From Paramicrobacterium fandaimingii (GTDB lineage Bacteria; Actinomycetota; Actinomycetes; Actinomycetales; Microbacteriaceae), in NCBI RefSeq assembly GCF_011751745.2, contig NZ_CP061170.1, forward strand, positions 930,001 to 994,000: a DNA stretch of 64,000 nt, written 5' to 3'. The notes below the pieces were generated by a model. It was not told the origin of the DNA. It did no database searches and saw nothing but the letters and a program-made list of their open reading frames with translations. A program made the translations under genes and the position numbers. This document shows positions 1-64,000 of this stretch, one piece after another; position 1 is the first letter of the stretch; each line of letters starts with the position of its first letter.

Positions 1-753
1 CAGCAGCTCGGCTTCGATGGGCTCATCGTCAGCGACGCCCTCGACATGGCGGGGGCCAGCGCCGAGATCGGCATTCCCGAGGCGGCGGTGCGAGCGCTCG
101 CCGCGGGCGTCGACCTGCTCTGCATCGGCACGGCGAACACCGATGAGCAACTGCGTGACATCGAGCGGGCGATCGCGGATGCTGTCGCGGGTGAGCGGCT
201 CGCGGCATCCCGTGTCGAACAGGCGGCGGCCCGCGTACGCATGTTCGCGTCGCGCACAGGGGTCTCTGACACGGCAGCATCGCCGGAGACGTTCGACGAT
301 GCCGCGATTGCCGAGGCCGTGCGGGCGATCTCGACGTCGGTTGGAGCGCCCGAGCTCGACGAGGCGCGAACGCCCGCCGCCGTGCTGCGCCTCGATGCCG
401 TGGCGAACATTGACGTCGGCTCGGCGCCGTGGGGCCCGTTCAGCCTCGACGACCCGTGGCGGCGAACCCCGGTGACGCGCATGGATCTGGCGCACGACGA
501 CCCCACCACTGTTGCACGTACGCTTGACGCCGACGCGAGCCCCGGAACGATCATCGTCGTCGGCAAGGGCAACCACAGGCATCCGGCCGCGATCGCCGTG
601 ATCGACGCTCTTCGGGCCGCTGGACGGCAGGTGCTGACCATCGACATGGGCTGGCCCTCGGACGATCGCGCCTATGCAGACGTTGCAACATTCGGCGCCT
701 CGCGGCTGATGGGGGCCGCCCTCATTCGGCACATCTTCGGCCCGGACGCCTGA
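1..753 (+). CDS. GH3 beta-N-acetylhexosaminidase (NagZ-like), 3' part
   Basis: The reading frame is open from the first base, so the 5' end lies outside the window. The visible 250 residues begin in the conserved GH3 block GFDGLIVSDALDM; the Asp coded at 34-36 is the expected catalytic nucleophile of the family. The SDALDM form is typical of NagZ-type enzymes, which release N-acetylglucosamine from muropeptides or chitin-like oligomers. The C-terminal half resembles the second alpha/beta domain of longer actinobacterial members. The gene sits about 100 bases before nagB in the same direction, consistent with release of GlcNAc followed by its catabolism. Family is seen; exact substrate is inferred. 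Confidence 0.8.
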   Translation, partial: QQLGFDGLIVSDALDMAGASAEIGIPEAAVRALAAGVDLLCIGTANTDEQLRDIERAIADAVAGERLAASRVEQAAARVRMFASRTGVSDTAASPETFDDAAIAEAVRAISTSVGAPELDEARTPAAVLRLDAVANIDVGSAPWGPFSLDDPWRRTPVTRMDLAHDDPTTVARTLDADASPGTIIVVGKGNHRHPAAIAVIDALRAAGRQVLTIDMGWPSDDRAYADVATFGASRLMGAALIRHIFGPDA

Positions 754-855
754 CGGCGGGCACCGGAATTCACCAGAACCCGCTACGCTCGGAGGCGGCA
801 GCCCGCAGAGCCCGTGCTCAACGCCCGCCCGCTGAAACTCAGAAGGAAAACATCA

Positions 856-1635
856 ATGGCTGAAGTCATCATCGTCCCGTCCGCAGAAGAAGCGGGTTCC
901 CTCGTCGCAGACGAGATCATCTCGCTTGTCGCGGATAAGCCGAACGCCGTGCTCGGCCTTGCGACCGGGTCGACCCCGCTGCCGGTGTATCGGGCGCTCG
1001 CTGGCAGGCGCGACGAGATGGACCTGTCGAAGGTCTCCGGCTTTGCGCTCGACGAGTACGTCGGGCTGCCGGCATCCCACCCCGAGAGTTACCGCTCGGT
1101 GATCACACGTGATGTCGTGGAGCCGCTCGGTCTCAACCCCGAATTCGTGCACGTTCCCAACGGAGCGCTTGAGTCGATTCAGCACGCGGGCGTTGACTAT
1201 GAGGCGGCCATCGCGGAGGCTGGTGGCATCGACCTGCAGATTCTCGGCATCGGCACAGACGGGCACGTGGGCTTCAATGAGCCCGGGTCATCGTTCGCGT
1301 CGCACACGCGCGTGAAGACGCTCACCGAGCAGACGCGGCGCGATAACGCCCGCTTCTTCGACTCAGAAGACGACGTACCCATGCACTGCATCACGCAGGG
1401 GCTCGGCACGATTCAGCGTGCACGGCACATCGTTCTGCTCGCGTTCGGGGCGGGCAAGGCGCGTGCCGTCGCCGGTGCTGTGGAGGGCCCCATCACGGCA
1501 TCCCTGCCGGGTTCGTCACTGCAGCTTCACGTGCGGGCGACGGTCATCGTCGACGAGGCCGCGGCGGCGGAGCTGAAAAACGCCGACTACTATCGGCATG
1601 CATACGCGAACAAGCCCTCCTGGCAGGGCCTTTGA
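856..1635 (+). CDS. nagB: glucosamine-6-phosphate deaminase
   Basis: NagB converts glucosamine-6-phosphate to fructose-6-phosphate and ammonia, the step that brings amino sugars into glycolysis. The 259-residue product has the family's normal length (E. coli NagB has 266). Visible motifs are the sugar-phosphate loop LATGSTPLPVYRAL, the acid-base region ALDEYVGL and the active-site block GIGTDGHVGFNEPGSSF. The ATG at 856 follows the Shine-Dalgarno sequence AGAAGGA at 841-847; an upstream in-frame extension to 814 lacks both conservation and a binding site. A possible -10 box TACGCT lies at 783-788. It works with nagA near 33 kb and the hexosaminidases in this window. Confidence 0.95.
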   Translation: MAEVIIVPSAEEAGSLVADEIISLVADKPNAVLGLATGSTPLPVYRALAGRRDEMDLSKVSGFALDEYVGLPASHPESYRSVITRDVVEPLGLNPEFVHVPNGALESIQHAGVDYEAAIAEAGGIDLQILGIGTDGHVGFNEPGSSFASHTRVKTLTEQTRRDNARFFDSEDDVPMHCITQGLGTIQRARHIVLLAFGAGKARAVAGAVEGPITASLPGSSLQLHVRATVIVDEAAAAELKNADYYRHAYANKPSWQGL

Positions 1636-1653
1636 GCCTCTGAGTCCCTGACG

Positions 1654-1751
1654 CGCGCACTCGCGTGCCACTCAAGCGCGCACAATCGCGTGCCACTTTT
1701 TGCTGAAATTTCGTCGCTGAAGGAGCAAAGAATGGCACGCGATTGTGCGCG
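1654..1751. repeat. Repeat triplet with perfect 19-bp inverted repeat (candidate bidirectional terminator)
   Basis: Bases 1677-1695 (CGCGCACAATCGCGTGCCA) are the exact reverse complement of 1733-1751, with 37 bases between. A near-identical direct copy lacking AA precedes it at 1654-1672. The element lies between the convergent ends of nagB and tatA, where a hairpin could end transcription from both sides; it has no strong T-run. A dispersed palindromic repeat is the alternative. Confidence 0.6.
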
Positions 1752-1835
1752 GCTGAGACGTCTGCGGCGCGGACCCCGGGTACGGATGCGCAGGGCGCGG
1801 GCGCACACAGGTACAGACGTGTGGGATGCTCGGCG

Positions 1836-2102
1836 CTAGGCGGTGTCGTTGCGTGGCGCTGTGGCTTCCGCGGCCGGAGCCGGACCAGCGGCCGTGGCTG
1901 AAGCGGGTGCCGGTGTGGCGTCCGCCGGTGCAGCGGTGCTGGTTGCATCGCTATCGCTGGAGACCTCGCGAACTTCCTTCTTGAAGATCTTCATCGACTC
2001 GCCGACGCTCTTGGCAAGGCCCGGCAGCTTGGGAGCCCCGAACAGCAGCAGCACGATGAACAGAATGATGACGAAGTGCCATCCGGTGAGATTGGCGAGC
2101 AT
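1836..2102 (-). CDS. tatA: Sec-independent translocase protein TatA
   Basis: TatA is the pore-forming subunit of the twin-arginine pathway, exporting folded proteins. The 88-residue product has the classic layout: a single N-terminal membrane helix (LTGWHFVIILFIVLLLFG), a PKLPGLAKSVGESM amphipathic hinge and helix, then an acidic Ala/Pro-rich tail. The start at 2102 is chosen over the ATG at 2114 because the codons of the longer form contain the GGAGG that fits as ribosome binding site for the inner ATG. It stands alone, convergent with nagB. A TATGCT -10 box lies at 2145-2150, followed by a 12-bp palindrome. Confidence 0.88.
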   Translation of the reverse strand: MLANLTGWHFVIILFIVLLLFGAPKLPGLAKSVGESMKIFKKEVREVSSDSDATSTAAPADATPAPASATAAGPAPAAEATAPRNDTA

Positions 2103-2128
2103 GCGGACCTCCACGTCGAAACGCTCAA

Positions 2129-2150
2129 AGACTTAAGTCTCTCCAGCATA
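2129..2150 (-). promoter_or_regulatory. tatA promoter with palindrome at the start of the transcript
   Basis: Reading on the minus strand, a TATGCT -10 box (2145-2150) is followed by the perfect 12-bp palindrome AGACTTAAGTCT (2129-2140), which overlaps the expected transcription start. It could be an operator or a 5' mRNA hairpin. No regulator can be assigned. Confidence 0.4.
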
Positions 2151-2221
2151 AGCGCTGCGCTCGGTTCTTGCTGAGAATCGGGGTCGGGTCGAGAATCAGG
2201 GCCGCGCGCAGAACCTGAGCG

Positions 2222-3577
2222 TCAGAACACCTTGCCGGGGTTCAGGATGCCCAGAGGGTCGAACACCTGCTTGATCTGCCGCTGCAGGTCGAGCTGATCC
2301 TCGCCAAGCTCGTCGCCAAGCCACCGCTTCTTGAGAATGCCGATGCCGTGCTCGCCCGTGAGCGTGCCGCCGAGCTTCAGCGCTGCCAGAAACAACTCGT
2401 CTGCCGCCGCCCATACCTGATCGGGAACGTCCGGCCCGTCAAAGATGAAGTTGGGGTGAAGATTGCCGTCTCCCGCATGAGCGAGCGTGGGGATCGTGAT
2501 GCCGAACTTCTTCTCGATCGCGGCGATCGCATCGAACATGTCGGGCAGCGCCGTGCGCGGAACCGAGACGTCTTCAATGAGCGTCGTTCCCAGCGCCTCG
2601 AGCGACGGGTGTGCGGCACGACGGATGGCGAGCAGCTTCTCTGCCTCGTCGCGGTCGGTTGTCATGTCGGCATCGCCGCCGCGACCTGTGATGATCTCGA
2701 GTGCTCTGTGGGCATCTTCTGCCGCGCCGGGGCCGTCGAACTGCACAGCGAGATGCGCGTTGCCCCGCTGCGCGAGCGAGCTGCCGACGAATGCGTCGAT
2801 CGCGCGCAGCACAGACGGGTCGATGAGCTCCATCACGGCGGGCTGCAGACCCGCTGCGGTGATCGCGGCGGATGCTGCGGCGGCATCCCGAACCCCGGGA
2901 TAGAACGAGGCGATGGCTGCCAACGTTCCGGCCACCTCCCGGCGAATGCGCACCGTCGCCTCGACGATGACTCCGAGCAGCCCTTCCGACCCGACCATCA
3001 GTGCCGTGAGGTCGAGGCCCGTAACGCCCTTGACGCTGCGATGGCCAAGGGTGAGCAGCCGGCCGTCCGGCAGCACCACCTTCAGGCCAAGAACAGCATC
3101 GCGCGTCACACCGTACTTGGCGCACAGCAGTCCGCCCGCGTTCGTCGCGATGTTTCCGCCGACCGTCGAGATCGCCTTCGACGCCGGATCAGGCGCGAAC
3201 CACAGACCCTGTTCGCCGAGAATCTCGTTGAACCGGCCATTCAGGATGCCGGGTTCGACAACGGCGAGCAGATCGGACTCGTTGATCTCGAGCACTCGGT
3301 CCATCGCGAGGGTCGAGAGCACGATCTCGCCTGAGCTGGCGATGGCTCCTCCCGCGAGCCCTGTGCCAGCGCCGCGCGTCACGACGGGCGTGCGCGTCTG
3401 CGTCGCGATGCGCATCGTCGTCTGTACGTCAGCGATGGTGCGGGCGGTGACGACGGCGAGCGGTGCGGCGGCCGAGCTATGGCCCGACTTGTCCAAGCGC
3501 ATTGCGTCGAGCTGCGCGGCATCCGTCGATACCGCATCGCCCAGCGCCTCGGCGAGCTGGGCCGCCACATCAGTCAT
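2222..3577 (-). CDS. FAD-binding oxidase, GlcD/D-lactate dehydrogenase type
   Basis: This 451-residue flavoprotein oxidises a 2-hydroxyacid such as glycolate or D-lactate. The N-terminal FAD_binding_4 domain (about residues 35-175) shows the PVVTRGAGTGLAGGA pyrophosphate loop and GGNIATNAGG. The C-terminal FAD-oxidase_C domain ends with HAGDGNLHPNFIF and GEHGIGILK, the usual metal/substrate motifs. Length equals typical GlcD. The start overlaps the end of the upstream YrdB-like gene by 8 bases, so the two are translationally coupled. There is no GlcE or GlcF partner, favouring a single-subunit D-lactate or glycolate dehydrogenase. Substrate is not determined by sequence. Confidence 0.85.
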   Translation of the reverse strand: MTDVAAQLAEALGDAVSTDAAQLDAMRLDKSGHSSAAAPLAVVTARTIADVQTTMRIATQTRTPVVTRGAGTGLAGGAIASSGEIVLSTLAMDRVLEINESDLLAVVEPGILNGRFNEILGEQGLWFAPDPASKAISTVGGNIATNAGGLLCAKYGVTRDAVLGLKVVLPDGRLLTLGHRSVKGVTGLDLTALMVGSEGLLGVIVEATVRIRREVAGTLAAIASFYPGVRDAAAASAAITAAGLQPAVMELIDPSVLRAIDAFVGSSLAQRGNAHLAVQFDGPGAAEDAHRALEIITGRGGDADMTTDRDEAEKLLAIRRAAHPSLEALGTTLIEDVSVPRTALPDMFDAIAAIEKKFGITIPTLAHAGDGNLHPNFIFDGPDVPDQVWAAADELFLAALKLGGTLTGEHGIGILKKRWLGDELGEDQLDLQRQIKQVFDPLGILNPGKVF

Positions 3578-3932
3578 GGTTGCCGATCTCCCTGCGCCCG
3601 CTCATGACGCCGCTTGTGACAGCGACAACGGCGAAGATTACCGCGACGATGGGCTGCCCCATGTCCCACCATGCGAAGACCGCGGTGCCCATCACGGCGA
3701 TCTCGACGATGGCTTTGCCGAAGACATCCATCTGGAACACCGCCTTGGGGGAGCGGAACAGTGCCCAGAGCACGATGGCGATCACGGGTGCGCCGATGCC
3801 CACGACGACATTCCAGGGCAGAGCGAAGCAGATGAAGCCCCAGAGGCCAAGGGAGACGAATGCGAAGATCTCGAGAACGAACCGCACGATGTCGATGACG
3901 CTGACGCGAACGGGTTCAGATGTTGAAGTCAC
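3570..3932 (-). CDS. YrdB/DUF2568-family small membrane protein
   Basis: A 120-residue integral membrane protein with about four hydrophobic helices and few charged residues until the short basic C-terminus. The pattern FVLEIFAFVSLGLWG followed by ALPWNVVVGIGAPV is that of the YrdB (DUF2568) family, whose function is unknown. The GTG start at 3932 is supported by a TAGACT box exactly 6 bases upstream, indicating a leaderless transcript. It is first in a two-gene unit with the GlcD-type oxidase; a role linked to that enzyme is only inferred from the overlap. Confidence 0.75.
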   Translation of the reverse strand: MTSTSEPVRVSVIDIVRFVLEIFAFVSLGLWGFICFALPWNVVVGIGAPVIAIVLWALFRSPKAVFQMDVFGKAIVEIAVMGTAVFAWWDMGQPIVAVIFAVVAVTSGVMSGRREIGNHD

Positions 3933-3938
3933 ACATCA

Positions 3939-3944
3939 AGTCTA
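3939..3944 (-). promoter_or_regulatory. -10 box of a leaderless promoter (YrdB/oxidase operon)
   Basis: TAGACT on the minus strand ends 6 bases before the GTG start at 3932, so transcription should begin at or next to the start codon. No Shine-Dalgarno sequence is present. Confidence 0.5.
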
Positions 3945-3974
3945 CGATGCCTCATGGCGCCGGTCGGCGCGGCG

Positions 3975-4739
3975 TCAAGCGCCGGGGCGCCCAACGCGCG
4001 ACAGGAACGCTTGCGTCTCGGCCTGCTGTGGATGGTCGAAGAGTTGCTCCGGCGTACCGGCCTCAATGATGCGGCCCTGCGAGAGGAAAATGACGCGGTC
4101 GGCGACCCTGCGGGCGAATGACATCTCGTGCGTCGCCATGACCATCGTGCTCCCCGCCTGTTTCAGCTCACCGACGAGATCGAGCACTTCGCCGACCAGC
4201 TGAGGATCGAGGGCGCTCGTGATCTCGTCGAGAAGCAGCAGTTCGGGCTCTGTCGCGATGGCGCGCGCGATCGCGACGCGCTGCTGCTGCCCTCCCGAGA
4301 GCCGGTCGGGGTACTCGGCAGCCTTCTCTTCCAGGCCGATGCGCCGCAGCAGCTCTCGTGCGCGTGACTCCGCCTCGGTCTTTCCGATGCCGAAGACGTT
4401 GCGGCTCGCCAACGTGATGTTGTGCAGAACAGAGAGGTGGGGAAAGAGGTTGTAGTGCTGAAAGACGACGCCGATGCGTGCGCGCACGCGATCGGCGTTC
4501 ACGCGGGGATCGGTGATGTCATCGCCCTGCAAGAAGATCTGGCCGTCATCGACGCGCTCAAGAAGGTTGATGGTCTTCAGCAGCGTTGACTTTCCTGATC
4601 CGCTCGCGCCGATCAAAGCAACAACGTCGTGTTCGGCGACATCGATGTCGATGCCCTGCAGCACGGCAGTATCGTCGAACCACTTCTGCACACCGGTGAC
4701 GCGAAGCACAGGCTCTGGCGTGGCGGGTCGCTCGCTCAT
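3975..4739 (-). CDS. Polar amino-acid ABC transporter, ATP-binding protein
   Basis: ATPase of a GlnQ/ArtP-type importer, 254 residues. All nucleotide-binding motifs are present: Walker A GASGSGKST, the Q-loop region VVFQHYNLFPHLSVL, signature LSGGQQQRVAIARAI, Walker B ELLLLDEITSALDP and the switch His in ATHEM. The start at 4739 forms a 4-base ATGA overlap with the permease gene upstream. It is the last gene of the binding protein-permease-ATPase operon covering 3975-6483. The substrate is probably a polar amino acid; which one cannot be read from sequence. Confidence 0.93.
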   Translation of the reverse strand: MSERPATPEPVLRVTGVQKWFDDTAVLQGIDIDVAEHDVVALIGASGSGKSTLLKTINLLERVDDGQIFLQGDDITDPRVNADRVRARIGVVFQHYNLFPHLSVLHNITLASRNVFGIGKTEAESRARELLRRIGLEEKAAEYPDRLSGGQQQRVAIARAIATEPELLLLDEITSALDPQLVGEVLDLVGELKQAGSTMVMATHEMSFARRVADRVIFLSQGRIIEAGTPEQLFDHPQQAETQAFLSRVGRPGA

Positions 4740-5620
4740 ACCTGTCCTCCCACCTGCTCGCGGCGTTGCGCTCGCGCCGTGTACCAGTCGGTGAGCCGGA
4801 TCATCGGCCACGACAGCAGCACGAAGAGGATGCCCGCAACAACGTATGGCGTGAAGTTGTAGATGCTCGCGACTTCGATCTGCGCGGCTCGGATCGCGTC
4901 GACGGCGCCGAGCACGGAAATCAGGCCGACGTCCTTCTGCATCGAGACGAAATCGTTCATGAGAGCCGGTGTCACCTTGCGCACCGCTTGGGGAAGAACG
5001 ACGAGCCGCAGGGTCTTCGAATACCCGAGCCCGAGCGACCGCGCCGCCATCCGCTGTGATGGGTGAACGGCTTCGATTCCCGCGCGCAGCACTTCGGCGA
5101 CGTACGACGAATACGTCAGCGTCAGAGCGACGGTTCCCCACACCTGCATGGGCAGGCGATCGGTGAACCCGAGAGCGGGAATGCCGAAGCCGACGAGATA
5201 GAGAACAAGCAGAAGCGGGATGCCGCGAAAGAAGTCGGTGTAGATCGCGGCGCCGAGGCGGATCGGCGCAAAGACAGCGCCGCGAAGCGTTCGTGCGATG
5301 GCGAGAAGGGAGCCGAAGATTCCCACGAGAATGGCGGCGAAGAAGAGCACCTGAATGTTGAGCCAGAGGCCGACGAGGATGCTGGGAAAGGAGGCCATTG
5401 CGGTCTCGACGTCGAAGAACGAACGGCGCACGTCGTCCCAGCCGGGACTGTTGACGAGCACAATCCACACCACGACGGCGAAGACGATCGTGCTCGCCAC
5501 GCTGATGACCAGCGACCGGAGCGTCTGCTTACGTCGATAGGATCGGCGTTCACGCTCGACGCGGCTGGGTTCAGGCCGCGCAGGGCCCGTAGACGTACTG
5601 GTATCTGCGTCGTTTGTCAC
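4736..5620 (-). CDS. Polar amino-acid ABC transporter, permease
   Basis: A 294-residue inner-membrane permease of the His/Glu/Gln/Arg (HEQRO) type. After a charged cytoplasmic N-terminus of about 35 residues it has a hydrophobic helix, then the conserved core of five helices with the EAA loop EAVHPSQRMAARSLGLGYSK that docks onto the ATPase. DFFRGIPLLLVLYLVGFGIP is typical of this family. No second permease gene is present, so it likely works as a homodimer. It starts 17 bases after the binding-protein gene and overlaps the ATPase gene by 4 bases. Confidence 0.92.
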   Translation of the reverse strand: MTNDADTSTSTGPARPEPSRVERERRSYRRKQTLRSLVISVASTIVFAVVVWIVLVNSPGWDDVRRSFFDVETAMASFPSILVGLWLNIQVLFFAAILVGIFGSLLAIARTLRGAVFAPIRLGAAIYTDFFRGIPLLLVLYLVGFGIPALGFTDRLPMQVWGTVALTLTYSSYVAEVLRAGIEAVHPSQRMAARSLGLGYSKTLRLVVLPQAVRKVTPALMNDFVSMQKDVGLISVLGAVDAIRAAQIEVASIYNFTPYVVAGILFVLLSWPMIRLTDWYTARAQRREQVGGQV

Positions 5621-5637
5621 GAGGTGTTGGGATGCTC

Positions 5638-6483
5638 CTAAGACAGGACTGTGGCGCCGGCGTTGTCAGCGAGCCACTTCTCGGCGAGTTCGTCGAGTGT
5701 GCCGTCGTCGCGGAGTGCATCGACGGCTTCCGTCACCGCATCGGTGAGGGGCGAGTCGTTCTCGAGCAGCAGTGCGAGTTCGTCGCCGCCTTCTGAGCTC
5801 TCGAATTGCCCAACCAGAACGCCGTCGTCGAGCACAGCGTTTGCATTGTAGAACGCCGTGGGAAGGTCGGTGACGAGTGCGTCGATGTTGCCGGCGATGA
5901 GTGCCTGAACCGTATCTTCGTTGCTGTTGAAAATGGCGGGATCCGTGCCGATCGCCTCTTTCACCGCCGCGATCGATGTCGAACCGGCGGCGACGCCGAC
6001 CTTCACATCGGCGAGGTCGGCGAGCGACGTCGCCTCAGCGGCAGAGCTCCCCTCCAGGCTCACGACGCCCTGCGTCGTCTCGTAATAGGGAGATGAGAAG
6101 TCGACGGCCTTTTCGCGGTCGTCGTTTGCCGAGAACTGCTGAATGTTGATGTCGAAGTCCTTGGGCCCGGGCGCGATCACCGTGTCGAACGGAGTGCGAA
6201 TCCAGACGACATCCGACGTATCGAAGCCCAGCTCATCAGCGACGGCGTAGGCGACAGCCGCTTCGAATCCTTCACCCGACTCCGGGTCGTCGTTCTCGAC
6301 CCAGGGCGAGTAGGCAGGCTCGCCTGTCGCGATCGTGAACTTCCCCTGCGTCACGGTCTCCAGGCCGGAGTCGCTGCCGTCGGCGGCATCCTGAGGGGTC
6401 GACGCCGAGCACGCGGACAGCGCGATCATTGTCGCTGCGGCGCTGGCAATGGCAAGTGATCGCAGAACGAAACGAGTTTTCAC
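5638..6483 (-). CDS. Amino-acid ABC transporter, substrate-binding lipoprotein
   Basis: SBP_bac_3 family protein of 281 residues. A signal peptide with basic start and hydrophobic core ends in the lipobox LSAC, so the mature protein is anchored by a lipidated Cys. The domain includes FTIATGEPAYSPWV, a GFEAAVAYAVADELGF segment and AGSTSIAAVKE typical of periplasmic amino-acid binders. The GTG start at 6483 is preferred because it directly precedes the signal peptide and follows GAAGAGGA; a longer ORF to 6555 would bury the signal. It is the first gene of the transporter operon. Confidence 0.9.
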   Translation of the reverse strand: MKTRFVLRSLAIASAAATMIALSACSASTPQDAADGSDSGLETVTQGKFTIATGEPAYSPWVENDDPESGEGFEAAVAYAVADELGFDTSDVVWIRTPFDTVIAPGPKDFDINIQQFSANDDREKAVDFSSPYYETTQGVVSLEGSSAAEATSLADLADVKVGVAAGSTSIAAVKEAIGTDPAIFNSNEDTVQALIAGNIDALVTDLPTAFYNANAVLDDGVLVGQFESSEGGDELALLLENDSPLTDAVTEAVDALRDDGTLDELAEKWLADNAGATVLS

Positions 6484-6588
6484 GGGGGTCCTCTTCAGAT
6501 GCTGGGCGCGCACAGGGAAACGGCGCCACTGAGTAACAATATCGTCGTTCGGCATCCCGGTGCGCGGGCATGACGAATTGTTGCTCTG

Positions 6589-7020
6589 TCAGTCGGCAAG
6601 ACGCCAGTCTGCAAAGTCGAAACCGGGCGTCACAAGGCAGCTGACGAGCACATCGTCGTCGCCCGGGATCGTGCGCTGCCAGCATCCGGCGGGAACGATG
6701 AACTGCTGGCGCGCATTCTCTTTGCCGGGGGAGCCGAGCAGCGCAGTCTCACCGGTCTCGCTTGGGTTGTCGCCCGTGCCCCCGAGCTCCAATCGCAGTG
6801 CGCCCGGCCCATGCCACATCCAGACTTCGTCTGATGCGACAACATGCCAGCGCGAATGCTCTCCTGCGGGCAGCCAGAAATAGATGAGCGTCGCTGCGGG
6901 CCGATCGCCTCCAGGTGTCGCGAGTGCATCGGCGGCCGTGAATGTGCGACGGTACCAGCCGCCTTCGGGATGCTGTTCAAGGTTCAGCTCGCGGATGGCG
7001 TCGAAGGTCATGCTGATCAT
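6589..7020 (-). CDS. DUF985 (cupin_5) family protein
   Basis: A 143-residue single-domain cupin. The family opening LNLEQHPEGGWYRRTF, the central FWLPAGEHSRWHVVASDEVWMWHGPG and the barrel strand FIVPAGCWQR are clear. Members are proposed sugar-epimerase-like or metal-binding cupins; no activity is established for this group. The ATG shares a 4-base ATGA overlap with the stop of the SAH-hydrolase/deaminase fusion gene, so it is co-translated with it. That coupling suggests a role in the same nucleoside or sulfur metabolism, which is inference. Confidence 0.85.
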   Translation of the reverse strand: MISMTFDAIRELNLEQHPEGGWYRRTFTAADALATPGGDRPAATLIYFWLPAGEHSRWHVVASDEVWMWHGPGALRLELGGTGDNPSETGETALLGSPGKENARQQFIVPAGCWQRTIPGDDDVLVSCLVTPGFDFADWRLAD

Positions 7021-10000
7021 TCCTCTCTGCCGTAGACGGTCTCGCCCGCCACGATCGTTCGCCTGCAGGTGCCCGCTCCGGCCTCGACGAGTTCGCTGAG
7101 AGCCTCGCGCGGCGTGGTGTCGGCGACGTCGAAGAACGCCAGGTCGGCGAGGGCACCGACGGCAAGCTGCCCGACGCGCTGCGTTCCGGTGCCGAGCCCG
7201 AGCGCGTGGGCACCGCCGAGCGTGACGGCGTGGAACAGCCGTTGGTGCAGATCGCTCTCTGCATACCCCTGGTCGCGTGCGATTCTGTGCAGCTGCGCGA
7301 CGTCTGCGAGGGGGTCGAGGCTCGGCGATGACGACAGCGAGTCGGTGCCGACCCCGATGAGGTTTCCCTCGCGCAGGTAGGCGGCGACCGGCGGTGCGTC
7401 GAGCCCGATCACCTCGTTCGAGCGTGGGCAGAGCGCGACTGCCGTTCCGCGTGCGCGCAGCAGTGAGCGATCGCGCCCCGTCATGTAGATGCCGTGGGCG
7501 ATGTGACAGTCGGGCCCGAGCACGCCGAGCTGGTCGACGAACTGCGTTGAGCTCACTCCAACGCCGCGGCTGCGCAGTGCCCGGAAGCTCTCGGCGTTCA
7601 ATCCCACCCAGGCATCGTCACTTTCGACGTTCTCGTTTTCGAAGTGCGCCTCGGCCAGGTGGATGTGCAGCCGCATGCCGCGGTTGCGCACGACGTCGGG
7701 GATGTCGAGAAGCGGCTGCACCTCGAGCGAATACGGAGCGTGCGGTGAAACGCCGACGCCGGGGGTTGCCGGCATGCTGTCGAGGTCGGCGATCGCTGCA
7801 TCGCGGCCGTGAGCCCGCCAGTCGGCGTTGCTCCAGCCCATGACTTCCCAATACGCAATGCCGTGCAGTCCCGCGTCGTGCAGCGCCGAGACCGCATCGC
7901 GATCTGTGACGACGTCGGCGAGGGCCGTCGTACCCGTGGCGACGGCGAGCCGTGCACCCTCGGCGGCGGCAGCGCTCCAGTCATGGGCTGCGCCGTTGCG
8001 GTCGTAAACCGCGTCGAACGCCGCTGCCCAGTCGTCGAATCCGTCATAGTGCCGAGTCGCCACATCGGCCATGCGCGTGTACTGAAGGTGCGTGTGCGCG
8101 TTGACGAGCCCAGGCGTGATCACGCCATCCCAGTGCTCTTCGGCAAAGTCGATGCCGGCATCCTGCAGAGATTGCAGCACCCAGGGGCGCTCGCCGACGT
8201 GCAGAATGCGATCACCGCGCACCGCGATCGCTCCGTCGCGAATGCGCGGTGCCGTGACCGGGATCACCAGCGGTGCGCTGTACACCGTGACCGTCGCGTG
8301 TGCGGGCTTTTTCGGTGGAATGCTCGGCGCGCTGAGCACATCGTGCGAATAGCGGCTGCGCTCGGGAGCGGACGGCGCGACCGACGGCGGGGCATCAGAG
8401 CTCGTGGATGCTGCGGCGCCATGCCGCGCGCCGAGTGCGAGCAGCGCGATCTCGTTCTCGCGCTCCGGTGCGAGGTGGTGCAAGCCGGGAGCAAGTGCTG
8501 GGGAGTCCGTGAGCACACCAGCCGCGAGAAGCTGCTCGAGGGCAGCGAGCTGGGCGGCGAACGACAGGTCCATGATCTCGATGGGGTTTCCGCCGGATGC
8601 TGTGTAGTTCACGCCGTGCCCGTGCGCGAGCACGATCACATGGTGGTCTCCGAGAGTGAGGTCGCTGACCTGCGGGCCATGCTCGTTCCACATCGCGTTC
8701 GGTGCGTCGAGCTCGCCATCTGTCCCGCCCGCGACGGCGAAGACTGTCTGCTGTGCCGCGGTGCTGATGAGCTGTTCATCGATGGTGCCGCGCACACCGG
8801 ATGCTGACACCACGATGTCCGCACGGCACACGCCCTCCGCTGCCGGCAGCACCTCGAATCCATCGACTTCAGCCGCGAGCGCCCGCACGGGATCGATCTC
8901 TGTGACAATCACCCGGGCACCCAGCGCTCGTGCATGGCGACAGACGCCTTCGCCGACGGGGCCGTACCCGAGCACGAGCCACGCCGCGGTGAGCGGGTCG
9001 CACTCGCTAATGCCGTCCGACCGCGCTTCGTCGAGCAGGTCGACGATGGCGAAGACGCAGGTCTGCCCTGTGCCATACCTGTTGTCGAACAACGTCTTCA
9101 CGCGGGCGTCGTTGACGGGGATTACGGGAACGGCCAACTCGCCGGCGTGATCCATGTCGCGGAGCGGGCGCACGCCGCTCGTTGTTTCTTCCGCGGCGCC
9201 GCGTAGGTGAGCAATGGCATCCGGATGCTCGTGCACGAGGCGAATCAGGTGTGCGCCGTCGTCGATCAGCAGCTGCGGGTGCCAGCGCACCAGATCCTGT
9301 GCCTGCTCGTCGTCTTCGTCGGCCGTCGCATCGGGGGAGCCCAGCACGACGATGCCGCGTGCGCGCAGCGCTGCCGCAGCTTCGGGGTCCACCTCGTTCG
9401 CGGGTGCGAACACGCGCACGTCGGCGCCTGCGCGAGCCAATTCGATCGCGAGCACAGCGGTCTTGGGCTCGAGCACCAGCACGATCCCGATGCGCACTCC
9501 GCGCACGGCGCCGCTTCCCGCGAGGCGCGACGCCAGGGCGCGCGTGACCGGCATCGCTCCCGCCGCCCAATCGATGCGAATCGATCCGCGGTCGGCAAGA
9601 AAATTCTCGTGAACGGGCGTGGAGCTCCAGGCCGGAGCGCGAAGAATATCGGTATCGATGATGACAACCTCGCCCCGCGGGGCGAGTGCGGCACGCAGTC
9701 CATGCGGAAGCACCCGATCGCTTGCCGCGACATGCGCTGCGAGCCCCGATGCGCTGCTCAGCACAGCCGCGTCATCGACGATGATCGGCGCGTGCGAAGC
9801 CGTGTCGTCGTGTGTCGCCGTCGCGTCGTCGAGCCATACGCGCACCGTAGCCCTCTCAGCATCGGTCAGCACATCGAGAAGAATGAGCACATCGCACTCG
9901 TCGATGGCGACGATGTGGCCGCCCATGCCCTGCACGATCGCCCGCAGCGACGCCGCGGCATCCTGATTTCCGATAATGGCAAACCGCGTGCCGGCGACCA

Positions 10001-10097
10001 GACGGTTCGTGATGCGGTTGAACGCCGCGAGAATCGATGCTGCCTGTTCCCGGTGCTCGGCTGAGGGCGAGGGGGCAGAATCGTCGGGGAGCGGCAC
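7017..10097 (-). CDS. Fusion: S-adenosylhomocysteine hydrolase-like domain + SAH/nucleoside deaminase-type amidohydrolase
   Basis: A 1026-residue protein joining two enzymes. Residues 1-195 form an unassigned, partly Rossmann-like lead. Residues about 195-560 match SAH hydrolase (AHCY): the substrate region with AEETTSGV (Glu303/304), the KTLFDN block (Lys334, Asp338, Asn339), NAD loop GYGPVG (377-382) and TEIDP. The AHCY His of GHFDVE is replaced (AGGTDGELD), and the usual AHCY N-terminus is not recognisable. An Ala/Ser/Pro linker (560-600) leads to an amidohydrolase (600-1026) with metal motifs NAHTH, HIHLAEA, HIAHG and GTDS plus CPRSN, as in SAH/MTA or aminofutalosine deaminases. Start GTG 10097 is supported by TACAAT 6 bases upstream; a longer frame to 10298 runs into the preceding gene. 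Substrates are inferred. Confidence 0.82.
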   Translation of the reverse strand: MPLPDDSAPSPSAEHREQAASILAAFNRITNRLVAGTRFAIIGNQDAAASLRAIVQGMGGHIVAIDECDVLILLDVLTDAERATVRVWLDDATATHDDTASHAPIIVDDAAVLSSASGLAAHVAASDRVLPHGLRAALAPRGEVVIIDTDILRAPAWSSTPVHENFLADRGSIRIDWAAGAMPVTRALASRLAGSGAVRGVRIGIVLVLEPKTAVLAIELARAGADVRVFAPANEVDPEAAAALRARGIVVLGSPDATADEDDEQAQDLVRWHPQLLIDDGAHLIRLVHEHPDAIAHLRGAAEETTSGVRPLRDMDHAGELAVPVIPVNDARVKTLFDNRYGTGQTCVFAIVDLLDEARSDGISECDPLTAAWLVLGYGPVGEGVCRHARALGARVIVTEIDPVRALAAEVDGFEVLPAAEGVCRADIVVSASGVRGTIDEQLISTAAQQTVFAVAGGTDGELDAPNAMWNEHGPQVSDLTLGDHHVIVLAHGHGVNYTASGGNPIEIMDLSFAAQLAALEQLLAAGVLTDSPALAPGLHHLAPERENEIALLALGARHGAAASTSSDAPPSVAPSAPERSRYSHDVLSAPSIPPKKPAHATVTVYSAPLVIPVTAPRIRDGAIAVRGDRILHVGERPWVLQSLQDAGIDFAEEHWDGVITPGLVNAHTHLQYTRMADVATRHYDGFDDWAAAFDAVYDRNGAAHDWSAAAAEGARLAVATGTTALADVVTDRDAVSALHDAGLHGIAYWEVMGWSNADWRAHGRDAAIADLDSMPATPGVGVSPHAPYSLEVQPLLDIPDVVRNRGMRLHIHLAEAHFENENVESDDAWVGLNAESFRALRSRGVGVSSTQFVDQLGVLGPDCHIAHGIYMTGRDRSLLRARGTAVALCPRSNEVIGLDAPPVAAYLREGNLIGVGTDSLSSSPSLDPLADVAQLHRIARDQGYAESDLHQRLFHAVTLGGAHALGLGTGTQRVGQLAVGALADLAFFDVADTTPREALSELVEAGAGTCRRTIVAGETVYGREE

Positions 10098-10103
10098 TCG
10101 CTC

Positions 10104-10109
10104 ATTGTA
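10104..10109 (-). promoter_or_regulatory. -10 box of a leaderless promoter (SAH-hydrolase/deaminase fusion)
   Basis: TACAAT on the minus strand stands 6 bases before the GTG at 10097. A possible TTGCAG -35 lies 19 bases further upstream, inside the end of the preceding gene. There is no clear ribosome binding site. Confidence 0.5.
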
Positions 10110-10123
10110 TTGTGTGGCAGTCG

Positions 10124-11158
10124 CTACGCTGCAACGAAGCCCGGCACATACTGCGCACCGCAGGCCTCTGCCAGCGACGACCCGAAAAGCGCTGCTGGCG
10201 TGAACGCGCCGCCCCGCCCCGCCCCATCGAGCAGGCGGCGCGCGATCTCGGCTGGCACAATTCCGGTGAACGTTGACGCGTCGTCGACCCGCAGCCACCC
10301 GTCACGAACCGTGCCGTCCGACCACTCCACATGGGCGTGACCCCACGAATATTCTCGGGGTCGCGGGGCGGCGGGCACCGACATCCGCGCGAGTAACCGT
10401 TGGGCGAATGCGGCGAGGGGTCGAATCGACAAGAGCGCCGTCGCTACGGGCATCACGAATCGAAACGCTCCGGTCGGGGCCATGCTCGATGCGCCGATCA
10501 CAACCGGTGCTCCGCTGGTGCGCGCCGCAGCCGAACCATCGCCAAGGGGCATGCTCGCGGTCAGAACGTCTGTGCCATCCGGAAGGGTGAGTCGCATCCT
10601 GCGGCTTCCCAGTCGCCCGGCGGCTCGATCGCGGTAAGCGAGACCGCCGATCAGTGAAGCGGCGAGCGATTCCCCGACCTTCCCTGCTTCGGTCTCCATC
10701 GAGGGAACCATATCGACGCGAACGCGAGTGGGTGCGGGGCGGCCTTCGAGCAGTTTGACGAGGATGCTTTCGGATGCCGTGACGCCGAACCCGGCCCCCG
10801 TCACCGCGGTCTGCCCCGCAGACGCGAGCTCGGCGTCTCGCTCAAATAGCGAAGAGAAGGCGGCTCTGTCGTTGGCGATGTCAATGTAGTGAACGCCGGT
10901 CGCGATCAGCGCAGCCGCAGTGTCGGCAAACGGAGCGATGGTGTTGATCACGATCTGCGGACGCTGCCGCCGCACCTCGTCGACGATCTCGTCGATCGAC
11001 GCCGAGACGACAGTTCTGCCGCTCTCGCCCGCTGCCGCAGCGAGCCGCTCGGCATTGCGACCGACCAGCACCGGTTCAATGTGGCGTTGCCGCAACTCGG
11101 CGGCGATTTTCTGTGCGCTGCGGCCTGTGCCACCGAGTATCCATACGTCGTTGCTCAT
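10124..11158 (-). CDS. Saccharopine dehydrogenase-like NAD(P)-binding oxidoreductase
   Basis: A 344-residue Rossmann-fold protein. The N-terminus VWILGGTGRSAQKIAAEL carries the GGTGxxA dinucleotide loop, followed by NTIAPFADTAAALIATGVHYIDIAND, characteristic of the saccharopine dehydrogenase / trans-acting enoyl reductase superfamily. The C-terminal half has no recognised catalytic signature. It faces the TetR gene at 11284 across a region with two identical-arm operators, so the regulator probably represses this gene. The fusion gene downstream has its own promoter inside the end region. Physiological substrate unknown. Confidence 0.75.
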   Translation of the reverse strand: MSNDVWILGGTGRSAQKIAAELRQRHIEPVLVGRNAERLAAAAGESGRTVVSASIDEIVDEVRRQRPQIVINTIAPFADTAAALIATGVHYIDIANDRAAFSSLFERDAELASAGQTAVTGAGFGVTASESILVKLLEGRPAPTRVRVDMVPSMETEAGKVGESLAASLIGGLAYRDRAAGRLGSRRMRLTLPDGTDVLTASMPLGDGSAAARTSGAPVVIGASSMAPTGAFRFVMPVATALLSIRPLAAFAQRLLARMSVPAAPRPREYSWGHAHVEWSDGTVRDGWLRVDDASTFTGIVPAEIARRLLDGAGRGGAFTPAALFGSSLAEACGAQYVPGFVAA

Positions 11159-11218
11159 GCGCTGTTCCCATCTCGTCTATGCGCTTCACGTCTGTGTGCT
11201 TCTCGTTGAGCGCATCGT

Positions 11219-11268
11219 GATGACACGCCATGTCATCACCCTACACCGTGATGACATGACGTGTCATC
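11219..11268. promoter_or_regulatory. Paired TetR-type operators between divergent genes
   Basis: Two 19-bp sites share identical arms: GATGACA-N5-TGTCATC at 11219-11237 and again at 11250-11268. Their centres are 31 bp apart, about three helical turns, so two regulator dimers would bind the same face. The second site abuts the tetR -10 box. The site symmetry and position suggest binding by the adjacent TetR protein. Confidence 0.7.
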
Positions 11269-11271
11269 GGC

Positions 11272-11277
11272 TAGGCT
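11272..11277 (+). promoter_or_regulatory. -10 box of a leaderless promoter (tetR)
   Basis: TAGGCT ends 6 bases before the GTG at 11284. Operator 11250-11268 covers its -35 region, which would give autorepression. Confidence 0.5.
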
Positions 11278-11283
11278 GGAACC

Positions 11284-11859
11284 GTGAGCAGATGGGAACC
11301 CGGCGCGCATCGGAGGCTGGAGAAGGCGGCGTTCGAGCTCTTCGCCGAGCGCGGATTCGCGGCGACGACGGTGCCCGAGATCACAGCGCGCGCAGGATTG
11401 AGCACGCGAACCTTTCACCGGTACTTCGCCGACAAGCGCGAGGTGGTCTTCGGCAGCGAAGAGGTGCGAGCGGAGACCGCGCAGGTGCTCGCTGATTCCC
11501 TGCCCGACACCGAACCGCTTGAGCTCATCATGAGCACTCTGCGCATATTCGCCGAGCAGCGTTTCGAGGGTCGGCGCGACGAGGTGCGGCTGCGTCGGGA
11601 GATCGTGAACTCCGACGCGGGGCTACGCGAGCGCGATCTGCAGAAGCGCGAAACGGTAGGGGCGGTCGCGCGTGAGGCGCTGATTGCGCGCGGCGTGCCC
11701 GCCCGGCAGGCGGCGCTGCTCGCCGAGACCGGCGTCACACTGCTCTATGTCTCGGTGCAGGAATGGCTCGGCCGCGACGACGACACCCCGCTTGCAGACA
11801 TCATCGCCGACACGCTCGAGACTCTGCGCTCTGCCCTGATCTCCGACATCGCCGTCTAG
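11284..11859 (+). CDS. TetR family transcriptional regulator
   Basis: A 191-residue one-component repressor. The N-terminal helix-turn-helix (about residues 8-55) shows the family pattern AAFELFAERGFAATTVPEITARAGLSTRTFHRYFADKRE in pieces: a 'TTVPEIT' first helix and the 'STRTFHRYF' recognition helix. The C-terminal ligand domain is not specific. The GTG start at 11284 follows a TAGGCT box at 6 bases. Twin operators lie between it and the divergent oxidoreductase, its likely target. Its TAG stop shares the bases CTAG with the stop of the convergent DinB-like gene. Confidence 0.9.
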   Translation: MSRWEPGAHRRLEKAAFELFAERGFAATTVPEITARAGLSTRTFHRYFADKREVVFGSEEVRAETAQVLADSLPDTEPLELIMSTLRIFAEQRFEGRRDEVRLRREIVNSDAGLRERDLQKRETVGAVAREALIARGVPARQAALLAETGVTLLYVSVQEWLGRDDDTPLADIIADTLETLRSALISDIAV

Positions 11860-12491
11860 CCGATCCGGCGCCGAAGCTCCGCGACACCGTCGTCGTCAAC
11901 ATCCGTGAGAAATTCACTGCGGCCGGCCATGACCATCACCAGGCTCAGCAGCGGTCCCCGCACGAGTGGCCCGCTGCCCGCAGCGAAGTCGGTGTCGCTG
12001 GCCTCCAACGTGAGCCCCTTGACCATCCGATGGCTGTTGACCGCAAAGTCTTTGGCCGCGAAGTACGTCGCAACCTCGCGCACCGCGTCAGGGTCGGGTG
12101 TGAAAGTGATGCCGAGCGGACGCGCGATGTCTTGACCGTGCACGATGACCTCGCCGAGCCACGCGGGGTAGTCTCGCGTCGGCGCGATGGTGAGTGTCAC
12201 CGAGCGACGAAAGTTCTCACGGGTCTCGTCCACAGTGCGGCCGAGGTGCTCGGCGAGGCGGCGGGCATTGTGCCTGTCGGGGTTGAAACCAGCGAAAAGG
12301 ATGCTGCGCAGCCACGCCCACCGTCCGGTATTCGCGGCAGCGGTGAGGTGGGCGACGACCTGCTGCACCGTCCACTCGCCGCACAGTGAGTCGGCGTGCC
12401 ATTGCTGGGCGGTCAGGCCGTCAAGCATGAGTGCAACACGGGCGCGCTCGGCGTGGATGAGCTCCCAGTACTCGTCTGCGGTTCGCGTCAC
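11856..12491 (-). CDS. TIGR03083 family protein (mycothiol-dependent DinB/maleylpyruvate isomerase type)
   Basis: A 211-residue four-helix-bundle protein of the DinB_2/MDMPI_N family, which in actinobacteria includes mycothiol-dependent enzymes. LCGEWTVQQVVAHLTAAA is the conserved segment with a metal-ligand His, and IVHGQDIARPLG supplies the second conserved His. It is a paralogue of the gene at 12508: the two align from the first residues (ADEYWELIHAERARV against TSEVWTLVHTERQRL). The 16-base gap and same direction suggest one transcription unit. Substrate unknown. Confidence 0.8.
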   Translation of the reverse strand: MTRTADEYWELIHAERARVALMLDGLTAQQWHADSLCGEWTVQQVVAHLTAAANTGRWAWLRSILFAGFNPDRHNARRLAEHLGRTVDETRENFRRSVTLTIAPTRDYPAWLGEVIVHGQDIARPLGITFTPDPDAVREVATYFAAKDFAVNSHRMVKGLTLEASDTDFAAGSGPLVRGPLLSLVMVMAGRSEFLTDVDDDGVAELRRRIG

Positions 12492-12507
12492 GTCGTCCTC
12501 ACGATAC

Positions 12508-13152
12508 TCACCGGCGGAGAGCTCGTTCGACCAACAGGTGGGCGCCCGGCCCGGTCAGAAGCTCGGGGTCGATCGCGCGGCCCGACGCAGCGAGGAGGAG
12601 ATCGACGGCTTCGCCCGTCACATCGGGGCCATCGCCCCACGCGTCGCCGGTAGCGGCGTCGACCAGGCGGCATCCTTCCGCGATCTCCCGACCCCCGCCG
12701 AACGATGCCGGTGTGCGAAGTTGATAGGCGAGCGCCTCATGCACCCCGACGCTGGGGTATTCGCCCGGAATCCCGAGTGGGCGGCGAATGTCTTCCCCAT
12801 GAACGATTGCTTCGACGAGCCGCGTTGCGCGGTGTGCCGGTGGTGTTTTTTGCAGGTGCTCTGCCTGGCGGAAGGCTGCCAAGGTCTGCTGCGGGTCGTC
12901 GCGTTTGAAGCGACTCACGCCGTTGTCGTTTGCGCGGTCGAAGTCGCCCCGTGCGCGCACCATGCTCCAGACAAATGCGCGCTTCCCTGTTGTCGCCGTA
13001 TCGACCAGATGGGCGAGCACATCATGGACGCTCCAGCCTCGGCACAGCGACGGAGTCTCCCACTCTGCGAGTGAGAGCGGTGCGAGATCGGCGATCAGGC
13101 GCTGGCGTTCGGTATGCACGAGCGTCCATACCTCAGATGTGGAGAGCGCCAT
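12508..13152 (-). CDS. TIGR03083 family protein, paralogue of the downstream gene
   Basis: A 214-residue DinB_2/MDMPI-type protein with the two family blocks LCRGWSVHDVLAHLVDTA and AIVHGEDIRRPLG, each carrying a conserved His. The ATG at 13152 is preferred over the ATG at 13176 because AAAGGA stands 8 bases before it and because it aligns with the start of the paralogue. It is divergent from the HxlR regulator, and the shared region holds three evenly spaced AGTAGT repeats, suggesting regulation by that protein. A thiol-dependent detoxification role is inference from the family. Confidence 0.8.
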   Translation of the reverse strand: MALSTSEVWTLVHTERQRLIADLAPLSLAEWETPSLCRGWSVHDVLAHLVDTATTGKRAFVWSMVRARGDFDRANDNGVSRFKRDDPQQTLAAFRQAEHLQKTPPAHRATRLVEAIVHGEDIRRPLGIPGEYPSVGVHEALAYQLRTPASFGGGREIAEGCRLVDAATGDAWGDGPDVTGEAVDLLLAASGRAIDPELLTGPGAHLLVERALRR

Positions 13153-13178
13153 CGCGAGCATCCTTTCGCTTCTCATTT

Positions 13179-13226
13179 AGTAGTCAGGGCTATAGTAAGA
13201 GTAGTATGAGCTACGAGTCAAGTAGT
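13179..13226. promoter_or_regulatory. Three AGTAGT direct repeats at exact 21-bp spacing
   Basis: AGTAGT occurs at 13179-13184, 13200-13205 and 13221-13226, each 21 bp apart, two helical turns. The first two units also share G-GCTA and AG in their spacers. They fill the AT-rich gap between the divergent DinB-like gene and the HxlR gene and are the likely operator array of the HxlR protein. Confidence 0.55.
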
Positions 13227-13239
13227 AAAAGGGAGTACG

Positions 13240-13941
13240 ATGGGGTCTATGGGTGGGAGGCGTTCCTATAGTTCGTATAACGACGGGTGCGCGGCTGCTC
13301 ACGCGCTTGATCTCATCGGTGAACGATGGACATTGATCGTGGTGCGCGAGCTTCTTCTCGGGCCCAAGAGGTTCATCGAGCTTCAGAACGACATTCTCGG
13401 GATCAGTCCGGCCGTGCTCTCGCGTCGTCTGCGTGACCTCGAGGCGCGCGGAATCCTGACACGTCACGCGCTGCCAGCGCCAGCCAAAGTCGATGTCTAC
13501 GAGCTCACTGACTGGGGGCATCAGCTGGAGTCGGTCAATACGGCGCTGTCGATGTGGGCCGTCGCGTCGCCGACGCTTCCCTGGGATGCCGACATGAGCC
13601 CCGACACTCTGGTTCTCGCGATGCGCGCGCACGCCCGAGGCGACGCGACTCTCGCTTCGCCGGTGCGGGTCAACCTGTATTTGTCTGACTCGCGGGTCGA
13701 CGAAGCCGAACCTGTCGCGTACTCGGCAGAGGTCACTCAACACGGCGCAACTGTCGAGAAGGCGCCCACTCCGGGCCCGGCCGACGCGGACGTGTACGCC
13801 ACGACGGCCGGTTGGAAGGCCTGCATCCTGGGAGGGGCAAACTTTCGCGACGTGCCGAGCATCAGTGTCGTCGATAGCGCATTCGCCGTCGACGCCCTCG
13901 TGAGGGCGACCAATCTGAACGGGCGTGCTGAAGACGCCTGA
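13240..13941 (+). CDS. HxlR-type winged-helix regulator with C-terminal sensor domain
   Basis: A 233-residue regulator. Residues 10-100 are a typical HxlR winged helix: CAAAHALDLIGERWTLIVV, ELLLGPKRFIELQ and LSRRLRDLEARGILTR. The remaining 130 residues form an additional C-terminal domain resembling the SCP2-like sterol/ligand-binding extensions seen in long actinobacterial HxlR proteins. ATG 13240 follows AAAGGGAG. HxlR proteins often sense electrophiles or quinones, which fits divergence from two thiol-enzyme-like paralogues; this link is inferred. Confidence 0.82.
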   Translation: MGSMGGRRSYSSYNDGCAAAHALDLIGERWTLIVVRELLLGPKRFIELQNDILGISPAVLSRRLRDLEARGILTRHALPAPAKVDVYELTDWGHQLESVNTALSMWAVASPTLPWDADMSPDTLVLAMRAHARGDATLASPVRVNLYLSDSRVDEAEPVAYSAEVTQHGATVEKAPTPGPADADVYATTAGWKACILGGANFRDVPSISVVDSAFAVDALVRATNLNGRAEDA

Positions 13942-13945
13942 TGCG

Positions 13946-14170
13946 CTACAGCGTCATCGCCGCACAACGTCGCGCAACTGCAGATTCGCAGAATCGTCGA
14001 ACTGGTGGGATGTGAGGAGTCACAGCTTGGGCCGGTTCTGCCGCTTCTTCGGGCTCTGCCTCGTCGGACTTCGGCTCGGTCGCCGTGTCGGCTTCCGTCT
14101 CGGCGGCAGCATCCTCGCTTATTGCCGACGACGTGTTGTCGATGCTTGTGCCGTTCAGCGAGCCTGTCAC
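13946..14170 (-). other. Unassigned stretch with a short acidic open frame
   Basis: No convincing gene lies between the HxlR stop and the rhuM fragment. On the minus strand a 74-codon frame reads as a Ser/Thr-rich start then an Ala/Glu-rich acidic stretch (DAAAETEADTATEP), like the tail of a larger actinobacterial protein. It has no binding site or promoter and a stop lies 12 codons above the GTG. It may be a relic of a lost gene or chance. Confidence 0.25.
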
Positions 14171-14270
14171 AGACGAGATCGGGCTTGAAACAACTCAGAT
14201 TGGCATGCCGCTGGAGTATACGTCTCGATGAGCTTCGGGCATTGTCAGCGGTCCAAGGAAGAATGATGCT

Positions 14271-14723
14271 ATGAACGCGATTGAACTGTACGAATCAGCG
14301 TCAGGCGAAATTATTCTTGAAGTGCGCGCAGGCGACGATACTGTCTGGCTGACCCGCCAGCAGATGGCAGCCCTATTTGGACGCGACGTGAAGACCATTG
14401 GTAAACACATCGCAAACGCGCGGAACGAGGAGCTATCGAAGATGTCAGGTGTCGCAAAATTTGCGACACCTGCTTCAGACGGCAAGTCCTACGAAACCGA
14501 GCACTACAATCTCGATGCCGTTCTTTCAGTCGGCTATCGGGTTAAGTCATCAGAGGGTGTTCATTTTCGTCGTTGGGCCACCGACGTCTTGCGCCGGTAC
14601 GTCGAGCTGGGGCAGGTCGTCACGAGAGCTGATGGTGGCGCTGATTATCAAGATGCTCGAAACCGCGTAGCATCCGAAACCTATGTGCACGGGGCTGTGC
14701 GGGTGAGCGCTGCTGTCAACTGA
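14271..14723 (+). pseudogene. rhuM: Truncated RhuM-family protein
   Basis: The first 110 codons match the RhuM (virulence-associated, Fic/Bro-N-linked) family: VWLTRQQMAALFGRDVKTIGKHI, VAKFATPASDGKSYETEHYNLD and VLSVGYRVKSSEGVHFRRWATDVL. Normal members have over 300 residues; here the homology stops soon after RRYVELGQ and the frame closes at residue 150, so the C-terminal two thirds are gone. ATG 14271 has a good binding site AAGGAAG at 14255-14261, so a short protein may still be made. The break lies beside a VapBC module in a degraded islet. Role of intact RhuM is unknown. Confidence 0.75.
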
Positions 14724-15138
14724 GCAGCTCGACCTCGAGGGACTGATGGCGCCCGGCAAATGCGCGGTCAAGGGTCACAACTGAGAGGCCGCGAGCCTGA
14801 GCGAATGCGGCCAGGTAGTCGTCCGTCCACAGCTTGTGGCTTGTGTCGCCCCGGGCGGAAAGGGTCCGCCATACAGATTCGAGGTTCGTAGGTTCCTCGA
14901 GGTGTATCACTCGTTCGTCAGCGCGAAGGCGATCGAGGACTGACCAGCTGTCGGCTCGCGTAAGGGTGTCCTCGCGCATGATGCTCGGATTCGACAGCAA
15001 TCGGAGAAAGCCCATCTCGGTGACTCGACAGAAGACGAGTTCGGAGTCCTGCTGATCAAACCACGACTGCACGGTTGGATGTGCGATATGGCGGCCCCAG
15101 GCGGCCGCGAGCCACACGCCGACATCCAGAAGTTTCAC
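14716..15138 (-). CDS. PIN-domain ribonuclease toxin (VapC-like)
   Basis: A 140-residue PIN-domain protein. Acidic residues expected at the metal site are present: LLDVGVWLAA at the N-terminus, an internal Glu in VTEMGFLRLL, and TDDYLAAFAQ plus TLDRAF near the C-terminus. VapC toxins are Mg-dependent endonucleases that cut tRNA or rRNA. It overlaps the antitoxin gene by 4 bases (ATGA) and its end overlaps the convergent truncated rhuM by 8 bases. It is probably functional judging by intact motifs and normal length. Confidence 0.85.
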   Translation of the reverse strand: MKLLDVGVWLAAAWGRHIAHPTVQSWFDQQDSELVFCRVTEMGFLRLLSNPSIMREDTLTRADSWSVLDRLRADERVIHLEEPTNLESVWRTLSARGDTSHKLWTDDYLAAFAQARGLSVVTLDRAFAGRHQSLEVELLS

Positions 15139-15380
15139 TTGGCGTACTGTTCGTCGTCAGATGCCAGGGCCGCTGCGATATCGTCCGATGTGACGTTCAC
15201 CGTTGGTGTCGCCCCCGCGGCGACAAGCGGCAGAGTCACTCGCGTATGTGTGTTCGTGCTGCCAGCGATTTCGCGGGAGATCGCGCGCGTCAGCACAACC
15301 TTGAGCGTCTCGCCTCGCTGTGCCGCTCTCACCTTGAGAGCGCGAAGCAGATCATCGGGGAGATCAACCGTTGTGCGCAT
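15135..15380 (-). CDS. Ribbon-helix-helix antitoxin (VapB-like)
   Basis: An 81-residue protein with the RHH start MRTTVDLPDDLLRALKVRA, then a flexible acidic tail that would wrap the toxin. It pairs with the overlapping PIN toxin gene. The ATG at 15380 follows a TAATAT box by 6 bases without a ribosome binding site, so a leaderless transcript is likely; the complex normally represses its own promoter. Confidence 0.85.
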   Translation of the reverse strand: MRTTVDLPDDLLRALKVRAAQRGETLKVVLTRAISREIAGSTNTHTRVTLPLVAAGATPTVNVTSDDIAAALASDDEQYAK

Positions 15381-15386
15381 AAAAAC

Positions 15387-15392
15387 ATATTA
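15387..15392 (-). promoter_or_regulatory. -10 box of a leaderless promoter (first vapBC)
   Basis: TAATAT on the minus strand stands 6 bases before the ATG at 15380, in a short AT-rich patch with a second TAATGC-like copy just upstream. Confidence 0.5.
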
Positions 15393-15420
15393 GCATTAGC
15401 GACGAGAGCCAGCGGTACTC

Positions 15421-15558
15421 GTATTCTGGACGGCCCGGCATTCCGCGGCGAGGTGGCGTGGCCGCCTGCTTCATCTCGACAAGGTATTCGAGACGGCGCC
15501 GCGTAGTGACACGAGACAGATCGTGGCGGTCGCTGAGCTTCGTCGCCGAGAGCGCCAA
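15421..15558 (-). pseudogene. C-terminal fragment of a CitB/DcuR-type response regulator
   Basis: On the minus strand about 46 codons encode the DNA-binding tail of CitB/DpiA/DcuR response regulators: LSRVTTRRRLEYLVE (family form SRVTARRYLEYL) and GRPEYEYRWL at the end. The receiver domain and most of the protein are missing; homology begins abruptly at about 15558. Intact members control dicarboxylate or citrate transporters such as DctA, and a piece of dctA begins within a few bases on the other strand. No start signal, so not expressed as a protein. Confidence 0.7.
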
Positions 15559-15560
15559 GC

Positions 15561-15683
15561 TTCGCGCTGCGGTCCATGGGCAAAGCGGGAGAACCCGTCC
15601 TCAACGGCATCCATCAAATTCAGGCTGTTGTCTTCAAGCTCATGATGATGATCATGTGGGCGGCTCCGATCGGGGTCGCTGGA
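15561..15683 (+). pseudogene. dctA: Internal fragment of a DctA/GltP-type dicarboxylate transporter
   Basis: About 41 codons match the middle of the dicarboxylate/amino acid:cation symporter family: FALRSMGKAGEPVLNGI followed by a hydrophobic stretch and IMWAAPIGVAG (DctA has ALxxxGxxGKPVLD and MRxAPIGAFG). Both ends of the gene are absent. It abuts the response-regulator fragment head to head, as expected if a divergent regulator-transporter pair lost everything between by one deletion. It continues in frame into unrelated codons. Confidence 0.7.
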
Positions 15684-15701
15684 CTCCGAACCGCGGGGCG
15701 A

Positions 15702-16133
15702 CTACCGTGCAGGGTCGAAGGAGATCACCCCGGGAAAGCGCGAGAACCCGCGATCCGCCGTGGCGATCTTGGCGCCATGCACGACGGCAGCGGCCGCGAT
15801 CAACGCATCGGGAACCATGTTTCCCTTGATCTTGTCATCGTCATCGACGAAGGAGCTCAAGGCGTTCCACATCTCTGGCGAGCTGCGAAGCCAGCGGGCG
15901 GAATGAGAATTCACGAGAGCCGTCACAAATGACAGCGCGACAGGTGTCGGTGCGGGGTGCGTGAAGACGCGCGGGTGAGTGACGATTCTCACGAATCCTG
16001 AAAGCACCGGGTCGAAGAGCGCAATATCTTCGGGGTCGTTCACGGCGCGCTCGAGCCATTGTGCGTATTCGCTGTGGCGAGGTGACTCCTCGTCGAACGC
16101 GTAGATGAGAACGTTAACGTCGGGCAAGATCAT
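15702..16133 (-). CDS. PIN-domain ribonuclease toxin (VapC-like), second module
   Basis: A 143-residue PIN-domain toxin. Metal-site acids are visible in LPDVNVLIYAFDEES, the internal VPDALIAAAAV and TADRGFSRFPG; the ending GVISFDP is common in this VapC subgroup. It overlaps its antitoxin gene by 4 bases. It follows the dctA remnant by 18 bases, so the deletion did not enter it. Activity as tRNA or rRNA endonuclease is known for the family, not shown here. Confidence 0.88.
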   Translation of the reverse strand: MILPDVNVLIYAFDEESPRHSEYAQWLERAVNDPEDIALFDPVLSGFVRIVTHPRVFTHPAPTPVALSFVTALVNSHSARWLRSSPEMWNALSSFVDDDDKIKGNMVPDALIAAAAVVHGAKIATADRGFSRFPGVISFDPAR

Positions 16134-16360
16134 CGAACGTCATCCAAGACATCCCACACGGCATCCTTGTCATCGATGTCGACTCGGTATCCGCCACTAT
16201 TCCAGGTGGGAAGCGCGCAGCGATGCTGTGGCGAACGATCCGTCTCGAGGTGCCGCCGCAGCGATTCTTCGACGATGCTGGTAACGGTGCGGTGCTCTTC
16301 GGAAGCACGCTTCTTGAGCTCTGTCATGAGCGCATCGGGCAGGTTCATCGTCGTCTTCAT
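16130..16360 (-). CDS. Ribbon-helix-helix antitoxin (VapB-like), second module
   Basis: A 76-residue RHH antitoxin: MKTTMNLPDALMTELKKRA is the DNA-binding strand-helix, and the tail holds acidic residues (DIDDKDAVWDVLDD). ATG 16360 is preferred over upstream in-frame codons to 16420 because the RHH strand starts there and a TATGCT box lies 7 bases upstream, indicating a leaderless transcript. Cognate to the overlapping PIN toxin. Confidence 0.85.
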   Translation of the reverse strand: MKTTMNLPDALMTELKKRASEEHRTVTSIVEESLRRHLETDRSPQHRCALPTWNSGGYRVDIDDKDAVWDVLDDVR

Positions 16361-16367
16361 ATTGCTA

Positions 16368-16373
16368 AGCATA
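16368..16373 (-). promoter_or_regulatory. -10 box of a leaderless promoter (second vapBC)
   Basis: TATGCT on the minus strand, 7 bases before the ATG at 16360, with no Shine-Dalgarno sequence. Confidence 0.45.
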
Positions 16374-16462
16374 CCCGCGGATATGGTTATATGGTTACGG
16401 ATCGTAAGTGAGCTCCTCAAGCGCGGCGAGTGCCCGGATGCGAAGCGGGCAGTCAGATGCCG

Positions 16463-17629
16463 TTAGGCGAGGTCGTGGTTACGCAGGGCCTGACCCATGC
16501 GCGTGATCGCGTCGCGCATGATGGGGCGCGGGGTCGCGAAGATAAAGCGGGCACTGCCCACCCCGGCTGCACCGCAGCCGCGGCCGTCTGTGACGCCGAC
16601 ACCGGCATTCTCAGCGAAGAACGCGCCGGGGTTCTCGATGCCGAGAGCCGTGAAGTCGAGCCACCCGACATACGTTCCCTCCGGGTGGCTCATGGTGACG
16701 CCGGGCAGATGCTCGGAAACGAGATCGAGCAATTCGGCACGGTTGCCGTCGAGGTAGTCAACAACATCGGTGAGCCACGGTTCGCCCTCGGTGTAGGCCG
16801 CGATCGTCGCTGCCGCGCCCATCGTGGAGGCGCCGTGTGAGATCCAGTCTGCGTCGTCGAAGCGCTCCCGATCTTCGTCGCCAGCCACAATGAGCTGCGC
16901 GCACTTGAGACCGGGGAGGTTCCACCCCTTTGCAGCGGACGTTGCCGTGACCGTGTGCTGCGCTGCAGCATCCGTCACCGTTGCATACGACACGTGCTTG
17001 GCGCCCGGAAGCGTGAGCGGTGCCCAGATCTCGTCGGCGAAGACGTGCCCGCCCACCTCATCGACGACGGCGCTCACCGCCGCCAGCTCATCGGCGGTGA
17101 AGACCCGGCCGAGCGGATTGAACGGCTGGCAGAGCAGAAGAATCTCGCCGCCGGCGGCGAACGCGGTCCGCAGCGCATCGATGTCGAAGCGCCAGGTGCC
17201 GGCGTCGTCGATCATGGGCACCTCGATGACGTCGCGGCCGATGCGCGGCGGAACGAAGAGGAAGGGCATGTATGACGGCGTCGGCACGATCACTTTGCCG
17301 CCGGAACTCGTGAGTCGCGTGAGCGTCAGCTCGAGAGCGCGCAGCACGTCGGGAACGGCAATCACGTGGTCAGGCGAGACCGGGTAGCCGCGGGACGCGA
17401 GAGTGGCGGCGGTCGCCTGCTGCACGTCGCGCAGCATCGACGCCGGGAGGTAGCCGAAGACCTGAGCGTCGACCGAGTCGCGCAGCGCCGACTGGATGGG
17501 CGCGGCCACCCCGAAGTCCATTTCGGCGATGAACGCGCCGATGTCGATGCCGGGAGCGACCCACTTGGTTGCGCCCGATGCCCGCAGATCGTTGATGGTC
17601 AGTGCATCGATGCGTTCGGCGAATGTCAC
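16463..17629 (-). CDS. PLP-dependent aminotransferase/C-S lyase, MalY/PatB type
   Basis: A 388-residue fold-type I PLP enzyme. The pattern KWVAPGIDIGAFIAEMDFGVAAPIQ at the start, LLCQPFNPLGRVFT, HVFADEIWAPLTL and SAAKGWNLPGLKCAQ (PLP lysine) is that of MalY/PatB cystathionine beta-lyases. These release homocysteine or cysteine-derived thiols. The GTG at 17629 has GGAGG 5 bases upstream; a longer frame to 17959 runs into purU. It lies 14 bases after purU, so the two are probably co-transcribed. Exact substrate inferred. Confidence 0.85.
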   Translation of the reverse strand: MTFAERIDALTINDLRASGATKWVAPGIDIGAFIAEMDFGVAAPIQSALRDSVDAQVFGYLPASMLRDVQQATAATLASRGYPVSPDHVIAVPDVLRALELTLTRLTSSGGKVIVPTPSYMPFLFVPPRIGRDVIEVPMIDDAGTWRFDIDALRTAFAAGGEILLLCQPFNPLGRVFTADELAAVSAVVDEVGGHVFADEIWAPLTLPGAKHVSYATVTDAAAQHTVTATSAAKGWNLPGLKCAQLIVAGDEDRERFDDADWISHGASTMGAAATIAAYTEGEPWLTDVVDYLDGNRAELLDLVSEHLPGVTMSHPEGTYVGWLDFTALGIENPGAFFAENAGVGVTDGRGCGAAGVGSARFIFATPRPIMRDAITRMGQALRNHDLA

Positions 17630-17643
17630 AGCGGCCTCCGGTA

Positions 17644-18525
17644 CTACTTGAAAATGATGGTGCGTGCGCCGTCGAGGAGCACGCGTTTCTCGGCGAACCA
17701 TTTCACGGCCTGCGTGAGTGTGCGGCTCTCTTCGTCTTGTCCGATCGCGACGAGCTGCTGCGGCGACTGCGCATGGTCGACGCGCACGACGTTCTGTTCG
17801 ATGATCGGCCCCTCGTCGAGATCGCTCGTCACGAAGTGCGCCGTTGCTCCGATGAGCTTCACGCCCCGCGCATGCGCCTGCTTGTACGGATTGGCGCCTT
17901 TGAAGCCGGGCAGGAACGAATGGTGGATGTTGATGGCGCGACCTTCGAGAGCGGCGCACAGCTCGGGCGAGATGATCTGCATGTAGCGCGCGAGAACGAT
18001 GAGCTCGATGTCGAGCTCATCGACAGCATCCAGTACTCGCTTCTCGAACGCCGCCTTCGACGCTGTGTCGACGATGGGCAGCGATTCGAACGGCACGCCG
18101 TAGAACTCGGCGAGGGAGCCCAGGTTGGGGTGGTTCGCGAGAATGAGCGGAATCTCGATGGGCAGCTGATCGGCCCTCTGGCGAAACAGCAGATCGTTGA
18201 CGCAGTGGCCCGCCTTCGTGGCGAGAATGAGGGTGCGCACAGGGCGCCCCACGTTGTCGAGGTTCCACGTCATGCCGAACTTCTCGGCAACAGGCTCAAG
18301 CGCCGCCTCGAAGTCGTCGCGCGAGGCCGACGACTGCACCTGAAGCCGCATGAAGAAGCGATCGGTGTCGACGCTCGCGAACTGCTGGCTCTCGGTGATG
18401 TTGCCGTGGGCTGCGACGATCGCGCCGCTGACGTCGTGCACGATGCCGGGCTTGTCGGCGCACACGAATGTGAGAACCCAGTGGTTGGGCGAATCGTCGG
18501 TCAGCGAACCAGAGGCATTTGTCAC
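17644..18525 (-). CDS. purU: formyltetrahydrofolate deformylase
   Basis: PurU hydrolyses 10-formyl-THF to formate and THF, balancing one-carbon pools. The 293-residue product has an N-terminal ACT domain (LTFVCADKPGIVHDVSGAI, ITESQQF) and a formyl-transferase-like catalytic domain with NHPNLGSLAEFYGVPF, INIHHSFLPGFKGANPY, GATAHFVTSDLDEGPII: the Asn, His and Asp of the active site are all present. GTG 18525 lies 6 bases after a TAGTCT box. It belongs with glyA and folD at 42-44 kb functionally. Confidence 0.95.
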   Translation of the reverse strand: MTNASGSLTDDSPNHWVLTFVCADKPGIVHDVSGAIVAAHGNITESQQFASVDTDRFFMRLQVQSSASRDDFEAALEPVAEKFGMTWNLDNVGRPVRTLILATKAGHCVNDLLFRQRADQLPIEIPLILANHPNLGSLAEFYGVPFESLPIVDTASKAAFEKRVLDAVDELDIELIVLARYMQIISPELCAALEGRAINIHHSFLPGFKGANPYKQAHARGVKLIGATAHFVTSDLDEGPIIEQNVVRVDHAQSPQQLVAIGQDEESRTLTQAVKWFAEKRVLLDGARTIIFK

Positions 18526-18531
18526 CTCACA

Positions 18532-18537
18532 AGACTA
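18532..18537 (-). promoter_or_regulatory. -10 box of a leaderless promoter (purU)
   Basis: TAGTCT on the minus strand stands 6 bases before the GTG at 18525. Confidence 0.5.
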
Positions 18538-18582
18538 ACCAGTCGCGCTCGTGGAATGGGTGAGCGACTGATCAGCGAACTG

Positions 18583-18957
18583 TCACGTCTCCACCAGATC
18601 GTCGCGCTCCGCACGCGTGAGGAACTCGCGCACGGTGTCGCGACTCTTCGACAGTGAGGAGATTCGGCACTCGAGGGCACTGAGCTCGTCGGCAAGCAGC
18701 TGGGCAAGCTCGGCGGAACAGCTGACGCGGGCATCCGATACGCACGCTGCCTGTGTCTCGAGCACCACCTTCGCTAATCGCGTTGTGAGACCTGACTGTA
18801 CGAGGCCGCGAATCTGACGTGCGCGGCCGACGTCGTCTTCGGAGTACGAGCGGTAGCCGTTCTCTGAACGCACCGGGGTGATGAGTTCTTGCTGCTCGTA
18901 ATAGCGCAGCATGCGGGTGGGGATACCGGTGCGCTCGGAGAGCTCGCCGATTTTCAC
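18583..18957 (-). CDS. MerR family transcriptional regulator
   Basis: A 124-residue regulator with the MerR winged helix at the N-terminus: IGELSERTGIPTRMLRYYEQQELI and SENGYRSYSEDDV, then a dimerisation coiled coil. Two Cys (ACVSDARVSC) lie in the effector region but not in a known metal-site pattern. GTG 18957 follows GGAGG. It is divergent from an MFS exporter whose promoter shows a long spacer with a central palindrome, the classic MerR activation arrangement. Ligand unknown. Confidence 0.88.
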   Translation of the reverse strand: MKIGELSERTGIPTRMLRYYEQQELITPVRSENGYRSYSEDDVGRARQIRGLVQSGLTTRLAKVVLETQAACVSDARVSCSAELAQLLADELSALECRISSLSKSRDTVREFLTRAERDDLVET

Positions 18958-18988
18958 AGTGCCTCCATTTCTGATTGAGTCTCCATGC

Positions 18989-19020
18989 TTGACATTGACA
19001 TTAGTGTCAGAGTTTACGCT
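18989..19020 (+). promoter_or_regulatory. MerR-type promoter with long spacer and palindrome
   Basis: -35 TTGACA (18989-18994) and -10 TACGCT (19015-19020) are separated by 20 bases. The palindrome TGACATTAGTGTCA (18996-19009) lies between them, as in promoters that MerR proteins untwist. The -10 box ends 6 bases before the MFS ATG, so the transcript is leaderless. Confidence 0.65.
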
Positions 19021-19026
19021 CGGGGC

Positions 19027-20277
19027 ATGTCAGAAACAACAGCCGCGAAAACAGCCGAGTTACCTGTCGCGAGACCGTCCTCATCAACCGGGGGTTTCCC
19101 CTTCGCCGCGACCGGCATTCTGTCGCTCGTGCTCGCCGTCACGGTGACGGCCGAATCGTTGCCCGCAGCCATCATGCCGCAGATGGCCGCATCTCTCGGC
19201 GCCGACAATCTTCAGATCGGTTTGCTTCTCTCGGCCTGGGCACTCACGGTGATCGTGGCCAGCATTCCGCTTGCGCGCCTCACGCGCAACGTTGACAGAC
19301 GTCTCGTGGTCGCCGGGTCGCTCGCTGTGTTCGCCGTCGGAAGCGCCGTCACGGCCATCGCGCCGACATATGAGATCGCCCTGCTCTCTCGCATTGTCAC
19401 GGCTGCCGCGCACGGTCTGTTGTGGTCAGTCGTGATCGTGTACGCCACGGCGATCCTTGACCCCCGACACCTCGGGCGCGGACTCGCTATTGTCACAGGC
19501 GGCGTCACTGTCGCTCTCGCGCTTGGGCTTCCGCTCGGCGCAGCTCTCGCCCTCGCCGGAGATTGGCGTACCGCATTCGTCGGCGTCGCTGTGATTGTCG
19601 CTGCACTCGCGCTGGTGGTCGTGAGGTTTCTGCCGCGCGTGGTTCCCGAAGCATCCGCCCCCGCACGTGACACGCAGGGGGTCAAAGTACGCGTGGCGAG
19701 AGACGCGACGCGTGCTCCGGTCGTCGCCCTGCTCGCCGCCGCGCTGATCTTCGCGTTCGGGCACTTCGCGCTCTTCTCGTACATCACGCCGTACCTGGCC
19801 AACGCGGCGGACTTCGATGGGGCGTGGACCGGACCGATGCTTGCGCTCTTTGGCGCCGCAGGCTTCCTCGGCATCATTGTGAGCGGCCTGACTGTCGACC
19901 GATGGCCGACGATCGCGCTTCCCGCCACGTTCGCGGGAATGGCGTTTGCCGTGGCGGCACTGGCCCTCGCGCCCAGTGTTCCGTGGCTTGTGGTTGCCGG
20001 TGTTTTCGTGTGGGGCGTTGCCATGGGAGCGATGTCGCCTCTCGTGCAGACCGCCGTGATGCGCACCGCATCGCCGCGGCTGCGCGCTACCGCAAGCGCG
20101 GCCCTTGTCGTCTCGTTCAACGGAGGTATCGCCGCAGGGTCTTGGCTCGGGGGAGTGATCGAGAGCTCAGCGGGAGCGACGACGAATGCCGGTGTCGCGG
20201 CGGTGACATCGGCAGCATCCGTTGTTCTCATTCTTCTCGCGCAAAAGCTGGCCGCGCGCGTACGCTCACGGGCGTGA
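19027..20277 (+). CDS. MFS transporter, DHA1/AraJ-type exporter
   Basis: A 416-residue protein with twelve predicted membrane helices. MPQMAASLGADNLQIGLLLSA and the loop between helices 2 and 3 (RLTRNVDRRLVV) fit the DHA1 drug or sugar efflux group. ATG 19027 is chosen because the -10 box lies 6 bases before it; an in-frame extension to 18985 would overlap the promoter. It is the likely target of the divergent MerR regulator. A 13-bp hairpin 11 bases after the stop would end its transcript. Substrate unknown. Confidence 0.85.
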   Translation: MSETTAAKTAELPVARPSSSTGGFPFAATGILSLVLAVTVTAESLPAAIMPQMAASLGADNLQIGLLLSAWALTVIVASIPLARLTRNVDRRLVVAGSLAVFAVGSAVTAIAPTYEIALLSRIVTAAAHGLLWSVVIVYATAILDPRHLGRGLAIVTGGVTVALALGLPLGAALALAGDWRTAFVGVAVIVAALALVVVRFLPRVVPEASAPARDTQGVKVRVARDATRAPVVALLAAALIFAFGHFALFSYITPYLANAADFDGAWTGPMLALFGAAGFLGIIVSGLTVDRWPTIALPATFAGMAFAVAALALAPSVPWLVVAGVFVWGVAMGAMSPLVQTAVMRTASPRLRATASAALVVSFNGGIAAGSWLGGVIESSAGATTNAGVAAVTSAASVVLILLAQKLAARVRSRA

Positions 20278-20287
20278 CCGAAACGCG

Positions 20288-20325
20288 AGCGGGCGCTGCG
20301 CAGCTCATGCCACGCAGCGCCCGCT
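20288..20325. terminator. Bidirectional terminator hairpin
   Basis: AGCGGGCGCTGCG (20288-20300) and its perfect complement (20313-20325) form a 13-bp GC-rich stem with a 12-base loop, followed by a short TTT. It separates the convergent MFS and metS genes. Confidence 0.8.
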
Positions 20326-20336
20326 TTGCTGAGAAC

Positions 20337-20450
20337 TCACTCGTCGTCTTTTTCCTCCGGATGCCGCATCAGGTGAACGATCGAGACGACCATGCCGCCC
20401 CACACCGTCAGAATCGCGACGCACATCATGATGATTGCTGAAGCGTTCAT
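20337..20450 (-). CDS. metS: MetS-like small subunit of NSS methionine/alanine transporter
   Basis: A 37-residue protein: one membrane helix (IIMMCVAILTVWGGMVVSIV) followed by HLMRHPEEKDDE. This is the layout of the MetS family, the essential small subunit of the actinobacterial MetPS methionine and alanine importer. Its ATG shares the 4-base overlap ATGA with the stop of the transporter gene, and AAGGA lies upstream. Function rests on the family pattern and the gene pair. Confidence 0.8.
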   Translation of the reverse strand: MNASAIIMMCVAILTVWGGMVVSIVHLMRHPEEKDDE

Positions 20451-22132
20451 GACTTGTCCTTTCGTCTGCGAGGCGATCTCTTCATCGTCGGCTCGGTCTC
20501 TTCGTGTGCATTGGCAGCGGCGAACTCGCCCGTCTCAGTGTCGTGTCGTGCCATCTCGGCCGCATCGATCTCAGGGTCGAGAATTGGCGGATCAACGGGT
20601 TCGCCATCGATATCGGGATCGTGCAGTGCCGACTTCGACGACCAGGGCAGCTTCGACAGCAGATAGGCGACCACGATGAGCGCGATGGCCATTCCCCAAC
20701 CGAAGACACCGACGAACCACGTGGGCATGTCGCCGTAGCCTTCGGCAATGCGGGTCTGAAGCGAGTCGATCAGAATGTAGCCGAGGATGATCGGCGTGAT
20801 GCCACCGACGAACATCATCCACGTGCGCCCCATCTTCACAGACGATGTCTTGTTGAGGTGATCCCGCAGCTTTGGCAGCGCGGTGAACCCCGCCGTGAGG
20901 AAGATCACCACGACAAGGGCGACGGCGACGATGCCGAAGCTGTTGACGAACGCATCAGTGACATCGAGAAGGTTGAGCCCCGTCGTCGTGGGGAACAGCA
21001 GAATCGAAATGATCGCCATCGGAATGCCGACGCCGAGCGTCGCGCCCACACGTGAAAGCCCGAGCTTGTCTTTGACAGACGAGATCACGACTTCGAGGAT
21101 GCTGACCATCGACGTGAAGCCGGCGAAAACCAGCGACGCGAAGAACAGTACGCCGAGAAGAGCACCAGCAGGAGCCTGCGAGATGATCGCGGGGAACCCG
21201 ATGAATGCAAGTCCGATTCCGGATGTTGCCACTTCATCGACAGCCTGGCCATTCTGAACGGCGATGAAACCGAGCGCGGCGAAGACGCCAATGCCCGCAA
21301 GAATCTCGAACCCGCTGTTTGTGAAGCCGACGACGAAACCGCTGCCGGTGAGGTCGGTCTTCTTCTTGAGATACGACGAGTAGGTCAGCATGATGCCGAA
21401 CGCGACGGAGAGAGAGAAGAAGATCTGTCCGTATGCGGCAATCCAGACGCCGCTGTCGGCCATCCGACTCCAGTCCGGAGTGAACAGCGCCTCAAGTCCG
21501 GTGAGAGCGCCAGGAAGGAAGAGCGACTGCACGACGAGAATGATGAACATCACGAACAGCAGCGGAATGAAGATCATCGCCGATCGGGCGATGCCCTTCT
21601 GAACCCCGAACGCGAGAATGGCGATCGCCGCGACCCAGACGAGCACGAGAGGAATCAGCACGCCGGGCACGAAGGAGAACTGCACGTTCACCTCATCGGA
21701 CACGTGCAGAAACTCGCCCATGAGGAAGCCGGCCGGGTCGTCTCCCCACGCTTTCGTGACCGAGAACCAGGTGTAGCAGGCCGCCCACGCGATGATCACG
21801 GCGTAGTACACGGCGATGACGAAGCAGATGGCCACCTGCCACCAGCCGAACATCTCCGCTTTCTTGTGAAGTCTGCGGAACGCCATTGGCGGGGAGCCAC
21901 GGAACTTGTGCCCGATCGCGTAGTCGAGAAACAGCAGCGGGATTCCCGCCGTGACGAGCGCGATCAGGTAGGGCACGATGAACGCGCCACCGCCGTTGTC
22001 ATACGCGACGTACGGGAACCGCCAGATATTGCCCAAACCGACGGCGGATCCGATCGCCGCGAAGATGAAGGCATTGCGGCCTGAGAAGGTCTCTCGGGTC
22101 CGCAGACCCAGGCCTGAAGATTGAGCTTTCAC
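20447..22132 (-). CDS. metP: Sodium-dependent NSS-family transporter (MetP-like)
   Basis: A 561-residue neurotransmitter:sodium symporter with about twelve helices. Family marks are FAAIGSAVGLGNIWRFPYV in helix 1, the unwound region DNGGGAFIVPYL and GQIFFSLSVAFGIMLTYSSY in helix 6. The C-terminus is a hydrophilic, acidic then basic tail of about 80 residues. Pairing with the overlapping metS gene indicates Na+-driven methionine/alanine uptake as in Corynebacterium MetPS. GTG 22132 follows GAGGTGG. Confidence 0.88.
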   Translation of the reverse strand: MKAQSSGLGLRTRETFSGRNAFIFAAIGSAVGLGNIWRFPYVAYDNGGGAFIVPYLIALVTAGIPLLFLDYAIGHKFRGSPPMAFRRLHKKAEMFGWWQVAICFVIAVYYAVIIAWAACYTWFSVTKAWGDDPAGFLMGEFLHVSDEVNVQFSFVPGVLIPLVLVWVAAIAILAFGVQKGIARSAMIFIPLLFVMFIILVVQSLFLPGALTGLEALFTPDWSRMADSGVWIAAYGQIFFSLSVAFGIMLTYSSYLKKKTDLTGSGFVVGFTNSGFEILAGIGVFAALGFIAVQNGQAVDEVATSGIGLAFIGFPAIISQAPAGALLGVLFFASLVFAGFTSMVSILEVVISSVKDKLGLSRVGATLGVGIPMAIISILLFPTTTGLNLLDVTDAFVNSFGIVAVALVVVIFLTAGFTALPKLRDHLNKTSSVKMGRTWMMFVGGITPIILGYILIDSLQTRIAEGYGDMPTWFVGVFGWGMAIALIVVAYLLSKLPWSSKSALHDPDIDGEPVDPPILDPEIDAAEMARHDTETGEFAAANAHEETEPTMKRSPRRRKDKS

Positions 22133-22175
22133 TTTCCACCTCGTTGTTCGAGTGATGCAGTGTCACCATAATGCC

Positions 22176-22250
22176 GTGATTCTCGGCGAAATCACAGCAT
22201 TCGACGTTCGAATGCCGAAAATTGTCGGCGATCGGCCCGTGTCGTAGAAT
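22176..22250. promoter_or_regulatory. Palindromes and MFS promoter between metP and MFS gene
   Basis: Two inverted repeats sit side by side: GTGATT-N8-AATCAC (22176-22195) and GCATTCGA-CGT-TCGAATGC (22197-22215). A forward promoter follows, TTGTCG (22222-22227), 17 bases, TAGAAT (22245-22250). The palindromes may be operators for metPS, the MFS gene or both. Confidence 0.5.
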
Positions 22251-22357
22251 ATTTGACGGTTCACGTTTCCCGTCGAGCCCTGGGCGCGCACATCGGCGCG
22301 AAGTCGAACTCAGGGGCACAAGCATCCCCGAGTGAACGCCGTTGTTGGATTCTTCCG

Positions 22358-23590
22358 ATGACCACCTCTCCGATTCCCATTGCTCCGCGCTCCGCGAGCA
22401 TCCACACCGATCACCGGCCGTTCCCGTGGCTCGGGCTCATCTTGCTCTCCGCCGGCGTCTTCCTCGCGATCACCAGCGAAGTCACGCCGACGGGTCTCCT
22501 GCCCGAGATGAGCTCGGCGCTGAGCGTCACCGAGGCGCAGATCGGTCTGCTCGTCTCGATCTTCGCCTTCACCGTCGTCATCACGAGCGCACCGCTGACC
22601 GCACTCACCGTTCGTCTGCCGCGCAAGTCGCTCATCGTCGCCGTGCTCGTCGTGCTCGGACTCGCCAACTTGGCAACGGGTCTTGCTCCCACCTACGCGC
22701 TCGTCATCGTCGCCCGCATCGTGGGCGGACTCGCGCACGGCCTCTTCTGGTCGCTCGTTCCGGCGTATGCGGCACGCCTCGTCTCGCGCGAGAACCTCAG
22801 CCGCGCGGTGTCGCTGACGCTCGCGGGCGGCACTCTCGCCCTGGTTCTCGGCGTCCCTCTCTCGACCGCGCTCGGGCAGGCTGTCGGCTGGCGCTGGGCA
22901 TTCGTCGCCATTTCCATCGGCCTGATCCTCGGCGCGTTCGCCGTGCTGATCTGGCTTGCGCCCGTGTCGCGCGACGTGCAGTCGAAACAGGATGCTGGCG
23001 CGCCACGTCGCCGCGATTCCACCGTGATGCCGGTGCTCGTGATCTGCATCACCGTTGCCATCATCATGATCGGCAACTACGCGTTTTACACCTACGTCAC
23101 GCCGTTCCTCATCGGACCGGTCGGTGTGCCGTCGTCGTTCATCAGCATCGCGCTCTTCGTGTACGGCGGCGCCGGCGCGATCGGCCTCGTGCTCACCGGC
23201 ACCGTCTTCGCACGTCGCACGCGGCTCGGCCTCGTGATCGGGCTCGCCGTCGTCGCGGCATCCGTTCTTGCCCTTGCCTTCACCATCGGGGGATTCTGGG
23301 GCTCGATGGTGGCGCTCGCCCTGTGGGGCCTGTCATTCGGCATGGTGCCTCCGCTGCTTCAGACGCGGATGCTGCAGACGGCGAGCGAGCGTTTTCGCGA
23401 CGCTGCGAGCGCGATCTACACGACGGCGTTCAACGTGGGCATCAGCGGGGGAGCGTTCCTCGGTGCGATGCTGCTGCCGTGGCTCGGGGTGCAGGCGCTG
23501 CCGCTGGTCAACGTGGCGCTCACGCTGGTGGGCCTCGTCATTGTGCTGGCGGTGGTGCTGCGCGGCCGCCGCCGTGATCGCTCAAGCTGA
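22358..23590 (+). CDS. MFS transporter, DHA1/AraJ-type exporter
   Basis: A 410-residue twelve-helix permease with strong similarity in layout to the exporter at 19027 (TGLLPEMSSALSVTEAQIGLLVS, GGLAHGLFWSLVPAYAARLV, PLLQTRMLQTA). It belongs to the arabinose-efflux/multidrug DHA1 group. ATG 22358 opens the conserved N-terminus; in-frame codons extend upstream to 22253 but without conservation. The promoter at 22222-22250 leaves a leader of about 100 bases. Substrate unknown. Confidence 0.82.
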   Translation: MTTSPIPIAPRSASIHTDHRPFPWLGLILLSAGVFLAITSEVTPTGLLPEMSSALSVTEAQIGLLVSIFAFTVVITSAPLTALTVRLPRKSLIVAVLVVLGLANLATGLAPTYALVIVARIVGGLAHGLFWSLVPAYAARLVSRENLSRAVSLTLAGGTLALVLGVPLSTALGQAVGWRWAFVAISIGLILGAFAVLIWLAPVSRDVQSKQDAGAPRRRDSTVMPVLVICITVAIIMIGNYAFYTYVTPFLIGPVGVPSSFISIALFVYGGAGAIGLVLTGTVFARRTRLGLVIGLAVVAASVLALAFTIGGFWGSMVALALWGLSFGMVPPLLQTRMLQTASERFRDAASAIYTTAFNVGISGGAFLGAMLLPWLGVQALPLVNVALTLVGLVIVLAVVLRGRRRDRSS

Positions 23591-23666
23591 CCCCATATCT
23601 CATCGGTCACAATTGGTGCCTAAGCGGTGCCATACCCACCATCTTTGACCGACGAACATCAGACCG

Positions 23667-25775
23667 TCAGGACGCTTCTGGTGGCCCGTGCAGCCAACGG
23701 GTCAGCTTGACAGTGATGCTGGTGTCGCCATCCGGGACACCGTAACTGACAGTGAGCGTCGTCTTGTTCCAATTCTCGATGCTCACGGGAACGAACAGTC
23801 CCTCTTCACCAAATGTGACTTGGCCTTCAGCGTCGACCAGACCGGTGAATTCATAACCGCCGATTGCAACTGTGAGGGTCGTGTCAACGGGACCCTCGAC
23901 TTTCATGGAACTAATCTCCAGGCACGCCCTCAGCAGGCTGTCGTCGAATTCGCACTCTTCATCTTCGGCCCAGCCGACGGTGAAGCTTATGTCGCTAATC
24001 GGAGGCAGCGGTTCGCCGTCGGACTCAGCTTGCGTCACCCTCACGGGATCTGACGGAGCCGAGGTGCGGCCATTGAGGGTCGCCGTGACCGTGACCGTGT
24101 AGTCACCTGGCTCCAAGCCGTCCATGGTCAGCGTCCACTTTCCGTCACCATCGGCCTCCGTTGTGAACGACCCGGGGAATGAACTCGGTTCGGCTGCAGC
24201 AGCGGGGGAGACGAGACTCGCCGGAATTGCGCTCGGGGAAGCGAGTGACGTCGATGCCGAGCTCAGCGACGGTGTTGCCGCCCCTGCCGACGCCGTCGAC
24301 GCCGTTCCCGCAGGCTCAGCGGTGGCGGTGATCGTGCTTCCCGGCTCCGCCTTCCCCGAGATCACCGGATCTGACGTGCCATCGCTCGGCTCGACCCAGA
24401 TATCGGTCGGCGCCGCGGGCGGAGCATCCGGCACGATCGTCTCGTTGTCGACATCGTTCGGCGGACCGCTCTCGTCCGAGTCGCCTGCGGGGGGATCGTC
24501 CGCGGGGGGCTCATCCGCGGGCGGATCGTCGGCCGGCGGTTCCTCCGCAGGCGGTTCCTCCGCGGGTGGGTCATCCGCGGGAGGAACGACCGGAGAGTAA
24601 TCCTCCGCCGGAGGGCCCTCCGAGGGCGGTGCATCCTCTGTCGCATCGTCGTTCGGTGCGGCATCCTCGTCTGGGTCATCGATCGCCGGCGGCTGGGATG
24701 CTGCCTGAGGCGGCGACGTCGGGTTTGACTCGTTGCCGGGCAAGAGAGCCGGAATGAAGATGACGGCCGCAGCAACCGCCGCTGCCAGCACACCGGCGAT
24801 AACGGTGCCGCCCACAGCGATAGCCCCTCCAGAGAGCCCGGATGCCGAGGAGCCCGCCCCCGGGCCGGCGCTGCCGCTCCCGCCACCCGCGCTGCCGCTC
24901 CCCGCAGCAGCTCCGGCGCCGACCGCTGCCGGAGCACCGACACCCGCGGCAACGCCGGCCGGCATCGCCATGACCGCCGCGGTCTGCCCTGACTGCAGCC
25001 AGGCCAGATAAGCGCTGGCCCCCGTCGCGCCGATTGTCAGAGGCAGAAGCACAAGAGCGATGCGCGAGCCGACGGCCTTCGCCTCGGCGACGACGATTGT
25101 GCACTTGGCACACTCGTCGAGATGGTTGTCGAACCGCACAGCGTCGCGCTTTCCCAACGCGGAGCGCGCGTAGGAGCCCATGCGTTCGAGGGTCCACCGG
25201 CACTCAGAGCCCTCGGCAGCTGAGTTGATGTGCGCCTGAATCCACGCCTGACGCAGTCCTTCGCGCGCCCGATAGGTCAGAGCGGCGACGCCGTTCGCCT
25301 TCATGCCGAGCAAGGGGCCGATCTCGGCTGGCGTCATCTGCTCGACCTCGGAGTACCAGAGCACTTCCTGCCACCGGGTCGGCAGGCTGCGGTACGCCGT
25401 CGCCGTCAGTCCCCGGTCGAGTGCCGCCTCGGTCGCCGCTTCGCTCGTCGACGGATCCTCAAACGCCTCAAGGGTGTCCAGCGATGTCTCACGTTTCTTG
25501 CGACCCCACTCCGCTGCCGTATTGCGCAGCGTCGTGAAGAGGTAGGGGCGAAACGCGCCTTTCGGCCCGCCGCCCTTGCGCACCGCCGTGAAGACGCGAA
25601 CGAACGCCTCTTGCACGAGGTCGTCATGGTCGAGGCTCGAGGTGATCGATCGGGCAACCGTCAGTGCCGCAGCCGAATGCCGAAACCACAGCTCCGCATA
25701 TGCCGACTCATCTCCATCGCGTGTGCGCGTAAGCAGAGTCGCGTCAGACGCGTCGCTTTGCGTGGCGCGAGGCAT
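23667..25775 (-). CDS. ECF sigma factor fused to zinc-finger anti-sigma motif, membrane helices and extracellular Ig-like region
   Basis: A 702-residue protein. Residues 25-90 are sigma region 2 (DDLVQEAFVRVF) and 120-180 region 4 (LPTRWQEVLWY, EIGPLLGMKANGVAALTYRAR). A zinc-finger anti-sigma motif follows, His218-x3-Cys222-x2-Cys225. Hydrophobic segments at 237-260 and 318-345 frame a Gly/Ala/Ser-rich loop; then comes a Pro/acidic linker (350-450) and beta-rich Ig-like domains with DGKWTLTMDGLEPGDYTV to the end. ATG 25775 opens the sigma domain; a longer frame to 25934 is not conserved. Membrane-anchored ECF fusions (ECF52/53-like) are known in actinobacteria. The outside domain probably senses an envelope or sugar signal; this is inferred. 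Confidence 0.88.
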   Translation of the reverse strand: MPRATQSDASDATLLTRTRDGDESAYAELWFRHSAAALTVARSITSSLDHDDLVQEAFVRVFTAVRKGGGPKGAFRPYLFTTLRNTAAEWGRKKRETSLDTLEAFEDPSTSEAATEAALDRGLTATAYRSLPTRWQEVLWYSEVEQMTPAEIGPLLGMKANGVAALTYRAREGLRQAWIQAHINSAAEGSECRWTLERMGSYARSALGKRDAVRFDNHLDECAKCTIVVAEAKAVGSRIALVLLPLTIGATGASAYLAWLQSGQTAAVMAMPAGVAAGVGAPAAVGAGAAAGSGSAGGGSGSAGPGAGSSASGLSGGAIAVGGTVIAGVLAAAVAAAVIFIPALLPGNESNPTSPPQAASQPPAIDDPDEDAAPNDDATEDAPPSEGPPAEDYSPVVPPADDPPAEEPPAEEPPADDPPADEPPADDPPAGDSDESGPPNDVDNETIVPDAPPAAPTDIWVEPSDGTSDPVISGKAEPGSTITATAEPAGTASTASAGAATPSLSSASTSLASPSAIPASLVSPAAAAEPSSFPGSFTTEADGDGKWTLTMDGLEPGDYTVTVTATLNGRTSAPSDPVRVTQAESDGEPLPPISDISFTVGWAEDEECEFDDSLLRACLEISSMKVEGPVDTTLTVAIGGYEFTGLVDAEGQVTFGEEGLFVPVSIENWNKTTLTVSYGVPDGDTSITVKLTRWLHGPPEAS
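24483..24584 (-). repeat. Tandem codon repeat for Pro-Pro-acidic linker
   Basis: About 34 codons in the sigma-factor fusion encode repeats of the five-residue unit PPAEE/PPADD, visible as roughly 15-base tandem DNA units. The stretch forms a stiff extracellular stalk and could vary in length by slippage. Confidence 0.75.
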
Positions 25776-26289
25776 GGGATCGGTTACTCCAGGATCGGTT
25801 GCGAATAATGGCTGGCAGTTAAGAGACGTTGTCGACGCCAATTTATGACGCCGTCGGCCATTCTCGACGACCGCGGTGAGAAAAGCCACAAAAAGAATTG
25901 GGAAAGTCGCGTCATAATTCCCGCTCTTCGTCATCTCTCAGGTGAAGGACAGTGCAGCGGCTCTTCGGAGCAGCGGCAGTGGACGCCATCGTCCCTAGCG
26001 GTGGCCCGGGTGTCTCGCCCAGCGAGCACAACGGATACCTGGTGGGTAACCTGAACCTCACCGGGGTCCGACTTCGGGAGCACGCCAGCGAGGTCGGATG
26101 CGGCGGGGCGCGGTACCAAATGGGGGTGACCGCGCTCCGTCGCACTGCGTGTGGTGTCGGCCCAACCCCGCGGGCCGTGAAGATATTCCATGGTGGGAAT
26201 CTTCGCGATTGGCGTCGTTTCTCACAGGAGCGGTCGGAGCGAACTCTATAGAATAAGGAGAAATCGCCCCCGACAATTCGGAGACGCGC
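25776..26289. other. 514-base intergenic region between sigma fusion and mrp operon
   Basis: No gene is supported here. Visible elements are GGGAA-type arms around 25900, a TTCG-loop mini-hairpin GCTC-TTCG-GAGC near 25970, TCCGAC...GTCGGA arms near 26070-26105, and an imperfect palindrome AAGATATTCC/GGGAATCTT near 26180-26203. A TAGAAT box (26249-26254) and GGAG before the ATG mark the mrp promoter. The middle 200 bases are GC-rich and could encode a structured RNA of unknown type. Confidence 0.4.
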
Positions 26290-29190
26290 ATGGCTGTGCT
26301 CTTGACTGCATTCTTGGTGCTGTCAATTGTCACGCCAAAACTCACCCGCTGGCTCTCCACCCGCGTGTTCTTCGTCATCGCGCTGGTTCCCCTTGCAGCG
26401 TTCGTCGTGACTCTGACGCAGACGCCGATGATCGTTGCCGGCGAGGAGGCCCTCGAGTCGTACCCGTGGATTCCCTCGCTCGGCATCGAACTGTCGTTCC
26501 GCGTCGACGCTCTCGCCTGGCTGCTTTCGCTCGTCGTCACCGGCGTCGGAGCTCTCGTGCTGCTCTATTGCGCGCACTATTTTCGGGCAGATGAGCCGGG
26601 CCTCGGGCGGTTTGCCGGCATCATGCTTGCCTTTGCCGGAACGATGTACGGACTCGTGATCACCGACGACATCGTCGTGATGTTCATGTTCTGGGAGATC
26701 ACCAGCATCCTGTCGTACCTGCTGATCGGTCACTACACGGGGCGCAAGGAGTCCCGCGGTGCTGCGCTGCAGGCGCTTCTGGTCACGACGTTCGGCGGGC
26801 TCATCATGCTCATCGGCGTGGTGATGATGGTGGTCGCGTCGGGAACCACGTCGATTGCCGCGATGGTGGCTCATCCACCAGAAGGCGCAGCCGTTGCGAC
26901 AGCCGTCATCTTGATTCTGATTGGCGCGCTGTCGAAATCGGCTATCGTTCCCTTCCACTTCTGGCTGCCCGCCGCAATGGCGGCACCGACGCCCGTGAGC
27001 GCCTACCTGCACGCCGCTGCGATGGTGAAGGCGGGCATCTACCTCGTTGCCCGATTCGCGCCAGGCTACGCCGACTCGCCGGGGTGGATGCCGACGCTCG
27101 TTGTTCTGGGACTGGCCGCCATGCTCGTTGGGGCGTGGAGATCTCTGCGTCAGTATGACCTCAAGCTGGTGCTCGCCTACGGCACGGTCAGCCAACTCGG
27201 GTTTCTGATCGTGATCGCCGGATTCGGAACGCACGACGCCGGGCTCGCCGCCGTCGTGCTTCTGCTCGCACACGCGCTCTACAAAGCGACGCTGTTTCTC
27301 GTTGTCGGCATCATCGACCACCGCGCGGGAACGCGAGATTGGCGCAAGCTGTCGGGAATCGGCCGGCGAGCACCCGTGCTCATGATCATCTCGGCGATCG
27401 CCTGCCTGTCGATGGCGGGAGTGCCACCGCTCTTCGGGTTCGTCGCAAAGGAAGCCGTCTTCACGTCGTTCATCGACGCCGGCCTCGCCGGAAGCACCTG
27501 GGGCTGGGTTGCCCTCATCGGAACGGCCGTCGGCTCTGTTCTCACCGTCGCCTACACGGCCAGATTCTTCTGGGGCGCATTCGCCCGCCGTGAGAAGTGC
27601 GAGCCGACGCCGCTGCGCGCGGAGGGGTCCGGGCTGCTCGTCTCGCCGATCGTGCTCACCATCGGCACGGTTGCGCTCGGGGTCGTTCCCGGCGTGCTGG
27701 GGGCTCCGCTCGGCGTCTACGCCGAGAGCTTCTCAGACGACGGGCACGCGAGCCTCGCGCTCTGGCACGGGTTTGAGGCTGCGCTCGCGATCTCGGCGGG
27801 CGTGCTTGCCCTCGGCCTCGTGCTGTTCTCCTGGCGCACGCTCGTCGCACGCCTGCAAGACACGGTTCCCGACTGGATCGAGGCGTCGCGCGGGTATTGG
27901 TCGATCGTCAGCTTCGTCGACCGGCTCGCGGCGCGCAGCACGATCTTCGCCCAGCGCGGAGGGCTCTCGCAGTACCTGACGACGATTCTCGTGGTGTTCG
28001 TCGCCGGCATCGTCTACACGCTGTCTGTGAACAGAACCTGGCCAGACGGCATCCGCCTCTTCGATTACCCCGCGCAGCCAGTCATCGGGCTCGTCATGGT
28101 GATCGCTGCGATCATGGCGGCCGTCGTCGAGAAGCGCATGACGGCCGTGCTGCTCGTCGGCATCACCGGGTACGGACTCGTCGCCTTGTTCGCACTGCAC
28201 GGGGCGCCCGACCTTGCGATCACGCAGGGGCTCGTCGAGATGGCGACGATCGTGATCTTCGTGCTCGTGCTCCGGCGTCTTCCGGTGAAGATCGCCCAGC
28301 ACAACAAGCCAGAGCAGAAGAAGCGCCGCATGCTGGTCGGAGGGCTCGTCGGCCTGACGATGGGGATCGTCGGCGTCGTCGCGCTCGCAGCGCGCCAGGC
28401 AGAGAGCATTTCTGAGCAGCTGCCCGACCTCGCCGTGAACGAGGGGCACGGACGCAACATCGTGAATGTGATGCTCGTCGACATTCGCGCGTGGGACACC
28501 ATGGGCGAGATCTCTGTGCTCGTCGTCGTGGCTACCGGAATCGCGAGTCTGCTCTTCGTCTCTGGGCGCATGGGGGCGATGCCGAGACTCGAAGGAGCTC
28601 GTGCCATGCGCCGATCGTCGCGGCGCCGCAACGTCGTTCACGACCCGCTCGCCCCCGCGCACGGCGACACGGAAACTCGGCACACCTGGATCTTCGCCGG
28701 CCGAACGCTGTCGCTTCACCACCGGTCGATTCTGCTCGAGGTTGTGGTTCGACTGCTGTTCCACCCCGCCATCATCGTGTCGATCTATCTTCTTTTCGTG
28801 GGGCACAATGAGCCGGGCGGTGGCTTCGCCGGAGGCCTGCTGGCCGGACTCGCGCTCATCGCGCGCTACCTTGCCGGAGGCCGCTTTGAGCTTGCCGAAG
28901 CGGTAACCGTCGACGCGGGAAAGATTCTCGGCGCCGGCATTCTGCTTGCCGTCGGATCGGCTGTCGGCTCGCTCTTCTTCGGCGCTGACGCGCTCACCTC
29001 CGCCTACCTCGAGACAGACATCGCGGTGCTCGGCCATCTGTCCATCGGAACATCCACGATCTTCGACATCGGCGTCTACCTTGTCGTCGTCGGGCTCATT
29101 CTCGATATTCTGCGCAGCCTCGGCGGCGAGGTCGATCGCCAGCTCGACGACGCCGAGGTCACCGTCGGCACACGAGGAGGTGCGGCATGA
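26290..29190 (+). CDS. mrpA: Mrp Na+/H+ antiporter subunit A (fused A-B)
   Basis: A 966-residue polytopic protein, first of the Mrp operon. Residues up to about 620 are NuoL-like: MFWEITSILSYLLIGHY, SKSAIVPFHFWLPAAMAAPTPVSAYLHAA with the key Lys. A MrpA-specific tail follows (ALHGAPDLAITQGLVE). The last 170 residues match MrpB: HHRSILLEVVVRLLFHPAI and GHNEPGGGFAGGLLAG. This A-B fusion explains why no separate mrpB exists. The complex exports Na+ using the proton gradient in salt or alkaline stress. ATG 26290 has GGAG 6 bases upstream. Confidence 0.93.
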   Translation: MAVLLTAFLVLSIVTPKLTRWLSTRVFFVIALVPLAAFVVTLTQTPMIVAGEEALESYPWIPSLGIELSFRVDALAWLLSLVVTGVGALVLLYCAHYFRADEPGLGRFAGIMLAFAGTMYGLVITDDIVVMFMFWEITSILSYLLIGHYTGRKESRGAALQALLVTTFGGLIMLIGVVMMVVASGTTSIAAMVAHPPEGAAVATAVILILIGALSKSAIVPFHFWLPAAMAAPTPVSAYLHAAAMVKAGIYLVARFAPGYADSPGWMPTLVVLGLAAMLVGAWRSLRQYDLKLVLAYGTVSQLGFLIVIAGFGTHDAGLAAVVLLLAHALYKATLFLVVGIIDHRAGTRDWRKLSGIGRRAPVLMIISAIACLSMAGVPPLFGFVAKEAVFTSFIDAGLAGSTWGWVALIGTAVGSVLTVAYTARFFWGAFARREKCEPTPLRAEGSGLLVSPIVLTIGTVALGVVPGVLGAPLGVYAESFSDDGHASLALWHGFEAALAISAGVLALGLVLFSWRTLVARLQDTVPDWIEASRGYWSIVSFVDRLAARSTIFAQRGGLSQYLTTILVVFVAGIVYTLSVNRTWPDGIRLFDYPAQPVIGLVMVIAAIMAAVVEKRMTAVLLVGITGYGLVALFALHGAPDLAITQGLVEMATIVIFVLVLRRLPVKIAQHNKPEQKKRRMLVGGLVGLTMGIVGVVALAARQAESISEQLPDLAVNEGHGRNIVNVMLVDIRAWDTMGEISVLVVVATGIASLLFVSGRMGAMPRLEGARAMRRSSRRRNVVHDPLAPAHGDTETRHTWIFAGRTLSLHHRSILLEVVVRLLFHPAIIVSIYLLFVGHNEPGGGFAGGLLAGLALIARYLAGGRFELAEAVTVDAGKILGAGILLAVGSAVGSLFFGADALTSAYLETDIAVLGHLSIGTSTIFDIGVYLVVVGLILDILRSLGGEVDRQLDDAEVTVGTRGGAA

Positions 29191-29663
29191 CAGCATCCCT
29201 CACCCTCGTCATCGTCATGGCGGTGATGTATGCGGCGGGCGTCTACGTGATGCTCGAGCGCAGCCTGACGCGCGTGCTGATCGGCTTTCTGCTCGTGGGA
29301 AACGCCACGAACATCCTCATCTTCATCATGAGCGGTCCCAGCGGATCGGCGCCCATCGTTGACGGGTCAACAGCGGATGCTCCCATGGTCGACCCGCTGC
29401 CGCAGGTGCTCATGCTCACGGCCATCGTCATCAACTTCGGCATCACCGCGTTTCTGCTCGCGCTCATCTACCGCTCGTGGTGGCTTGCCCGACTCGGGGA
29501 TCGCGGCGACACCGTGCCCGATGAGCACGCCACAGACACCGAAGAGAGCACAGACTCCGCATTCGACGCTGTCGATGTTGACGACCAGGCGATCCAAGAC
29601 ATTCTCGACGCCAGCGATGAGCACGTCGCCGACGAAAACGACACGACGAGGGAGGACCGATGA
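29187..29663 (+). CDS. mrpC: Mrp Na+/H+ antiporter subunit C
   Basis: A NuoK-like subunit of 158 residues with three membrane helices. Family signs are VMLERSLTRVLIGFLLVGNATNILI and DPLPQVLMLTAIVINFGITAF, the latter the hallmark of MrpC. A 45-residue acidic tail (TEESTDSAFDAVDVDD) follows the last helix and is longer than in Bacillus. It overlaps mrpA and mrpD by 4 bases each. Confidence 0.93.
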   Translation: MTASLTLVIVMAVMYAAGVYVMLERSLTRVLIGFLLVGNATNILIFIMSGPSGSAPIVDGSTADAPMVDPLPQVLMLTAIVINFGITAFLLALIYRSWWLARLGDRGDTVPDEHATDTEESTDSAFDAVDVDDQAIQDILDASDEHVADENDTTREDR

Positions 29664-31225
29664 TCGCCTCGCTTCTGCCGCTCGTCGTGGCCATTCCGCT
29701 GCTTGGAGCGGCGGTCACCCTTGCGCTTGGCCGACGCTCACGACTCCAGGTGATCGTGAGCACGGCAAGTCTCGTGCTCGTCACCGTGCTGAGCCTCGCG
29801 CTCATGTTCGACGTCGATACGAACGGCACTGCCGTCGTGCAGGTCGGCGGGTGGGATGCTCCGTGGGGAATCGTGCTCGTCGCCGACCGACTCTCGGCGA
29901 TCATGCTGCTGATCTCGGCGCTCATGCTTCTCGGCGTTCTCATCTTCTCGATCGGCCAGGGCATCGCCGACCAGAACGATGAAGAGACCCCGATCTCGAT
30001 CTTCCACCCCACATACCTCGTGCTCGCGGCTGGAGTGTTCGACGCCTTCGTCGCCGGTGACCTCTTCAACCTCTACGTGGCATTCGAGATGCTGCTCTCG
30101 GCAAGCTACGTGCTTCTCACCCTCGGCGGCACGGGTTCCCGCATCCGGGCCGGCGTGACGTACATCGTCGTGAGCCTCGTCTCGTCGATCATCTTCCTCG
30201 CCGCGATCGCGCTCATCTACGGCGCAACGGGCACGGTGACCATCGCTCTCATCTCCGAGCGCATCCGTGACCTGCCCATGGACATCCAGACGATCCTCTG
30301 CGTCGCGCTGCTCATGGCGTTCTGCATCAAGGCAGCAGTGTTTCCGCTGTCGTTCTGGCTTCCCGATTCATACCCGACGGCTCCCGCCCCCGTCACTGCG
30401 GTGTTTGCCGGCCTGCTGACGAAGGTGGGCGTCTACGCGATCATCCGCACAGACAATGTGCTGTTCGTCGATGTTCCGCTGCGCGTTCCGCTCATGGTCG
30501 TGGCGTTCTTCACGCTGCTCATCGGCATTCTCGGTGCGCTCGCGCAGGCCGACATCAAGAGGCTCCTGTCATTCACGCTCGTGAGCCACATCGGCTACAT
30601 GATCTTCGGCATCGCGATCGGCGGGGTGCACGCGCTCTCGGCGACGATCTACTACATCGTGCACCACATCGCCGTGCAGACGACGCTGTTTCTGGCGGCG
30701 GGGCTCGTGGAACGCGTGGGCGGATCGACGTCGATCTCGCGGCTCGGAGGAGTGCTGAAGGCGTCGCCCATGGTGGCGGTTCTGTTCTTCATCGGCGCCA
30801 TGAACCTCGGCGGCATCCCTCCATTCTCGGGCTTCCTCGGCAAGGTGAGCCTGTTTCAGGCCGGTCTTGAACAGGCGGATTGGCTCATCTACGTGCTCAT
30901 CGGCGCGGGAGCCGCGACGTCGCTGCTCACGCTGTACGCCCTCGTGCGGGTGTGGAATATGGGCTTCTGGCGCAGCCGCAACGAGGTGACCGGCTATTCG
31001 TCGCCTCTGCTCGCATCGCTGCGCGAGAGCCCAGACGACTCGGGCTCGGTCATGACGAAGAGCATTTCGAAGCTCATGCTCGGAGCGACAACCGGACTCG
31101 TGGCGGTGACTGTCGCGCTCACCCTGCTGGCCGGACCGCTGTTCGGCTACACAGACAGGGCAGCAGAGAATCTCAGCAACCCAGACAACTATGTGAGCGC
31201 CGTCTTCGGGGAGGGGGAGCGATGA
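29660..31225 (+). CDS. mrpD: Mrp Na+/H+ antiporter subunit D
   Basis: A 521-residue NuoM/N-like antiporter subunit. Conserved parts include FNLYVAFEMLLSASYVLL with the proton-path Glu, CIKAAVFPLSFWLPDSYPTAPAPV with the Lys, and LFFIGAMNLGGIPPFSGFLGK. It has the usual fourteen-helix length. It sits between mrpC and mrpE with 4-base overlaps at both ends and forms the second proton-translocating module beside MrpA. Confidence 0.95.
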   Translation: MIASLLPLVVAIPLLGAAVTLALGRRSRLQVIVSTASLVLVTVLSLALMFDVDTNGTAVVQVGGWDAPWGIVLVADRLSAIMLLISALMLLGVLIFSIGQGIADQNDEETPISIFHPTYLVLAAGVFDAFVAGDLFNLYVAFEMLLSASYVLLTLGGTGSRIRAGVTYIVVSLVSSIIFLAAIALIYGATGTVTIALISERIRDLPMDIQTILCVALLMAFCIKAAVFPLSFWLPDSYPTAPAPVTAVFAGLLTKVGVYAIIRTDNVLFVDVPLRVPLMVVAFFTLLIGILGALAQADIKRLLSFTLVSHIGYMIFGIAIGGVHALSATIYYIVHHIAVQTTLFLAAGLVERVGGSTSISRLGGVLKASPMVAVLFFIGAMNLGGIPPFSGFLGKVSLFQAGLEQADWLIYVLIGAGAATSLLTLYALVRVWNMGFWRSRNEVTGYSSPLLASLRESPDDSGSVMTKSISKLMLGATTGLVAVTVALTLLAGPLFGYTDRAAENLSNPDNYVSAVFGEGER

Positions 31226-31824
31226 GCGACGCACCAGAAGTCAAGCCCCCGGAAGAGAGTTCGTCTGCCGGCGGACTCGTCGTTCTCTCTGTCGGCCTCG
31301 TGGTGATCTGGATGCTGCTGTGGGGTCAGTTCACCTGGCTCTCGCTCATCACCGGAGTCATTCTCTCTCTCGCCGTGTCGATCGTATTCTATCTGCCCGC
31401 CGTCGACATGAGCATTCGAGTGAATCCTTGGTACACGGTCATCTTCTTCGCCCGTCTGCTCTACGACATTGCGCACGCGTCGATCGACATCGCGTGGCTT
31501 GTGCTGAAGCCGCGATACGTGCCGTCGAACGCCATCGTGGCGATTCCGCTGCGCACGCGCTCCGACCTGATCATGACGTGGACGGCCGAGTCGATATCGA
31601 TTGTTCCCGGGTCGATCGTGCTCGATGTCGACCGCGAAGACTCCGTCCTCTATGTGCACGTCATCAATGTGCGCACGGATGCAGCGGTCGCTGCCTTCGA
31701 AGACGAGGTCATTCGCACAGAGAAGCGCATCGCCCTTGCGTTGGGCACGAAGGCCGACGTCACGCGGGTGCGTGCCGGGTCCGCGGCATCCGTCACCATC
31801 GATCGAGGCGGTGATGCCACGTGA
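31222..31824 (+). CDS. mrpE: Mrp Na+/H+ antiporter subunit E
   Basis: A 200-residue subunit with two or three N-terminal helices (WMLLWGQFTWLSLITGVILS) and a cytoplasmic domain with the MrpE pattern PRYVPSNAIVAIPLRTRSDL and SIVPGSIVLDVD. The ATG at 31222 overlaps the mrpD stop (ATGA); the longer open frame above it is the shadow of mrpD. MrpE assists assembly and activity of the complex. Confidence 0.93.
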   Translation: MSDAPEVKPPEESSSAGGLVVLSVGLVVIWMLLWGQFTWLSLITGVILSLAVSIVFYLPAVDMSIRVNPWYTVIFFARLLYDIAHASIDIAWLVLKPRYVPSNAIVAIPLRTRSDLIMTWTAESISIVPGSIVLDVDREDSVLYVHVINVRTDAAVAAFEDEVIRTEKRIALALGTKADVTRVRAGSAASVTIDRGGDAT

Positions 31825-32093
31825 CGATCATGAATGTTCTCATCGGCATCGCCGTCGTGCTGTTCACGCTCGGCGCGCTGGCAGCGCTCTACCGGCTGAT
31901 CACGGGCCCGACGCTGCTCGACCGCGTCGTCGCGAGTGACGTGCTGCTCGTCACCGTGATGTGCGGCCTCGGTGCCGAGATGGCGATCAACCACCACACG
32001 ACGTCTCTTCCGCTTCTGCTGGTGCTCGCGGCATTCGCCTTCGTCGGCTCGGTGAGCGTCGCGAGATTTATGGGGCGGAGGGATGACACATGA
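31821..32093 (+). CDS. mrpF: Mrp Na+/H+ antiporter subunit F
   Basis: A 90-residue protein with three membrane helices. YRLITGPTLLDRVVASDVLLVTVMCGL and the ending VGSVSVARFM are typical of MrpF. It starts with GTG in a 4-base overlap with mrpE and ends overlapping mrpG, so it is strictly co-translated. Confidence 0.93.
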   Translation: MTIMNVLIGIAVVLFTLGALAALYRLITGPTLLDRVVASDVLLVTVMCGLGAEMAINHHTTSLPLLLVLAAFAFVGSVSVARFMGRRDDT

Positions 32094-32458
32094 CCGGTGA
32101 TGTTCGCGATTGGATCACGATCGTTCTCGTGCTCATCGCCGCGGTGATGTGCCTCGCGGCGGGCGTTGGTCTGCTGCGCATGCCCGACGTGCTGTCGAGG
32201 CTGCACGCCGCGACCAAGCCGCAGATTCTCGGTCTCATCGTGATGATGGCCGACATCGCCCTCAACACGCCCGCCGTCGTGACGATCACTCTCGCGATCG
32301 CGATCATCTTCTTTCAGGGGATCACCGCGCCGATCTCTGCGCACATGGTCGGCAGAGCGGGCTACCGTGCGGGCAGCGTGCACACCGAATCGCTGATCCG
32401 CGACGACCTCGCGACGCGTATCGAGCAGGCGGAGCGCAGCCAAGAGACCGAAGAGTAG
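32090..32458 (+). CDS. mrpG: Mrp Na+/H+ antiporter subunit G
   Basis: The 122-residue last subunit of the operon, with three helices and the family block GVGLLRMPDVLSRLHAATKPQILGL, then FFQGITAPISAHMVGRAGY. An acidic C-terminal tail follows. It overlaps mrpF by 4 bases; after its stop lies a palindromic intergenic region. Confidence 0.93.
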   Translation: MTGDVRDWITIVLVLIAAVMCLAAGVGLLRMPDVLSRLHAATKPQILGLIVMMADIALNTPAVVTITLAIAIIFFQGITAPISAHMVGRAGYRAGSVHTESLIRDDLATRIEQAERSQETEE

Positions 32459-32556
32459 CGCTTCACGTTGACTGTGTGCACCTGCGTCGGAGATGTGCGA
32501 GTTCGGTCGGCAGCGACCCGCGTGATTCCGGGGTTGGTGCTCATGCCGTCGGCCGG

Positions 32557-32669
32557 ATCTCCGAATTATGAACGCGCGTGTTCACGTATTCGGAGATCTT
32601 CACTCGCGGGCTGCGTGTTGCGTCGCGACACACCGTCGCAACGTCCAAGACTCCGAATGCGTGAACGCG
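32557..32669. repeat. Three-copy palindromic repeat after mrpG
   Basis: ATCTCCGAAT (32557-32566) and ATTCGGAGAT (32588-32597) form a 10-bp stem with an inner TGAAC/GTTCA stem. A third copy in direct orientation, CTCCGAATGCGTGAACGCG, lies at 32651-32669. The set is placed between the convergent mrpG and nagA ends, as the similar triplet after nagB is. The rest of the 291-base gap shows no gene. Confidence 0.55.
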
Positions 32670-32749
32670 ACCGGCGCGCGAGGCTGTCGGGGACAGGACT
32701 GGCGAGGAGAAGCGCAGCACGCTAGGAACGCCGAAGACCCAGGATGCTG

Positions 32750-33913
32750 TCAGCGCAGCCGCGCCCCCGCGGCCCACACCCCGCGCACATCGAGCTCGGC
32801 GCCGAGCAGCACGGCATCTGCCGAGAACCCAGGGCGCAGACTGCCGAGCGTATTCTCGAGGCCGAGCGCACGCGCAGGTGCGCCCGTGACGGCATCCACC
32901 GCCTGCTCCATCGGCAGCCGCACATCGGTGACTGCGCGACGCAGCGCCTCGTCGAGCAGCAGCGTCGACCCAGCGATCGAGCCGCCCGTTGCACTGCCGT
33001 CGTCGAGCCGGGCGACGCCATCGCGCACCGTGACATCGAGCCCGCCCAGCGTGTACGCGCCGTCGGCGGCGCCGGCCGCAGCCATTGCGTCGGTGATCAG
33101 TGCGACCCGCCCCGGGGCTTCGCCACACAGCATCCGCACGACATCGGGGTGCACGTGCGTGCCGTCGTTGATCACCTCGAGGGTGACGTCGTCGCGGCCG
33201 AGCGCAGCGATAACGGGGCCAGGCGCGCGGTGGTGTATGCCGTTCATCGCGTTGAACGCGTGCGTGAGCAGCGTTGCCCCCGCGTCGAACGCGGCGCGGG
33301 TTTCGTCGTCGTTCGCAGATGTGTGCCCGACCGCGACGCGCACTCCGGCATCGACGAACGCGCGTACGGCGTCGAGCCCTCCGTCGAGCTCTGGCGCGAG
33401 AGTGATCTGCCGCAGCGTCCCGTCGGCGGCCGCGATCAGCGTGTCGATGTCGGCGGGGGTCGGGGCGATCAGCAGCTCTGCCGTGTGCGCCCCCTTTCGC
33501 GCGACGTCGAGAAACGGGCCTTCGAGGTGGGAGCCCAGAATGAGCGGGTCGGATGCCGTCAGCTCCGCGATCATGCGTGCCCGCTGTGCAAGATCGGCGA
33601 CGGATGCTGTCACGAGAGACAGCACAGACCGCGTCGTCCCGTGCGCCCGGTGCACCGCAACCGCCGTTGCGATCGCGTCGACGCCGTCGTCGTAGGCTGC
33701 GGCGCCTCCGCCGTGCCCATGGATGTCGATGAAGCCCGGCGTCAGCCAGTCGCCTGCGGCGTTGACGAGCTGAGCGCTGTGAGCGGCATCGCTGTCGCGC
33801 CAGGAATCACCGGTTCCGGTCGCTGTCACGACAGCATCCGTCATCTGCACCCAAGCGTCAGCGGTGATCGTGCCGTCTGTGACCAGGCGGGCTGAGTGAA
33901 TGATGACGGTCAT
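32750..33913 (-). CDS. nagA: N-acetylglucosamine/galactosamine-6-phosphate deacetylase
   Basis: A 387-residue amidohydrolase that removes acetate from GlcNAc-6-P or GalNAc-6-P. Visible features are the metal HxH in GFIDIHGHGGG, SHLEGPFLD with the metal Glu, VAVGHTSA and LTHAFNAMNGIHHR with His ligands, and the catalytic Asp in ALITDAM. Length matches NagA. As the last gene of the AgaS-type operon it may act on GalNAc-6-P (AgaA role) as well as GlcNAc-6-P. It overlaps the DeoR gene by 4 bases. Confidence 0.92.
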   Translation of the reverse strand: MTVIIHSARLVTDGTITADAWVQMTDAVVTATGTGDSWRDSDAAHSAQLVNAAGDWLTPGFIDIHGHGGGAAAYDDGVDAIATAVAVHRAHGTTRSVLSLVTASVADLAQRARMIAELTASDPLILGSHLEGPFLDVARKGAHTAELLIAPTPADIDTLIAAADGTLRQITLAPELDGGLDAVRAFVDAGVRVAVGHTSANDDETRAAFDAGATLLTHAFNAMNGIHHRAPGPVIAALGRDDVTLEVINDGTHVHPDVVRMLCGEAPGRVALITDAMAAAGAADGAYTLGGLDVTVRDGVARLDDGSATGGSIAGSTLLLDEALRRAVTDVRLPMEQAVDAVTGAPARALGLENTLGSLRPGFSADAVLLGAELDVRGVWAAGARLR

Positions 33914-34698
33914 TCGGCGATCCTCACGTCGATTCCGCGTTCTGTGAAGGCGGCGATGGTGTCGCTGTCTGCTCCGGCATCGGTGATGAGCATGTCGAAA
34001 GCGTCAAGCGGCGCGACCGACGCAAATGCACGACGGCCGATCTTCTGCGAGTCTGCCACGATGACCGCGTGTTTCGCACGCTCGGCCATCAGCTGGTTGA
34101 CGCGGGCCTCGCCTTCGTCGTGCACCGTCGCGCCCTGCTCGACGTCGATGCCGTTGACGCCGATGAACGCCATGTCGATGCTGAGCTTGCTGAGCATCTC
34201 ATCGGCGTAGGGGCCGGTGAGCTCGTAGGAGCGCGCGTGGACGACGCCGCCCGAGACGACGACCTTGATGTGCGGGCGGAGCGCAAGCTGAGAGGCGATG
34301 TTTATGGCATTGGTGACGACGGTGAGGCCGGCGTCGCCCTGAGGATCGTGCAGATCGCCGCGTGCGGCAAGCTCGCTCGCGACCGCGGTCGACGTTGTTC
34401 CGCCGCACAGCCCGACGACGGAGCCGGGCGTCACGAGCTCGCTTGCGACGCGCGCGATCGCCGCCTTCTCATCGGCGCGCTGCCCGCGCTTGTACCGAAG
34501 AGGAAGATCGTACGAGACCGAGTGGCCGACCGCGCCGCCGCGCGTGCGCGTGAGCAGGTTCTGCTCGGCGAGCGTGTCGAGATCGCGGCGCACCGTTGCG
34601 GGGGAGACCTCGAGGGCCTCAACGACGTCGTCAACCTCGATCTGGCCATTCTCGGCAAGCAGGTCGAGCACGGCCATGAGGCGGTCGGAGCGATTCAC
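33910..34698 (-). CDS. DeoR family regulator of the amino-sugar operon (AgaR-like)
   Basis: A 262-residue DeoR repressor. The N-terminal winged helix reads RLMAVLDLLAENGQIEVDDVVEAL and VSPATVRRDLDTLAEQNLLTRTRGGAV; the C-terminal DeoRC sugar-phosphate domain has GLCGGTTSTAVASEL and FIGVNGIDVEQGATV. It is embedded in the operon with 4-base overlaps on both sides, so it is probably an autoregulated local repressor responding to a tagatose or amino-sugar phosphate. The operator is not identified with certainty. Confidence 0.9.
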   Translation of the reverse strand: MNRSDRLMAVLDLLAENGQIEVDDVVEALEVSPATVRRDLDTLAEQNLLTRTRGGAVGHSVSYDLPLRYKRGQRADEKAAIARVASELVTPGSVVGLCGGTTSTAVASELAARGDLHDPQGDAGLTVVTNAINIASQLALRPHIKVVVSGGVVHARSYELTGPYADEMLSKLSIDMAFIGVNGIDVEQGATVHDEGEARVNQLMAERAKHAVIVADSQKIGRRAFASVAPLDAFDMLITDAGADSDTIAAFTERGIDVRIAE

Positions 34699-35546
34699 GA
34701 GGTCGTCTCCGGGGTGAACGCGAAGAGCCGCTGCAGTCGCTCCGCCTCAGCCGACAACGCGTCGCGAGCCGGTGCGAGGTACTTGCGCGAGTCGACGACC
34801 GAGGGATTGGCGGTGAGAAACGCGCGCACCGCCCCCGTGAACACGCCATTGAGGTGCGTCGATACGTTGATCTTCGTCATTCCAGCGCGCACGGCGAGCG
34901 TGAGCACGTCGTCGGCGACCCCAGACGACCCGTGCAGAACGAGGGGCACGTCGAGGGCTGCGTGCAGTCGGGTGATGAGGTCGAGGTCGAGAGCGGCGAC
35001 CCGCTCGGTCATCGCGTGCGAGGAGCCGACGGCGACAGCGAGGGCGTCGACGCCGGTCTCGGTGACGAAGCTCAGTGCCTCGCCCGGGTCTGTGCGAACG
35101 CCCGGGGCGTGCGCGCCGTCTTTTCCGCCGACCTCGCCGAGTTCGGCCTCCACAAATACTCCAGCGGCATGCGCGTATTGCACGGTGCGCGCGGTTGCCG
35201 CGACGTTCTCGCCATAGGGCAGCGTGGCGCCGTCGTACATCACCGAGCCGAATCCCAGATCGACGGCCTCGCGCGTGAGCTCTTCGCTCTCGGCGTGGTC
35301 GAGGTGCAACGCGACGCTCGCGCTCGACTGCTCGGCGAGAGCCAGGCACGCGCGCGCGATCGGAGCAAGTGCGCCGTGATACGCGACGCAGTTCTGCGAG
35401 ATCTGCAGAATGACGGGCAACGTCGAACGTTCGGCTGCGGCGACGAGCCCCTCGGCCGTCTCGAGGTGGATCACGTTGAAGGCGGCAACGCCGGTGCGCG
35501 AATGCACGGCGTCGTCGATGATGCTGCGCGTCCAGGTGAGGGTCAT
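34695..35546 (-). CDS. Class II ketose-bisphosphate aldolase (tagatose/fructose type)
   Basis: A 283-residue zinc aldolase of the GatY/KbaY/FbaA family. VALHLDHAESEELTREAVDLGF holds the Asp and zinc His, VEAELGEVGGKDG the Glu region, LAVAVGSSHAMT a zinc His and VPLVLHGSSGVADDVL the substrate-binding and zinc motifs. It splits tagatose-1,6- or fructose-1,6-bisphosphate. The neighbouring PfkB kinase and AgaS-type gene favour tagatose-1,6-bisphosphate; sequence alone does not decide. Overlaps its neighbours by 4 bases on each side. Confidence 0.88.
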   Translation of the reverse strand: MTLTWTRSIIDDAVHSRTGVAAFNVIHLETAEGLVAAAERSTLPVILQISQNCVAYHGALAPIARACLALAEQSSASVALHLDHAESEELTREAVDLGFGSVMYDGATLPYGENVAATARTVQYAHAAGVFVEAELGEVGGKDGAHAPGVRTDPGEALSFVTETGVDALAVAVGSSHAMTERVAALDLDLITRLHAALDVPLVLHGSSGVADDVLTLAVRAGMTKINVSTHLNGVFTGAVRAFLTANPSVVDSRKYLAPARDALSAEAERLQRLFAFTPETTS

Positions 35547-36463
35547 GATGTCTCCAGGGTGCTGATCGTCACGTCACGGGCAAGATCGGAATGAGAGTGA
35601 TGGATGCTGCCAGCAAGCGGCATGAGCACGGCCGCAGCCGACCAGGCGACGGCGCGTCGCAGAAGCGTGTCGACGTCGAACTCACCAGCGGCGACGTGCG
35701 CGGCAAGAGAGGCCACGGCGGCGTCTCCCGCTCCCGTCGGATTGCCCCGCAGAACGCGGTCGAGGCGCGCGTGGCGAAGGGGCGCGTCGCCGCGTGGCAC
35801 CGCGAGCATGCCCTCTTCACCGAGTGAGACGACGATGGTTCCGGCTCCGAGGCTCTGCAGGGCTCGAGCACCTGCGACGGGGTCGGTCTCGCCCGTCGTG
35901 TCGCGCAGTTCGTCGCGATTGGGCTTCAGCAGCTGTGCGCCCGCACGCGCCGCACCGATGAGCTGCGCACCCGTCGCATCGGCGATCGTCGCGACACCGG
36001 CATTGCGTGCTTCGGCGATGAGTTCTGCGGTCAGCGACTCGGGAGTCTCGGGAGGGCAGCTTCCCGAGACCACGAGGCATCGTGCGCGGGGAAGCCGCGA
36101 CGTGACGACGTCGTGCAGCTCCGTCCATACGGTGAGCGGCTGCGGATTGCCCGACTCATTCAGGATTGTCGTCACGCCGCTTGCCGTCTCGACGATCGCC
36201 GTTGAGCGGCGCAGCGGCCACGGCGTGCCGACAAGCGAGTGCGGCACGTCGTGCAGGTCGGCACTGAACGCGGCCTCCGTCGCGCTCACCGGAGCGATGG
36301 CGACGGCATCCTCATTCTGCTCGCACAGCACACGCGCAACGTTTACGCCCTTGCCGCCCGCACGAAGCTCGGCGGGGGCGACGCGGTGGGTCGCCCCGGG
36401 CGTCAGTCGATCGAGCGTGATCGTCGAATCGAGCGCGGGGTTGGGCGTGACGGTGATGATCAT
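35543..36463 (-). CDS. PfkB-family 1-phosphofructokinase/tagatose-6-phosphate kinase
   Basis: A 306-residue PfkB sugar-phosphate kinase. MIITVTPNPALDSTI, RAGGKGVNVARVL and the C-terminal GNPTGAGDAAVASLAAHVA with the catalytic Asp are the family signatures of the LacC/FruK branch. Start ATG 36463 shares 4 bases with the stop of the ROK gene; the long upstream frame is a shadow. With the aldolase next to it, it most likely phosphorylates tagatose-6-phosphate; fructose-1-phosphate is the alternative. Confidence 0.88.
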   Translation of the reverse strand: MIITVTPNPALDSTITLDRLTPGATHRVAPAELRAGGKGVNVARVLCEQNEDAVAIAPVSATEAAFSADLHDVPHSLVGTPWPLRRSTAIVETASGVTTILNESGNPQPLTVWTELHDVVTSRLPRARCLVVSGSCPPETPESLTAELIAEARNAGVATIADATGAQLIGAARAGAQLLKPNRDELRDTTGETDPVAGARALQSLGAGTIVVSLGEEGMLAVPRGDAPLRHARLDRVLRGNPTGAGDAAVASLAAHVAAGEFDVDTLLRRAVAWSAAAVLMPLAGSIHHSHSDLARDVTISTLETS

Positions 36464-37395
36464 TGTGCCTCCAGAACTGCCCTGGCGCGCAGTGCGGCTC
36501 CGACGAGGCCGGCGTTCTGCCCGATGCTTGCGTGCATCAGCTCGGGCCGGCGGTGGAACGTGAGGTGCGAGTAGAGCCGTTCGCGCACGGGGTCGAACAG
36601 CGCATCGCCGGCCTGCGCAAGCCCTCCTCCGAGCACGATCACCTCGGGGGCGAGCAGCGCCGTCGCGTGCGACAGGCCGAGCCCCAGCGCGTCGAGCGCC
36701 GTGATCCAGATTGCCTCGGCATCCGCATCGCCCGCACGTGCGCGCTCGAGAACCTCGCGCGCTCCGGGAACGGGAGCGGAGGTGAGCCTGTTGTATCGGC
36801 GGGTGATCGCCGCGGCCGACGCGATCGCCTCGAGGCAGCCTCGACCCCCGCACGCGCACGGCTCGCCGCCCGGCGCAATCACCGAGTGGCCGAGCTCGCC
36901 TGCGTAGCCTTCGCCCCCGTAGGGCTTGCCGTCGATGAAGATGGCGGCAGCAATTCCCGTTCCGATGGTGACGACGAGCGCGTTGCGGTATTTGGAGGCG
37001 GGCCCGAGGCGGTACTCGGCTTCGCCCGCGGCGCGAACGTCGTGCGTGAACGAGGAGGGAAGACCGAATGCCTGCTCGGTGAGTTCTCTGAACGGCACGT
37101 CGCGCCAGTTGAGGTTCTCGGCGAACAGGCCGACTCCGCGTTCGTCGTCGACGACGCCGGGGGCGATGAGGCCGACCGCTTCGGGAACGACAGTCGGATG
37201 CTGCTCACGCAGCTCCGCGCCCAGCTGGGTGATCGTCTCGAGCACCGCCCTCTCTGTGTGCTCGGCGAGCACGGGCGTCGGCGTGCGCCGCACTCCGACG
37301 AGCTCGCCGTCCGCCGTGACGAGGGCGGACTTGAGATCTGTGCCTCCCACGTCGAATGCGAGCGCGGGGGCCCCGGGGCCGAGCAGCGACGTCAT
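36460..37395 (-). CDS. ROK-family amino-sugar kinase
   Basis: A 311-residue ROK kinase. ATP loop FDVGGTDLKSALV, catalytic region FTHDVRAAGEAEYRLG, VTIGTGIAAAIFIDG and the zinc motif GHSVIAPGGEPCACGGRGCLEAIAS (quoted in pieces by position 150-175) are complete. In this operon it is a good candidate for an N-acetylgalactosamine or N-acetylglucosamine kinase supplying the 6-phosphate, implying non-PTS uptake. Overlaps both neighbours by 4 bases. Confidence 0.87.
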   Translation of the reverse strand: MTSLLGPGAPALAFDVGGTDLKSALVTADGELVGVRRTPTPVLAEHTERAVLETITQLGAELREQHPTVVPEAVGLIAPGVVDDERGVGLFAENLNWRDVPFRELTEQAFGLPSSFTHDVRAAGEAEYRLGPASKYRNALVVTIGTGIAAAIFIDGKPYGGEGYAGELGHSVIAPGGEPCACGGRGCLEAIASAAAITRRYNRLTSAPVPGAREVLERARAGDADAEAIWITALDALGLGLSHATALLAPEVIVLGGGLAQAGDALFDPVRERLYSHLTFHRRPELMHASIGQNAGLVGAALRARAVLEAQ

Positions 37396-38282
37396 GCGTC
37401 GAGAACTACCGAGCGCGTGAGGTTTCGCGGGGAGTCGGGGTCGAGCCCGGCGCCCAGCGCCCGCTGCAGGGCAACGCGCTGTGCGCGCACGAGGTCGGCG
37501 ACGGGGTCGAGATCTGCGTTCTCGAAGTGAGCACCGGCGGCGGCGACGCTGTCGGCGAGGCCCGATGGCGCGTCACCGAACATCCAGCTCACGCGACCGG
37601 GGGCGGCGATCGAGATGGGTCCGTGGCGGTACTCCATTGCCGAGTACGACTCGGTCCACGACTGCGAGGCCTCGCGCATTTTCAGCGCTGCCTCGTGGGC
37701 GAGCCCCGTCGTCCATCCGCGGCCGAGAAACGAGAACTGCTCGGCGTCGATGAGCTCTGGGGCAAGCTCTTCGGTGACGATCTTCTCGGTGTCGGCGATC
37801 TGCGCTGAGACGTCGGCGCCCGTCGAGTGGCGAAGGAAGGTGAGCGCGGTCGTGGCGAAGCGCGTCTGCACGACCGACTTCTCGTCGGCGTAGGGGAAGG
37901 CGATGACGTCGTTCACCATGTCGACGATGGGAGTGTCGGTGTCGCCGATGATTGCGATCGTGCGCGCTCGGTTGCCCACGTGCTCCAGAAGCTCGAGAAC
38001 CTCCGTCGTCGTTCCCGAGCGCGTCAGAGCGATGATCGCGTCGTAATCGCGGTCGACGAATGCCTCGCTCGCGGCGTAGGCGTCGGTGATGCCGAGTCCC
38101 GCGGTTTCCCGCAGCGACGCGTAAGACTGCGCCATGAACCACGATGTTCCGCAGCCGACGACGGCAACGCGCTGTCCTGCTGCTGGCAGCTTTCGCTCGT
38201 CGTCCGTCTGTGTGATCGCGCGCGACCACATTTCGGGCTGGCTGGCAAGTTCTTGGGCCATGAAGGCGCCGGCGTCAGACAT
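37392..38282 (-). CDS. agaS: SIS-domain aldose-ketose isomerase (AgaS-like)
   Basis: A 296-residue double-SIS protein like AgaS, which deaminates and isomerises galactosamine-6-phosphate to tagatose-6-phosphate. Sugar-phosphate sites are visible in VGCGTSWFMAQSYA and IALTRSGTTTEVLELL, and LGRGWTTGLAHEAALKMREAS in the second domain. It lacks the glutaminase part of GlmS. It is the first gene of the six-gene operon; AGGAT lies 5 bases before the ATG at 38282 and an AT-rich region near 38310-38345 should hold the promoter. Confidence 0.85.
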   Translation of the reverse strand: MSDAGAFMAQELASQPEMWSRAITQTDDERKLPAAGQRVAVVGCGTSWFMAQSYASLRETAGLGITDAYAASEAFVDRDYDAIIALTRSGTTTEVLELLEHVGNRARTIAIIGDTDTPIVDMVNDVIAFPYADEKSVVQTRFATTALTFLRHSTGADVSAQIADTEKIVTEELAPELIDAEQFSFLGRGWTTGLAHEAALKMREASQSWTESYSAMEYRHGPISIAAPGRVSWMFGDAPSGLADSVAAAGAHFENADLDPVADLVRAQRVALQRALGAGLDPDSPRNLTRSVVLDA

Positions 38283-38466
38283 ATCGCATCCTCTCGATTG
38301 TGCGTGAAGATGATTATTGCACAGTTACTTCAATCAGCATCGATCACTTTCGGCTGACGGGAACCATCCGACTGCGCTGTTTCGCCAGCGTACGCCTGTC
38401 GTGTGTGAGCCCCGCCCCTGGCGGTTCCCGCCGCGGTGTCGTCGGCGTGGCCGCTCGATGTGCATC

Positions 38467-38512
38467 CCTGCGGATAACGTGCACCCGCACACGTCTGCAC
38501 AATGTCCGCAGG
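38467..38512. terminator. Nested inverted repeat between agaS and GH20 gene
   Basis: CCTGCGGA (38467-38474) pairs with TCCGCAGG (38505-38512), enclosing ACGTG/CACGT (38477-38481 with 38490-38494). It lies 44 bases downstream of the GH20 stop on the minus strand and is a candidate terminator. The remaining part of this 273-base gap holds only the agaS promoter area. Confidence 0.5.
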
Positions 38513-38555
38513 TGTAAACGTCCACGGGTGTCAACACGGTCTCGCGCGACCGGCG

Positions 38556-40013
38556 CTACGCCGGGCCGTACGCGATGCCCGCAGCAGCGAGGCGCGGCAG
38601 AAGGTCTTGCACCCGCGACTCGACGTCGTTGACAGCATCCGCCCACGCCAGATCGGCAACGGCGAGCAGGCGCGGAAAGAGCAGCGTGTCGATATCGGCT
38701 GACGTTTCGACAGTCTCGGTCCAGAGCGCAGCCTCGATCCCCAAAATCACGCTCTCGTCGACGCCGGAGATGAGCGTGGCGGGGTTCCACGTGGCGACGC
38801 CTCCGAGCGGTGTCGGGCTTCCCGTCCACTCCTGGCCGATTCTGAAGTTCGGCTCGGGCATGATGTCGAGATACACGGCATTGGCGGGGGAGAGAATCAG
38901 CTGCCCGCCCTGGCGAACGATCGAGCGCGCCTGCTCGGCGGCGCCGGCCTCGGGGGCGATAGAGCCCCAGTATTGGCCGATCGTGCCCTCGGCAAGGTCA
39001 TCGCTCGAGCCGATCTCGTGCCAGCCGATGGGCAGTTTGCCGTGGGCGGCCGCGATGCGCGTCGCTCGCGCAATAAACCGGCGATAGTCCTCCGGCTGCG
39101 TCGAGTGCGACTCATCGCCGCCGATGTGCAGATACGGTCCAGGCGTGACGGACGCCAGGTGGCCGACGACATCGTCGATGAACCCGAAGACGCGCTCCGA
39201 ATCGGTGTCGAGCGTTGAGAAGCCAACGTCGATGCCGTGATACGGCTCGGGCGTCACACCGGCCGGCGCCAGCTCGGGGTAGGCGACGAGAGCGGCGTTT
39301 GTGTGGCCAGGCAGGTCGATCTCGGGGATGACGGTGATGAATCGGGATGCCGCATAGTGCACGATCTGCTCGTAGTCGGTCGTTGTGAGAAACCCGCCCT
39401 CGCCGCCGCCCACCTGCGTTGCGGCCCCGGCGCGTGTGAGCTCGGGCCAGCCGGGAACCTCAATGCGCCAGCCCTGGTCATCGCTGAGGTGCAGGTGCAG
39501 GTGGTTGAACTTGAACGCGGCGATCTGGTCGACCACTCGCATGATCGTGTCTACGCCGAAGAAGTGGCGAGAGATGTCGAGCATGACGCCGCGGTAGGCG
39601 AAGCGCGGTGCGTCGACGATCGTGACGGCCGCCACCTCCCCGGCGGCGTGCGCGGGCGCGTCGATCTGGGCGGGCAGGAGCTGCCGAAGCGTCTGGATTC
39701 CGGCGAAGATGCCGGCGTCGGCGGGCGCGTCGATGACGATCGTGCGGCGGTCAACGGTGATGCGGTACGCCTCGGCCGCGTTGCCGACCTCGACCCCCTC
39801 GATGGCCGGATTGATCTCGAGAACGATGTCGCCCTCGGCTGCTGCGCCCGTCGACACGGCGAGTTCGAAGCCGGTTGCCGGGCGCAGCACGCTCGCGAGA
39901 TAGTCGCCCAGCTCGGGGCGATCGGTGACGATGCGCGTGCCCGTCGTGATCGTGAAGGCGCCGTCGGTCTCACTGACGGAACGGGGCTCGGGCAGAAGCA
40001 CAAATGACGACAC
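38556..40013 (-). CDS. GH20 beta-N-acetylhexosaminidase
   Basis: A 485-residue glycoside hydrolase family 20 enzyme removing terminal GlcNAc or GalNAc. An N-terminal GH20b domain (residues 1-130) leads to the barrel with FAYRGVMLDISRHFFGVDTI, FNHLHLHLSDDQGWRIE, VIPEIDLPGHTNAAL and LHIGGDESHST, in which Asp-Glu are the catalytic pair. No signal peptide is seen, so it is probably cytoplasmic and acts on imported oligosaccharides. GTG 40013 follows CTGGAGAA. It is just upstream of the AgaS operon and in the same direction. Confidence 0.92.
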   Translation of the reverse strand: MSSFVLLPEPRSVSETDGAFTITTGTRIVTDRPELGDYLASVLRPATGFELAVSTGAAAEGDIVLEINPAIEGVEVGNAAEAYRITVDRRTIVIDAPADAGIFAGIQTLRQLLPAQIDAPAHAAGEVAAVTIVDAPRFAYRGVMLDISRHFFGVDTIMRVVDQIAAFKFNHLHLHLSDDQGWRIEVPGWPELTRAGAATQVGGGEGGFLTTTDYEQIVHYAASRFITVIPEIDLPGHTNAALVAYPELAPAGVTPEPYHGIDVGFSTLDTDSERVFGFIDDVVGHLASVTPGPYLHIGGDESHSTQPEDYRRFIARATRIAAAHGKLPIGWHEIGSSDDLAEGTIGQYWGSIAPEAGAAEQARSIVRQGGQLILSPANAVYLDIMPEPNFRIGQEWTGSPTPLGGVATWNPATLISGVDESVILGIEAALWTETVETSADIDTLLFPRLLAVADLAWADAVNDVESRVQDLLPRLAAAGIAYGPA

Positions 40014-40061
40014 GGATGTTCTCCAGAGACGGTGGGGATGTTCGCCGCGAGTCTACCGAGA

Positions 40062-40067
40062 TAGTGT
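40062..40067 (+). promoter_or_regulatory. -10 box of a leaderless promoter (pentapeptide gene)
   Basis: TAGTGT ends 6 bases before the GTG at 40074; no ribosome binding site is present. Confidence 0.5.
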
Positions 40068-40073
40068 GACCGA

Positions 40074-40721
40074 GTGACCGTTTCTGCACCTCGCTTTCAG
40101 CCTCCGTCTCTGCATGATCTGCGCGAGTCAGATCTGCATGATCTTCGTGCTGGCGATCTTCGCGACGGCGAGAGTTTCACCGGCGCATCGCTTGCCGACC
40201 GTGATCTCGCCGACCTCACGTTCTCGGAGTGCGCGTTCACCGATCTCGCGCTCGGCGGGCTGGTATGCCGCGGCGTTCGAGTCACCGAAAGCACGATCAT
40301 CTCGGCAGACGGCGCCACGGTCTCTGCGCCGTCGTCAACGGTGCGTGACGTTGATGTGAGCCACTCGCGCATCGGATCGCTTGAGGGGTACGACAGCCGC
40401 TGGAACGGCGTGCGCTTCACCGGATGCAAGCTCGGCTACATCAACCTTCGCGGCAGCGCGCTCGCCGACATCGTGTTCGAGGACTGCCAGATTGACGAGC
40501 TCGACCTCGGTGCGGCGAGGGCAAAACGAATGAGCTTTCACGGATGCCGCATCGGCACACTCGAGGTGCCCAGCGCCACCCTCACAGACGTCGACTTGCG
40601 TGGGCTCGATCTCGCGCGCATCGTCGGCATCGAGGGGCTTTCAGGCGCGGTCATCGACGAGGGCCAGCTTCTGCAGCTTGCGCCCGTACTTGCGGCGCAG
40701 CTGGGAATCGAGGTGGTGTGA
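40074..40721 (+). CDS. Pentapeptide-repeat-like protein
   Basis: A 215-residue protein built from A(D/N)LxF-type pentapeptide repeats: GASLADRDLADLTFSECAF, LRGSALADIVFEDC, LTDVDLRGLDLARI. These fold as a right-handed quadrilateral beta helix. Related actinobacterial proteins are of unknown role; some pentapeptide proteins protect DNA gyrase. Its stop almost touches the DUF2332 gene, so the two are co-expressed. Function not assigned. Confidence 0.8.
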   Translation: MTVSAPRFQPPSLHDLRESDLHDLRAGDLRDGESFTGASLADRDLADLTFSECAFTDLALGGLVCRGVRVTESTIISADGATVSAPSSTVRDVDVSHSRIGSLEGYDSRWNGVRFTGCKLGYINLRGSALADIVFEDCQIDELDLGAARAKRMSFHGCRIGTLEVPSATLTDVDLRGLDLARIVGIEGLSGAVIDEGQLLQLAPVLAAQLGIEVV

Positions 40722-40722
40722 C

Positions 40723-41709
40723 ATGCGCCCCCTCGACGTCGACAACCGCATGGACGTGTCCGCCCGTTTTGCCGACTTTGCGCACCGCGAGGCGTACGGA
40801 AACTCCGAGCGCTACGACACGTGGTGCCGGGCCATCGCCGCCGACAACGACATCTGCGCGCAGATCGCGACGCTTCCCCCGAACAAGCAGCAGCCGAACC
40901 TCGTGCTCGCTGCGACACGCTATCTCGGGGTTCCCGAGGTGCCGCCCGAGCAGTTTCTCGAGTGGCTGCGCGAGACGTGGGACGACGTGCGCCACGAGGT
41001 TCTCGCCCGCTCGACGCAGACGAACGAGCCGGGGCGCACGGCAGCGATTCTGCCGCTTCTCGCGCAGATCGAGGGGCCGATCGCTCTCATCGAGGTGGGA
41101 GCATCCGCTGGCCTCTGCCTGTACCCCGATCGCTACAGCCACGAGTACGACGGCTCCGTGCGCATCGACCCGGCCAGCGGGCCGTCGACGGTTGTCACAC
41201 GGTGCACGACAGCGGGCGGCGTGCCGATTCCGAGCGCGCTGCCCGAGATTGTGTCGCGCTCCGGCGTCGATCTGAACCCGCTCGACGTCGCAGCGGACGA
41301 CGACATGCGCTGGTTGCACGCGCTCATCTGGCCGGGGCAGACCGAAAGAGACGAGCGACTGGATGCCGCGGCGGCGATCGCCCGCGCTGAGCCGCCGACG
41401 ATTGTGTGCGGCGACCTCAACGAGCAAATCGACGCTCTCGTCGACGCCGTACCCGACGGCGTGACCGCTGTCGTGCAGCACACAGCCGTGCTCGCGTACC
41501 TCGACATGGCCGGCCGCGACCGCTTCTATGGGCAGATGGCGCGCCTTGCTGCGCGGTGGATCTCGTTTGAGGGGCGCGGTGTCTTTCCTCAGATCGACGC
41601 GACAATTCCCGAGAGCACGCAGCATGACGAGAACCGGTTCGTGCTCGCTCTTGACGGTCAGGCGCAGGCCTTTGCGACGGCACACGGGCAACGACTTCAC
41701 TGGCTGTGA
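40723..41709 (+). CDS. DUF2332 family protein
   Basis: A 328-residue member of the DUF2332 family, common in actinobacteria and of unknown function. Conserved patterns seen are FADFAHREAYGNSERYDTW, LEVGASAGLCLYPDRY (here IEVGASAGLCLYPDRY) and VVQHTAVLAYLD. The GASAGL element resembles a nucleotide or SAM-binding loop, but this is not established. The ATG at 40723 follows GAGGTGG. Co-directional with the pentapeptide gene; glyA follows after the riboswitch. Confidence 0.85.
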   Translation: MRPLDVDNRMDVSARFADFAHREAYGNSERYDTWCRAIAADNDICAQIATLPPNKQQPNLVLAATRYLGVPEVPPEQFLEWLRETWDDVRHEVLARSTQTNEPGRTAAILPLLAQIEGPIALIEVGASAGLCLYPDRYSHEYDGSVRIDPASGPSTVVTRCTTAGGVPIPSALPEIVSRSGVDLNPLDVAADDDMRWLHALIWPGQTERDERLDAAAAIARAEPPTIVCGDLNEQIDALVDAVPDGVTAVVQHTAVLAYLDMAGRDRFYGQMARLAARWISFEGRGVFPQIDATIPESTQHDENRFVLALDGQAQAFATAHGQRLHWL

Positions 41710-41751
41710 CGGAATGCCCGCGCGCGAGCATTTCTCGAGCGCATCCGCTGT

Positions 41752-41940
41752 TATGCTGTACCCGTCGCGACTGGCGTATTGACGGACGATTCCGATGAGC
41801 TCGCAGCTTGCGGATGACCCGACTCAGATGGGGCACCATCGGGGAGCGACGTGCGATCCTCAGCGGAGAAATTCCGCACCGGGATTTCTCGGCATTGAGT
41901 CGGATTCGGCCGCACGCCTGGGCCGATACGGGTAACACCC
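41752..41940 (+). promoter_or_regulatory. Promoter and ZTP riboswitch (pfl motif) upstream of glyA-folD
   Basis: A TATGCT -10 box (41752-41757) is followed by the conserved aptamer parts. CGTCGC (41763-41768) leads into GACTGGCG and pairs with GCGACG (41846-41851), preceded by CGGGGA; the second conserved block CGCCTGGGC is at 41915-41923. Between them is a variable linker with a GAGAAAT/ATTTCTC hairpin. These match the pfl motif that senses ZTP/ZMP and is known before glyA and folD. A small hairpin ACGGGT-AAC-ACCC near 41927-41945 precedes the binding site GAAGGAG (41954-41960), suggesting control at translation. Confidence 0.8.
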
Positions 41941-41965
41941 ATCCGTCTGTCACGAAGGAGCCAGC

Positions 41966-43237
41966 ATGACCGATACGTTCAACGCGCCACTGTCGGAGGT
42001 CGATCCCGAGATCGCCGCCGTGCTCAATCAAGAGCTGGGCCGCCAGCGCGACTACCTCGAGATGATCGCGAGCGAGAACTTCGTTCCCGTCTCGGTGCTG
42101 CAGTCGCAGGGTTCGGTGCTCACCAACAAGTACGCCGAGGGCTACCCCGGCCGCCGGTACTACGGCGGTTGCGAGTACGTCGACGTCGCAGAGTCGCTCG
42201 CCATCGAGCGTGCGAAGACGCTCTTCGGCGCCGAATACGCAAACGTTCAGCCGCACTCGGGAGCAAGCGCGAACGCCGCAGTGCTTTCGGCGATCGCCAC
42301 GCCGGGCGACACGATCCTCGGCCTCGAGCTTGCTCACGGCGGCCACCTGACGCACGGCATGAAGCTCAACTTCTCGGGCAAGCTCTACAATGCAGTCTCG
42401 TATGGCGTCGACCCCGAGACCTGCCTCGTCGACATGAACGTCGTGCGCGACAAGGCGCTCGAGCATAAGCCGACGGTAATCATCGCCGGGTGGTCCGCCT
42501 ATCCACGCCAGCTTGACTTCGCCGCGTTCCGTGCAATCGCAGACGAGGTCGGCGCGACGCTCTGGGTCGACATGGCCCACTTCGCCGGGCTCGTCGCCGC
42601 GGGGCTGCACCCCTCGCCCGTTCCCTACGCCGACGTCGTCTCGTCGACCGTGCACAAGACAATCGGCGGGCCGCGCTCGGGCTTCATCGTCTCGCGCGAC
42701 ACCGCGCTGGCGAAGAAGCTCAACTCGAACGTCTTCCCCGGGCAGCAGGGCGGGCCGCTCATGCACGTGATCGCCGCAAAGGCGACGGCGTTTCTGCTGG
42801 CAGCATCCGATGATTTCCGTGATCGCCAGGAGCGCACGATCTCGGGCGCGAAGCTGCTTGCCGAAGCACTCACCTCAGACGAGTCGCGCGCAGCCGGCGT
42901 CAACGTGCTCACCGGAGGAACCGACGTGCACCTCGTGCTCGCCGACCTGCGTGAGAGCGAGCTGTCTGGGCAGGATGCCGAGAACCGCCTGCACGAGGTC
43001 GGAATCACCGTGAACAAGAACTCGGTGCCCTTCGATCCTCGCCCGCCCATGGTCACGAGCGGCATGCGCATCGGCACCCCGGCACTCGCAACGCGCGGGT
43101 TCGGCGATGCCGAGTTCGCCGAGGTCGCCGACATCATTGCGCTGACTATGCGACCGGATGCCGACCTCGCGGGGTTGCGCGGACGCGTCTCGACGCTGAC
43201 CGAGGCGTTCCCCCTGTACCCCGGACTGCAGCAGTAA
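41966..43237 (+). CDS. glyA: serine hydroxymethyltransferase
   Basis: GlyA interconverts serine and THF with glycine and methylene-THF. The 423-residue product shows all family blocks: [30 protein letters not shown], the PLP lysine region [35 protein letters not shown] and [14 protein letters not shown] (each quoted by short segment). The ATG at 41966 follows GAAGGAG. It is the first gene of glyA-folD and lies behind a putative ZTP riboswitch, which would raise expression when 10-formyl-THF is low. Confidence 0.96.
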
Positions 43238-43248
43238 GGCCAGCACAG

Positions 43249-44130
43249 ATGACCGCACAGATCTTGGACGGGCGGGCCGCAGCCGCCGACATCAAAGCTG
43301 AGCTCGCCGAACGCGTCGCCGCGCTTGCAGCCACGGGCATCACACCCGGCATCGCGACGGTGCTCGTCGGCGCCGATCCGGCATCACAGCTGTACGTGGG
43401 CATGAAGCACAGGCAGTCGACGGCGATCGGCATGAACTCGATGCAGCGCGAGCTGCCGGCCGATGCCACGCAAGAGCAGGTTGAAGCACTTGTCGACGAG
43501 CTCAACGCCGACCCCGAGTGCCACGGCTACATCGTGCAGCTGCCATTGCCGAAGCACATCGACACTGACAGCATCCTCGAACGAATCGACCCGGCAAAGG
43601 ATGCTGACGGGTTGCACCCCACAAACCTCGGCCGGCTGGTGCTCAACGTGAACGGCCCGATCGACACACCGCTGCCGTGCACACCGCGCGGCGTGATCGA
43701 GCTGCTGCTGCGCAACGACTTCGATCTGAAAGGCAAGCACGTTGTCGTCGTCGGGCGCGGAGTGACGATCGGCCGCACGATCGGGCTGCTGCTGACGCGT
43801 CGCGAGCTCAATGCAACGGTGACGCTGACCCACACGGGCACCGTCGACATGCCGAAGTATCTGCGCCAGGCCGACGTGATCGTCGCGGCTGCTGGCGTGA
43901 AGCACCTGATTCGCCCCGAAGACGTCAAACCCGGTGCCGCGGTGCTCGACGTGGGTGTCACCCGCGAAGAGAGCCCGGACGGCGGCAAGCCGAAGGTCTT
44001 CGGTGACGTCGAGCCCGGAGTCGCCGACGTGGCGGGTTACGTGTCGCCGAACCCGGGCGGCGTCGGCCCGATGACCGTCGCTCTGCTCATGACAAACGTG
44101 GTCGAGGCGGCGGAGCGCGTCGCCGGCTGA
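43249..44130 (+). CDS. folD: bifunctional methylene-THF dehydrogenase/cyclohydrolase
   Basis: FolD converts methylene-THF to 10-formyl-THF in two steps. The 293-residue product has [14 protein letters not shown] with the catalytic Lys-like region, [26 protein letters not shown] and the NADP loop [17 protein letters not shown], ending with [13 protein letters not shown]. It starts 11 bases after glyA and is co-transcribed. Its stop is separated by 2 bases from the convergent glycosyltransferase-like gene. Confidence 0.96.
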
Positions 44131-44132
44131 CG

Positions 44133-45491
44133 TTACTCGGCGGCTTCCTCTGCCAAAGTGACACGCCGTAAAACGTCGCCACCGGCGGCGACCGACGCGA
44201 CAGTTTTCGGCGTGTCACTCGGTGACCGAGCGAACTGCAGCCTCCGGGCGATACGCCGGGCACGACGCACAACTGCGCGCACCGGAAGTGCGACAACGAG
44301 CGACAGTGCGCCAGAGAGCGAGCGGTCGTAGTGCCCCAGCCTCCGTTTGCGCTCAAACGCACGGCGCAGCGACCCACCGGTGAGGTTGAACCGACGCTCA
44401 AGTGCGGGGAGGCCCCGCGCCGCCCGGCGTGCCACGAGATCAGCGAGCCGATCGTCGACGGTTGACGCCTGGTCGGGGTGGAAGTAATTGTCGTCGAGCC
44501 ACGCTGGTTCCGGATGCCGCCAGTCGCCGCGCGCCAGATCGGCGGCGTTGCCGAAAAGCCCGCTGCCAACGAACACCGTGTTGATCTGCTGGGGACCGAC
44601 GCCGAAATCGTCGAGCAGCAGCACGGGGATACCCTGGGCAATCGCTTCGAGCGCGGCTGTCGAGCTCACGGTCACCAGCGCCGCGGCCCGCGAGAGGTGG
44701 GCGGCCATCGGGCCGTCTGAGACCACGAGGTTCTCGGGCACGCCACCGAGGCTGTCACTGACATCGGGCTGATCGAGGAGGTGGCCAAGGTCGAACTGCT
44801 CGAGATGAGTCTGCGCCTCCCCGCGCCGGGCGCGCGTTTTGACGACGACGCGCCTGCTCGAGTGTGCGCGAGCAGCATCCGCCAGAAGCGCGAGCACCTG
44901 CACGCGCTCCTCGCGAGAGGCCGGCACCTTTGCTTGCACGGCGAACACGATCGAGTTCGCATCGGTTCGCGTGCGCTGCCGCACGACGTCGTCGAGGAAG
45001 GGCAGCCGTGCGAGAGCGAATCGCATGCCGATGCCGAGCTGGGCGGCGTTGGCGCTGAATTCGCGCACCTCGCGTGTGCTGTGCAGAACGATCATGTCGC
45101 ACTGCTCACGATAGATGATGGCCTTGGGCTCGGCGGGAATCGTGAGCCCGGGAAACCCCGAGATGATTGCCGGGCGCCCGGGCATCGCCGCGACGATCGG
45201 CGCGACGACACGAACGAGAGGACCGCGAAGGGCGAGCAACACGATGTGAGGGCGTTCGCGCTGGATCAGTTCTGCGAGGTCGTCGATGTCGATCGTGCGC
45301 ACATCGCGTGCAGTGAAAGGTGTGCCGGTCAGAGCAGCATCCAGCTGGCGGGCGCTCGGCAGCACCGGCGTCTTCACGAGAACGAGCGACGAATGCCACT
45401 CGCCGCCTCGCTGCCCGGCGAACGCTGCGCCCCATTTGATGTATGAGTCCGAGTCGGCGACGACGAGCATCCGCCGCGGGCCTTGTGTCAC
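44133..45491 (-). CDS. DUF6716 putative glycosyltransferase (nonulosonate operon)
   Basis: A 452-residue protein of the DUF6716 putative glycosyltransferase group. It starts VTQGPRRMLVVADSDSYIKWG, has GT-B-like segments (VLLALRGPLVRVVAPIV, AALVTVSSTAALEAIAQGIPVLLLDDFG) and a basic C-terminal region. The GTG at 45491 forms a 4-base GTGA overlap with the sialate synthase gene. It likely transfers or polymerises the nonulosonic acid made by the two upstream genes. Its last 25 or so codons lie within a 63-base palindrome, so the C-terminal tail is encoded by the terminator-like hairpin. Confidence 0.75.
   Translation of the reverse strand: MTQGPRRMLVVADSDSYIKWGAAFAGQRGGEWHSSLVLVKTPVLPSARQLDAALTGTPFTARDVRTIDIDDLAELIQRERPHIVLLALRGPLVRVVAPIVAAMPGRPAIISGFPGLTIPAEPKAIIYREQCDMIVLHSTREVREFSANAAQLGIGMRFALARLPFLDDVVRQRTRTDANSIVFAVQAKVPASREERVQVLALLADAARAHSSRRVVVKTRARRGEAQTHLEQFDLGHLLDQPDVSDSLGGVPENLVVSDGPMAAHLSRAAALVTVSSTAALEAIAQGIPVLLLDDFGVGPQQINTVFVGSGLFGNAADLARGDWRHPEPAWLDDNYFHPDQASTVDDRLADLVARRAARGLPALERRFNLTGGSLRRAFERKRRLGHYDRSLSGALSLVVALPVRAVVRRARRIARRLQFARSPSDTPKTVASVAAGGDVLRRVTLAEEAAE
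44157..44219. repeat. 63-base palindromic element, copy A (gene-end hairpin)
   Basis: AGTGACACGCCG (44157-44168) pairs perfectly with CGGCGTGTCACT (44208-44219); AAAAC/GTTTT extends the stem past a bulged T, and GTCGCC/GGCGAC forms an inner hairpin. It lies at the convergent ends of folD and the DUF6716 gene, inside the latter's coding region. A diverged copy of equal length is at 47707-47769. Confidence 0.7.
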
Positions 45492-46357
45492 GCGAGCACC
45501 CGGCGCAGTTTCGCCTTCGGTGCTTCTTCGCCGGGGAAGACACGTTTCACGCCCTCGCCCATCGCCTGTTCGATAATGCGAATGTCGCGCACGAGGTGAT
45601 CGAGGCCCGTCGGTTCGAGGGATGCTGCGTGGTCGGAGCCCCACATGGCGCGATCCAACGTGATGTGGCGCTCAACGGCGACGGCGCCGAGGGTCACAGC
45701 GGCAAGCGAGATCTGCAGGCCACGTTCATGACCCGAGTATCCGATGGGCGCTGCGTATCGCTGCTGCAGCTCTGCGATCACCCGCAGATTGGCTTCCTCG
45801 GGAGGGAGTGGATATGTCGACGTGGCGTGCAGTATCACGAGGTTGTCGGTTCCGAGAGTGGCGACGGCCATGTCGATCTCGTCGAGCGTCGACATTCCTG
45901 TCGACAGAATCACCGGTTTCTGCGTCTCGGCGATGGCTTCGAGCAGCTCGAGATCGGTGACGGATGCCGAAGCCACCTTGAATGCGGGAACGTCGAGTTC
46001 ATAGAGAAACGCGACGCTCGGAACGTCCCACGGCGACGCGAACCAGTCGAGTCCTCGCTCGGCAGCGTCGTCGGCGATCTGCGCGTACTCGGCGCGCCCG
46101 AACTCGACCCGGCGACGGTAGTCGAGATAACTCATTGTGCCCCACGGCGTCTCTCGCGGGACCTGCTTCATATGCTCGGGCGTGGCGATCTCCGGCGTGC
46201 GCTTCTGAAACTTCACAGCCTGCGCACCGGCATCGGCAGCCACGTCGATGAGCTGCTTTGCAAGCTCAACATCGCCGTTGTGATTGAGGCCGATCTCGGC
46301 GATCACGTAGACAGGCTCGCCCATCCCGATGCTGTGGCGTCCGATTGTCACGGTCAT
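45488..46357 (-). CDS. NeuB-family sialic/nonulosonic acid synthase
   Basis: A 289-residue TIM-barrel synthase that condenses PEP with an N-acetylated hexose to make a nonulosonic acid such as sialic or legionaminic acid. Family blocks: VYVIAEIGLNHNGDVELAKQL, AQAVKFQKRTP, FASPWDVPSVAFL, FKVASASVTDLELL, VILSTGMSTLDEI and GYSGHERGL. It ends after the barrel and lacks the C-terminal SAF/antifreeze-like domain of full NeuB (about 346 residues). Overlaps both neighbours by 4 bases. Confidence 0.87.
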   Translation of the reverse strand: MTVTIGRHSIGMGEPVYVIAEIGLNHNGDVELAKQLIDVAADAGAQAVKFQKRTPEIATPEHMKQVPRETPWGTMSYLDYRRRVEFGRAEYAQIADDAAERGLDWFASPWDVPSVAFLYELDVPAFKVASASVTDLELLEAIAETQKPVILSTGMSTLDEIDMAVATLGTDNLVILHATSTYPLPPEEANLRVIAELQQRYAAPIGYSGHERGLQISLAAVTLGAVAVERHITLDRAMWGSDHAASLEPTGLDHLVRDIRIIEQAMGEGVKRVFPGEEAPKAKLRRVLA

Positions 46358-47607
46358 GCGTGTGCTCCTTCGATGCGGCGGGCAGTGTGAACAGAGGTGC
46401 TCGATGCCGTGCTGAGCACGGCATCGGCGAGTTCTCGCACGGCACCGTCGCCGCCACGTCGCGTCAGCACCAGCCGGGCCGCCGCGCGCACGTCAGGCGC
46501 AGCATCCGCCACGGCCACAGGCCACCCGACGATCGTCAGAGCAGAGGCATCGCCGAGGTCGTTGCCCAGGTACGCGATGCGATCGAGCCGCACGCCGTTC
46601 TCTCGCGCCCACGCGGTGAGAGCTGCGCCCTTGTCGTCGATGCCCTGGCGCACATCAACCTCGAGCTTGCGCGCCCGCGCACTCACAACTGCATGCTTTT
46701 CTGCCGACAGAATCAAGACACGGATGCCGGCGGCACGCAGCCGCGCGATGCCGGCTCCGTCGCTTCTGCTCACGCGCACAAGCTCGTCGCCATCGGCTCC
46801 AATGAGCGCCGTGTCGTCTGTGTGCACTCCGTCGAAATCGGTGACAACGGCATCAACGTCAATCTGCGGATCTGTGCCGTGAGGGTTGCCGTCGTCACCT
46901 TCTGCCGAGATCGCCTCGGCGACGACCAGGTCGTCCGGTGCGTCGATTTCGATCGCGTGCTTTTCCGCGACAAGCTGCACGCCGACCCGGCCGAAGAAAC
47001 GATGTTTCGCCTCGAGGAAGCCGTCAGTGCGCATCACGTAGAACGCGCCGGTTTCGCGGTACTCGATCGCTCGATCCTGACGCCGCTGCCGCACGAGGCG
47101 GCGGTGGTTGACGCCCACCATATTGCCCGGGTCGATCTCGTCTGGCCGCCAGATGAATGCGTGATTCTGAACGGCAGAGAAGACAACGTCCGCCGTTCCC
47201 GCAGCCACGTTGTCGATCGCGGCATCCAGGTCATCCGGGGTGATGAAGGGCGACGTGGCTTGAATGAAGACGGTGATCGGCGGAGTATCGGCGCGCGATT
47301 TCACAACGTCGAGTGCGTGTAGAAGCGCTGTTTCAGACGGCGCTTCGTCTGTGGCGAGTTCGGCTGGCCTGTCGATGACATCGGCCCCGGCCGCCCGCGC
47401 GGCTGCAGCGATCTGCTCGTCGTCGGTCGAGACCACGACCTGGTGAATGCGCGCAGATGCGGCCGCTGCCTCGATGGCGCGCACGACGAGCGGCGAACCG
47501 CCGATGTGGCGCAGATTCTTGGCAGGTATGCCCTTCGAGCCGCCGCGGGCGGGAATCACGGCGACGACTGCCGCCCGGTCGTGGCCACCCCCATCAAAAC
47601 CGTTCAT
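46354..47607 (-). CDS. Bifunctional CMP-nonulosonate cytidylyltransferase + HAD phosphatase
   Basis: A 417-residue fusion. Residues 10-235 are a NeuA/KdsB-type cytidylyltransferase: VIPARGGSKGIPAKNL, STDDEQIAAAARAAGA, FIQATSPFITPDDLDAAI and EYRETGAFYVMRT. Residues 245-400 are a KdsC-like HAD phosphatase with VTDFDGVHTDD and YLGNDLGDASAL. The same two-domain order occurs in animal CMAS and some bacterial NeuA. The phosphatase could act on nonulosonate-9-phosphate, so the operon would start from a 6-phosphate sugar. ATG 47607 lies 6 bases after TACGTT. Confidence 0.88.
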   Translation of the reverse strand: MNGFDGGGHDRAAVVAVIPARGGSKGIPAKNLRHIGGSPLVVRAIEAAAASARIHQVVVSTDDEQIAAAARAAGADVIDRPAELATDEAPSETALLHALDVVKSRADTPPITVFIQATSPFITPDDLDAAIDNVAAGTADVVFSAVQNHAFIWRPDEIDPGNMVGVNHRRLVRQRRQDRAIEYRETGAFYVMRTDGFLEAKHRFFGRVGVQLVAEKHAIEIDAPDDLVVAEAISAEGDDGNPHGTDPQIDVDAVVTDFDGVHTDDTALIGADGDELVRVSRSDGAGIARLRAAGIRVLILSAEKHAVVSARARKLEVDVRQGIDDKGAALTAWARENGVRLDRIAYLGNDLGDASALTIVGWPVAVADAAPDVRAAARLVLTRRGGDGAVRELADAVLSTASSTSVHTARRIEGAHA

Positions 47608-47613
47608 ATCGCG

Positions 47614-47619
47614 AACGTA
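47614..47619 (-). promoter_or_regulatory. -10 box of a leaderless promoter (nonulosonate operon)
   Basis: TACGTT on the minus strand ends 6 bases before the ATG at 47607, without a Shine-Dalgarno sequence. Confidence 0.5.
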
Positions 47620-47706
47620 AATGCGCGACGTTGCCCGGCGGTGGTGAACTGGTTAACGCACCGTGACGTGCGTGCGAACCTGCGTGCTCGCGCCGTGCCG
47701 CCTCGC

Positions 47707-47769
47707 AGTGACGCGCCGAAGAACGTCGCCGCCGTTGTGCCCGGCAAGCGCATTCCGTGGCATCTCACT
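47707..47769. repeat. 63-base palindromic element, copy B (diverged)
   Basis: The first 27 bases (from AGTGACGCGCCG) match 23 of the first 27 of the element at 44157; the end CTCACT is shared and the total length is the same 63 bases. Its right arm has drifted so the stem is weak. It lies between the LysR gene end and the nonulosonate operon start. The rest of the 246-base gap shows only the operon promoter. Confidence 0.55.
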
Positions 47770-47853
47770 TTCTGCGGGACGGCGGTGCCCTCCCTCAGGC
47801 GATTGCTTACGTCGATGACAGAGGAGCATGCGCGAGCGACGGGGCGTGGCCGT

Positions 47854-48762
47854 TCACCGCTGACCGGGCGGCGTGGACTCCATCACAGGGGCTGGGAGCT
47901 GCATCGTTGCCAGTGGCGTGGAAAGCGCTGTCGTCACGAGCGCTGAAATCTCGGGCGTGGAGTGGTTCGCCGGCCACGCGAGCACCGTGGTGATGTCTGG
48001 TGCGTCGGTGACGGGCACGGCTACGTGCTCCGGCCACTGCCAGGCACGGCTGGATGCGGGGATGACCAGAAGGGTCTTGCCTAACGCAACGAGCTGGGCG
48101 AGCTGCGACTGTGTGCGCACCTCGGGCCCCGGGCCGTCTGGATAGGTTCCATCGGTGCGCGGCCATCGAGCAATCGGCAAGTCCGGTACGTTGCTGACCT
48201 CTGCCATGGTGACCGCGTCGCGCTGGGCGAGCGGATGATTCGCGGGTACGATCGCCACCTGTCCCTCGACGACGAGACTTTCTGCGCGGAAGCCGACGAG
48301 GTCATCGACGGGGCGATGCATAATCGCTACGTCAGCCTGCCCGCTGCGCAGCAACTTGGCCTGCTCGCCCACCTCGCACAGCAGTACGTCGATCGGCGTG
48401 GCATCTTGTTCGCGCGCGTGCGCGTCGAGCAGCCGTCGCAGCAGCTCGTGAGAGGCCCCCGCTTTTGTCGCAAGCACGAGTTTCCGTCTCGGAGCTGCGG
48501 CACGCTGTGTTCGGCGCGCGGCGGCGGCGACGGAGTCAAGCGCCGGCCCTGCGTCACGAAGCAGCGTTGCCCCGGCCGCGGTGAGCGAGACGCCACGTCT
48601 GTCACGGTCGAAAAGCTGTACGCCGAGCCGTTTCTCCAGTGCGCGAATTGCGCGCGACAGCGGCGGCTGTGCAATGCGCAGCTGGTCGGCGGCTCGACCA
48701 AAATTCAGGTGCTCGGCGACGGCGACGAAATAGCGAAGTTCGCGGGTCTCAAGATATTCCAC
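47854..48762 (-). CDS. LysR family transcriptional regulator
   Basis: A 302-residue LTTR. The N-terminal helix-turn-helix reads LRYFVAVAEHLNFGRAADQLRIAQPPLSRAIRALEKRLG in consecutive segments, the form of the CatR/BenM-like branch. The effector domain follows with LLCEVGEQAKLLRSGQADVAIM. The GTG at 48762 lies 6 bases after a TAGGCT box. A perfect 8-bp-arm palindrome sits just upstream, between this gene and the divergent SDR gene, its likely target. Effector unknown. Confidence 0.9.
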   Translation of the reverse strand: MEYLETRELRYFVAVAEHLNFGRAADQLRIAQPPLSRAIRALEKRLGVQLFDRDRRGVSLTAAGATLLRDAGPALDSVAAAARRTQRAAAPRRKLVLATKAGASHELLRRLLDAHAREQDATPIDVLLCEVGEQAKLLRSGQADVAIMHRPVDDLVGFRAESLVVEGQVAIVPANHPLAQRDAVTMAEVSNVPDLPIARWPRTDGTYPDGPGPEVRTQSQLAQLVALGKTLLVIPASSRAWQWPEHVAVPVTDAPDITTVLAWPANHSTPEISALVTTALSTPLATMQLPAPVMESTPPGQR

Positions 48763-48768
48763 GAACGG

Positions 48769-48799
48769 AGCCTACTCCCTGATACCCGTGAGGTATCAG
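48769..48799. promoter_or_regulatory. LysR operator palindrome and leaderless lysR promoter
   Basis: CTGATACC-CGTGA-GGTATCAG (48779-48799) is a 21-bp palindrome with the T-N11-A form of LysR boxes. The lysR -10 box TAGGCT (48769-48774, minus strand) abuts it, so binding would cover the lysR promoter and lie upstream of the SDR gene. Confidence 0.65.
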
Positions 48800-48853
48800 A
48801 GATGACCAACTCAGTCTTGGACAGGGGGTTCGGGCGTGCAGAGGATTGAGAGC

Positions 48854-49570
48854 ATGAACGAAAAGAAGACAGCGCTCGTTACTGGCGCGAACAAAGGAAT
48901 CGGTTTCGCCATCGCAGCAGGACTCGGGGCGATCGATTTCACCGTGGCGGTTGGCGCTCGAGATGACAAGAGGCGAGAGGATGCCGTTGAGCAGCTGCGA
49001 GCGGCCGGAATCGATGCTTTCGGAGTGGCACTTGACGTCACATCAGAGCACAGCGTTGCGGCAGCGGCGGCCGCGATCGAGCAGACCACTGGCCGACTCG
49101 ATGTGCTCGTCAACAACGCGGGCATCGCCGGACCCACAGATGACGGAGCGCAGGTTCCGTCGACTCTCGATCTTGATGCCGTGAGCACCGTGCTCGACAC
49201 GAACGTGTTCGGGGCGGTCCGGGTGACGAATGCTATGCTCCCGCTGCTGCGCCAGGCCGACGCACCGCGGATCGTGAATATGTCGAGCAACATGGGGTCG
49301 CTGACACTTCAGACCGGACCGCTGCTCGCGGCATACTCATCGTCGAAGACGATGCTCAACAGCATGACGGCTCTCTACGCCCGCGAATTCGCCGACACCC
49401 CCATCGTCGTGAATTCAGTCTGCCCCGGCTATGTGGCGACAGACTTTACGGGCTTCAACTCGCCGCGAATACCCGAACAAGGCGCTGCGATTGCGGTGCA
49501 GCTCGCGACGCTGCCAGACGACGGGCCGCGTGGCGGCTTCTTCGATGACAACGGTGCAGTGCCCTGGTAG
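48854..49570 (+). CDS. Short-chain dehydrogenase/reductase
   Basis: A 238-residue classical SDR. Cofactor loop LVTGANKGIGFAIA (TGxxxGIG), LVNNAGIAG, catalytic Ser in MSSNMGSL and the YSSSKTMLNSM block with Tyr and Lys are intact, and CPGYVATDF follows. It resembles carbonyl-reductase-like SDRs that prefer NADPH. ATG 48854 is chosen at the start of the conserved strand. Divergent LysR gene probably controls it. Substrate unknown. Confidence 0.9.
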   Translation: MNEKKTALVTGANKGIGFAIAAGLGAIDFTVAVGARDDKRREDAVEQLRAAGIDAFGVALDVTSEHSVAAAAAAIEQTTGRLDVLVNNAGIAGPTDDGAQVPSTLDLDAVSTVLDTNVFGAVRVTNAMLPLLRQADAPRIVNMSSNMGSLTLQTGPLLAAYSSSKTMLNSMTALYAREFADTPIVVNSVCPGYVATDFTGFNSPRIPEQGAAIAVQLATLPDDGPRGGFFDDNGAVPW

Positions 49571-49588
49571 GGGAGCTGTAGCTTTCGG

Positions 49589-49626
49589 CGACGAACGGCG
49601 GCTCCAGCTGGAGCCGCCGTTCGTCG
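49589..49626. terminator. Perfect 38-bp palindrome, bidirectional terminator
   Basis: Arms of 19 bp (49589-49607 and 49608-49626) are fully complementary, centred on AGCT. It lies between the convergent SDR and ppc genes, 18 bases after the SDR stop and 27 bases from the ppc stop. Confidence 0.85.
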
Positions 49627-49653
49627 TCAGTGCAGAGAGTCAGCGCAGAGAAA

Positions 49654-52326
49654 TCAGCCGGTGTTCTGCAGGCCCGCCGCGACGCCGTTCACCGAGAGCA
49701 GCAGCAGATTGCGCGCCTGGTCGATCGTCGTCTCGGTTTCTTGCGTCGCCGCACCGCGCAGCGTGCGCAGCGCGCGCAGCTGCAACAGCGACAGCGCGTC
49801 GACATACGGGCTGCGCAAGCGAACGGCGCGCTGCAGCACCGCGCGGTTCTCGAGAAGCTCCGTCGTTCCCGTTGCGATGAGTGCCCACTCCCGTGTGCGC
49901 TCCATCTCTTCGAGAACGAGCGCCGCAAGGTCGTCACGGTCGCCGAGCTGCAGGTATCGCGCAGCGATGCGCTCGTCCGTCTTCGCGAGCGACATCTGCA
50001 CGTTGTCGATCATCGTCGTGAACAGCGGCCACTCGCGGTAGGCCCGCTGCAGCTCGTCGCGATCGCCGACCGCCTTGAGCGCGGTGCCGAGACCGAACCA
50101 GCCGGCGAGGTTGATGCGCGCCTGCGACCACGAGAACACCCACGGAATCGCGCGCAGGTCTTCGAGGGACTCGACAGAGAGACCACGGCGTGCCGGCCGC
50201 GAGCCGAGGGGAAGAAGGCCGACTTCTTCTTGCGGGGTGACCTCGGCAAACCACGGAGCGAAGCCGTCAGCGTGAACGAGCTCGTAGAAGCGCTCCCTGC
50301 TCGCAGCATCCATCACACCGGCCATGTCGGCGAACGCCGTCGCCGCGCTCGCGTTGAGCTCGCCGTTCGAGGGGCTCGACGCCAGCAGAGTTGCCGACGC
50401 GATCTGCTCGAGGTGCCGAAGCGCGATGATCGGGTTGCCGTACTGGGCGAAGATGACCTCACCCTGCTCCGTGAGCTTGAAGCGACCATCGACGGAGCCC
50501 GGAGGCTGCGAGAGTACAGCCTCGTTCGCCGGTCCGCCGCCTCGGCCCATTGCGCCGCCGCGACCATGAAAGAGAGTGAGACGGATGCTGTTGCGCTCCG
50601 CCCATCGCGCGATGGCGTCCTGCGCCTCATAGAGAGTGAGCGTCGCCGAAACCGGGCCGACGTCTTTCGACGAGTCGGAGTACCCGAGCATGACCTCGAG
50701 GTGACGATCCGTTGCCTCGAGGCGCTGTTTCACCTCGGGCAGCTGGATCATCTTCTCGAGGATCTCGGGAGCGTTCTTGAGGTCGTTGAAGGTCTCGAAC
50801 AGCGGAATGACGTCGAGCACCGGCGTCTCGCCGTCGCCGAACGCATAGCGCGCGAGGCGATGAACGTTGGCGATGTCGGCGACCTCTTGCGTGAACGAGA
50901 TGATGTACCGGCGGGCGGCATCCACTCCGTAGCGCGTCTGCAGAGCGCCGATCGTGCGAAAGACGTCGAGCACCTCGTCGGTCATCTCGCTGGGCTGAAC
51001 GCCGCGATCGAGCTCGTCGAGCGCCTGGCGGTGCACCTTCGAATGCTGGCGAACCTCAAGCTCGGCGAGATGGAAGCCGAAGGTCTCGACCTGCCAGATG
51101 AGACCCTGAACCTCGCCGTAGGCACTGCGCTTGTCGCCCGCTGCGACGAGCGAGTTCTGCACCGTGCGCAGATCGGCGAGCAGGTCGTCTGGGTGCGCGT
51201 AGGCGAGGTCGGCATTGCGGCCGCGCGTTGCGGCAATGCGCTCGGCGATCACCAGCACGACGCGGCGGTGGGGTTCGTTGGGGGAGCGCGTGGCGATCTC
51301 GTTCGTCAACTCGTCTGCGAGCGAACGCTGACGCTGCCATAGCGAGAGCAGGTCAGCGCTCGCGGCAGTATCGCCAGCGTCGAGCGTGAGCATGCGGCCA
51401 ACGCGAGCGGCGGCGCGCTCGAGCCCGAGCAGCACATGCTCCGACTGAATTGCCGCGGCCTGACGGGTGGTCTTCGCTGTGACATTGGGGTTGCCGTCGC
51501 GGTCGGCGCCGATCCACGACCCGAAGCGAACGAATGCGTGCGAGCGCGGTGGCAGCGTTCCGGCAGCCTTGCCCGCGAGCCGGTCGTCGATGAGGCGGTA
51601 GATGCGCGGCATTGCCTCGAAAAGCGTCTGGTCGAAGATGTTCATCGCCGTGCGCACTTCGTCGAGAGGCGTCGGCCGTGTTGACCGCAGCGGCGCCGTG
51701 CGGAAGAGCACGTTCACCTCGGCGAGCAGCTCGCGCTTGTTCTCTGCCTGAACGTTCTCGCCGAGTCGCGGGTCGTCGTTTTCGGCGACGAGTTCGCTGA
51801 TGCGGCGAATCGACGAGGCGACGGCGCGGCGACGAGCCTCGGTGGGATGCGCGGTGAGCACCGGGCGAAACTCGAGGCCATCGAGCATCCTCTGTGCACC
51901 GTCTTCGCCAAGCTCGCGAACCAGTGCGTTCATGGTGTCGGTGAAGGATGCTCCGACGTCGTCGCTCGGCTCGGGGTTGCGGCCCTGAAGCACGCGCACG
52001 CGGTGGCGTTCTTCGGCGAGGTTCACCAGGTGGAAGTAGCACGTGAAGGCGCGCGCCACCTCCTCGGCGCGTTCAGACGAAAACGACGCAACGAGTGCTT
52101 CGGCGTCTTCGAACGCCTTCACGTCTTCATTCTCGTAGGCATCGATCGTCAGGCCGCGCAGCTTCTCAACGTCGTCGAGAAGGCCTGAGCCGCCCGTCTC
52201 GATCAGCACACGTCCGAGTAGTTCGCCGAGCTGTCGTACGTCTGAGCGGAGGGCGTCGGGAATCTCCATGTTGCGTGGGGCCTGGATGATCGAGATTGCA
52301 GATGTGGGGGGATAAGAATCAGTCAT
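49654..52326 (-). CDS. ppc: phosphoenolpyruvate carboxylase
   Basis: PEPC fixes bicarbonate onto PEP to form oxaloacetate, an anaplerotic step. The 890-residue product is full length. Catalytic parts are VLTAHPTEARRRAV with the key His, GSWIGADRDGNPNVTA, the VMLGYSDSSKDVGP block with Lys, and FHGRGGAMGRGGGPANEAVLSQPPGSV in two segments. The C-terminal QNTG carboxylate end typical of PEPC is present. ATG 52326 has no clear binding site; the gene stands alone upstream of the palindromic terminator. Confidence 0.96.
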   Translation of the reverse strand: MTDSYPPTSAISIIQAPRNMEIPDALRSDVRQLGELLGRVLIETGGSGLLDDVEKLRGLTIDAYENEDVKAFEDAEALVASFSSERAEEVARAFTCYFHLVNLAEERHRVRVLQGRNPEPSDDVGASFTDTMNALVRELGEDGAQRMLDGLEFRPVLTAHPTEARRRAVASSIRRISELVAENDDPRLGENVQAENKRELLAEVNVLFRTAPLRSTRPTPLDEVRTAMNIFDQTLFEAMPRIYRLIDDRLAGKAAGTLPPRSHAFVRFGSWIGADRDGNPNVTAKTTRQAAAIQSEHVLLGLERAAARVGRMLTLDAGDTAASADLLSLWQRQRSLADELTNEIATRSPNEPHRRVVLVIAERIAATRGRNADLAYAHPDDLLADLRTVQNSLVAAGDKRSAYGEVQGLIWQVETFGFHLAELEVRQHSKVHRQALDELDRGVQPSEMTDEVLDVFRTIGALQTRYGVDAARRYIISFTQEVADIANVHRLARYAFGDGETPVLDVIPLFETFNDLKNAPEILEKMIQLPEVKQRLEATDRHLEVMLGYSDSSKDVGPVSATLTLYEAQDAIARWAERNSIRLTLFHGRGGAMGRGGGPANEAVLSQPPGSVDGRFKLTEQGEVIFAQYGNPIIALRHLEQIASATLLASSPSNGELNASAATAFADMAGVMDAASRERFYELVHADGFAPWFAEVTPQEEVGLLPLGSRPARRGLSVESLEDLRAIPWVFSWSQARINLAGWFGLGTALKAVGDRDELQRAYREWPLFTTMIDNVQMSLAKTDERIAARYLQLGDRDDLAALVLEEMERTREWALIATGTTELLENRAVLQRAVRLRSPYVDALSLLQLRALRTLRGAATQETETTIDQARNLLLLSVNGVAAGLQNTG

Positions 52327-52426
52327 CGTTTACCGAGGCTAGCGAGAGTTCGGGTGATCGCGTAATTGAGGGTACGTATGTGACGTCCCCTGGCCGTCTC
52401 GAATGCCGAGTTCAGGATGCCGCGGC

Positions 52427-53598
<1,172 letters not shown>

Positions 53599-53602
<4 letters not shown>

Positions 53603-54792
53603 CGGGTCTCCTTGTCAGATGAGGGCACGGATGCCGCAGGCTCGACGGGATGCGCCAGATCGGCGCGCGCTATCGCATCGCGCAGATTCTGTGCGGACTT
53701 CTCTGGCGGAATGTCGCCGATCCAGGCACCCATCGCCGCTTCAGAGCCGGCGAGGTACTTGAGTTTGTCTGCGGCGCGGCGCGGCGAGGTGAGCTGCAGC
53801 ATGAGCCGCACGTCGTCGCGCGCCACATTCACCGGGGCCTGGTGCCACGCCGCGATGTAGGGGGTCGGCGTGTCGTAGAGAGCGTCGACGCCGCGCAGCA
53901 GTCGCAGGTACAGGGTGGCGAGCTCGTCGCGCTCCTCGGGCGTGGTCTCGGCGAAATCGGCGACGTGCCTGTGGGGCAGCATGTGCACCTCGACGGGCCA
54001 GCGGGCGGCAAACGGAACGAATGCGCTCCAATGCTCGCCGCGCAGCAGCATCCGTTCACCCGCCTGCTCGCTCGCGAGAATATCGGCGAACAGCGTGGGC
54101 CCGTATGAACCGATGGAGTGGAGCAGGTTCTGGGTGCGCGGGGTGATGTATGGGTACGAGTAGATCTGGCCGTGAGGATGCTGCAGGGTCACGCCGATCT
54201 CGACGCCGCGGTTCTCGAACGGGAACACCTGCCGCACACCAGGCAGGGCGCTGAGTGCGCGCGTGCGCTCGGCCCACGCTTCGATGACCGTGCGCGCCCG
54301 TGCGCGGGTGAGCGAGCCGAAGGAGCCCTCGCGCTGGGGGGAGAAGCACACGACTTCGCAGCGCCCCACCGACGTGCGGGTGCGCTCGAGGCCGATGCGT
54401 GTGAGGTCGTAGAGGCCGCGCGGTTCGTTCTCGTCGCGTGTCAGCGGCCCGAACGACGGCGACTTGTTCTCGAACACGGCGACGTCATAGTTGCTCGGCA
54501 CCTCCGACGGATTTGTCGGGGTCTGCGGGGCGAGCGGGTCGAGTTCGGCCGGGGGAAGGAACGCGCGGTTCTGGCGGGCGGCGGCGATCGAGACCCACTC
54601 TCCCGTGAGGGGGTCTTGCCGCATCGACGCCGTGGCGGGGCGCGGTTCGGCGTCGCGAGAATCGGCGCGACGCTCGGCGGGAAGGGTTGAGCCGGGGTCG
54701 TCAAAGTAGATGATGTCGCGGCCGTCGGTCAGCTTGTGTGCTTGGCTTGTGATTCCGCCGGTGAGAGTCGAGATCGTGGGGGGAACAGGCAT
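53599..54792 (-). CDS. galT: galactose-1-phosphate uridylyltransferase
   Basis: GalT exchanges galactose-1-P with UDP-glucose. The 397-residue product has RQDPLTGEWVSIAAARQNR, the zinc/substrate region VFPFENRGVEIGVTLQHPHGQIYSYP with the catalytic His-Pro-His, and WPVEVHMLPHRHVADF (in segments). The start is uncertain: homology opens near MPVPPTISTLTGG at 54792, but the frame continues to an ATG at 54897 that is nearer a TAGATT -10 box. It is divergent from a DeoR gene across a repeat-rich gap. Confidence 0.88.
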
Positions 54793-54927
54793 GGGAGTCG
54801 TCCAGGTGTCGAATCGTGCGGAGAAACCGGCCTGGCGCAGTGCGCTCGCCGGCGCTCCAGTTCCGGTGTTGCGCCACAGAACTTTCAGGCGCGGCATTCT
54901 CGATCTGTAGCTCTTCAGAATCTATCG

Positions 54928-54967
54928 CTTTCGTATTGAAAAGTAAAGGCAAGTAAACGAAACTAAG
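54928..54967. promoter_or_regulatory. Operator-like repeats between galT and the DeoR gene
   Basis: The AT-rich gap holds CTTTCGT and, inverted, ACGAAAC around the direct pair AAGTAAA-GGC-AAGTAAA. DeoR proteins often bind such A-rich repeats, so this is the probable operator for the galTK operon and the regulator gene itself. Confidence 0.5.
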
Positions 54968-54970
54968 TGC

Positions 54971-55768
54971 ATGACGGATGCTGAGATTCTTCCCGCCGAG
55001 CTTCGCCGCGACCGCATCCGGGGCCGGCTCGACTCGCGCGGTTACGTTCGCGTCGCCGACATCGCGCGCGACTTTGCGGTGTCGAGTGTCACGGCGCGCA
55101 CCGATCTCGACGCCCTTGTCGAGGCGGGCGTCGCGCGGCGCGTGCACGGGGGAGCGGTGGCAGCCGGAGCTGTTCCCGAGTCTCCTGTCGAGCAGTCGGT
55201 GCAGACGGGCATGGAGTCGAAGCGCGCCATCGGGCGACGAGCGGCAAGCCTCGTCGACTCGGGGCAGAGTGTGTTTCTCGACGTCGGTTCGACGGCGCTC
55301 GCCGTTGCCGAGGCGCTTGTCGAGCGCACGGAGCTGCACGACGTCGTCGTCATCACAAACGGCCTCTCGACTGCGCTGGCGCTCGAGCCGGGGCTGCCCC
55401 GCTTGACTGTCTACGTGACGGGCGGGGCACTTCGCCCGCTGCAGCACTCTCTCGTCAACCCGATGGGACAGCAGCTGATCGGTTCCGTTCATGCCGACGT
55501 TGCGATTCTGGGGTGCAATGGAGTCGACGTCGAGGCTGGCATCACAAACGTGAATCTGCCAGAGGCTGAGATCAAGCGAGCGATGGTCGAGGCATCCGAC
55601 CGCGTGGTGATCACAGCGGATGCGTCAAAGCTCGGCAGGGTCACGCTCGGCCATGTCGCCGTGCTGAGCGACGTCGAGACGATCGTCACGGATGCCGCTG
55701 CCGACGTTGAGCTGGTGGCCGAACTTCGGCAGGCCGGCGCCCGCGTTGAACTGGCTGGTGATCTCTAG
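54971..55768 (+). CDS. DeoR family regulator, likely of galTK
   Basis: A 265-residue DeoR-type repressor. The helix-turn-helix reads LDSRGYVRVADIARDFAVSSVTARTDLDALVEAGVARRVHGGAV in consecutive parts, and the DeoRC domain shows FLDVGSTALAVAEALVE and ILGCNGVDVEAGITN. It is divergent from galTK with shared operator-like repeats, so it most likely controls galactose use. ATG 54971 lacks a strong binding site. Confidence 0.9.
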   Translation: MTDAEILPAELRRDRIRGRLDSRGYVRVADIARDFAVSSVTARTDLDALVEAGVARRVHGGAVAAGAVPESPVEQSVQTGMESKRAIGRRAASLVDSGQSVFLDVGSTALAVAEALVERTELHDVVVITNGLSTALALEPGLPRLTVYVTGGALRPLQHSLVNPMGQQLIGSVHADVAILGCNGVDVEAGITNVNLPEAEIKRAMVEASDRVVITADASKLGRVTLGHVAVLSDVETIVTDAAADVELVAELRQAGARVELAGDL

Positions 55769-55793
55769 CGCGTTCTGTTCACGCGCTCTCCAA

Positions 55794-55819
55794 AAAGTAC
55801 TTGCCAAAGTGGAAAGTAC
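55794..55819. promoter_or_regulatory. Direct repeat AAAGTAC(T/A)TGC before small membrane gene
   Basis: AAAGTACTTGC (from 55794) and AAAGTACATGC (from 55813) lie 19 bp apart just upstream of the membrane-protein gene, overlapping the expected promoter. They are a candidate operator for the winged-helix protein encoded next. Confidence 0.45.
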
Positions 55820-55852
55820 ATGCGAGTATGGCAAGCATAAAGGGAGGGCATC

Positions 55853-56284
55853 ATGGCTGATCACGCGACTCTGGAACCAAGCGAAGCCCGGCAGCTGCTC
55901 GAGAATGTGGAGCGACTCGGTACGGATGCACACCGGGCGGTGCGGCTTCCCTATATAGCGTTTCTTCTGACACTCGGAGTGGCGACAGCGCTCGGCACAT
56001 TCGCCATGACCCTGACGACTGGTCGCGCGTACTCGGCAATACTCATGGGCATGGTCGCCGTCGTCGTGTTCCTCATTATCGGCTTCGCCATCGCGGTGCA
56101 GAACCACCTAGCGTTCTCATACAGCCGGCGTTGGTGCGCCTACATTGCAGCCTGGTTCGTTCCGTATGCCGTCGCCATCGCGACGATCGTCTGGCTGCCC
56201 GACGCTGACGTGTTCTCAGCTGTCGCATCCGCAGCCATTCTCCTTGCCACGTCGGCGTGTGCCGTCTGGGAGGCCCGGTCATGA
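55853..56284 (+). CDS. Small integral membrane protein, unknown function
   Basis: A 143-residue protein with a 30-residue cytoplasmic start (ARQLLENVERLGTDAHRAV) and four hydrophobic helices. No catalytic motif is visible. Proteins with this helix pattern are often encoded beside a PadR/ArsR-like winged-helix gene, as here, where the next gene overlaps by 4 bases. GGGAGG lies upstream of the ATG. Family not firmly recognised. Confidence 0.8.
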   Translation: MADHATLEPSEARQLLENVERLGTDAHRAVRLPYIAFLLTLGVATALGTFAMTLTTGRAYSAILMGMVAVVVFLIIGFAIAVQNHLAFSYSRRWCAYIAAWFVPYAVAIATIVWLPDADVFSAVASAAILLATSACAVWEARS

Positions 56285-56598
56285 CTGCGCGCGACGTTCA
56301 CCATCCGAGGCATCGGCTCGACGTCGAGCTTCAGAACCCTATTCGGCTCTCGATCCTCGCTGCGCTTCGCCGCGCAGGGACACTCGGCTTTGCTGAAGTA
56401 CGCGATCTCATCGAGGTGAGTGATTCGGCCCTGAGCAAGCATGCCTCGGCACTGGAGCAAACTCGATACGTGCGTGTCGGCAAAACGTTTGTGGGCAAGC
56501 GGCCGCGCACCACATTCACGATCACCCGCGCGGGACGAGACGCATTGCAGCATCACATGGCCGCACTCACACAAATCGCTGAGATCGACGAAGACTGA
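56281..56598 (+). CDS. Winged-helix DNA-binding protein (ArsR/MarR-like, transcriptional regulator)
   Basis: A 105-residue single-domain regulator. LDVELQNPIRLSILAALRRAG, FAEVRDLIEVSDSALSKHASALE and the wing VGKRPRTTFTITRAGRDAL fit the HTH_27/winged-helix group related to ArsR. It overlaps the membrane protein gene by 4 bases (ATGA) and probably regulates this two-gene unit through the repeats at 55794-55819. Signal unknown. Confidence 0.87.
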   Translation: MTARDVHHPRHRLDVELQNPIRLSILAALRRAGTLGFAEVRDLIEVSDSALSKHASALEQTRYVRVGKTFVGKRPRTTFTITRAGRDALQHHMAALTQIAEIDED

Positions 56599-56609
56599 CC
56601 GGCCGCCGA

Positions 56610-56615
56610 TACCGT
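56610..56615 (+). promoter_or_regulatory. -10 box of a leaderless promoter (GNAT gene)
   Basis: TACCGT ends 6 bases before the ATG at 56622. Confidence 0.5.
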
Positions 56616-56621
56616 AGGTGC

Positions 56622-57113
56622 ATGGTGGAAATCAGCGTGAGGCCTGCGGCCCTCGAGGATGCTGTCGGCATCGCCCGCGTGCATATTCAAGCGTGGCGCG
56701 AGGCCTATGCCGCGCACGTTTCCGCGGAATACCTCGCGAGTCTCGACGAGGGTGCGCGTGTCGAAAGGTGGCGCGAGATCATTGCCTCCGGCGACACCGA
56801 TGCCTTCGTCGCTGAAGCAGACGGAGTTATCGTCGGCTGGGCCTCAGCCGGAGCGGGGCGCCACATGGATGCTCCCCTCGACCGTGAGCTCGAGGGAATC
56901 TACATCACCGCGCAGATGTACGGATCGGGAGCGGGGCAACAGCTTCTCGACGCAAGCATCGGAGAGTCCGCCGCCTATCTGTGGGTGCTCGATGGCAACG
57001 CCCGTGCCGAAGCGTTTTACGCACGCAATGGATTTCGTCGCGACGGAGCAACACAGAATCACACGTTGGGCGACGCAACGGTCCGCATCATCCGCATGCT
57101 GCGTCTGGCGTGA
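56622..57113 (+). CDS. GNAT family N-acetyltransferase
   Basis: A 163-residue acetyltransferase. VRPAALEDAVGIARVHIQAW opens the fold, ELEGIYITAQMYGSGAGQQLL contains the acetyl-CoA pyrophosphate loop (Q-x-x-G-x-G form as YGSGAG), and LWVLDGNARAEAFYARNGF closes it. Substrate is not predictable. ATG 56622 lies 6 bases after a TACCGT box. Confidence 0.87.
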   Translation: MVEISVRPAALEDAVGIARVHIQAWREAYAAHVSAEYLASLDEGARVERWREIIASGDTDAFVAEADGVIVGWASAGAGRHMDAPLDRELEGIYITAQMYGSGAGQQLLDASIGESAAYLWVLDGNARAEAFYARNGFRRDGATQNHTLGDATVRIIRMLRLA

Positions 57114-57221
57114 CGTGCCCTGACATTCGTGTGTCGAAGATGGTTCTGAGCCGACCATCCGAGCGCATTTATCGACATCTCAAACTGGCGCGGATGCTTG
57201 GCCGGCGTCGGAGGCCCGACA

Positions 57222-57227
57222 TAGAGT
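57222..57227 (+). promoter_or_regulatory. -10 box of a leaderless promoter (ABC-2 exporter)
   Basis: TAGAGT ends 7 bases before the GTG at 57235. Confidence 0.45.
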
Positions 57228-57234
57228 GTCAGTC

Positions 57235-58161
57235 GTGCCAGAACCCGTCATTGAAGCGAAAAACCTCGTCAAGAAGTACAAGGACTTCGCCGCCGTCGAC
57301 GGCATCTCGTTCGAGGTGGCGCCGGGGGAGTCGTTCGGACTTCTCGGGCCCAACGGCGCGGGCAAGTCAACGACGATGCGCATGGTCGGCGCTGTGTCGA
57401 CCCGCACATCAGGGGACTTGAGCATCCTGGGGCTCGATCCCGACCAGTACGGGCCCGAGATCCGCTCTCAGCTTGGCGTCGTACCGCAGGCAGACAACCT
57501 CGATGAAGAGCTGCGTGCTCGCGAGAATCTGCTCGTCTACGGCCGCTACTTCGGACTGCCCCGCAAGCTCGTCGCCCAGCGCGCAGACGAGCTCATGACG
57601 TTCGCCCAGCTCGACGACAAGGTGAAGTCACGGGTCGACGACCTCTCGGGCGGAATGAAGCGCCGCCTCACCATCGCTCGCTCGCTCATCAACGACCCGC
57701 GCATTCTGCTGCTCGACGAGCCGACGACGGGGCTCGATCCGCAGGCGCGGCACATTCTCTGGGATCGTCTCTTCCGACTCAAAGAGCAAGGCACGACGCT
57801 CGTGCTCACGACGCACTACATGGACGAGGCAGAGCAGCTGTGCGACCGCCTCGTCGTCGTCGACAACGGCCGCATCATGGCGGAGGGGTCCCCGTCGCAG
57901 CTCATCAGGCAGTACTCGTCGCGCGAGGTGCTCGAAGTGCGCTTCGGCTCGCAGAACAACGAGCTGGTTGCACGCGACCTTGAGGGCGTCGGTGATCGCG
58001 CCGAAGTGCTCCCCGACCGCATCCTGATCTATTCGTCGAACGGCGAAGAGGCGCTCACGGCGGTCACCGCCCGCGGGCACAACCCCAGGACCAGCCTCGT
58101 GCGCCGCTCGAGCCTCGAAGACGTCTTTCTGCGCCTCACCGGGCGGAGCCTGATCGAATGA
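57235..58161 (+). CDS. ABC-2 type exporter, ATP-binding protein (DrrA-like)
   Basis: A 308-residue ATPase of the daunorubicin-resistance/NodI type. Walker A GPNGAGKST, signature LSGGMKRRLTIARSL, Walker B ILLLDEPTTGLDP and switch His in TTHYMDEAEQ are complete; a C-terminal DUF4162-like domain follows. The GTG at 57235 is preferred to the GTG at 57226 because TAGAGT lies 7 bases upstream of the former and overlaps the latter. Two permeases follow with 4-base overlaps, forming a heteromeric exporter. Substrate unknown. Confidence 0.9.
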   Translation: MPEPVIEAKNLVKKYKDFAAVDGISFEVAPGESFGLLGPNGAGKSTTMRMVGAVSTRTSGDLSILGLDPDQYGPEIRSQLGVVPQADNLDEELRARENLLVYGRYFGLPRKLVAQRADELMTFAQLDDKVKSRVDDLSGGMKRRLTIARSLINDPRILLLDEPTTGLDPQARHILWDRLFRLKEQGTTLVLTTHYMDEAEQLCDRLVVVDNGRIMAEGSPSQLIRQYSSREVLEVRFGSQNNELVARDLEGVGDRAEVLPDRILIYSSNGEEALTAVTARGHNPRTSLVRRSSLEDVFLRLTGRSLIE

Positions 58162-59000
58162 GCACAGACCACGCGACACGGGCGGATGCTGCTCGCGCGC
58201 TGTCTGCGGCGAGGGCGCCGCGCCGCTGGGGCGCCTGGTACGTGGCGGAGCACCGCTTTCGCAACATGAAGGCGTACACGCAGACGGTGATCGCGACAGG
58301 CATCGGGTCCCCGCTGATGTACCTCTTCGCGATGGGCGTCGGGCTGGCAAGCCTCGTCGATGCAAACGTCGAGCAGAATGGCCTCGCCGTCAGCTACCTC
58401 GTGTTCGTCGCCCCCGCGCTTCTCGCGATGGCGGCATTCGAGGCGGCCGCCGAGGAATTCAGCTACCCGATCATGCTCGGCTTCAAATGGAATCCGACGT
58501 TCACCGGAATGGGCGCGAGCCCCGTGACTCCAGGGCAGATCATCGACGGGCAGGTCATCGCCGTAACCGCCCGCATCGTCGTGACGACGGCGCTCTACTA
58601 CGTGTTCATGCTGCTGTTCGGTGCCGTCCCCGGCGATCTCGGCTGGCTGTCGCTCTTCTCCGCCGTGCTCACCGGGCTCGCCTTCGGCACGCTTCTCATG
58701 GCCTATGTGGCGACGCTCGAGAACGACAGCGGCCAGATCGCCATGGTCATGCGGTTTCTTGTGCTTCCACTCACCCTCTTCTCGGGAACGGTGTTTCCGC
58801 TGACCCAGCTGCCATGGTTTCTGCAGTGGATCGGCTGGCTCTCGCCGCTGTGGCACGGCACACAGCTTGGTCGCGTGCTCTCATATGGTCATGCGGAGCC
58901 GGTGTGGCTCAGCATCCTTCATGTCGTCTACCTCCTGCTTCTGCTGATCGTCGGGTGGATGCTGGCGCGCCGCGTCGCCGCGAGGAGGCTCAACCGATGA
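58158..59000 (+). CDS. ABC-2 type exporter, permease 1
   Basis: A 280-residue permease with six membrane helices and the ABC2_membrane pattern FLVLPLTLFSGTVFPLTQLP near the C-terminus, preceded by AAEEFSYPIMLGFKWNPTF. It overlaps the ATPase gene and the second permease gene by 4 bases each. It resembles NodJ/DrrB-type transporters. Confidence 0.9.
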   Translation: MSTDHATRADAARALSAARAPRRWGAWYVAEHRFRNMKAYTQTVIATGIGSPLMYLFAMGVGLASLVDANVEQNGLAVSYLVFVAPALLAMAAFEAAAEEFSYPIMLGFKWNPTFTGMGASPVTPGQIIDGQVIAVTARIVVTTALYYVFMLLFGAVPGDLGWLSLFSAVLTGLAFGTLLMAYVATLENDSGQIAMVMRFLVLPLTLFSGTVFPLTQLPWFLQWIGWLSPLWHGTQLGRVLSYGHAEPVWLSILHVVYLLLLLIVGWMLARRVAARRLNR

Positions 59001-59818
59001 GCGTTCAGACCGCTCCGGCGCGGCGTCGTGCGAACGGCCCGTCGGCGCTCTATTCCCGCAACGCCCGCTCGGTGATGCTGCGCGGCTGGCGGGCCACGGC
59101 GAGCACGAACTGGCTCGTGATGGTCTCGGGGTTCTTCGAGCCGATCTTCTATCTGCTGTCGATGGGCATCGGCCTCGGCGCGCTCGTCGGCGATGTCGAG
59201 GGCCCCGATGGCACGGAGATTCCGTACGCGGCGTTCATCGCTCCGGCCCTCCTCGCCGTCGCGGCGATGAACGGTGCCGTCTATGACTCCACCTGGAACG
59301 TGTTCTTCAAGATCAAATTCTCGAAAATCTATGAGGGGATGCTCTCGACATCGCTCGGCCCGTTCGACATCGCGCTGGGTGAGATCGCCCTCGCGCTCAT
59401 TCGCGGCGCACTGTACGCGTTCGGCTTCATGATCGTGATGCAGGTGCTGGGCCTCAACCTGTCGTGGTGGTCTCTCCTCGCCTTCCCCGCCGTCCTGCTC
59501 ATCGCCTTCGGCTTCGCGAGCTTCGGCATGGCGGTCACCAGCTACATGAAGACGTTTCAGCACATGGACTGGATCAACTTCATTCTCATGCCCATGTTTC
59601 TGTTCTCTGCCACGTTCTTTCCGCTGAGCGTGTACCCACAGGGCATTCAGATTGTCATTCAGGCACTGCCGCTGTGGCACGGTGTCGAACTGGTGCGCGG
59701 GCTCACCACCGGAGCCGTCGAGCTCGGGATGCTGTGGCACGCGCTCTATTTCGCGGTGATGGCGCTCGTCGGCCTCGTGTTCACGACTCGGAGGCTCCGG
59801 GCGCTGTTCCTCGACTAA
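58997..59818 (+). CDS. ABC-2 type exporter, permease 2
   Basis: A 273-residue permease paralogous to the preceding one: MYDSTWNVFFKIKFSKIYEG-like region (VYDSTWNVFFKIKF), six helices and FILMPMFLFSATFFPLSVYP. The ATG at 58997 overlaps the previous stop (ATGA); the longer frame starting at 58487 is a shadow. The two permeases probably form the membrane heterodimer. Confidence 0.9.
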   Translation: MSVQTAPARRRANGPSALYSRNARSVMLRGWRATASTNWLVMVSGFFEPIFYLLSMGIGLGALVGDVEGPDGTEIPYAAFIAPALLAVAAMNGAVYDSTWNVFFKIKFSKIYEGMLSTSLGPFDIALGEIALALIRGALYAFGFMIVMQVLGLNLSWWSLLAFPAVLLIAFGFASFGMAVTSYMKTFQHMDWINFILMPMFLFSATFFPLSVYPQGIQIVIQALPLWHGVELVRGLTTGAVELGMLWHALYFAVMALVGLVFTTRRLRALFLD

Positions 59819-59840
59819 GCTCGCACCGGCCGATGCGACG

Positions 59841-61082
59841 CTAGGCGACGCTGATGCCGTGGTCTGCGAGGAACGCTCGACTTCGGCCCAACTGGCGGTC
59901 GTCGGAGTAGATGATCCAACTGTGGTGGAGCCCCGCGTCGTGAATGGCATCTCGGAAGCGTCGAAATGCGCCTTTTCCCTCGAGCGAGCGTTTCAGCTGT
60001 TCGCTCAGGTGGGCATCGCGCTGCTTTTTGGCAAACGCCGCCATGTCGTTCCACGCTTCGTGTGGTCCGCTGTGCTCGATGGGTAGCCAGCGTTCGGGCT
60101 CGGCAGCGACGTCGATGGCCGCATCCACGCCGACCACTGAGGCGTCGAGGCTCTCCTCGGAGTGCACATCACCGGTCTTCAGGTCGAGGTACCCACCTGA
60201 TGCCAGCTCGGCACCGCCTTCCCGCACCATCGAGAGCACGTCGAGGTCGACAGGCAACAGCCGGCCCGGAGGTTGCTCGTCGCGCAGGCGGGCGAGGAGA
60301 TTTTCGCGCAGTACGTCGTCGCCGGGCCATGACCTCATCATGAGCCTGTTCACGATCGACAACGCCATCATCGAGGCATCCTCGCCGTGCTTGTCGAGGG
60401 CAATCGGCACCCCAGACCCCACAATCTGCAGGGCGTCGTCAACGTCACAGCCTGCGATCGTGGAGCGAAACAGATCGGCATCCTGCGCCACGATCGTTGC
60501 GCGGAGCGTTCGCATGTCAAGTGTGGGAATGTCTTCGACGCTCGGCCAGTCGTGCATCATGATCGGGTGGGGCCGTCGCGGGACCGGCGGAACCGGGCCC
60601 TCGCCTGGGTCCTCTGCCCATCGACGGCCGTACTGATCGGGAATGTTTCCCCAGCCCCAATAGGGCAGGGGACCGCGCGGACGAATGCCGAGTGTTTCCA
60701 TCGGATCGATCTTCGCTGCATGGACTGTGCACAGATGGGTCCATTCGTCGCCCAGATCAAAGACGAAACGAAATTCGTCTCCCGGTTTCACCGTGCGTGC
60801 GACCTTTGCTGTCTCGGAGTCGAGTGTTGACGTCAGGGGACCGAATTCGGATGCCGCGAAATCGTCGGCGGTCTCGTCATCGGCGACAACCCGACCGTCC
60901 GACAACGTGAACACGGAAAGGTGCGATCGATCCCATCGCGCGAAAGCCGTGTTGATGGCATCAGCGAGGTCGTCGAACGAGTGGGACGGTCCGACGGCGA
61001 AGATGCGCCCCGGCCAGGGCCACGGCTCGACGTCTCGCCCGCCGAGCAATTCCACCGAAATCGAGAGCCAGGTTTTCGCCAT
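59841..61082 (-). CDS. Fusion of pRiA4b ORF-3-like domain and UPF0158 domain
   Basis: A 413-residue protein. Residues 1-160 match the plasmid pRiA4b ORF-3/IS1096 TnpR-like family: ISVELLGGRDVEPW, GPSHSFDDLADAINTAFARWD, FRFVFDLGDEWTHLCTV. Residues about 270-413 match UPF0158: GYLDLKTGDVHSEE, RWLPIEHSGPHEAWNDM, LEGKGAFRRFRDAIHDAG. Neither family has a firm function. No other mobile-element genes lie nearby, so it is not evidence of a transposon here. ATG 61082 begins the family start. Confidence 0.82.
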   Translation of the reverse strand: MAKTWLSISVELLGGRDVEPWPWPGRIFAVGPSHSFDDLADAINTAFARWDRSHLSVFTLSDGRVVADDETADDFAASEFGPLTSTLDSETAKVARTVKPGDEFRFVFDLGDEWTHLCTVHAAKIDPMETLGIRPRGPLPYWGWGNIPDQYGRRWAEDPGEGPVPPVPRRPHPIMMHDWPSVEDIPTLDMRTLRATIVAQDADLFRSTIAGCDVDDALQIVGSGVPIALDKHGEDASMMALSIVNRLMMRSWPGDDVLRENLLARLRDEQPPGRLLPVDLDVLSMVREGGAELASGGYLDLKTGDVHSEESLDASVVGVDAAIDVAAEPERWLPIEHSGPHEAWNDMAAFAKKQRDAHLSEQLKRSLEGKGAFRRFRDAIHDAGLHHSWIIYSDDRQLGRSRAFLADHGISVA

Positions 61083-61132
61083 CTCTCAAGAGTGCCACGC
61101 GCGTTCGTCTCCGGCGAGCAGTCACGCCATGA

Positions 61133-61576
61133 TCAGGCGTTCGGTTCGCTCAATGCTTCGATGCAGAGCCCGAGCGCCTCATGCAGGGCGCGTGCCTTCT
61201 CTGCATCGAGCAGGCTGATCGTGCGGTTCTCGATCTGCTGCACGCTCTCGTCGGCGAGGTCGAGCAGCTGCCGGCCCGACTCTGTCAGCTTTGTCGGGAG
61301 GACCCGACCGGTCGCTGCCTGTTCAGCGCGCTCAATGAGACCGCGACGCTGGAGTCCGCGAAGAAGCGTGTTCATTGTCTGTCGGGTGACGAATGCGCCA
61401 CGAGCAAGATCGGAATTGGACGCTCCGGGCTGCCGGCTGAGCAGCTCCAAGCAGATGTACTGGGGAGTCGAGAGGCCGAGCTCTCGCAGGGTCTCATCCA
61501 TACGCGCGCGCAGCACCGACTGCGCTTGCTTGAGCCGATAGCCCACCAGTGCTCCGAGATCATCTTCTTGCAACAT
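61133..61576 (-). CDS. MarR family transcriptional regulator
   Basis: A 147-residue MarR protein. LVGYRLKQAQSVLRARMDETLRELGLSTPQY, DLARGAFVTRQTMNTLLRGLQRRGLIER and GRVLPTKLTESGRQLL (in segments) form the winged helix and dimer ends. ATG 61576 is preferred since the frame above it to 61609 is covered by the operator. It is divergent from a VOC-family gene with three half-sites between, and probably represses both. Confidence 0.88.
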   Translation of the reverse strand: MLQEDDLGALVGYRLKQAQSVLRARMDETLRELGLSTPQYICLELLSRQPGASNSDLARGAFVTRQTMNTLLRGLQRRGLIERAEQAATGRVLPTKLTESGRQLLDLADESVQQIENRTISLLDAEKARALHEALGLCIEALSEPNA

Positions 61577-61585
61577 GTAAGTATT

Positions 61586-61617
61586 CTGACATACACTGAA
61601 TGTCAGCATCCTGACAT
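61586..61617. promoter_or_regulatory. Three alternating half-sites, MarR operator
   Basis: CTGACAT (61586-61592), ATGTCAG (61600-61606) and CTGACAT (61611-61617) form two overlapping inverted repeats with spacers of 7 and 4 bases. The region separates the divergent marR and VOC genes; binding to one or other pair would be mutually exclusive. Confidence 0.65.
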
Positions 61618-61638
61618 CCAGACCATTGGAGGAACATC

Positions 61639-62016
61639 ATGACGGTAGTCGGACCCAGCTTTCTTGCCTTGCAGGTGCGTGACATTGAGCGCGCGGCTGA
61701 ATTTTATGAGACGCAACTTGGCCTGCGCCGCGCTCCGCAGGCGCCGCCCGGGGCCGTCGTCTTTATGACGGAGCCGATCCCGTTTGCCGTGCGCGAGCCC
61801 CTGCCCGGAGTCGATCTCGATTCGACCCCGCGGCCAGGGCTCGGCATTGCGCTGTGGATGAGCTGCGATGCCGTGCAGAACCTGCATGACGATCTTGCCT
61901 CGAGGGGCACGCAGATTCTGCGTGCGCCCGAGCAGGGTCCGTTCGGGCTCAACTTCACGTTCGCCGACCTCGATGGGTATGCGGTGACGGTTCACGAACA
62001 GGCGCCCGCCCGCTGA
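61639..62016 (+). CDS. VOC-family (glyoxalase/bleomycin resistance) protein
   Basis: A 125-residue vicinal-oxygen-chelate protein with the beta-alpha-beta pattern: FLALQVRDIERAAEFYETQLGL at the start and FGLNFTFADLDGYAVTVHE at the end. Members bind metals and act on thiol adducts or sequester drugs. GGAGGA lies before the ATG at 61639. Regulation by the divergent MarR is likely. Substrate unknown. Confidence 0.88.
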   Translation: MTVVGPSFLALQVRDIERAAEFYETQLGLRRAPQAPPGAVVFMTEPIPFAVREPLPGVDLDSTPRPGLGIALWMSCDAVQNLHDDLASRGTQILRAPEQGPFGLNFTFADLDGYAVTVHEQAPAR

Positions 62017-62020
62017 CCCG

Positions 62021-62896
62021 TCAGCTGCCGGCGACAGCGTGGGCCGTTGCCCGACGGCCCGCGCGGGAGAGCGGCACAAGGTTTCCGCGGCGGTGTGCAA
62101 GCACGAGCATGGTGACGGAGAGCAGAAGGCTCACGACAACAGGAACGATGGATGCCTCGAGCCCGAACGCGCCTCCCGTAAGGAGCGGCGATCCATGGGT
62201 TGTGACAGTGAAGAGGCCAGAGTACGCGTGGCCGGAGATGGGGATGCCGAGCAGACCCTCTGCCGTGTTCCAGGCGAAGTGCACGCCGATCGCAAACCAC
62301 AGGTTGCGGCGCCAGAGGAACGCAGAGCCGAGAAGCACACCCGCTTCGAGCGCGATGGCACAGGCGCTCCACAGAGTGGCGCCCGGGTTCGCCAGGTGCA
62401 GCAGCCCGAAGATCAGTGATGTTGCGGCGAGAGCCACCCAGCTTCCGCCGAGCTTCTCGAGAGCCTGCAGTGCCAGACCGCGGAAGATGAGCTCTTCGAT
62501 GACCGCGGCTCCGACATTGACGGCAACGACCGTCGCGATCACCGAGAGAACGTCGGCCGAAGCCCACTCGAAGGTATACCCGCCGAGAAGCGAGATCGTC
62601 GCGACGGAGACGGCGACGAAGACGAGCCCCACCTCAATTCCGTACAGCGTCTCGAAGAGCGAACGAGTGCGGGTGAGCTCCGGCGTCGGGCGTCCCGCCA
62701 TTCTGTGCATGACGAGTCGGTACAGCAGCAGGCCGACGAGACTGCCGATTAGAGGAAGCGCGACGATGCCGAGCGCGCCGACAACGGGGGTCGGGGAGGT
62801 GATGAGGGCATACGCGCCGCCGATGGCGATCGCGCCCGCTGCGAGCCAGACGAGGGGAGATGAAACGATGCGACGAAGCACTGCGGATGGAGTCAT
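62021..62896 (-). CDS. CPBP family intramembrane metalloprotease
   Basis: A 291-residue polytopic membrane protein with the three CPBP (CAAX protease and bacteriocin-processing, Abi) motifs: EELIFRG (EExxxR), FGLLH (FxxxH) and HFAWN (HxxxN). Function in bacteria includes prenyl-protein processing, anti-sigma cleavage or bacteriocin immunity; none is indicated by neighbours. Its stop is 4 bases from the convergent VOC gene stop. Confidence 0.9.
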   Translation of the reverse strand: MTPSAVLRRIVSSPLVWLAAGAIAIGGAYALITSPTPVVGALGIVALPLIGSLVGLLLYRLVMHRMAGRPTPELTRTRSLFETLYGIEVGLVFVAVSVATISLLGGYTFEWASADVLSVIATVVAVNVGAAVIEELIFRGLALQALEKLGGSWVALAATSLIFGLLHLANPGATLWSACAIALEAGVLLGSAFLWRRNLWFAIGVHFAWNTAEGLLGIPISGHAYSGLFTVTTHGSPLLTGGAFGLEASIVPVVVSLLLSVTMLVLAHRRGNLVPLSRAGRRATAHAVAGS

Positions 62897-62907
62897 GATC
62901 TGCTTTC

Positions 62908-62950
62908 AGCGTGAGGATGCAGACGCTGTCGCGTCGTGCACCCTCACGCT
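62908..62950. terminator. 9-bp inverted repeat after MHS transporter gene
   Basis: AGCGTGAGG (62908-62916) pairs with CCTCACGCT (62942-62950), leaving a 25-base loop. It lies between the transporter stop at 63040 and the CPBP start on the minus strand and may be a weak terminator or an operator of the protease gene. Confidence 0.4.
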
Positions 62951-63039
62951 ACGGATCTCCGCTCCCGCGCGCGTCACACCGGGGAGCCAACCTGTTCTCG
63001 TACCGTGGGTTGATCCCCGGCTGGCTGCCCGGGAGGGCG

Positions 63040-64000
63040 CTACTTCTCCATATCGACGTCTTTCGTCTCTGTGCTGATCAGCAGCGCCACGAGCGTGATC
63101 AGCGCCATCACCGAGAGATAGACACCGACCCAGAATGGGCTTCCGCCGCCGGCGCTCCAGAGGGCGACCGCGATGAACGGAGCCACGGCGGCACCGAGGA
63201 TGGACGACACGTTGTACGAGACTCCAGATCCGGTGTAGCGCACGTTTGTGGGGAAGAGCTCGGGAAGCAGTGCGCCCATCGGGCCGAACGTCATGCCCAT
63301 CAGCGAAAATCCGATGACCAGCAGGGCCATCACGCCGACAATCCCGCCGTCGAGCAGGGGGACGAACAGCAGCCCGAAGATGACGATCGCGACAGTCACC
63401 CAGGTGAGGGTGCGTCTGCGGCCCCACTTGTCTGCCCAGGGGCCAGACAGCAGGGTGAAGATGCCGAAGAATACGACGCCGATGATCGACATCAGGATGA
63501 ACTGGGTTCGCCCATAGCCGAGGCCCGCCATGGCGGCATCCGTCGGTGTTGTTCCGTAGCTCAGCACGAACGTCGTCATCAGATAGAAGAGCACGTAGGT
63601 GGCGAGCATGAAGAAGGTGCCCAGAATGAGCTCGCGCCAATTGTTACGCAACACCGTGCCGAGCGGCATCTTGCTCACGGTGCCTTTGGCGACCGTCGCC
63701 GCGAACGCTGTCGATTCAACGAGCCTCAGCCGCACAATGACGCCGACGACGACCATGACGATGGAGAACCAGAACGGAACGCGCCAGCCCCAGGCGAGGA
63801 ACTGTTCGTTGATCGTGCCGTTTGCGGGCTGGAGCAGAGAGATGATGATGAAGATGCCGTTGGCGATGATGTAGCCGAGAGGCGCTCCGAGCTGCGGGAA
63901 CGTGCCGTACCAGGCGCGCTTTCCCTTTGGAGCGTTCTCTGTCGCGACAAGCGCGGCGCCCGACCACTCGCCGCCGAGTGCGAAGCCCTGTGCGAGGCGG
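63040..64000 (-). CDS. MFS transporter, metabolite:H+ symporter (MHS/ProP-like) type, 5' end outside window
   Basis: The frame is open to the right edge, so the N-terminal part is missing. Visible residues begin LAQGFALGGEWSGAALVATENAP, the central-loop signature of the MHS family (ProP, KgtP, ShiA), followed by WGWRVPFWFSIVMVVVGVIVRLRLVES, then about six more helices and a short tail TKDVDMEK. Substrate is probably an organic acid or osmolyte; not decidable. The inner ATG at 63756 is not the start because conserved sequence continues upstream. Confidence 0.88.
   Translation of the reverse strand, partial: RLAQGFALGGEWSGAALVATENAPKGKRAWYGTFPQLGAPLGYIIANGIFIIISLLQPANGTINEQFLAWGWRVPFWFSIVMVVVGVIVRLRLVESTAFAATVAKGTVSKMPLGTVLRNNWRELILGTFFMLATYVLFYLMTTFVLSYGTTPTDAAMAGLGYGRTQFILMSIIGVVFFGIFTLLSGPWADKWGRRRTLTWVTVAIVIFGLLFVPLLDGGIVGVMALLVIGFSLMGMTFGPMGALLPELFPTNVRYTGSGVSYNVSSILGAAVAPFIAVALWSAGGGSPFWVGVYLSVMALITLVALLISTETKDVDMEK

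Follow-up and report, generated by a model that had tools for sequence, protein, structure and literature searches.

A fused SAHH-like and deaminase protein of Paramicrobacterium fandaimingii as the possible enzyme of a nucleoside salvage module

The window analysed here, a stretch of 64,000 nucleotides from Paramicrobacterium fandaimingii (NZ_CP061170.1, positions 930,001 to 994,000), encodes a protein in which an SAHH-like domain (SAHHL) is joined to an adenosine-type deaminase (Table 1), and this fusion is real. It is possible, with a probability that we put at about 0.45, that the fused protein serves as the enzyme in a module for nucleoside salvage, in which import and deamination of a nucleoside would be combined with its NAD-dependent processing by an SAHH without the catalytic histidine.

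Table 1 Features of the fused gene and its operon (positions are those of the window)
Feature	Residues	Position	Strand	Remark
Fused gene	1-1026	7017..10097	(-)	1026 aa, GTG start
Degenerate SAHH cofactor-binding (Rossmann) domain, predicted	13-153	9639..10061	(-)	without Gly-rich loop
SAHH-like domain (SAHHL)	162-560	8418..9614	(-)	profile matches, fold, alignment
VLEPK	208-212	9462..9476	(-)	HxExK base-binding motif, His replaced by Val
Lys334, Asp338, Asn339	334-339	9081..9098	(-)	kept redox residues
GYGPVG NAD loop	377-382	8952..8969	(-)	
Gly replacing gate His	458	8724..8726	(-)	Gly in 123/123 SAHHL rows
Asn replacing His of GHP	504	8586..8588	(-)	Asn in 122/123 SAHHL rows, 1 gap
Disordered Ala/Ser/Pro linker	563-599	8301..8411	(-)	pLDDT <50
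Amidohydrolase (deaminase) domain	603-1026	7020..8291	(-)	complete, adenosine-deaminase type
DUF985 cupin		6589..7020	(-)	PF06172, 133.7 bits (cut-off 25)
Family-3 solute-binding lipoprotein		5638..6555	(-)	SBP_bac_3, 74.9 bits (cut-off 26.4)
ABC permease		4736..5620	(-)	polar amino acid type
ABC ATPase		3975..4745	(-)	polar amino acid type

Results

The fusion and its N-terminal region

A single open frame encodes both the SAHH-like and the deaminase domain, and the GTG codon at 10097 is supported as its start by the QYNE(R/Q)VP context that is common to two congeners. The domain matches agree with the initial annotation, in which this uninterrupted frame was divided into an AHCY-like core, a linker and an amidohydrolase, and in which Lys334, Asp338, Asn339 and the GYGPVG, NAHTH, HIHLAEA, HIAHG and GTDS motifs were correctly placed. 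PF05221 and PF01979 occur on one polypeptide in 20 of 52 homologues (P0001-P0020), and a stop-free single frame covers query residues 1-1026 in two congener genomes (G148 and G085). Two other composite proteins were left out of this evidence, a deaminase-cupin protein that appears frameshifted (P0022) and a deaminase-phosphoribosyltransferase protein that is an apparent chimera on a 2-kb contig (P0023). The occurrence of two separate genes in relatives had been named beforehand as a sign of an assembly merge. Of 72 loci with both domains, 68 do indeed have the SAHH-like and the deaminase part as separate genes, but a merge is ruled out because the same fusion recurs in independent assemblies. 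Across the linker region (residues 561-605) dN/dS is 0.58-0.67.

The region before SAHHL, described initially as a 195-residue lead of unknown type, comprises about 160 residues. In hhalign, residues 20-67 align with the beginning of the NAD domain of SAHH (probability 91-92, P about 1e-6); an earlier comparison, made with a poorer N-terminal alignment, gave the identical register (probability 7.7, P 0.0045). The VIA-align rows hardly reach residues 1-160 and are uninformative on the N-terminus. In a comparison by eye, the AF2 model of this region shows its strands and helices in an order similar to that of the SAHH cofactor domain. As judged from the profile comparison and the predicted structure, the region before SAHHL is a cofactor domain of the SAHH type that has degenerated. 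According to the tree, the same His-less domain is contained in the tandem SAHH proteins P0021 and P0024-P0029 and in a gene pair of genome G069, where a complete SAHH of the HxExK type, with its His, lies ahead of it, and the window protein seems to retain this preceding SAHH merely as a remnant. The partner group in this comparison has 7 distinct proteins in 9 rows, with P0025_d0 and P0028_d0 counted twice; the tree rows of these names that are labelled SAHHL are truncated partner domains.

SAHHL preserves the redox site and has lost three SAHH signatures

The score of SAHHL against NF004005 is 294.2 bits, above the cut-off of 275, and against TIGR00936 it is 260.5 bits, below the cut-off of 497.6, and both Pfam models, AdoHcyase_NAD and AdoHcyase, exceed their cut-offs. 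The SAHH fold, including the NAD-binding domain, is present over the full length of SAHHL, and in the alignment that had been proposed as a check, the first domain likewise matches AHCY along its full length. In the SAHH tree, SAHHL forms a separate clade. A class-wide SAHHL profile search (119 of 394 genomes at 1e-85) was rejected as a measure of the spread of SAHHL, because the 14 of its rows that entered the tree are SAHHs of the HxTxE type; these 14 rows, from which L001 is absent, constitute the HxTxE comparison group.

Full-length alignment and fold are common to SAHHL and the SAHH/SIHH enzymes of the HxExK group (T. maritima, P. furiosus, M. jannaschii and M. maripaludis), as are the base-pocket Glu and Lys, the NAD loop and the Lys/Asp/Asn set. 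The Glu and Lys of HxExK and the glycines of the NAD loop are kept in 123/123 SAHHL rows, and Lys334, Asp338, Asn339, Glu304 and Asp280 are invariant in the same 123 rows. Unlike in the HxExK group, the catalytic His, the gate His-Phe and the GHP His are replaced in SAHHL, and the window protein has in addition the degenerate second cofactor domain and the fused deaminase. At the His position of HxExK the residues are V (99), I (16), F (7) and L (1), and His is found in 0/123 rows, which bears out the early observation that the AHCY catalytic-site His is replaced; no Phe occurs among the residues listed for the position after the gate (V 66, I 41, G 8, T 7).

It is conceivable, though unlikely, that SAHHL is not catalytic and instead regulates the deaminase as a sensor of NAD(H) or of a nucleoside, for which the eukaryotic AHCYL-group SAHH-like proteins presumably provide a parallel. 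The loss of the catalytic and gate histidines in all SAHHL rows is consistent with such a role, as are the stronger constraint on the deaminase (dN/dS of 0.05-0.08, versus 0.15-0.17 for SAHHL) and the five of 80 loci where a deaminase and a cupin are found without SAHHL or transporter. However, the five invariant residues Lys334, Asp338, Asn339, Glu304 and Asp280 are ones that redox chemistry, and not mere binding, is expected to require.

PMC10978960 associates the Glu..Lys base pocket of HxExK with SAHHs that prefer deaminated (inosine) substrates, calls the His of HxExK/HxTxE important for catalysis and proposes that the gate residue guards the keto intermediates. It also reports that every set-up gave adenine or hypoxanthine as a by-product. 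This by-product, together with the loss of the 5'-side His pair and of the gate residue and the preservation of the 3'-side redox set, would fit a lyase or nucleosidase, in which 3'-oxidation is followed not by hydrolysis at C5' but by the loss of hypoxanthine or of a group that can leave without being protonated (such as a sulfonium). This is not a probable explanation of SAHHL either, and the Gly at the gate could simply accommodate a bigger 5' substituent.

Two pocket positions are switched in the deaminase domain

The deaminase part matches Amidohydro_1 with 109.5 bits (cut-off 25), and the HxH, H and D metal ligands and the acid-base Glu, to which we assign the roles assumed for them in cog0402 adenosine-type deaminases, are kept in 88/88 deaminase rows. 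Fold and metal ligands are shared with the MTA/SAH deaminases (TM0936 and the C. violaceum enzyme) and with the aminofutalosine deaminases (DR_0824, Nis_0429 and H. pylori AFLDA). The scores of the domain against the corresponding models are below the cut-offs, at 92.4 for the aminofutalosine deaminase model NF006269 (cut-off 320) and 43.6 for the MTA/SAH deaminase model NF012037 (cut-off 779).

The closest solved sequence is DR_0824, which we take to be an aminofutalosine deaminase, and the best fold matches include the H. pylori and Nitratiruptor enzymes. Outside the host family, relatives of the domain often lie in futalosine menaquinone operons, and the identity to deaminases next to menaquinone genes in other Actinomycetes is about 40-45%. 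Such likenesses would be expected if the module acted on (amino)futalosine, the deaminase having retained its ancestral substrate, but we consider this very improbable. Matches to MqnA/D in the host family are confined to 2 of 199 genomes and are partial (about 34 bits), no match to PF02621 was found in genome G000, and the host has MenD. The window deaminase also differs from the aminofutalosine and MTA/SAH deaminases in its operon, in the lack of a futalosine pathway in its host family and in two switched pocket residues, Tyr698 and Tyr871. Both positions are Tyr in 88/88 module deaminases, whereas the comparison rows have Arg (14/16) at position 698 and His (16/16) at position 871.

Operon and co-occurrence

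The start of the cupin gene overlaps the stop of the fused gene (ATGA). In 69 of 80 loci an SAHH-like gene is followed on the same strand by the deaminase and then, with a DUF985 cupin in between in 54 of them, by an amino-acid-type ABC transporter; this recurrence is in agreement with the initial suggestion that the cupin could be a third partner. In 8/80 loci a deaminase occurs without SAHHL. Arg147 and Asp230 of the solute-binding protein are conserved in 84/84 sequences and both align with AncQR; they are presumably the residues that hold the amino acid in SBP family 3, and from these two aligned residues we infer that the imported ligand has an amino-acid group. Cluster c5 of the neighbour genes was disregarded, as it is probably an antisense frame of the ATPase gene. 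No riboswitch was found at Rfam thresholds in 8 relatives, and the first 20,000 nucleotides of the window (1-20000) gave no known riboswitch and just seven microRNA-family matches, far below the gathering scores and judged to be chance.

In a hand count of host-family genomes, with at most four candidates scored per genome, the deaminase is present in 32/33 genomes with SAHHL and in 1/166 without it (Fisher, kinship ignored), so the pairing looks functional. The host also carries a normal ahcY, by which SAH recycling is already covered. In further hand counts, ahcY is above the cut-off in 19/33 genomes with SAHHL versus 128/166 without (p 0.03, kinship ignored), and among the genomes without ahcY a nucleosidase is above the cut-off in 4/14 versus 15/38 (p 0.53). 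These presence patterns are not clearly complementary and do not support the idea that the module stands in for ahcY or for the MTA/SAH nucleosidase.

Discussion

In the proposed salvage module, the family-3 ABC transporter would bring in an adenosine nucleoside with an alpha-amino-acid group, for which SAH or a closely related compound is the leading candidate. The amidohydrolase domain would then strip the 6-amino group to give the inosine form (S-inosylhomocysteine from SAH), and the product would be handed to the tethered SAHHL, whose Glu210/Lys212 pocket is predicted to fit hypoxanthine. SAHHL may bind NAD and oxidise the 3'-OH by means of Lys334, Asp338 and Asn339. Without the two 5'-side histidines, a His-independent elimination of the 5' substituent, or release of the base, could follow. 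The normal ahcY of the host, the negative riboswitch searches in the window and 8 relatives and the loci that have a deaminase without SAHHL speak against this scheme.

Hydrolysis and deamination had been regarded initially as alternative routes. They are more likely to be consecutive here, because SAHHL has the inosine-type Glu..Lys base pocket, by analogy with Methanocaldococcus, for which PMC10978960 describes deamination by DadD and then hydrolysis by SIHH. That system likewise pairs an adenosine-type deaminase with a hypoxanthine-type SAHH; it differs in that the two are separately named enzymes and the hydrolase has its His, whereas in these Actinomycetes one polypeptide or operon is found together with a transporter. 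Ordinary hydrolysis of SIH by SAHHL is doubtful, since the catalytic His and the gate His are absent. A bolder proposal, and one that we hold to be rather unlikely, is that the His-less clade performs a new reaction of the SAHH fold, in which NAD-dependent 3'-oxidation of a deaminated 5'-modified nucleoside would lead to release of the base or to an elimination without His, with the tethered deaminase and a dedicated importer supplying the substrate directly. If true, bacteria would have one more means of taking SAH-like nucleosides apart, in addition to the SAHH reaction (hydrolysis) and that of the MTA/SAH nucleosidase (cleavage).

The fused proteins that are named in the sources are mostly called 'adenosylhomocysteinase', and because the catalytic His is absent from all 123 SAHHL rows, methyl-cycle reconstructions of these Actinomycetes may err. 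An SAH deaminase and S-inosylhomocysteine were found in a Streptomyces in 1988, according to PMC10978960, and the hydrolase step of that route is still missing, since the Streptomyces SAHHs tested left S-inosylhomocysteine uncleaved. With a deaminase and an inosine-type SAHH linked to each other in Actinomycetes, a route of this kind can be put to the test. The case also illustrates how a deaminase may have been recruited out of menaquinone synthesis into another pathway. The fused protein, with a transporter encoded next to it as in many relatives, points to an undescribed route for the import and breakdown of a modified nucleoside.

Distribution of the SAHHL-deaminase fusion

The fusion of the SAH-hydrolase-like domain without the catalytic histidine (SAHHL) to the amidohydrolase domain (the deaminase) is real but rare. 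The initial annotation had described both domains in one uninterrupted frame, and this holds: the arrangement recurs in 20 of the 52 homologues found in the homologue search (P0001-P0020), and a single frame across the whole query is present in 3 of 33 SAHHL genomes, being the host and two congeners. Among the best 80 of 319 named-genome deaminase relatives, the SAHHL is encoded next to the deaminase in 72, of which 4 are fusions. Of the papers listed from the open-licence PMC library, assessed mainly by titles and the starts of abstracts and with subscription papers mostly outside it, none seems to describe the fusion.

Some match to the fused protein at 1e-30 is found in 69 of the 199 family genomes. 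When up to four candidates are scored per genome and SAHHLs (at least 217 bits) are separated from other SAH hydrolases (SAHHs; at most 176 bits, one row at 176 bits being the tandem partner gene of genome G069), a hand count gives SAHHL in 33, deaminase in 33, both in 32 and neither in 165 (Fisher p 1e-34, a statistic that ignores kinship). The deaminase profile at 1e-75 matches 26 of 248 genomes at the order level, where the deaminase alone is scored, and 22 of 394 at the class level.

The order SAHHL, deaminase, cupin, binding protein, permease and ATPase on one strand is found in 54 of the 80 loci, and its cupin-less version in 15. The SAHHL-to-deaminase distance is 3.5-4 kb in L075 and L077, and 8 of the 80 loci are SAHHL-less. 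In one typed SAHHL-less Microbacterium locus the deaminase and cupin genes adjoin those of ribosomal proteins S6, S18 and L9. Locus L054 has frames comparable in size and place to the two genes that follow the ABC genes in the window.

Features of the window and of related proteins and loci
Protein or locus	Coordinates	Feature
Window	2222-3932	GlcD-like FAD oxidase and DUF2568 protein after the ABC genes, same strand
P0021, P0024-P0029; L034	7032-9559 (L034)	Tandem SAHH, one complete HxExK then one His-less; protein or gene pair
Four fused loci		Microbacterium sp. record (congener G085), two Leucobacter, one Rarobacter; best 80 of 319 relatives
L059	338-2233	Amidohydro_3 gene at SAHHL's place; uncultured Leucobacter, 6-kb contig
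L066		No SAHHL; contig starts at deaminase
L074		No SAHHL; untyped frames upstream of deaminase
L076, L089, L100, L103, L119		Microbacterium; deaminase and cupin alone, without SAHHL or transporter

Residue conservation in the His-less SAHH clade

In a midpoint-rooted tree of 56 rows, the 28 true SAHHL rows form one group (support 100/99), in which the domains of the tandem proteins and of G069 are sister to the remaining rows. In the open-licence PMC library, none of the papers listed, assessed mainly by titles and the starts of abstracts, seems to describe this clade. Across 123 aligned rows (113 distinct), the equivalents of human Glu156, Lys186, Asp190 and Asn191 are invariant, as are the two DDG aspartates, the NAD glycines, and the Glu and Lys of HxExK. 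The catalytic histidine, which had been noted as replaced, is indeed V, I, F or L throughout; the gate His is Gly throughout, and the GHP His is Asn in 122 rows, with a gap in one. In PMC10978960, HxExK SAHHs are described as favouring S-inosylhomocysteine (SIH), with a Lys that can bond O6 of hypoxanthine, a His important for catalysis, and a gate His that touches O5' or swings out with SIH bound. In terms of these residue roles, the SAHHL retains its base pocket and its 3'-redox residues, but the two 5'-side histidines are missing. A pattern as uniform as this seems unlike decay; between congeners, SAHHL has a dN/dS of 0.15-0.17 and the deaminase one of 0.05-0.08.

A second HxExK branch, of short SAHHs (mostly ~392 aa; L134-L146, Microbacteriaceae), carries Asp131->Asn, Asp190->Glu and His353->Asn in 10 aligned rows. 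By hand count, 9 of the 13 loci have genes for an adenosine deaminase and an inosine-uridine nucleoside hydrolase alongside, these two neighbours being typed in one locus.

The N-terminal lead

The lead, previously regarded as being of unknown type, matches the SAHH cofactor domain at residues 20-67 (hhalign probability 91-92, P ~1e-6), covering the start of that domain and the preceding 'TN.l.AG' helix end. A reversed alignment gives P 0.5, the smallest P in 30 column shuffles is 0.21, and a poorer N-terminal alignment gives P 0.0045 with the register unchanged. There is no sequence signal for residues 68-167 (P 0.23), and the Gly-rich loop is missing. By eye, the strand and helix order of the modelled N-terminus resembles the cofactor domain less one piece. 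Residues 1-110 evolve fast (dN/dS 0.42-0.45). In the tandem proteins and in the gene pair of G069, a complete, His-containing HxExK SAHH stands at the lead's place; the lead is presumably what remains of a catalytic partner that was lost.

Relationships of the deaminase

The best solved sequence for the deaminase is DR_0824, reportedly an aminofutalosine deaminase. An MqnC-type radical SAM cluster gene is nearby in 13 of 19 extra-family loci (L169-L187, hand count); L184, the sole Pfam-typed locus, has MqnC-type, UbiE, FAD reductase and complex I genes, and Pfam typing places PF02621 in one further gene, from L174. The host family lacks PF02621 apart from partial matches in 2 of 199 genomes, and MenD is present in the host. 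We infer that the deaminase derives from menaquinone synthesis.

The metal ligands are common to 88 SAHHL-type deaminases and 16 outgroup deaminases drawn from L169-L187, some without Mqn neighbours. Residue 698 is Tyr in 88/88 versus Arg in 14/16, and residue 871 is Tyr in 88/88 versus His in 16/16. These switches suggest a changed 5' substituent in the SAHHL-type enzymes.

Transport and putative substrate

The binding protein is strongly conserved, and its Arg147 and Asp230 (84/84 rows) align with an Arg and an Asp of AncQR that presumably bind the carboxylate and the amino group of the amino acid. Other transporter genes are seen in places: a CbiQ-type gene adjoins the deaminase in one genus (L037, L038, L041), whose sole typed locus, L038, has an ECF ATPase, S component and CbiQ between SAHHL and deaminase, and in G069 that space is occupied by genes of a different ABC type. 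The cupin may handle a nucleoside or sugar product; the DUF985 structure 3LZZ contains GDP, according to PMC11594714, and an isomerase role was proposed for another DUF985 protein, as cited in PMC8704077.

SAH as the substrate fits import, deamination and NAD-dependent processing alike. Against it count the presence of ahcY in the host, presence patterns that are not complementary, and the missing histidines of normal hydrolysis. A nucleosidase over the cut-off is also absent from 10 of 14 SAHHL-bearing genomes without ahcY over the cut-off, and likewise from 23 of 38 SAHHL-lacking genomes, some incomplete. Genome G014, rated 100% complete, has an ahcY model match of only 7e-6, lacks SAHHL and gives no match for the MTA/SAH nucleosidase. 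The simplest account is that an amino-acid-bearing adenosine nucleoside would be imported and deaminated, and that its inosine form would then be processed NAD-dependently.
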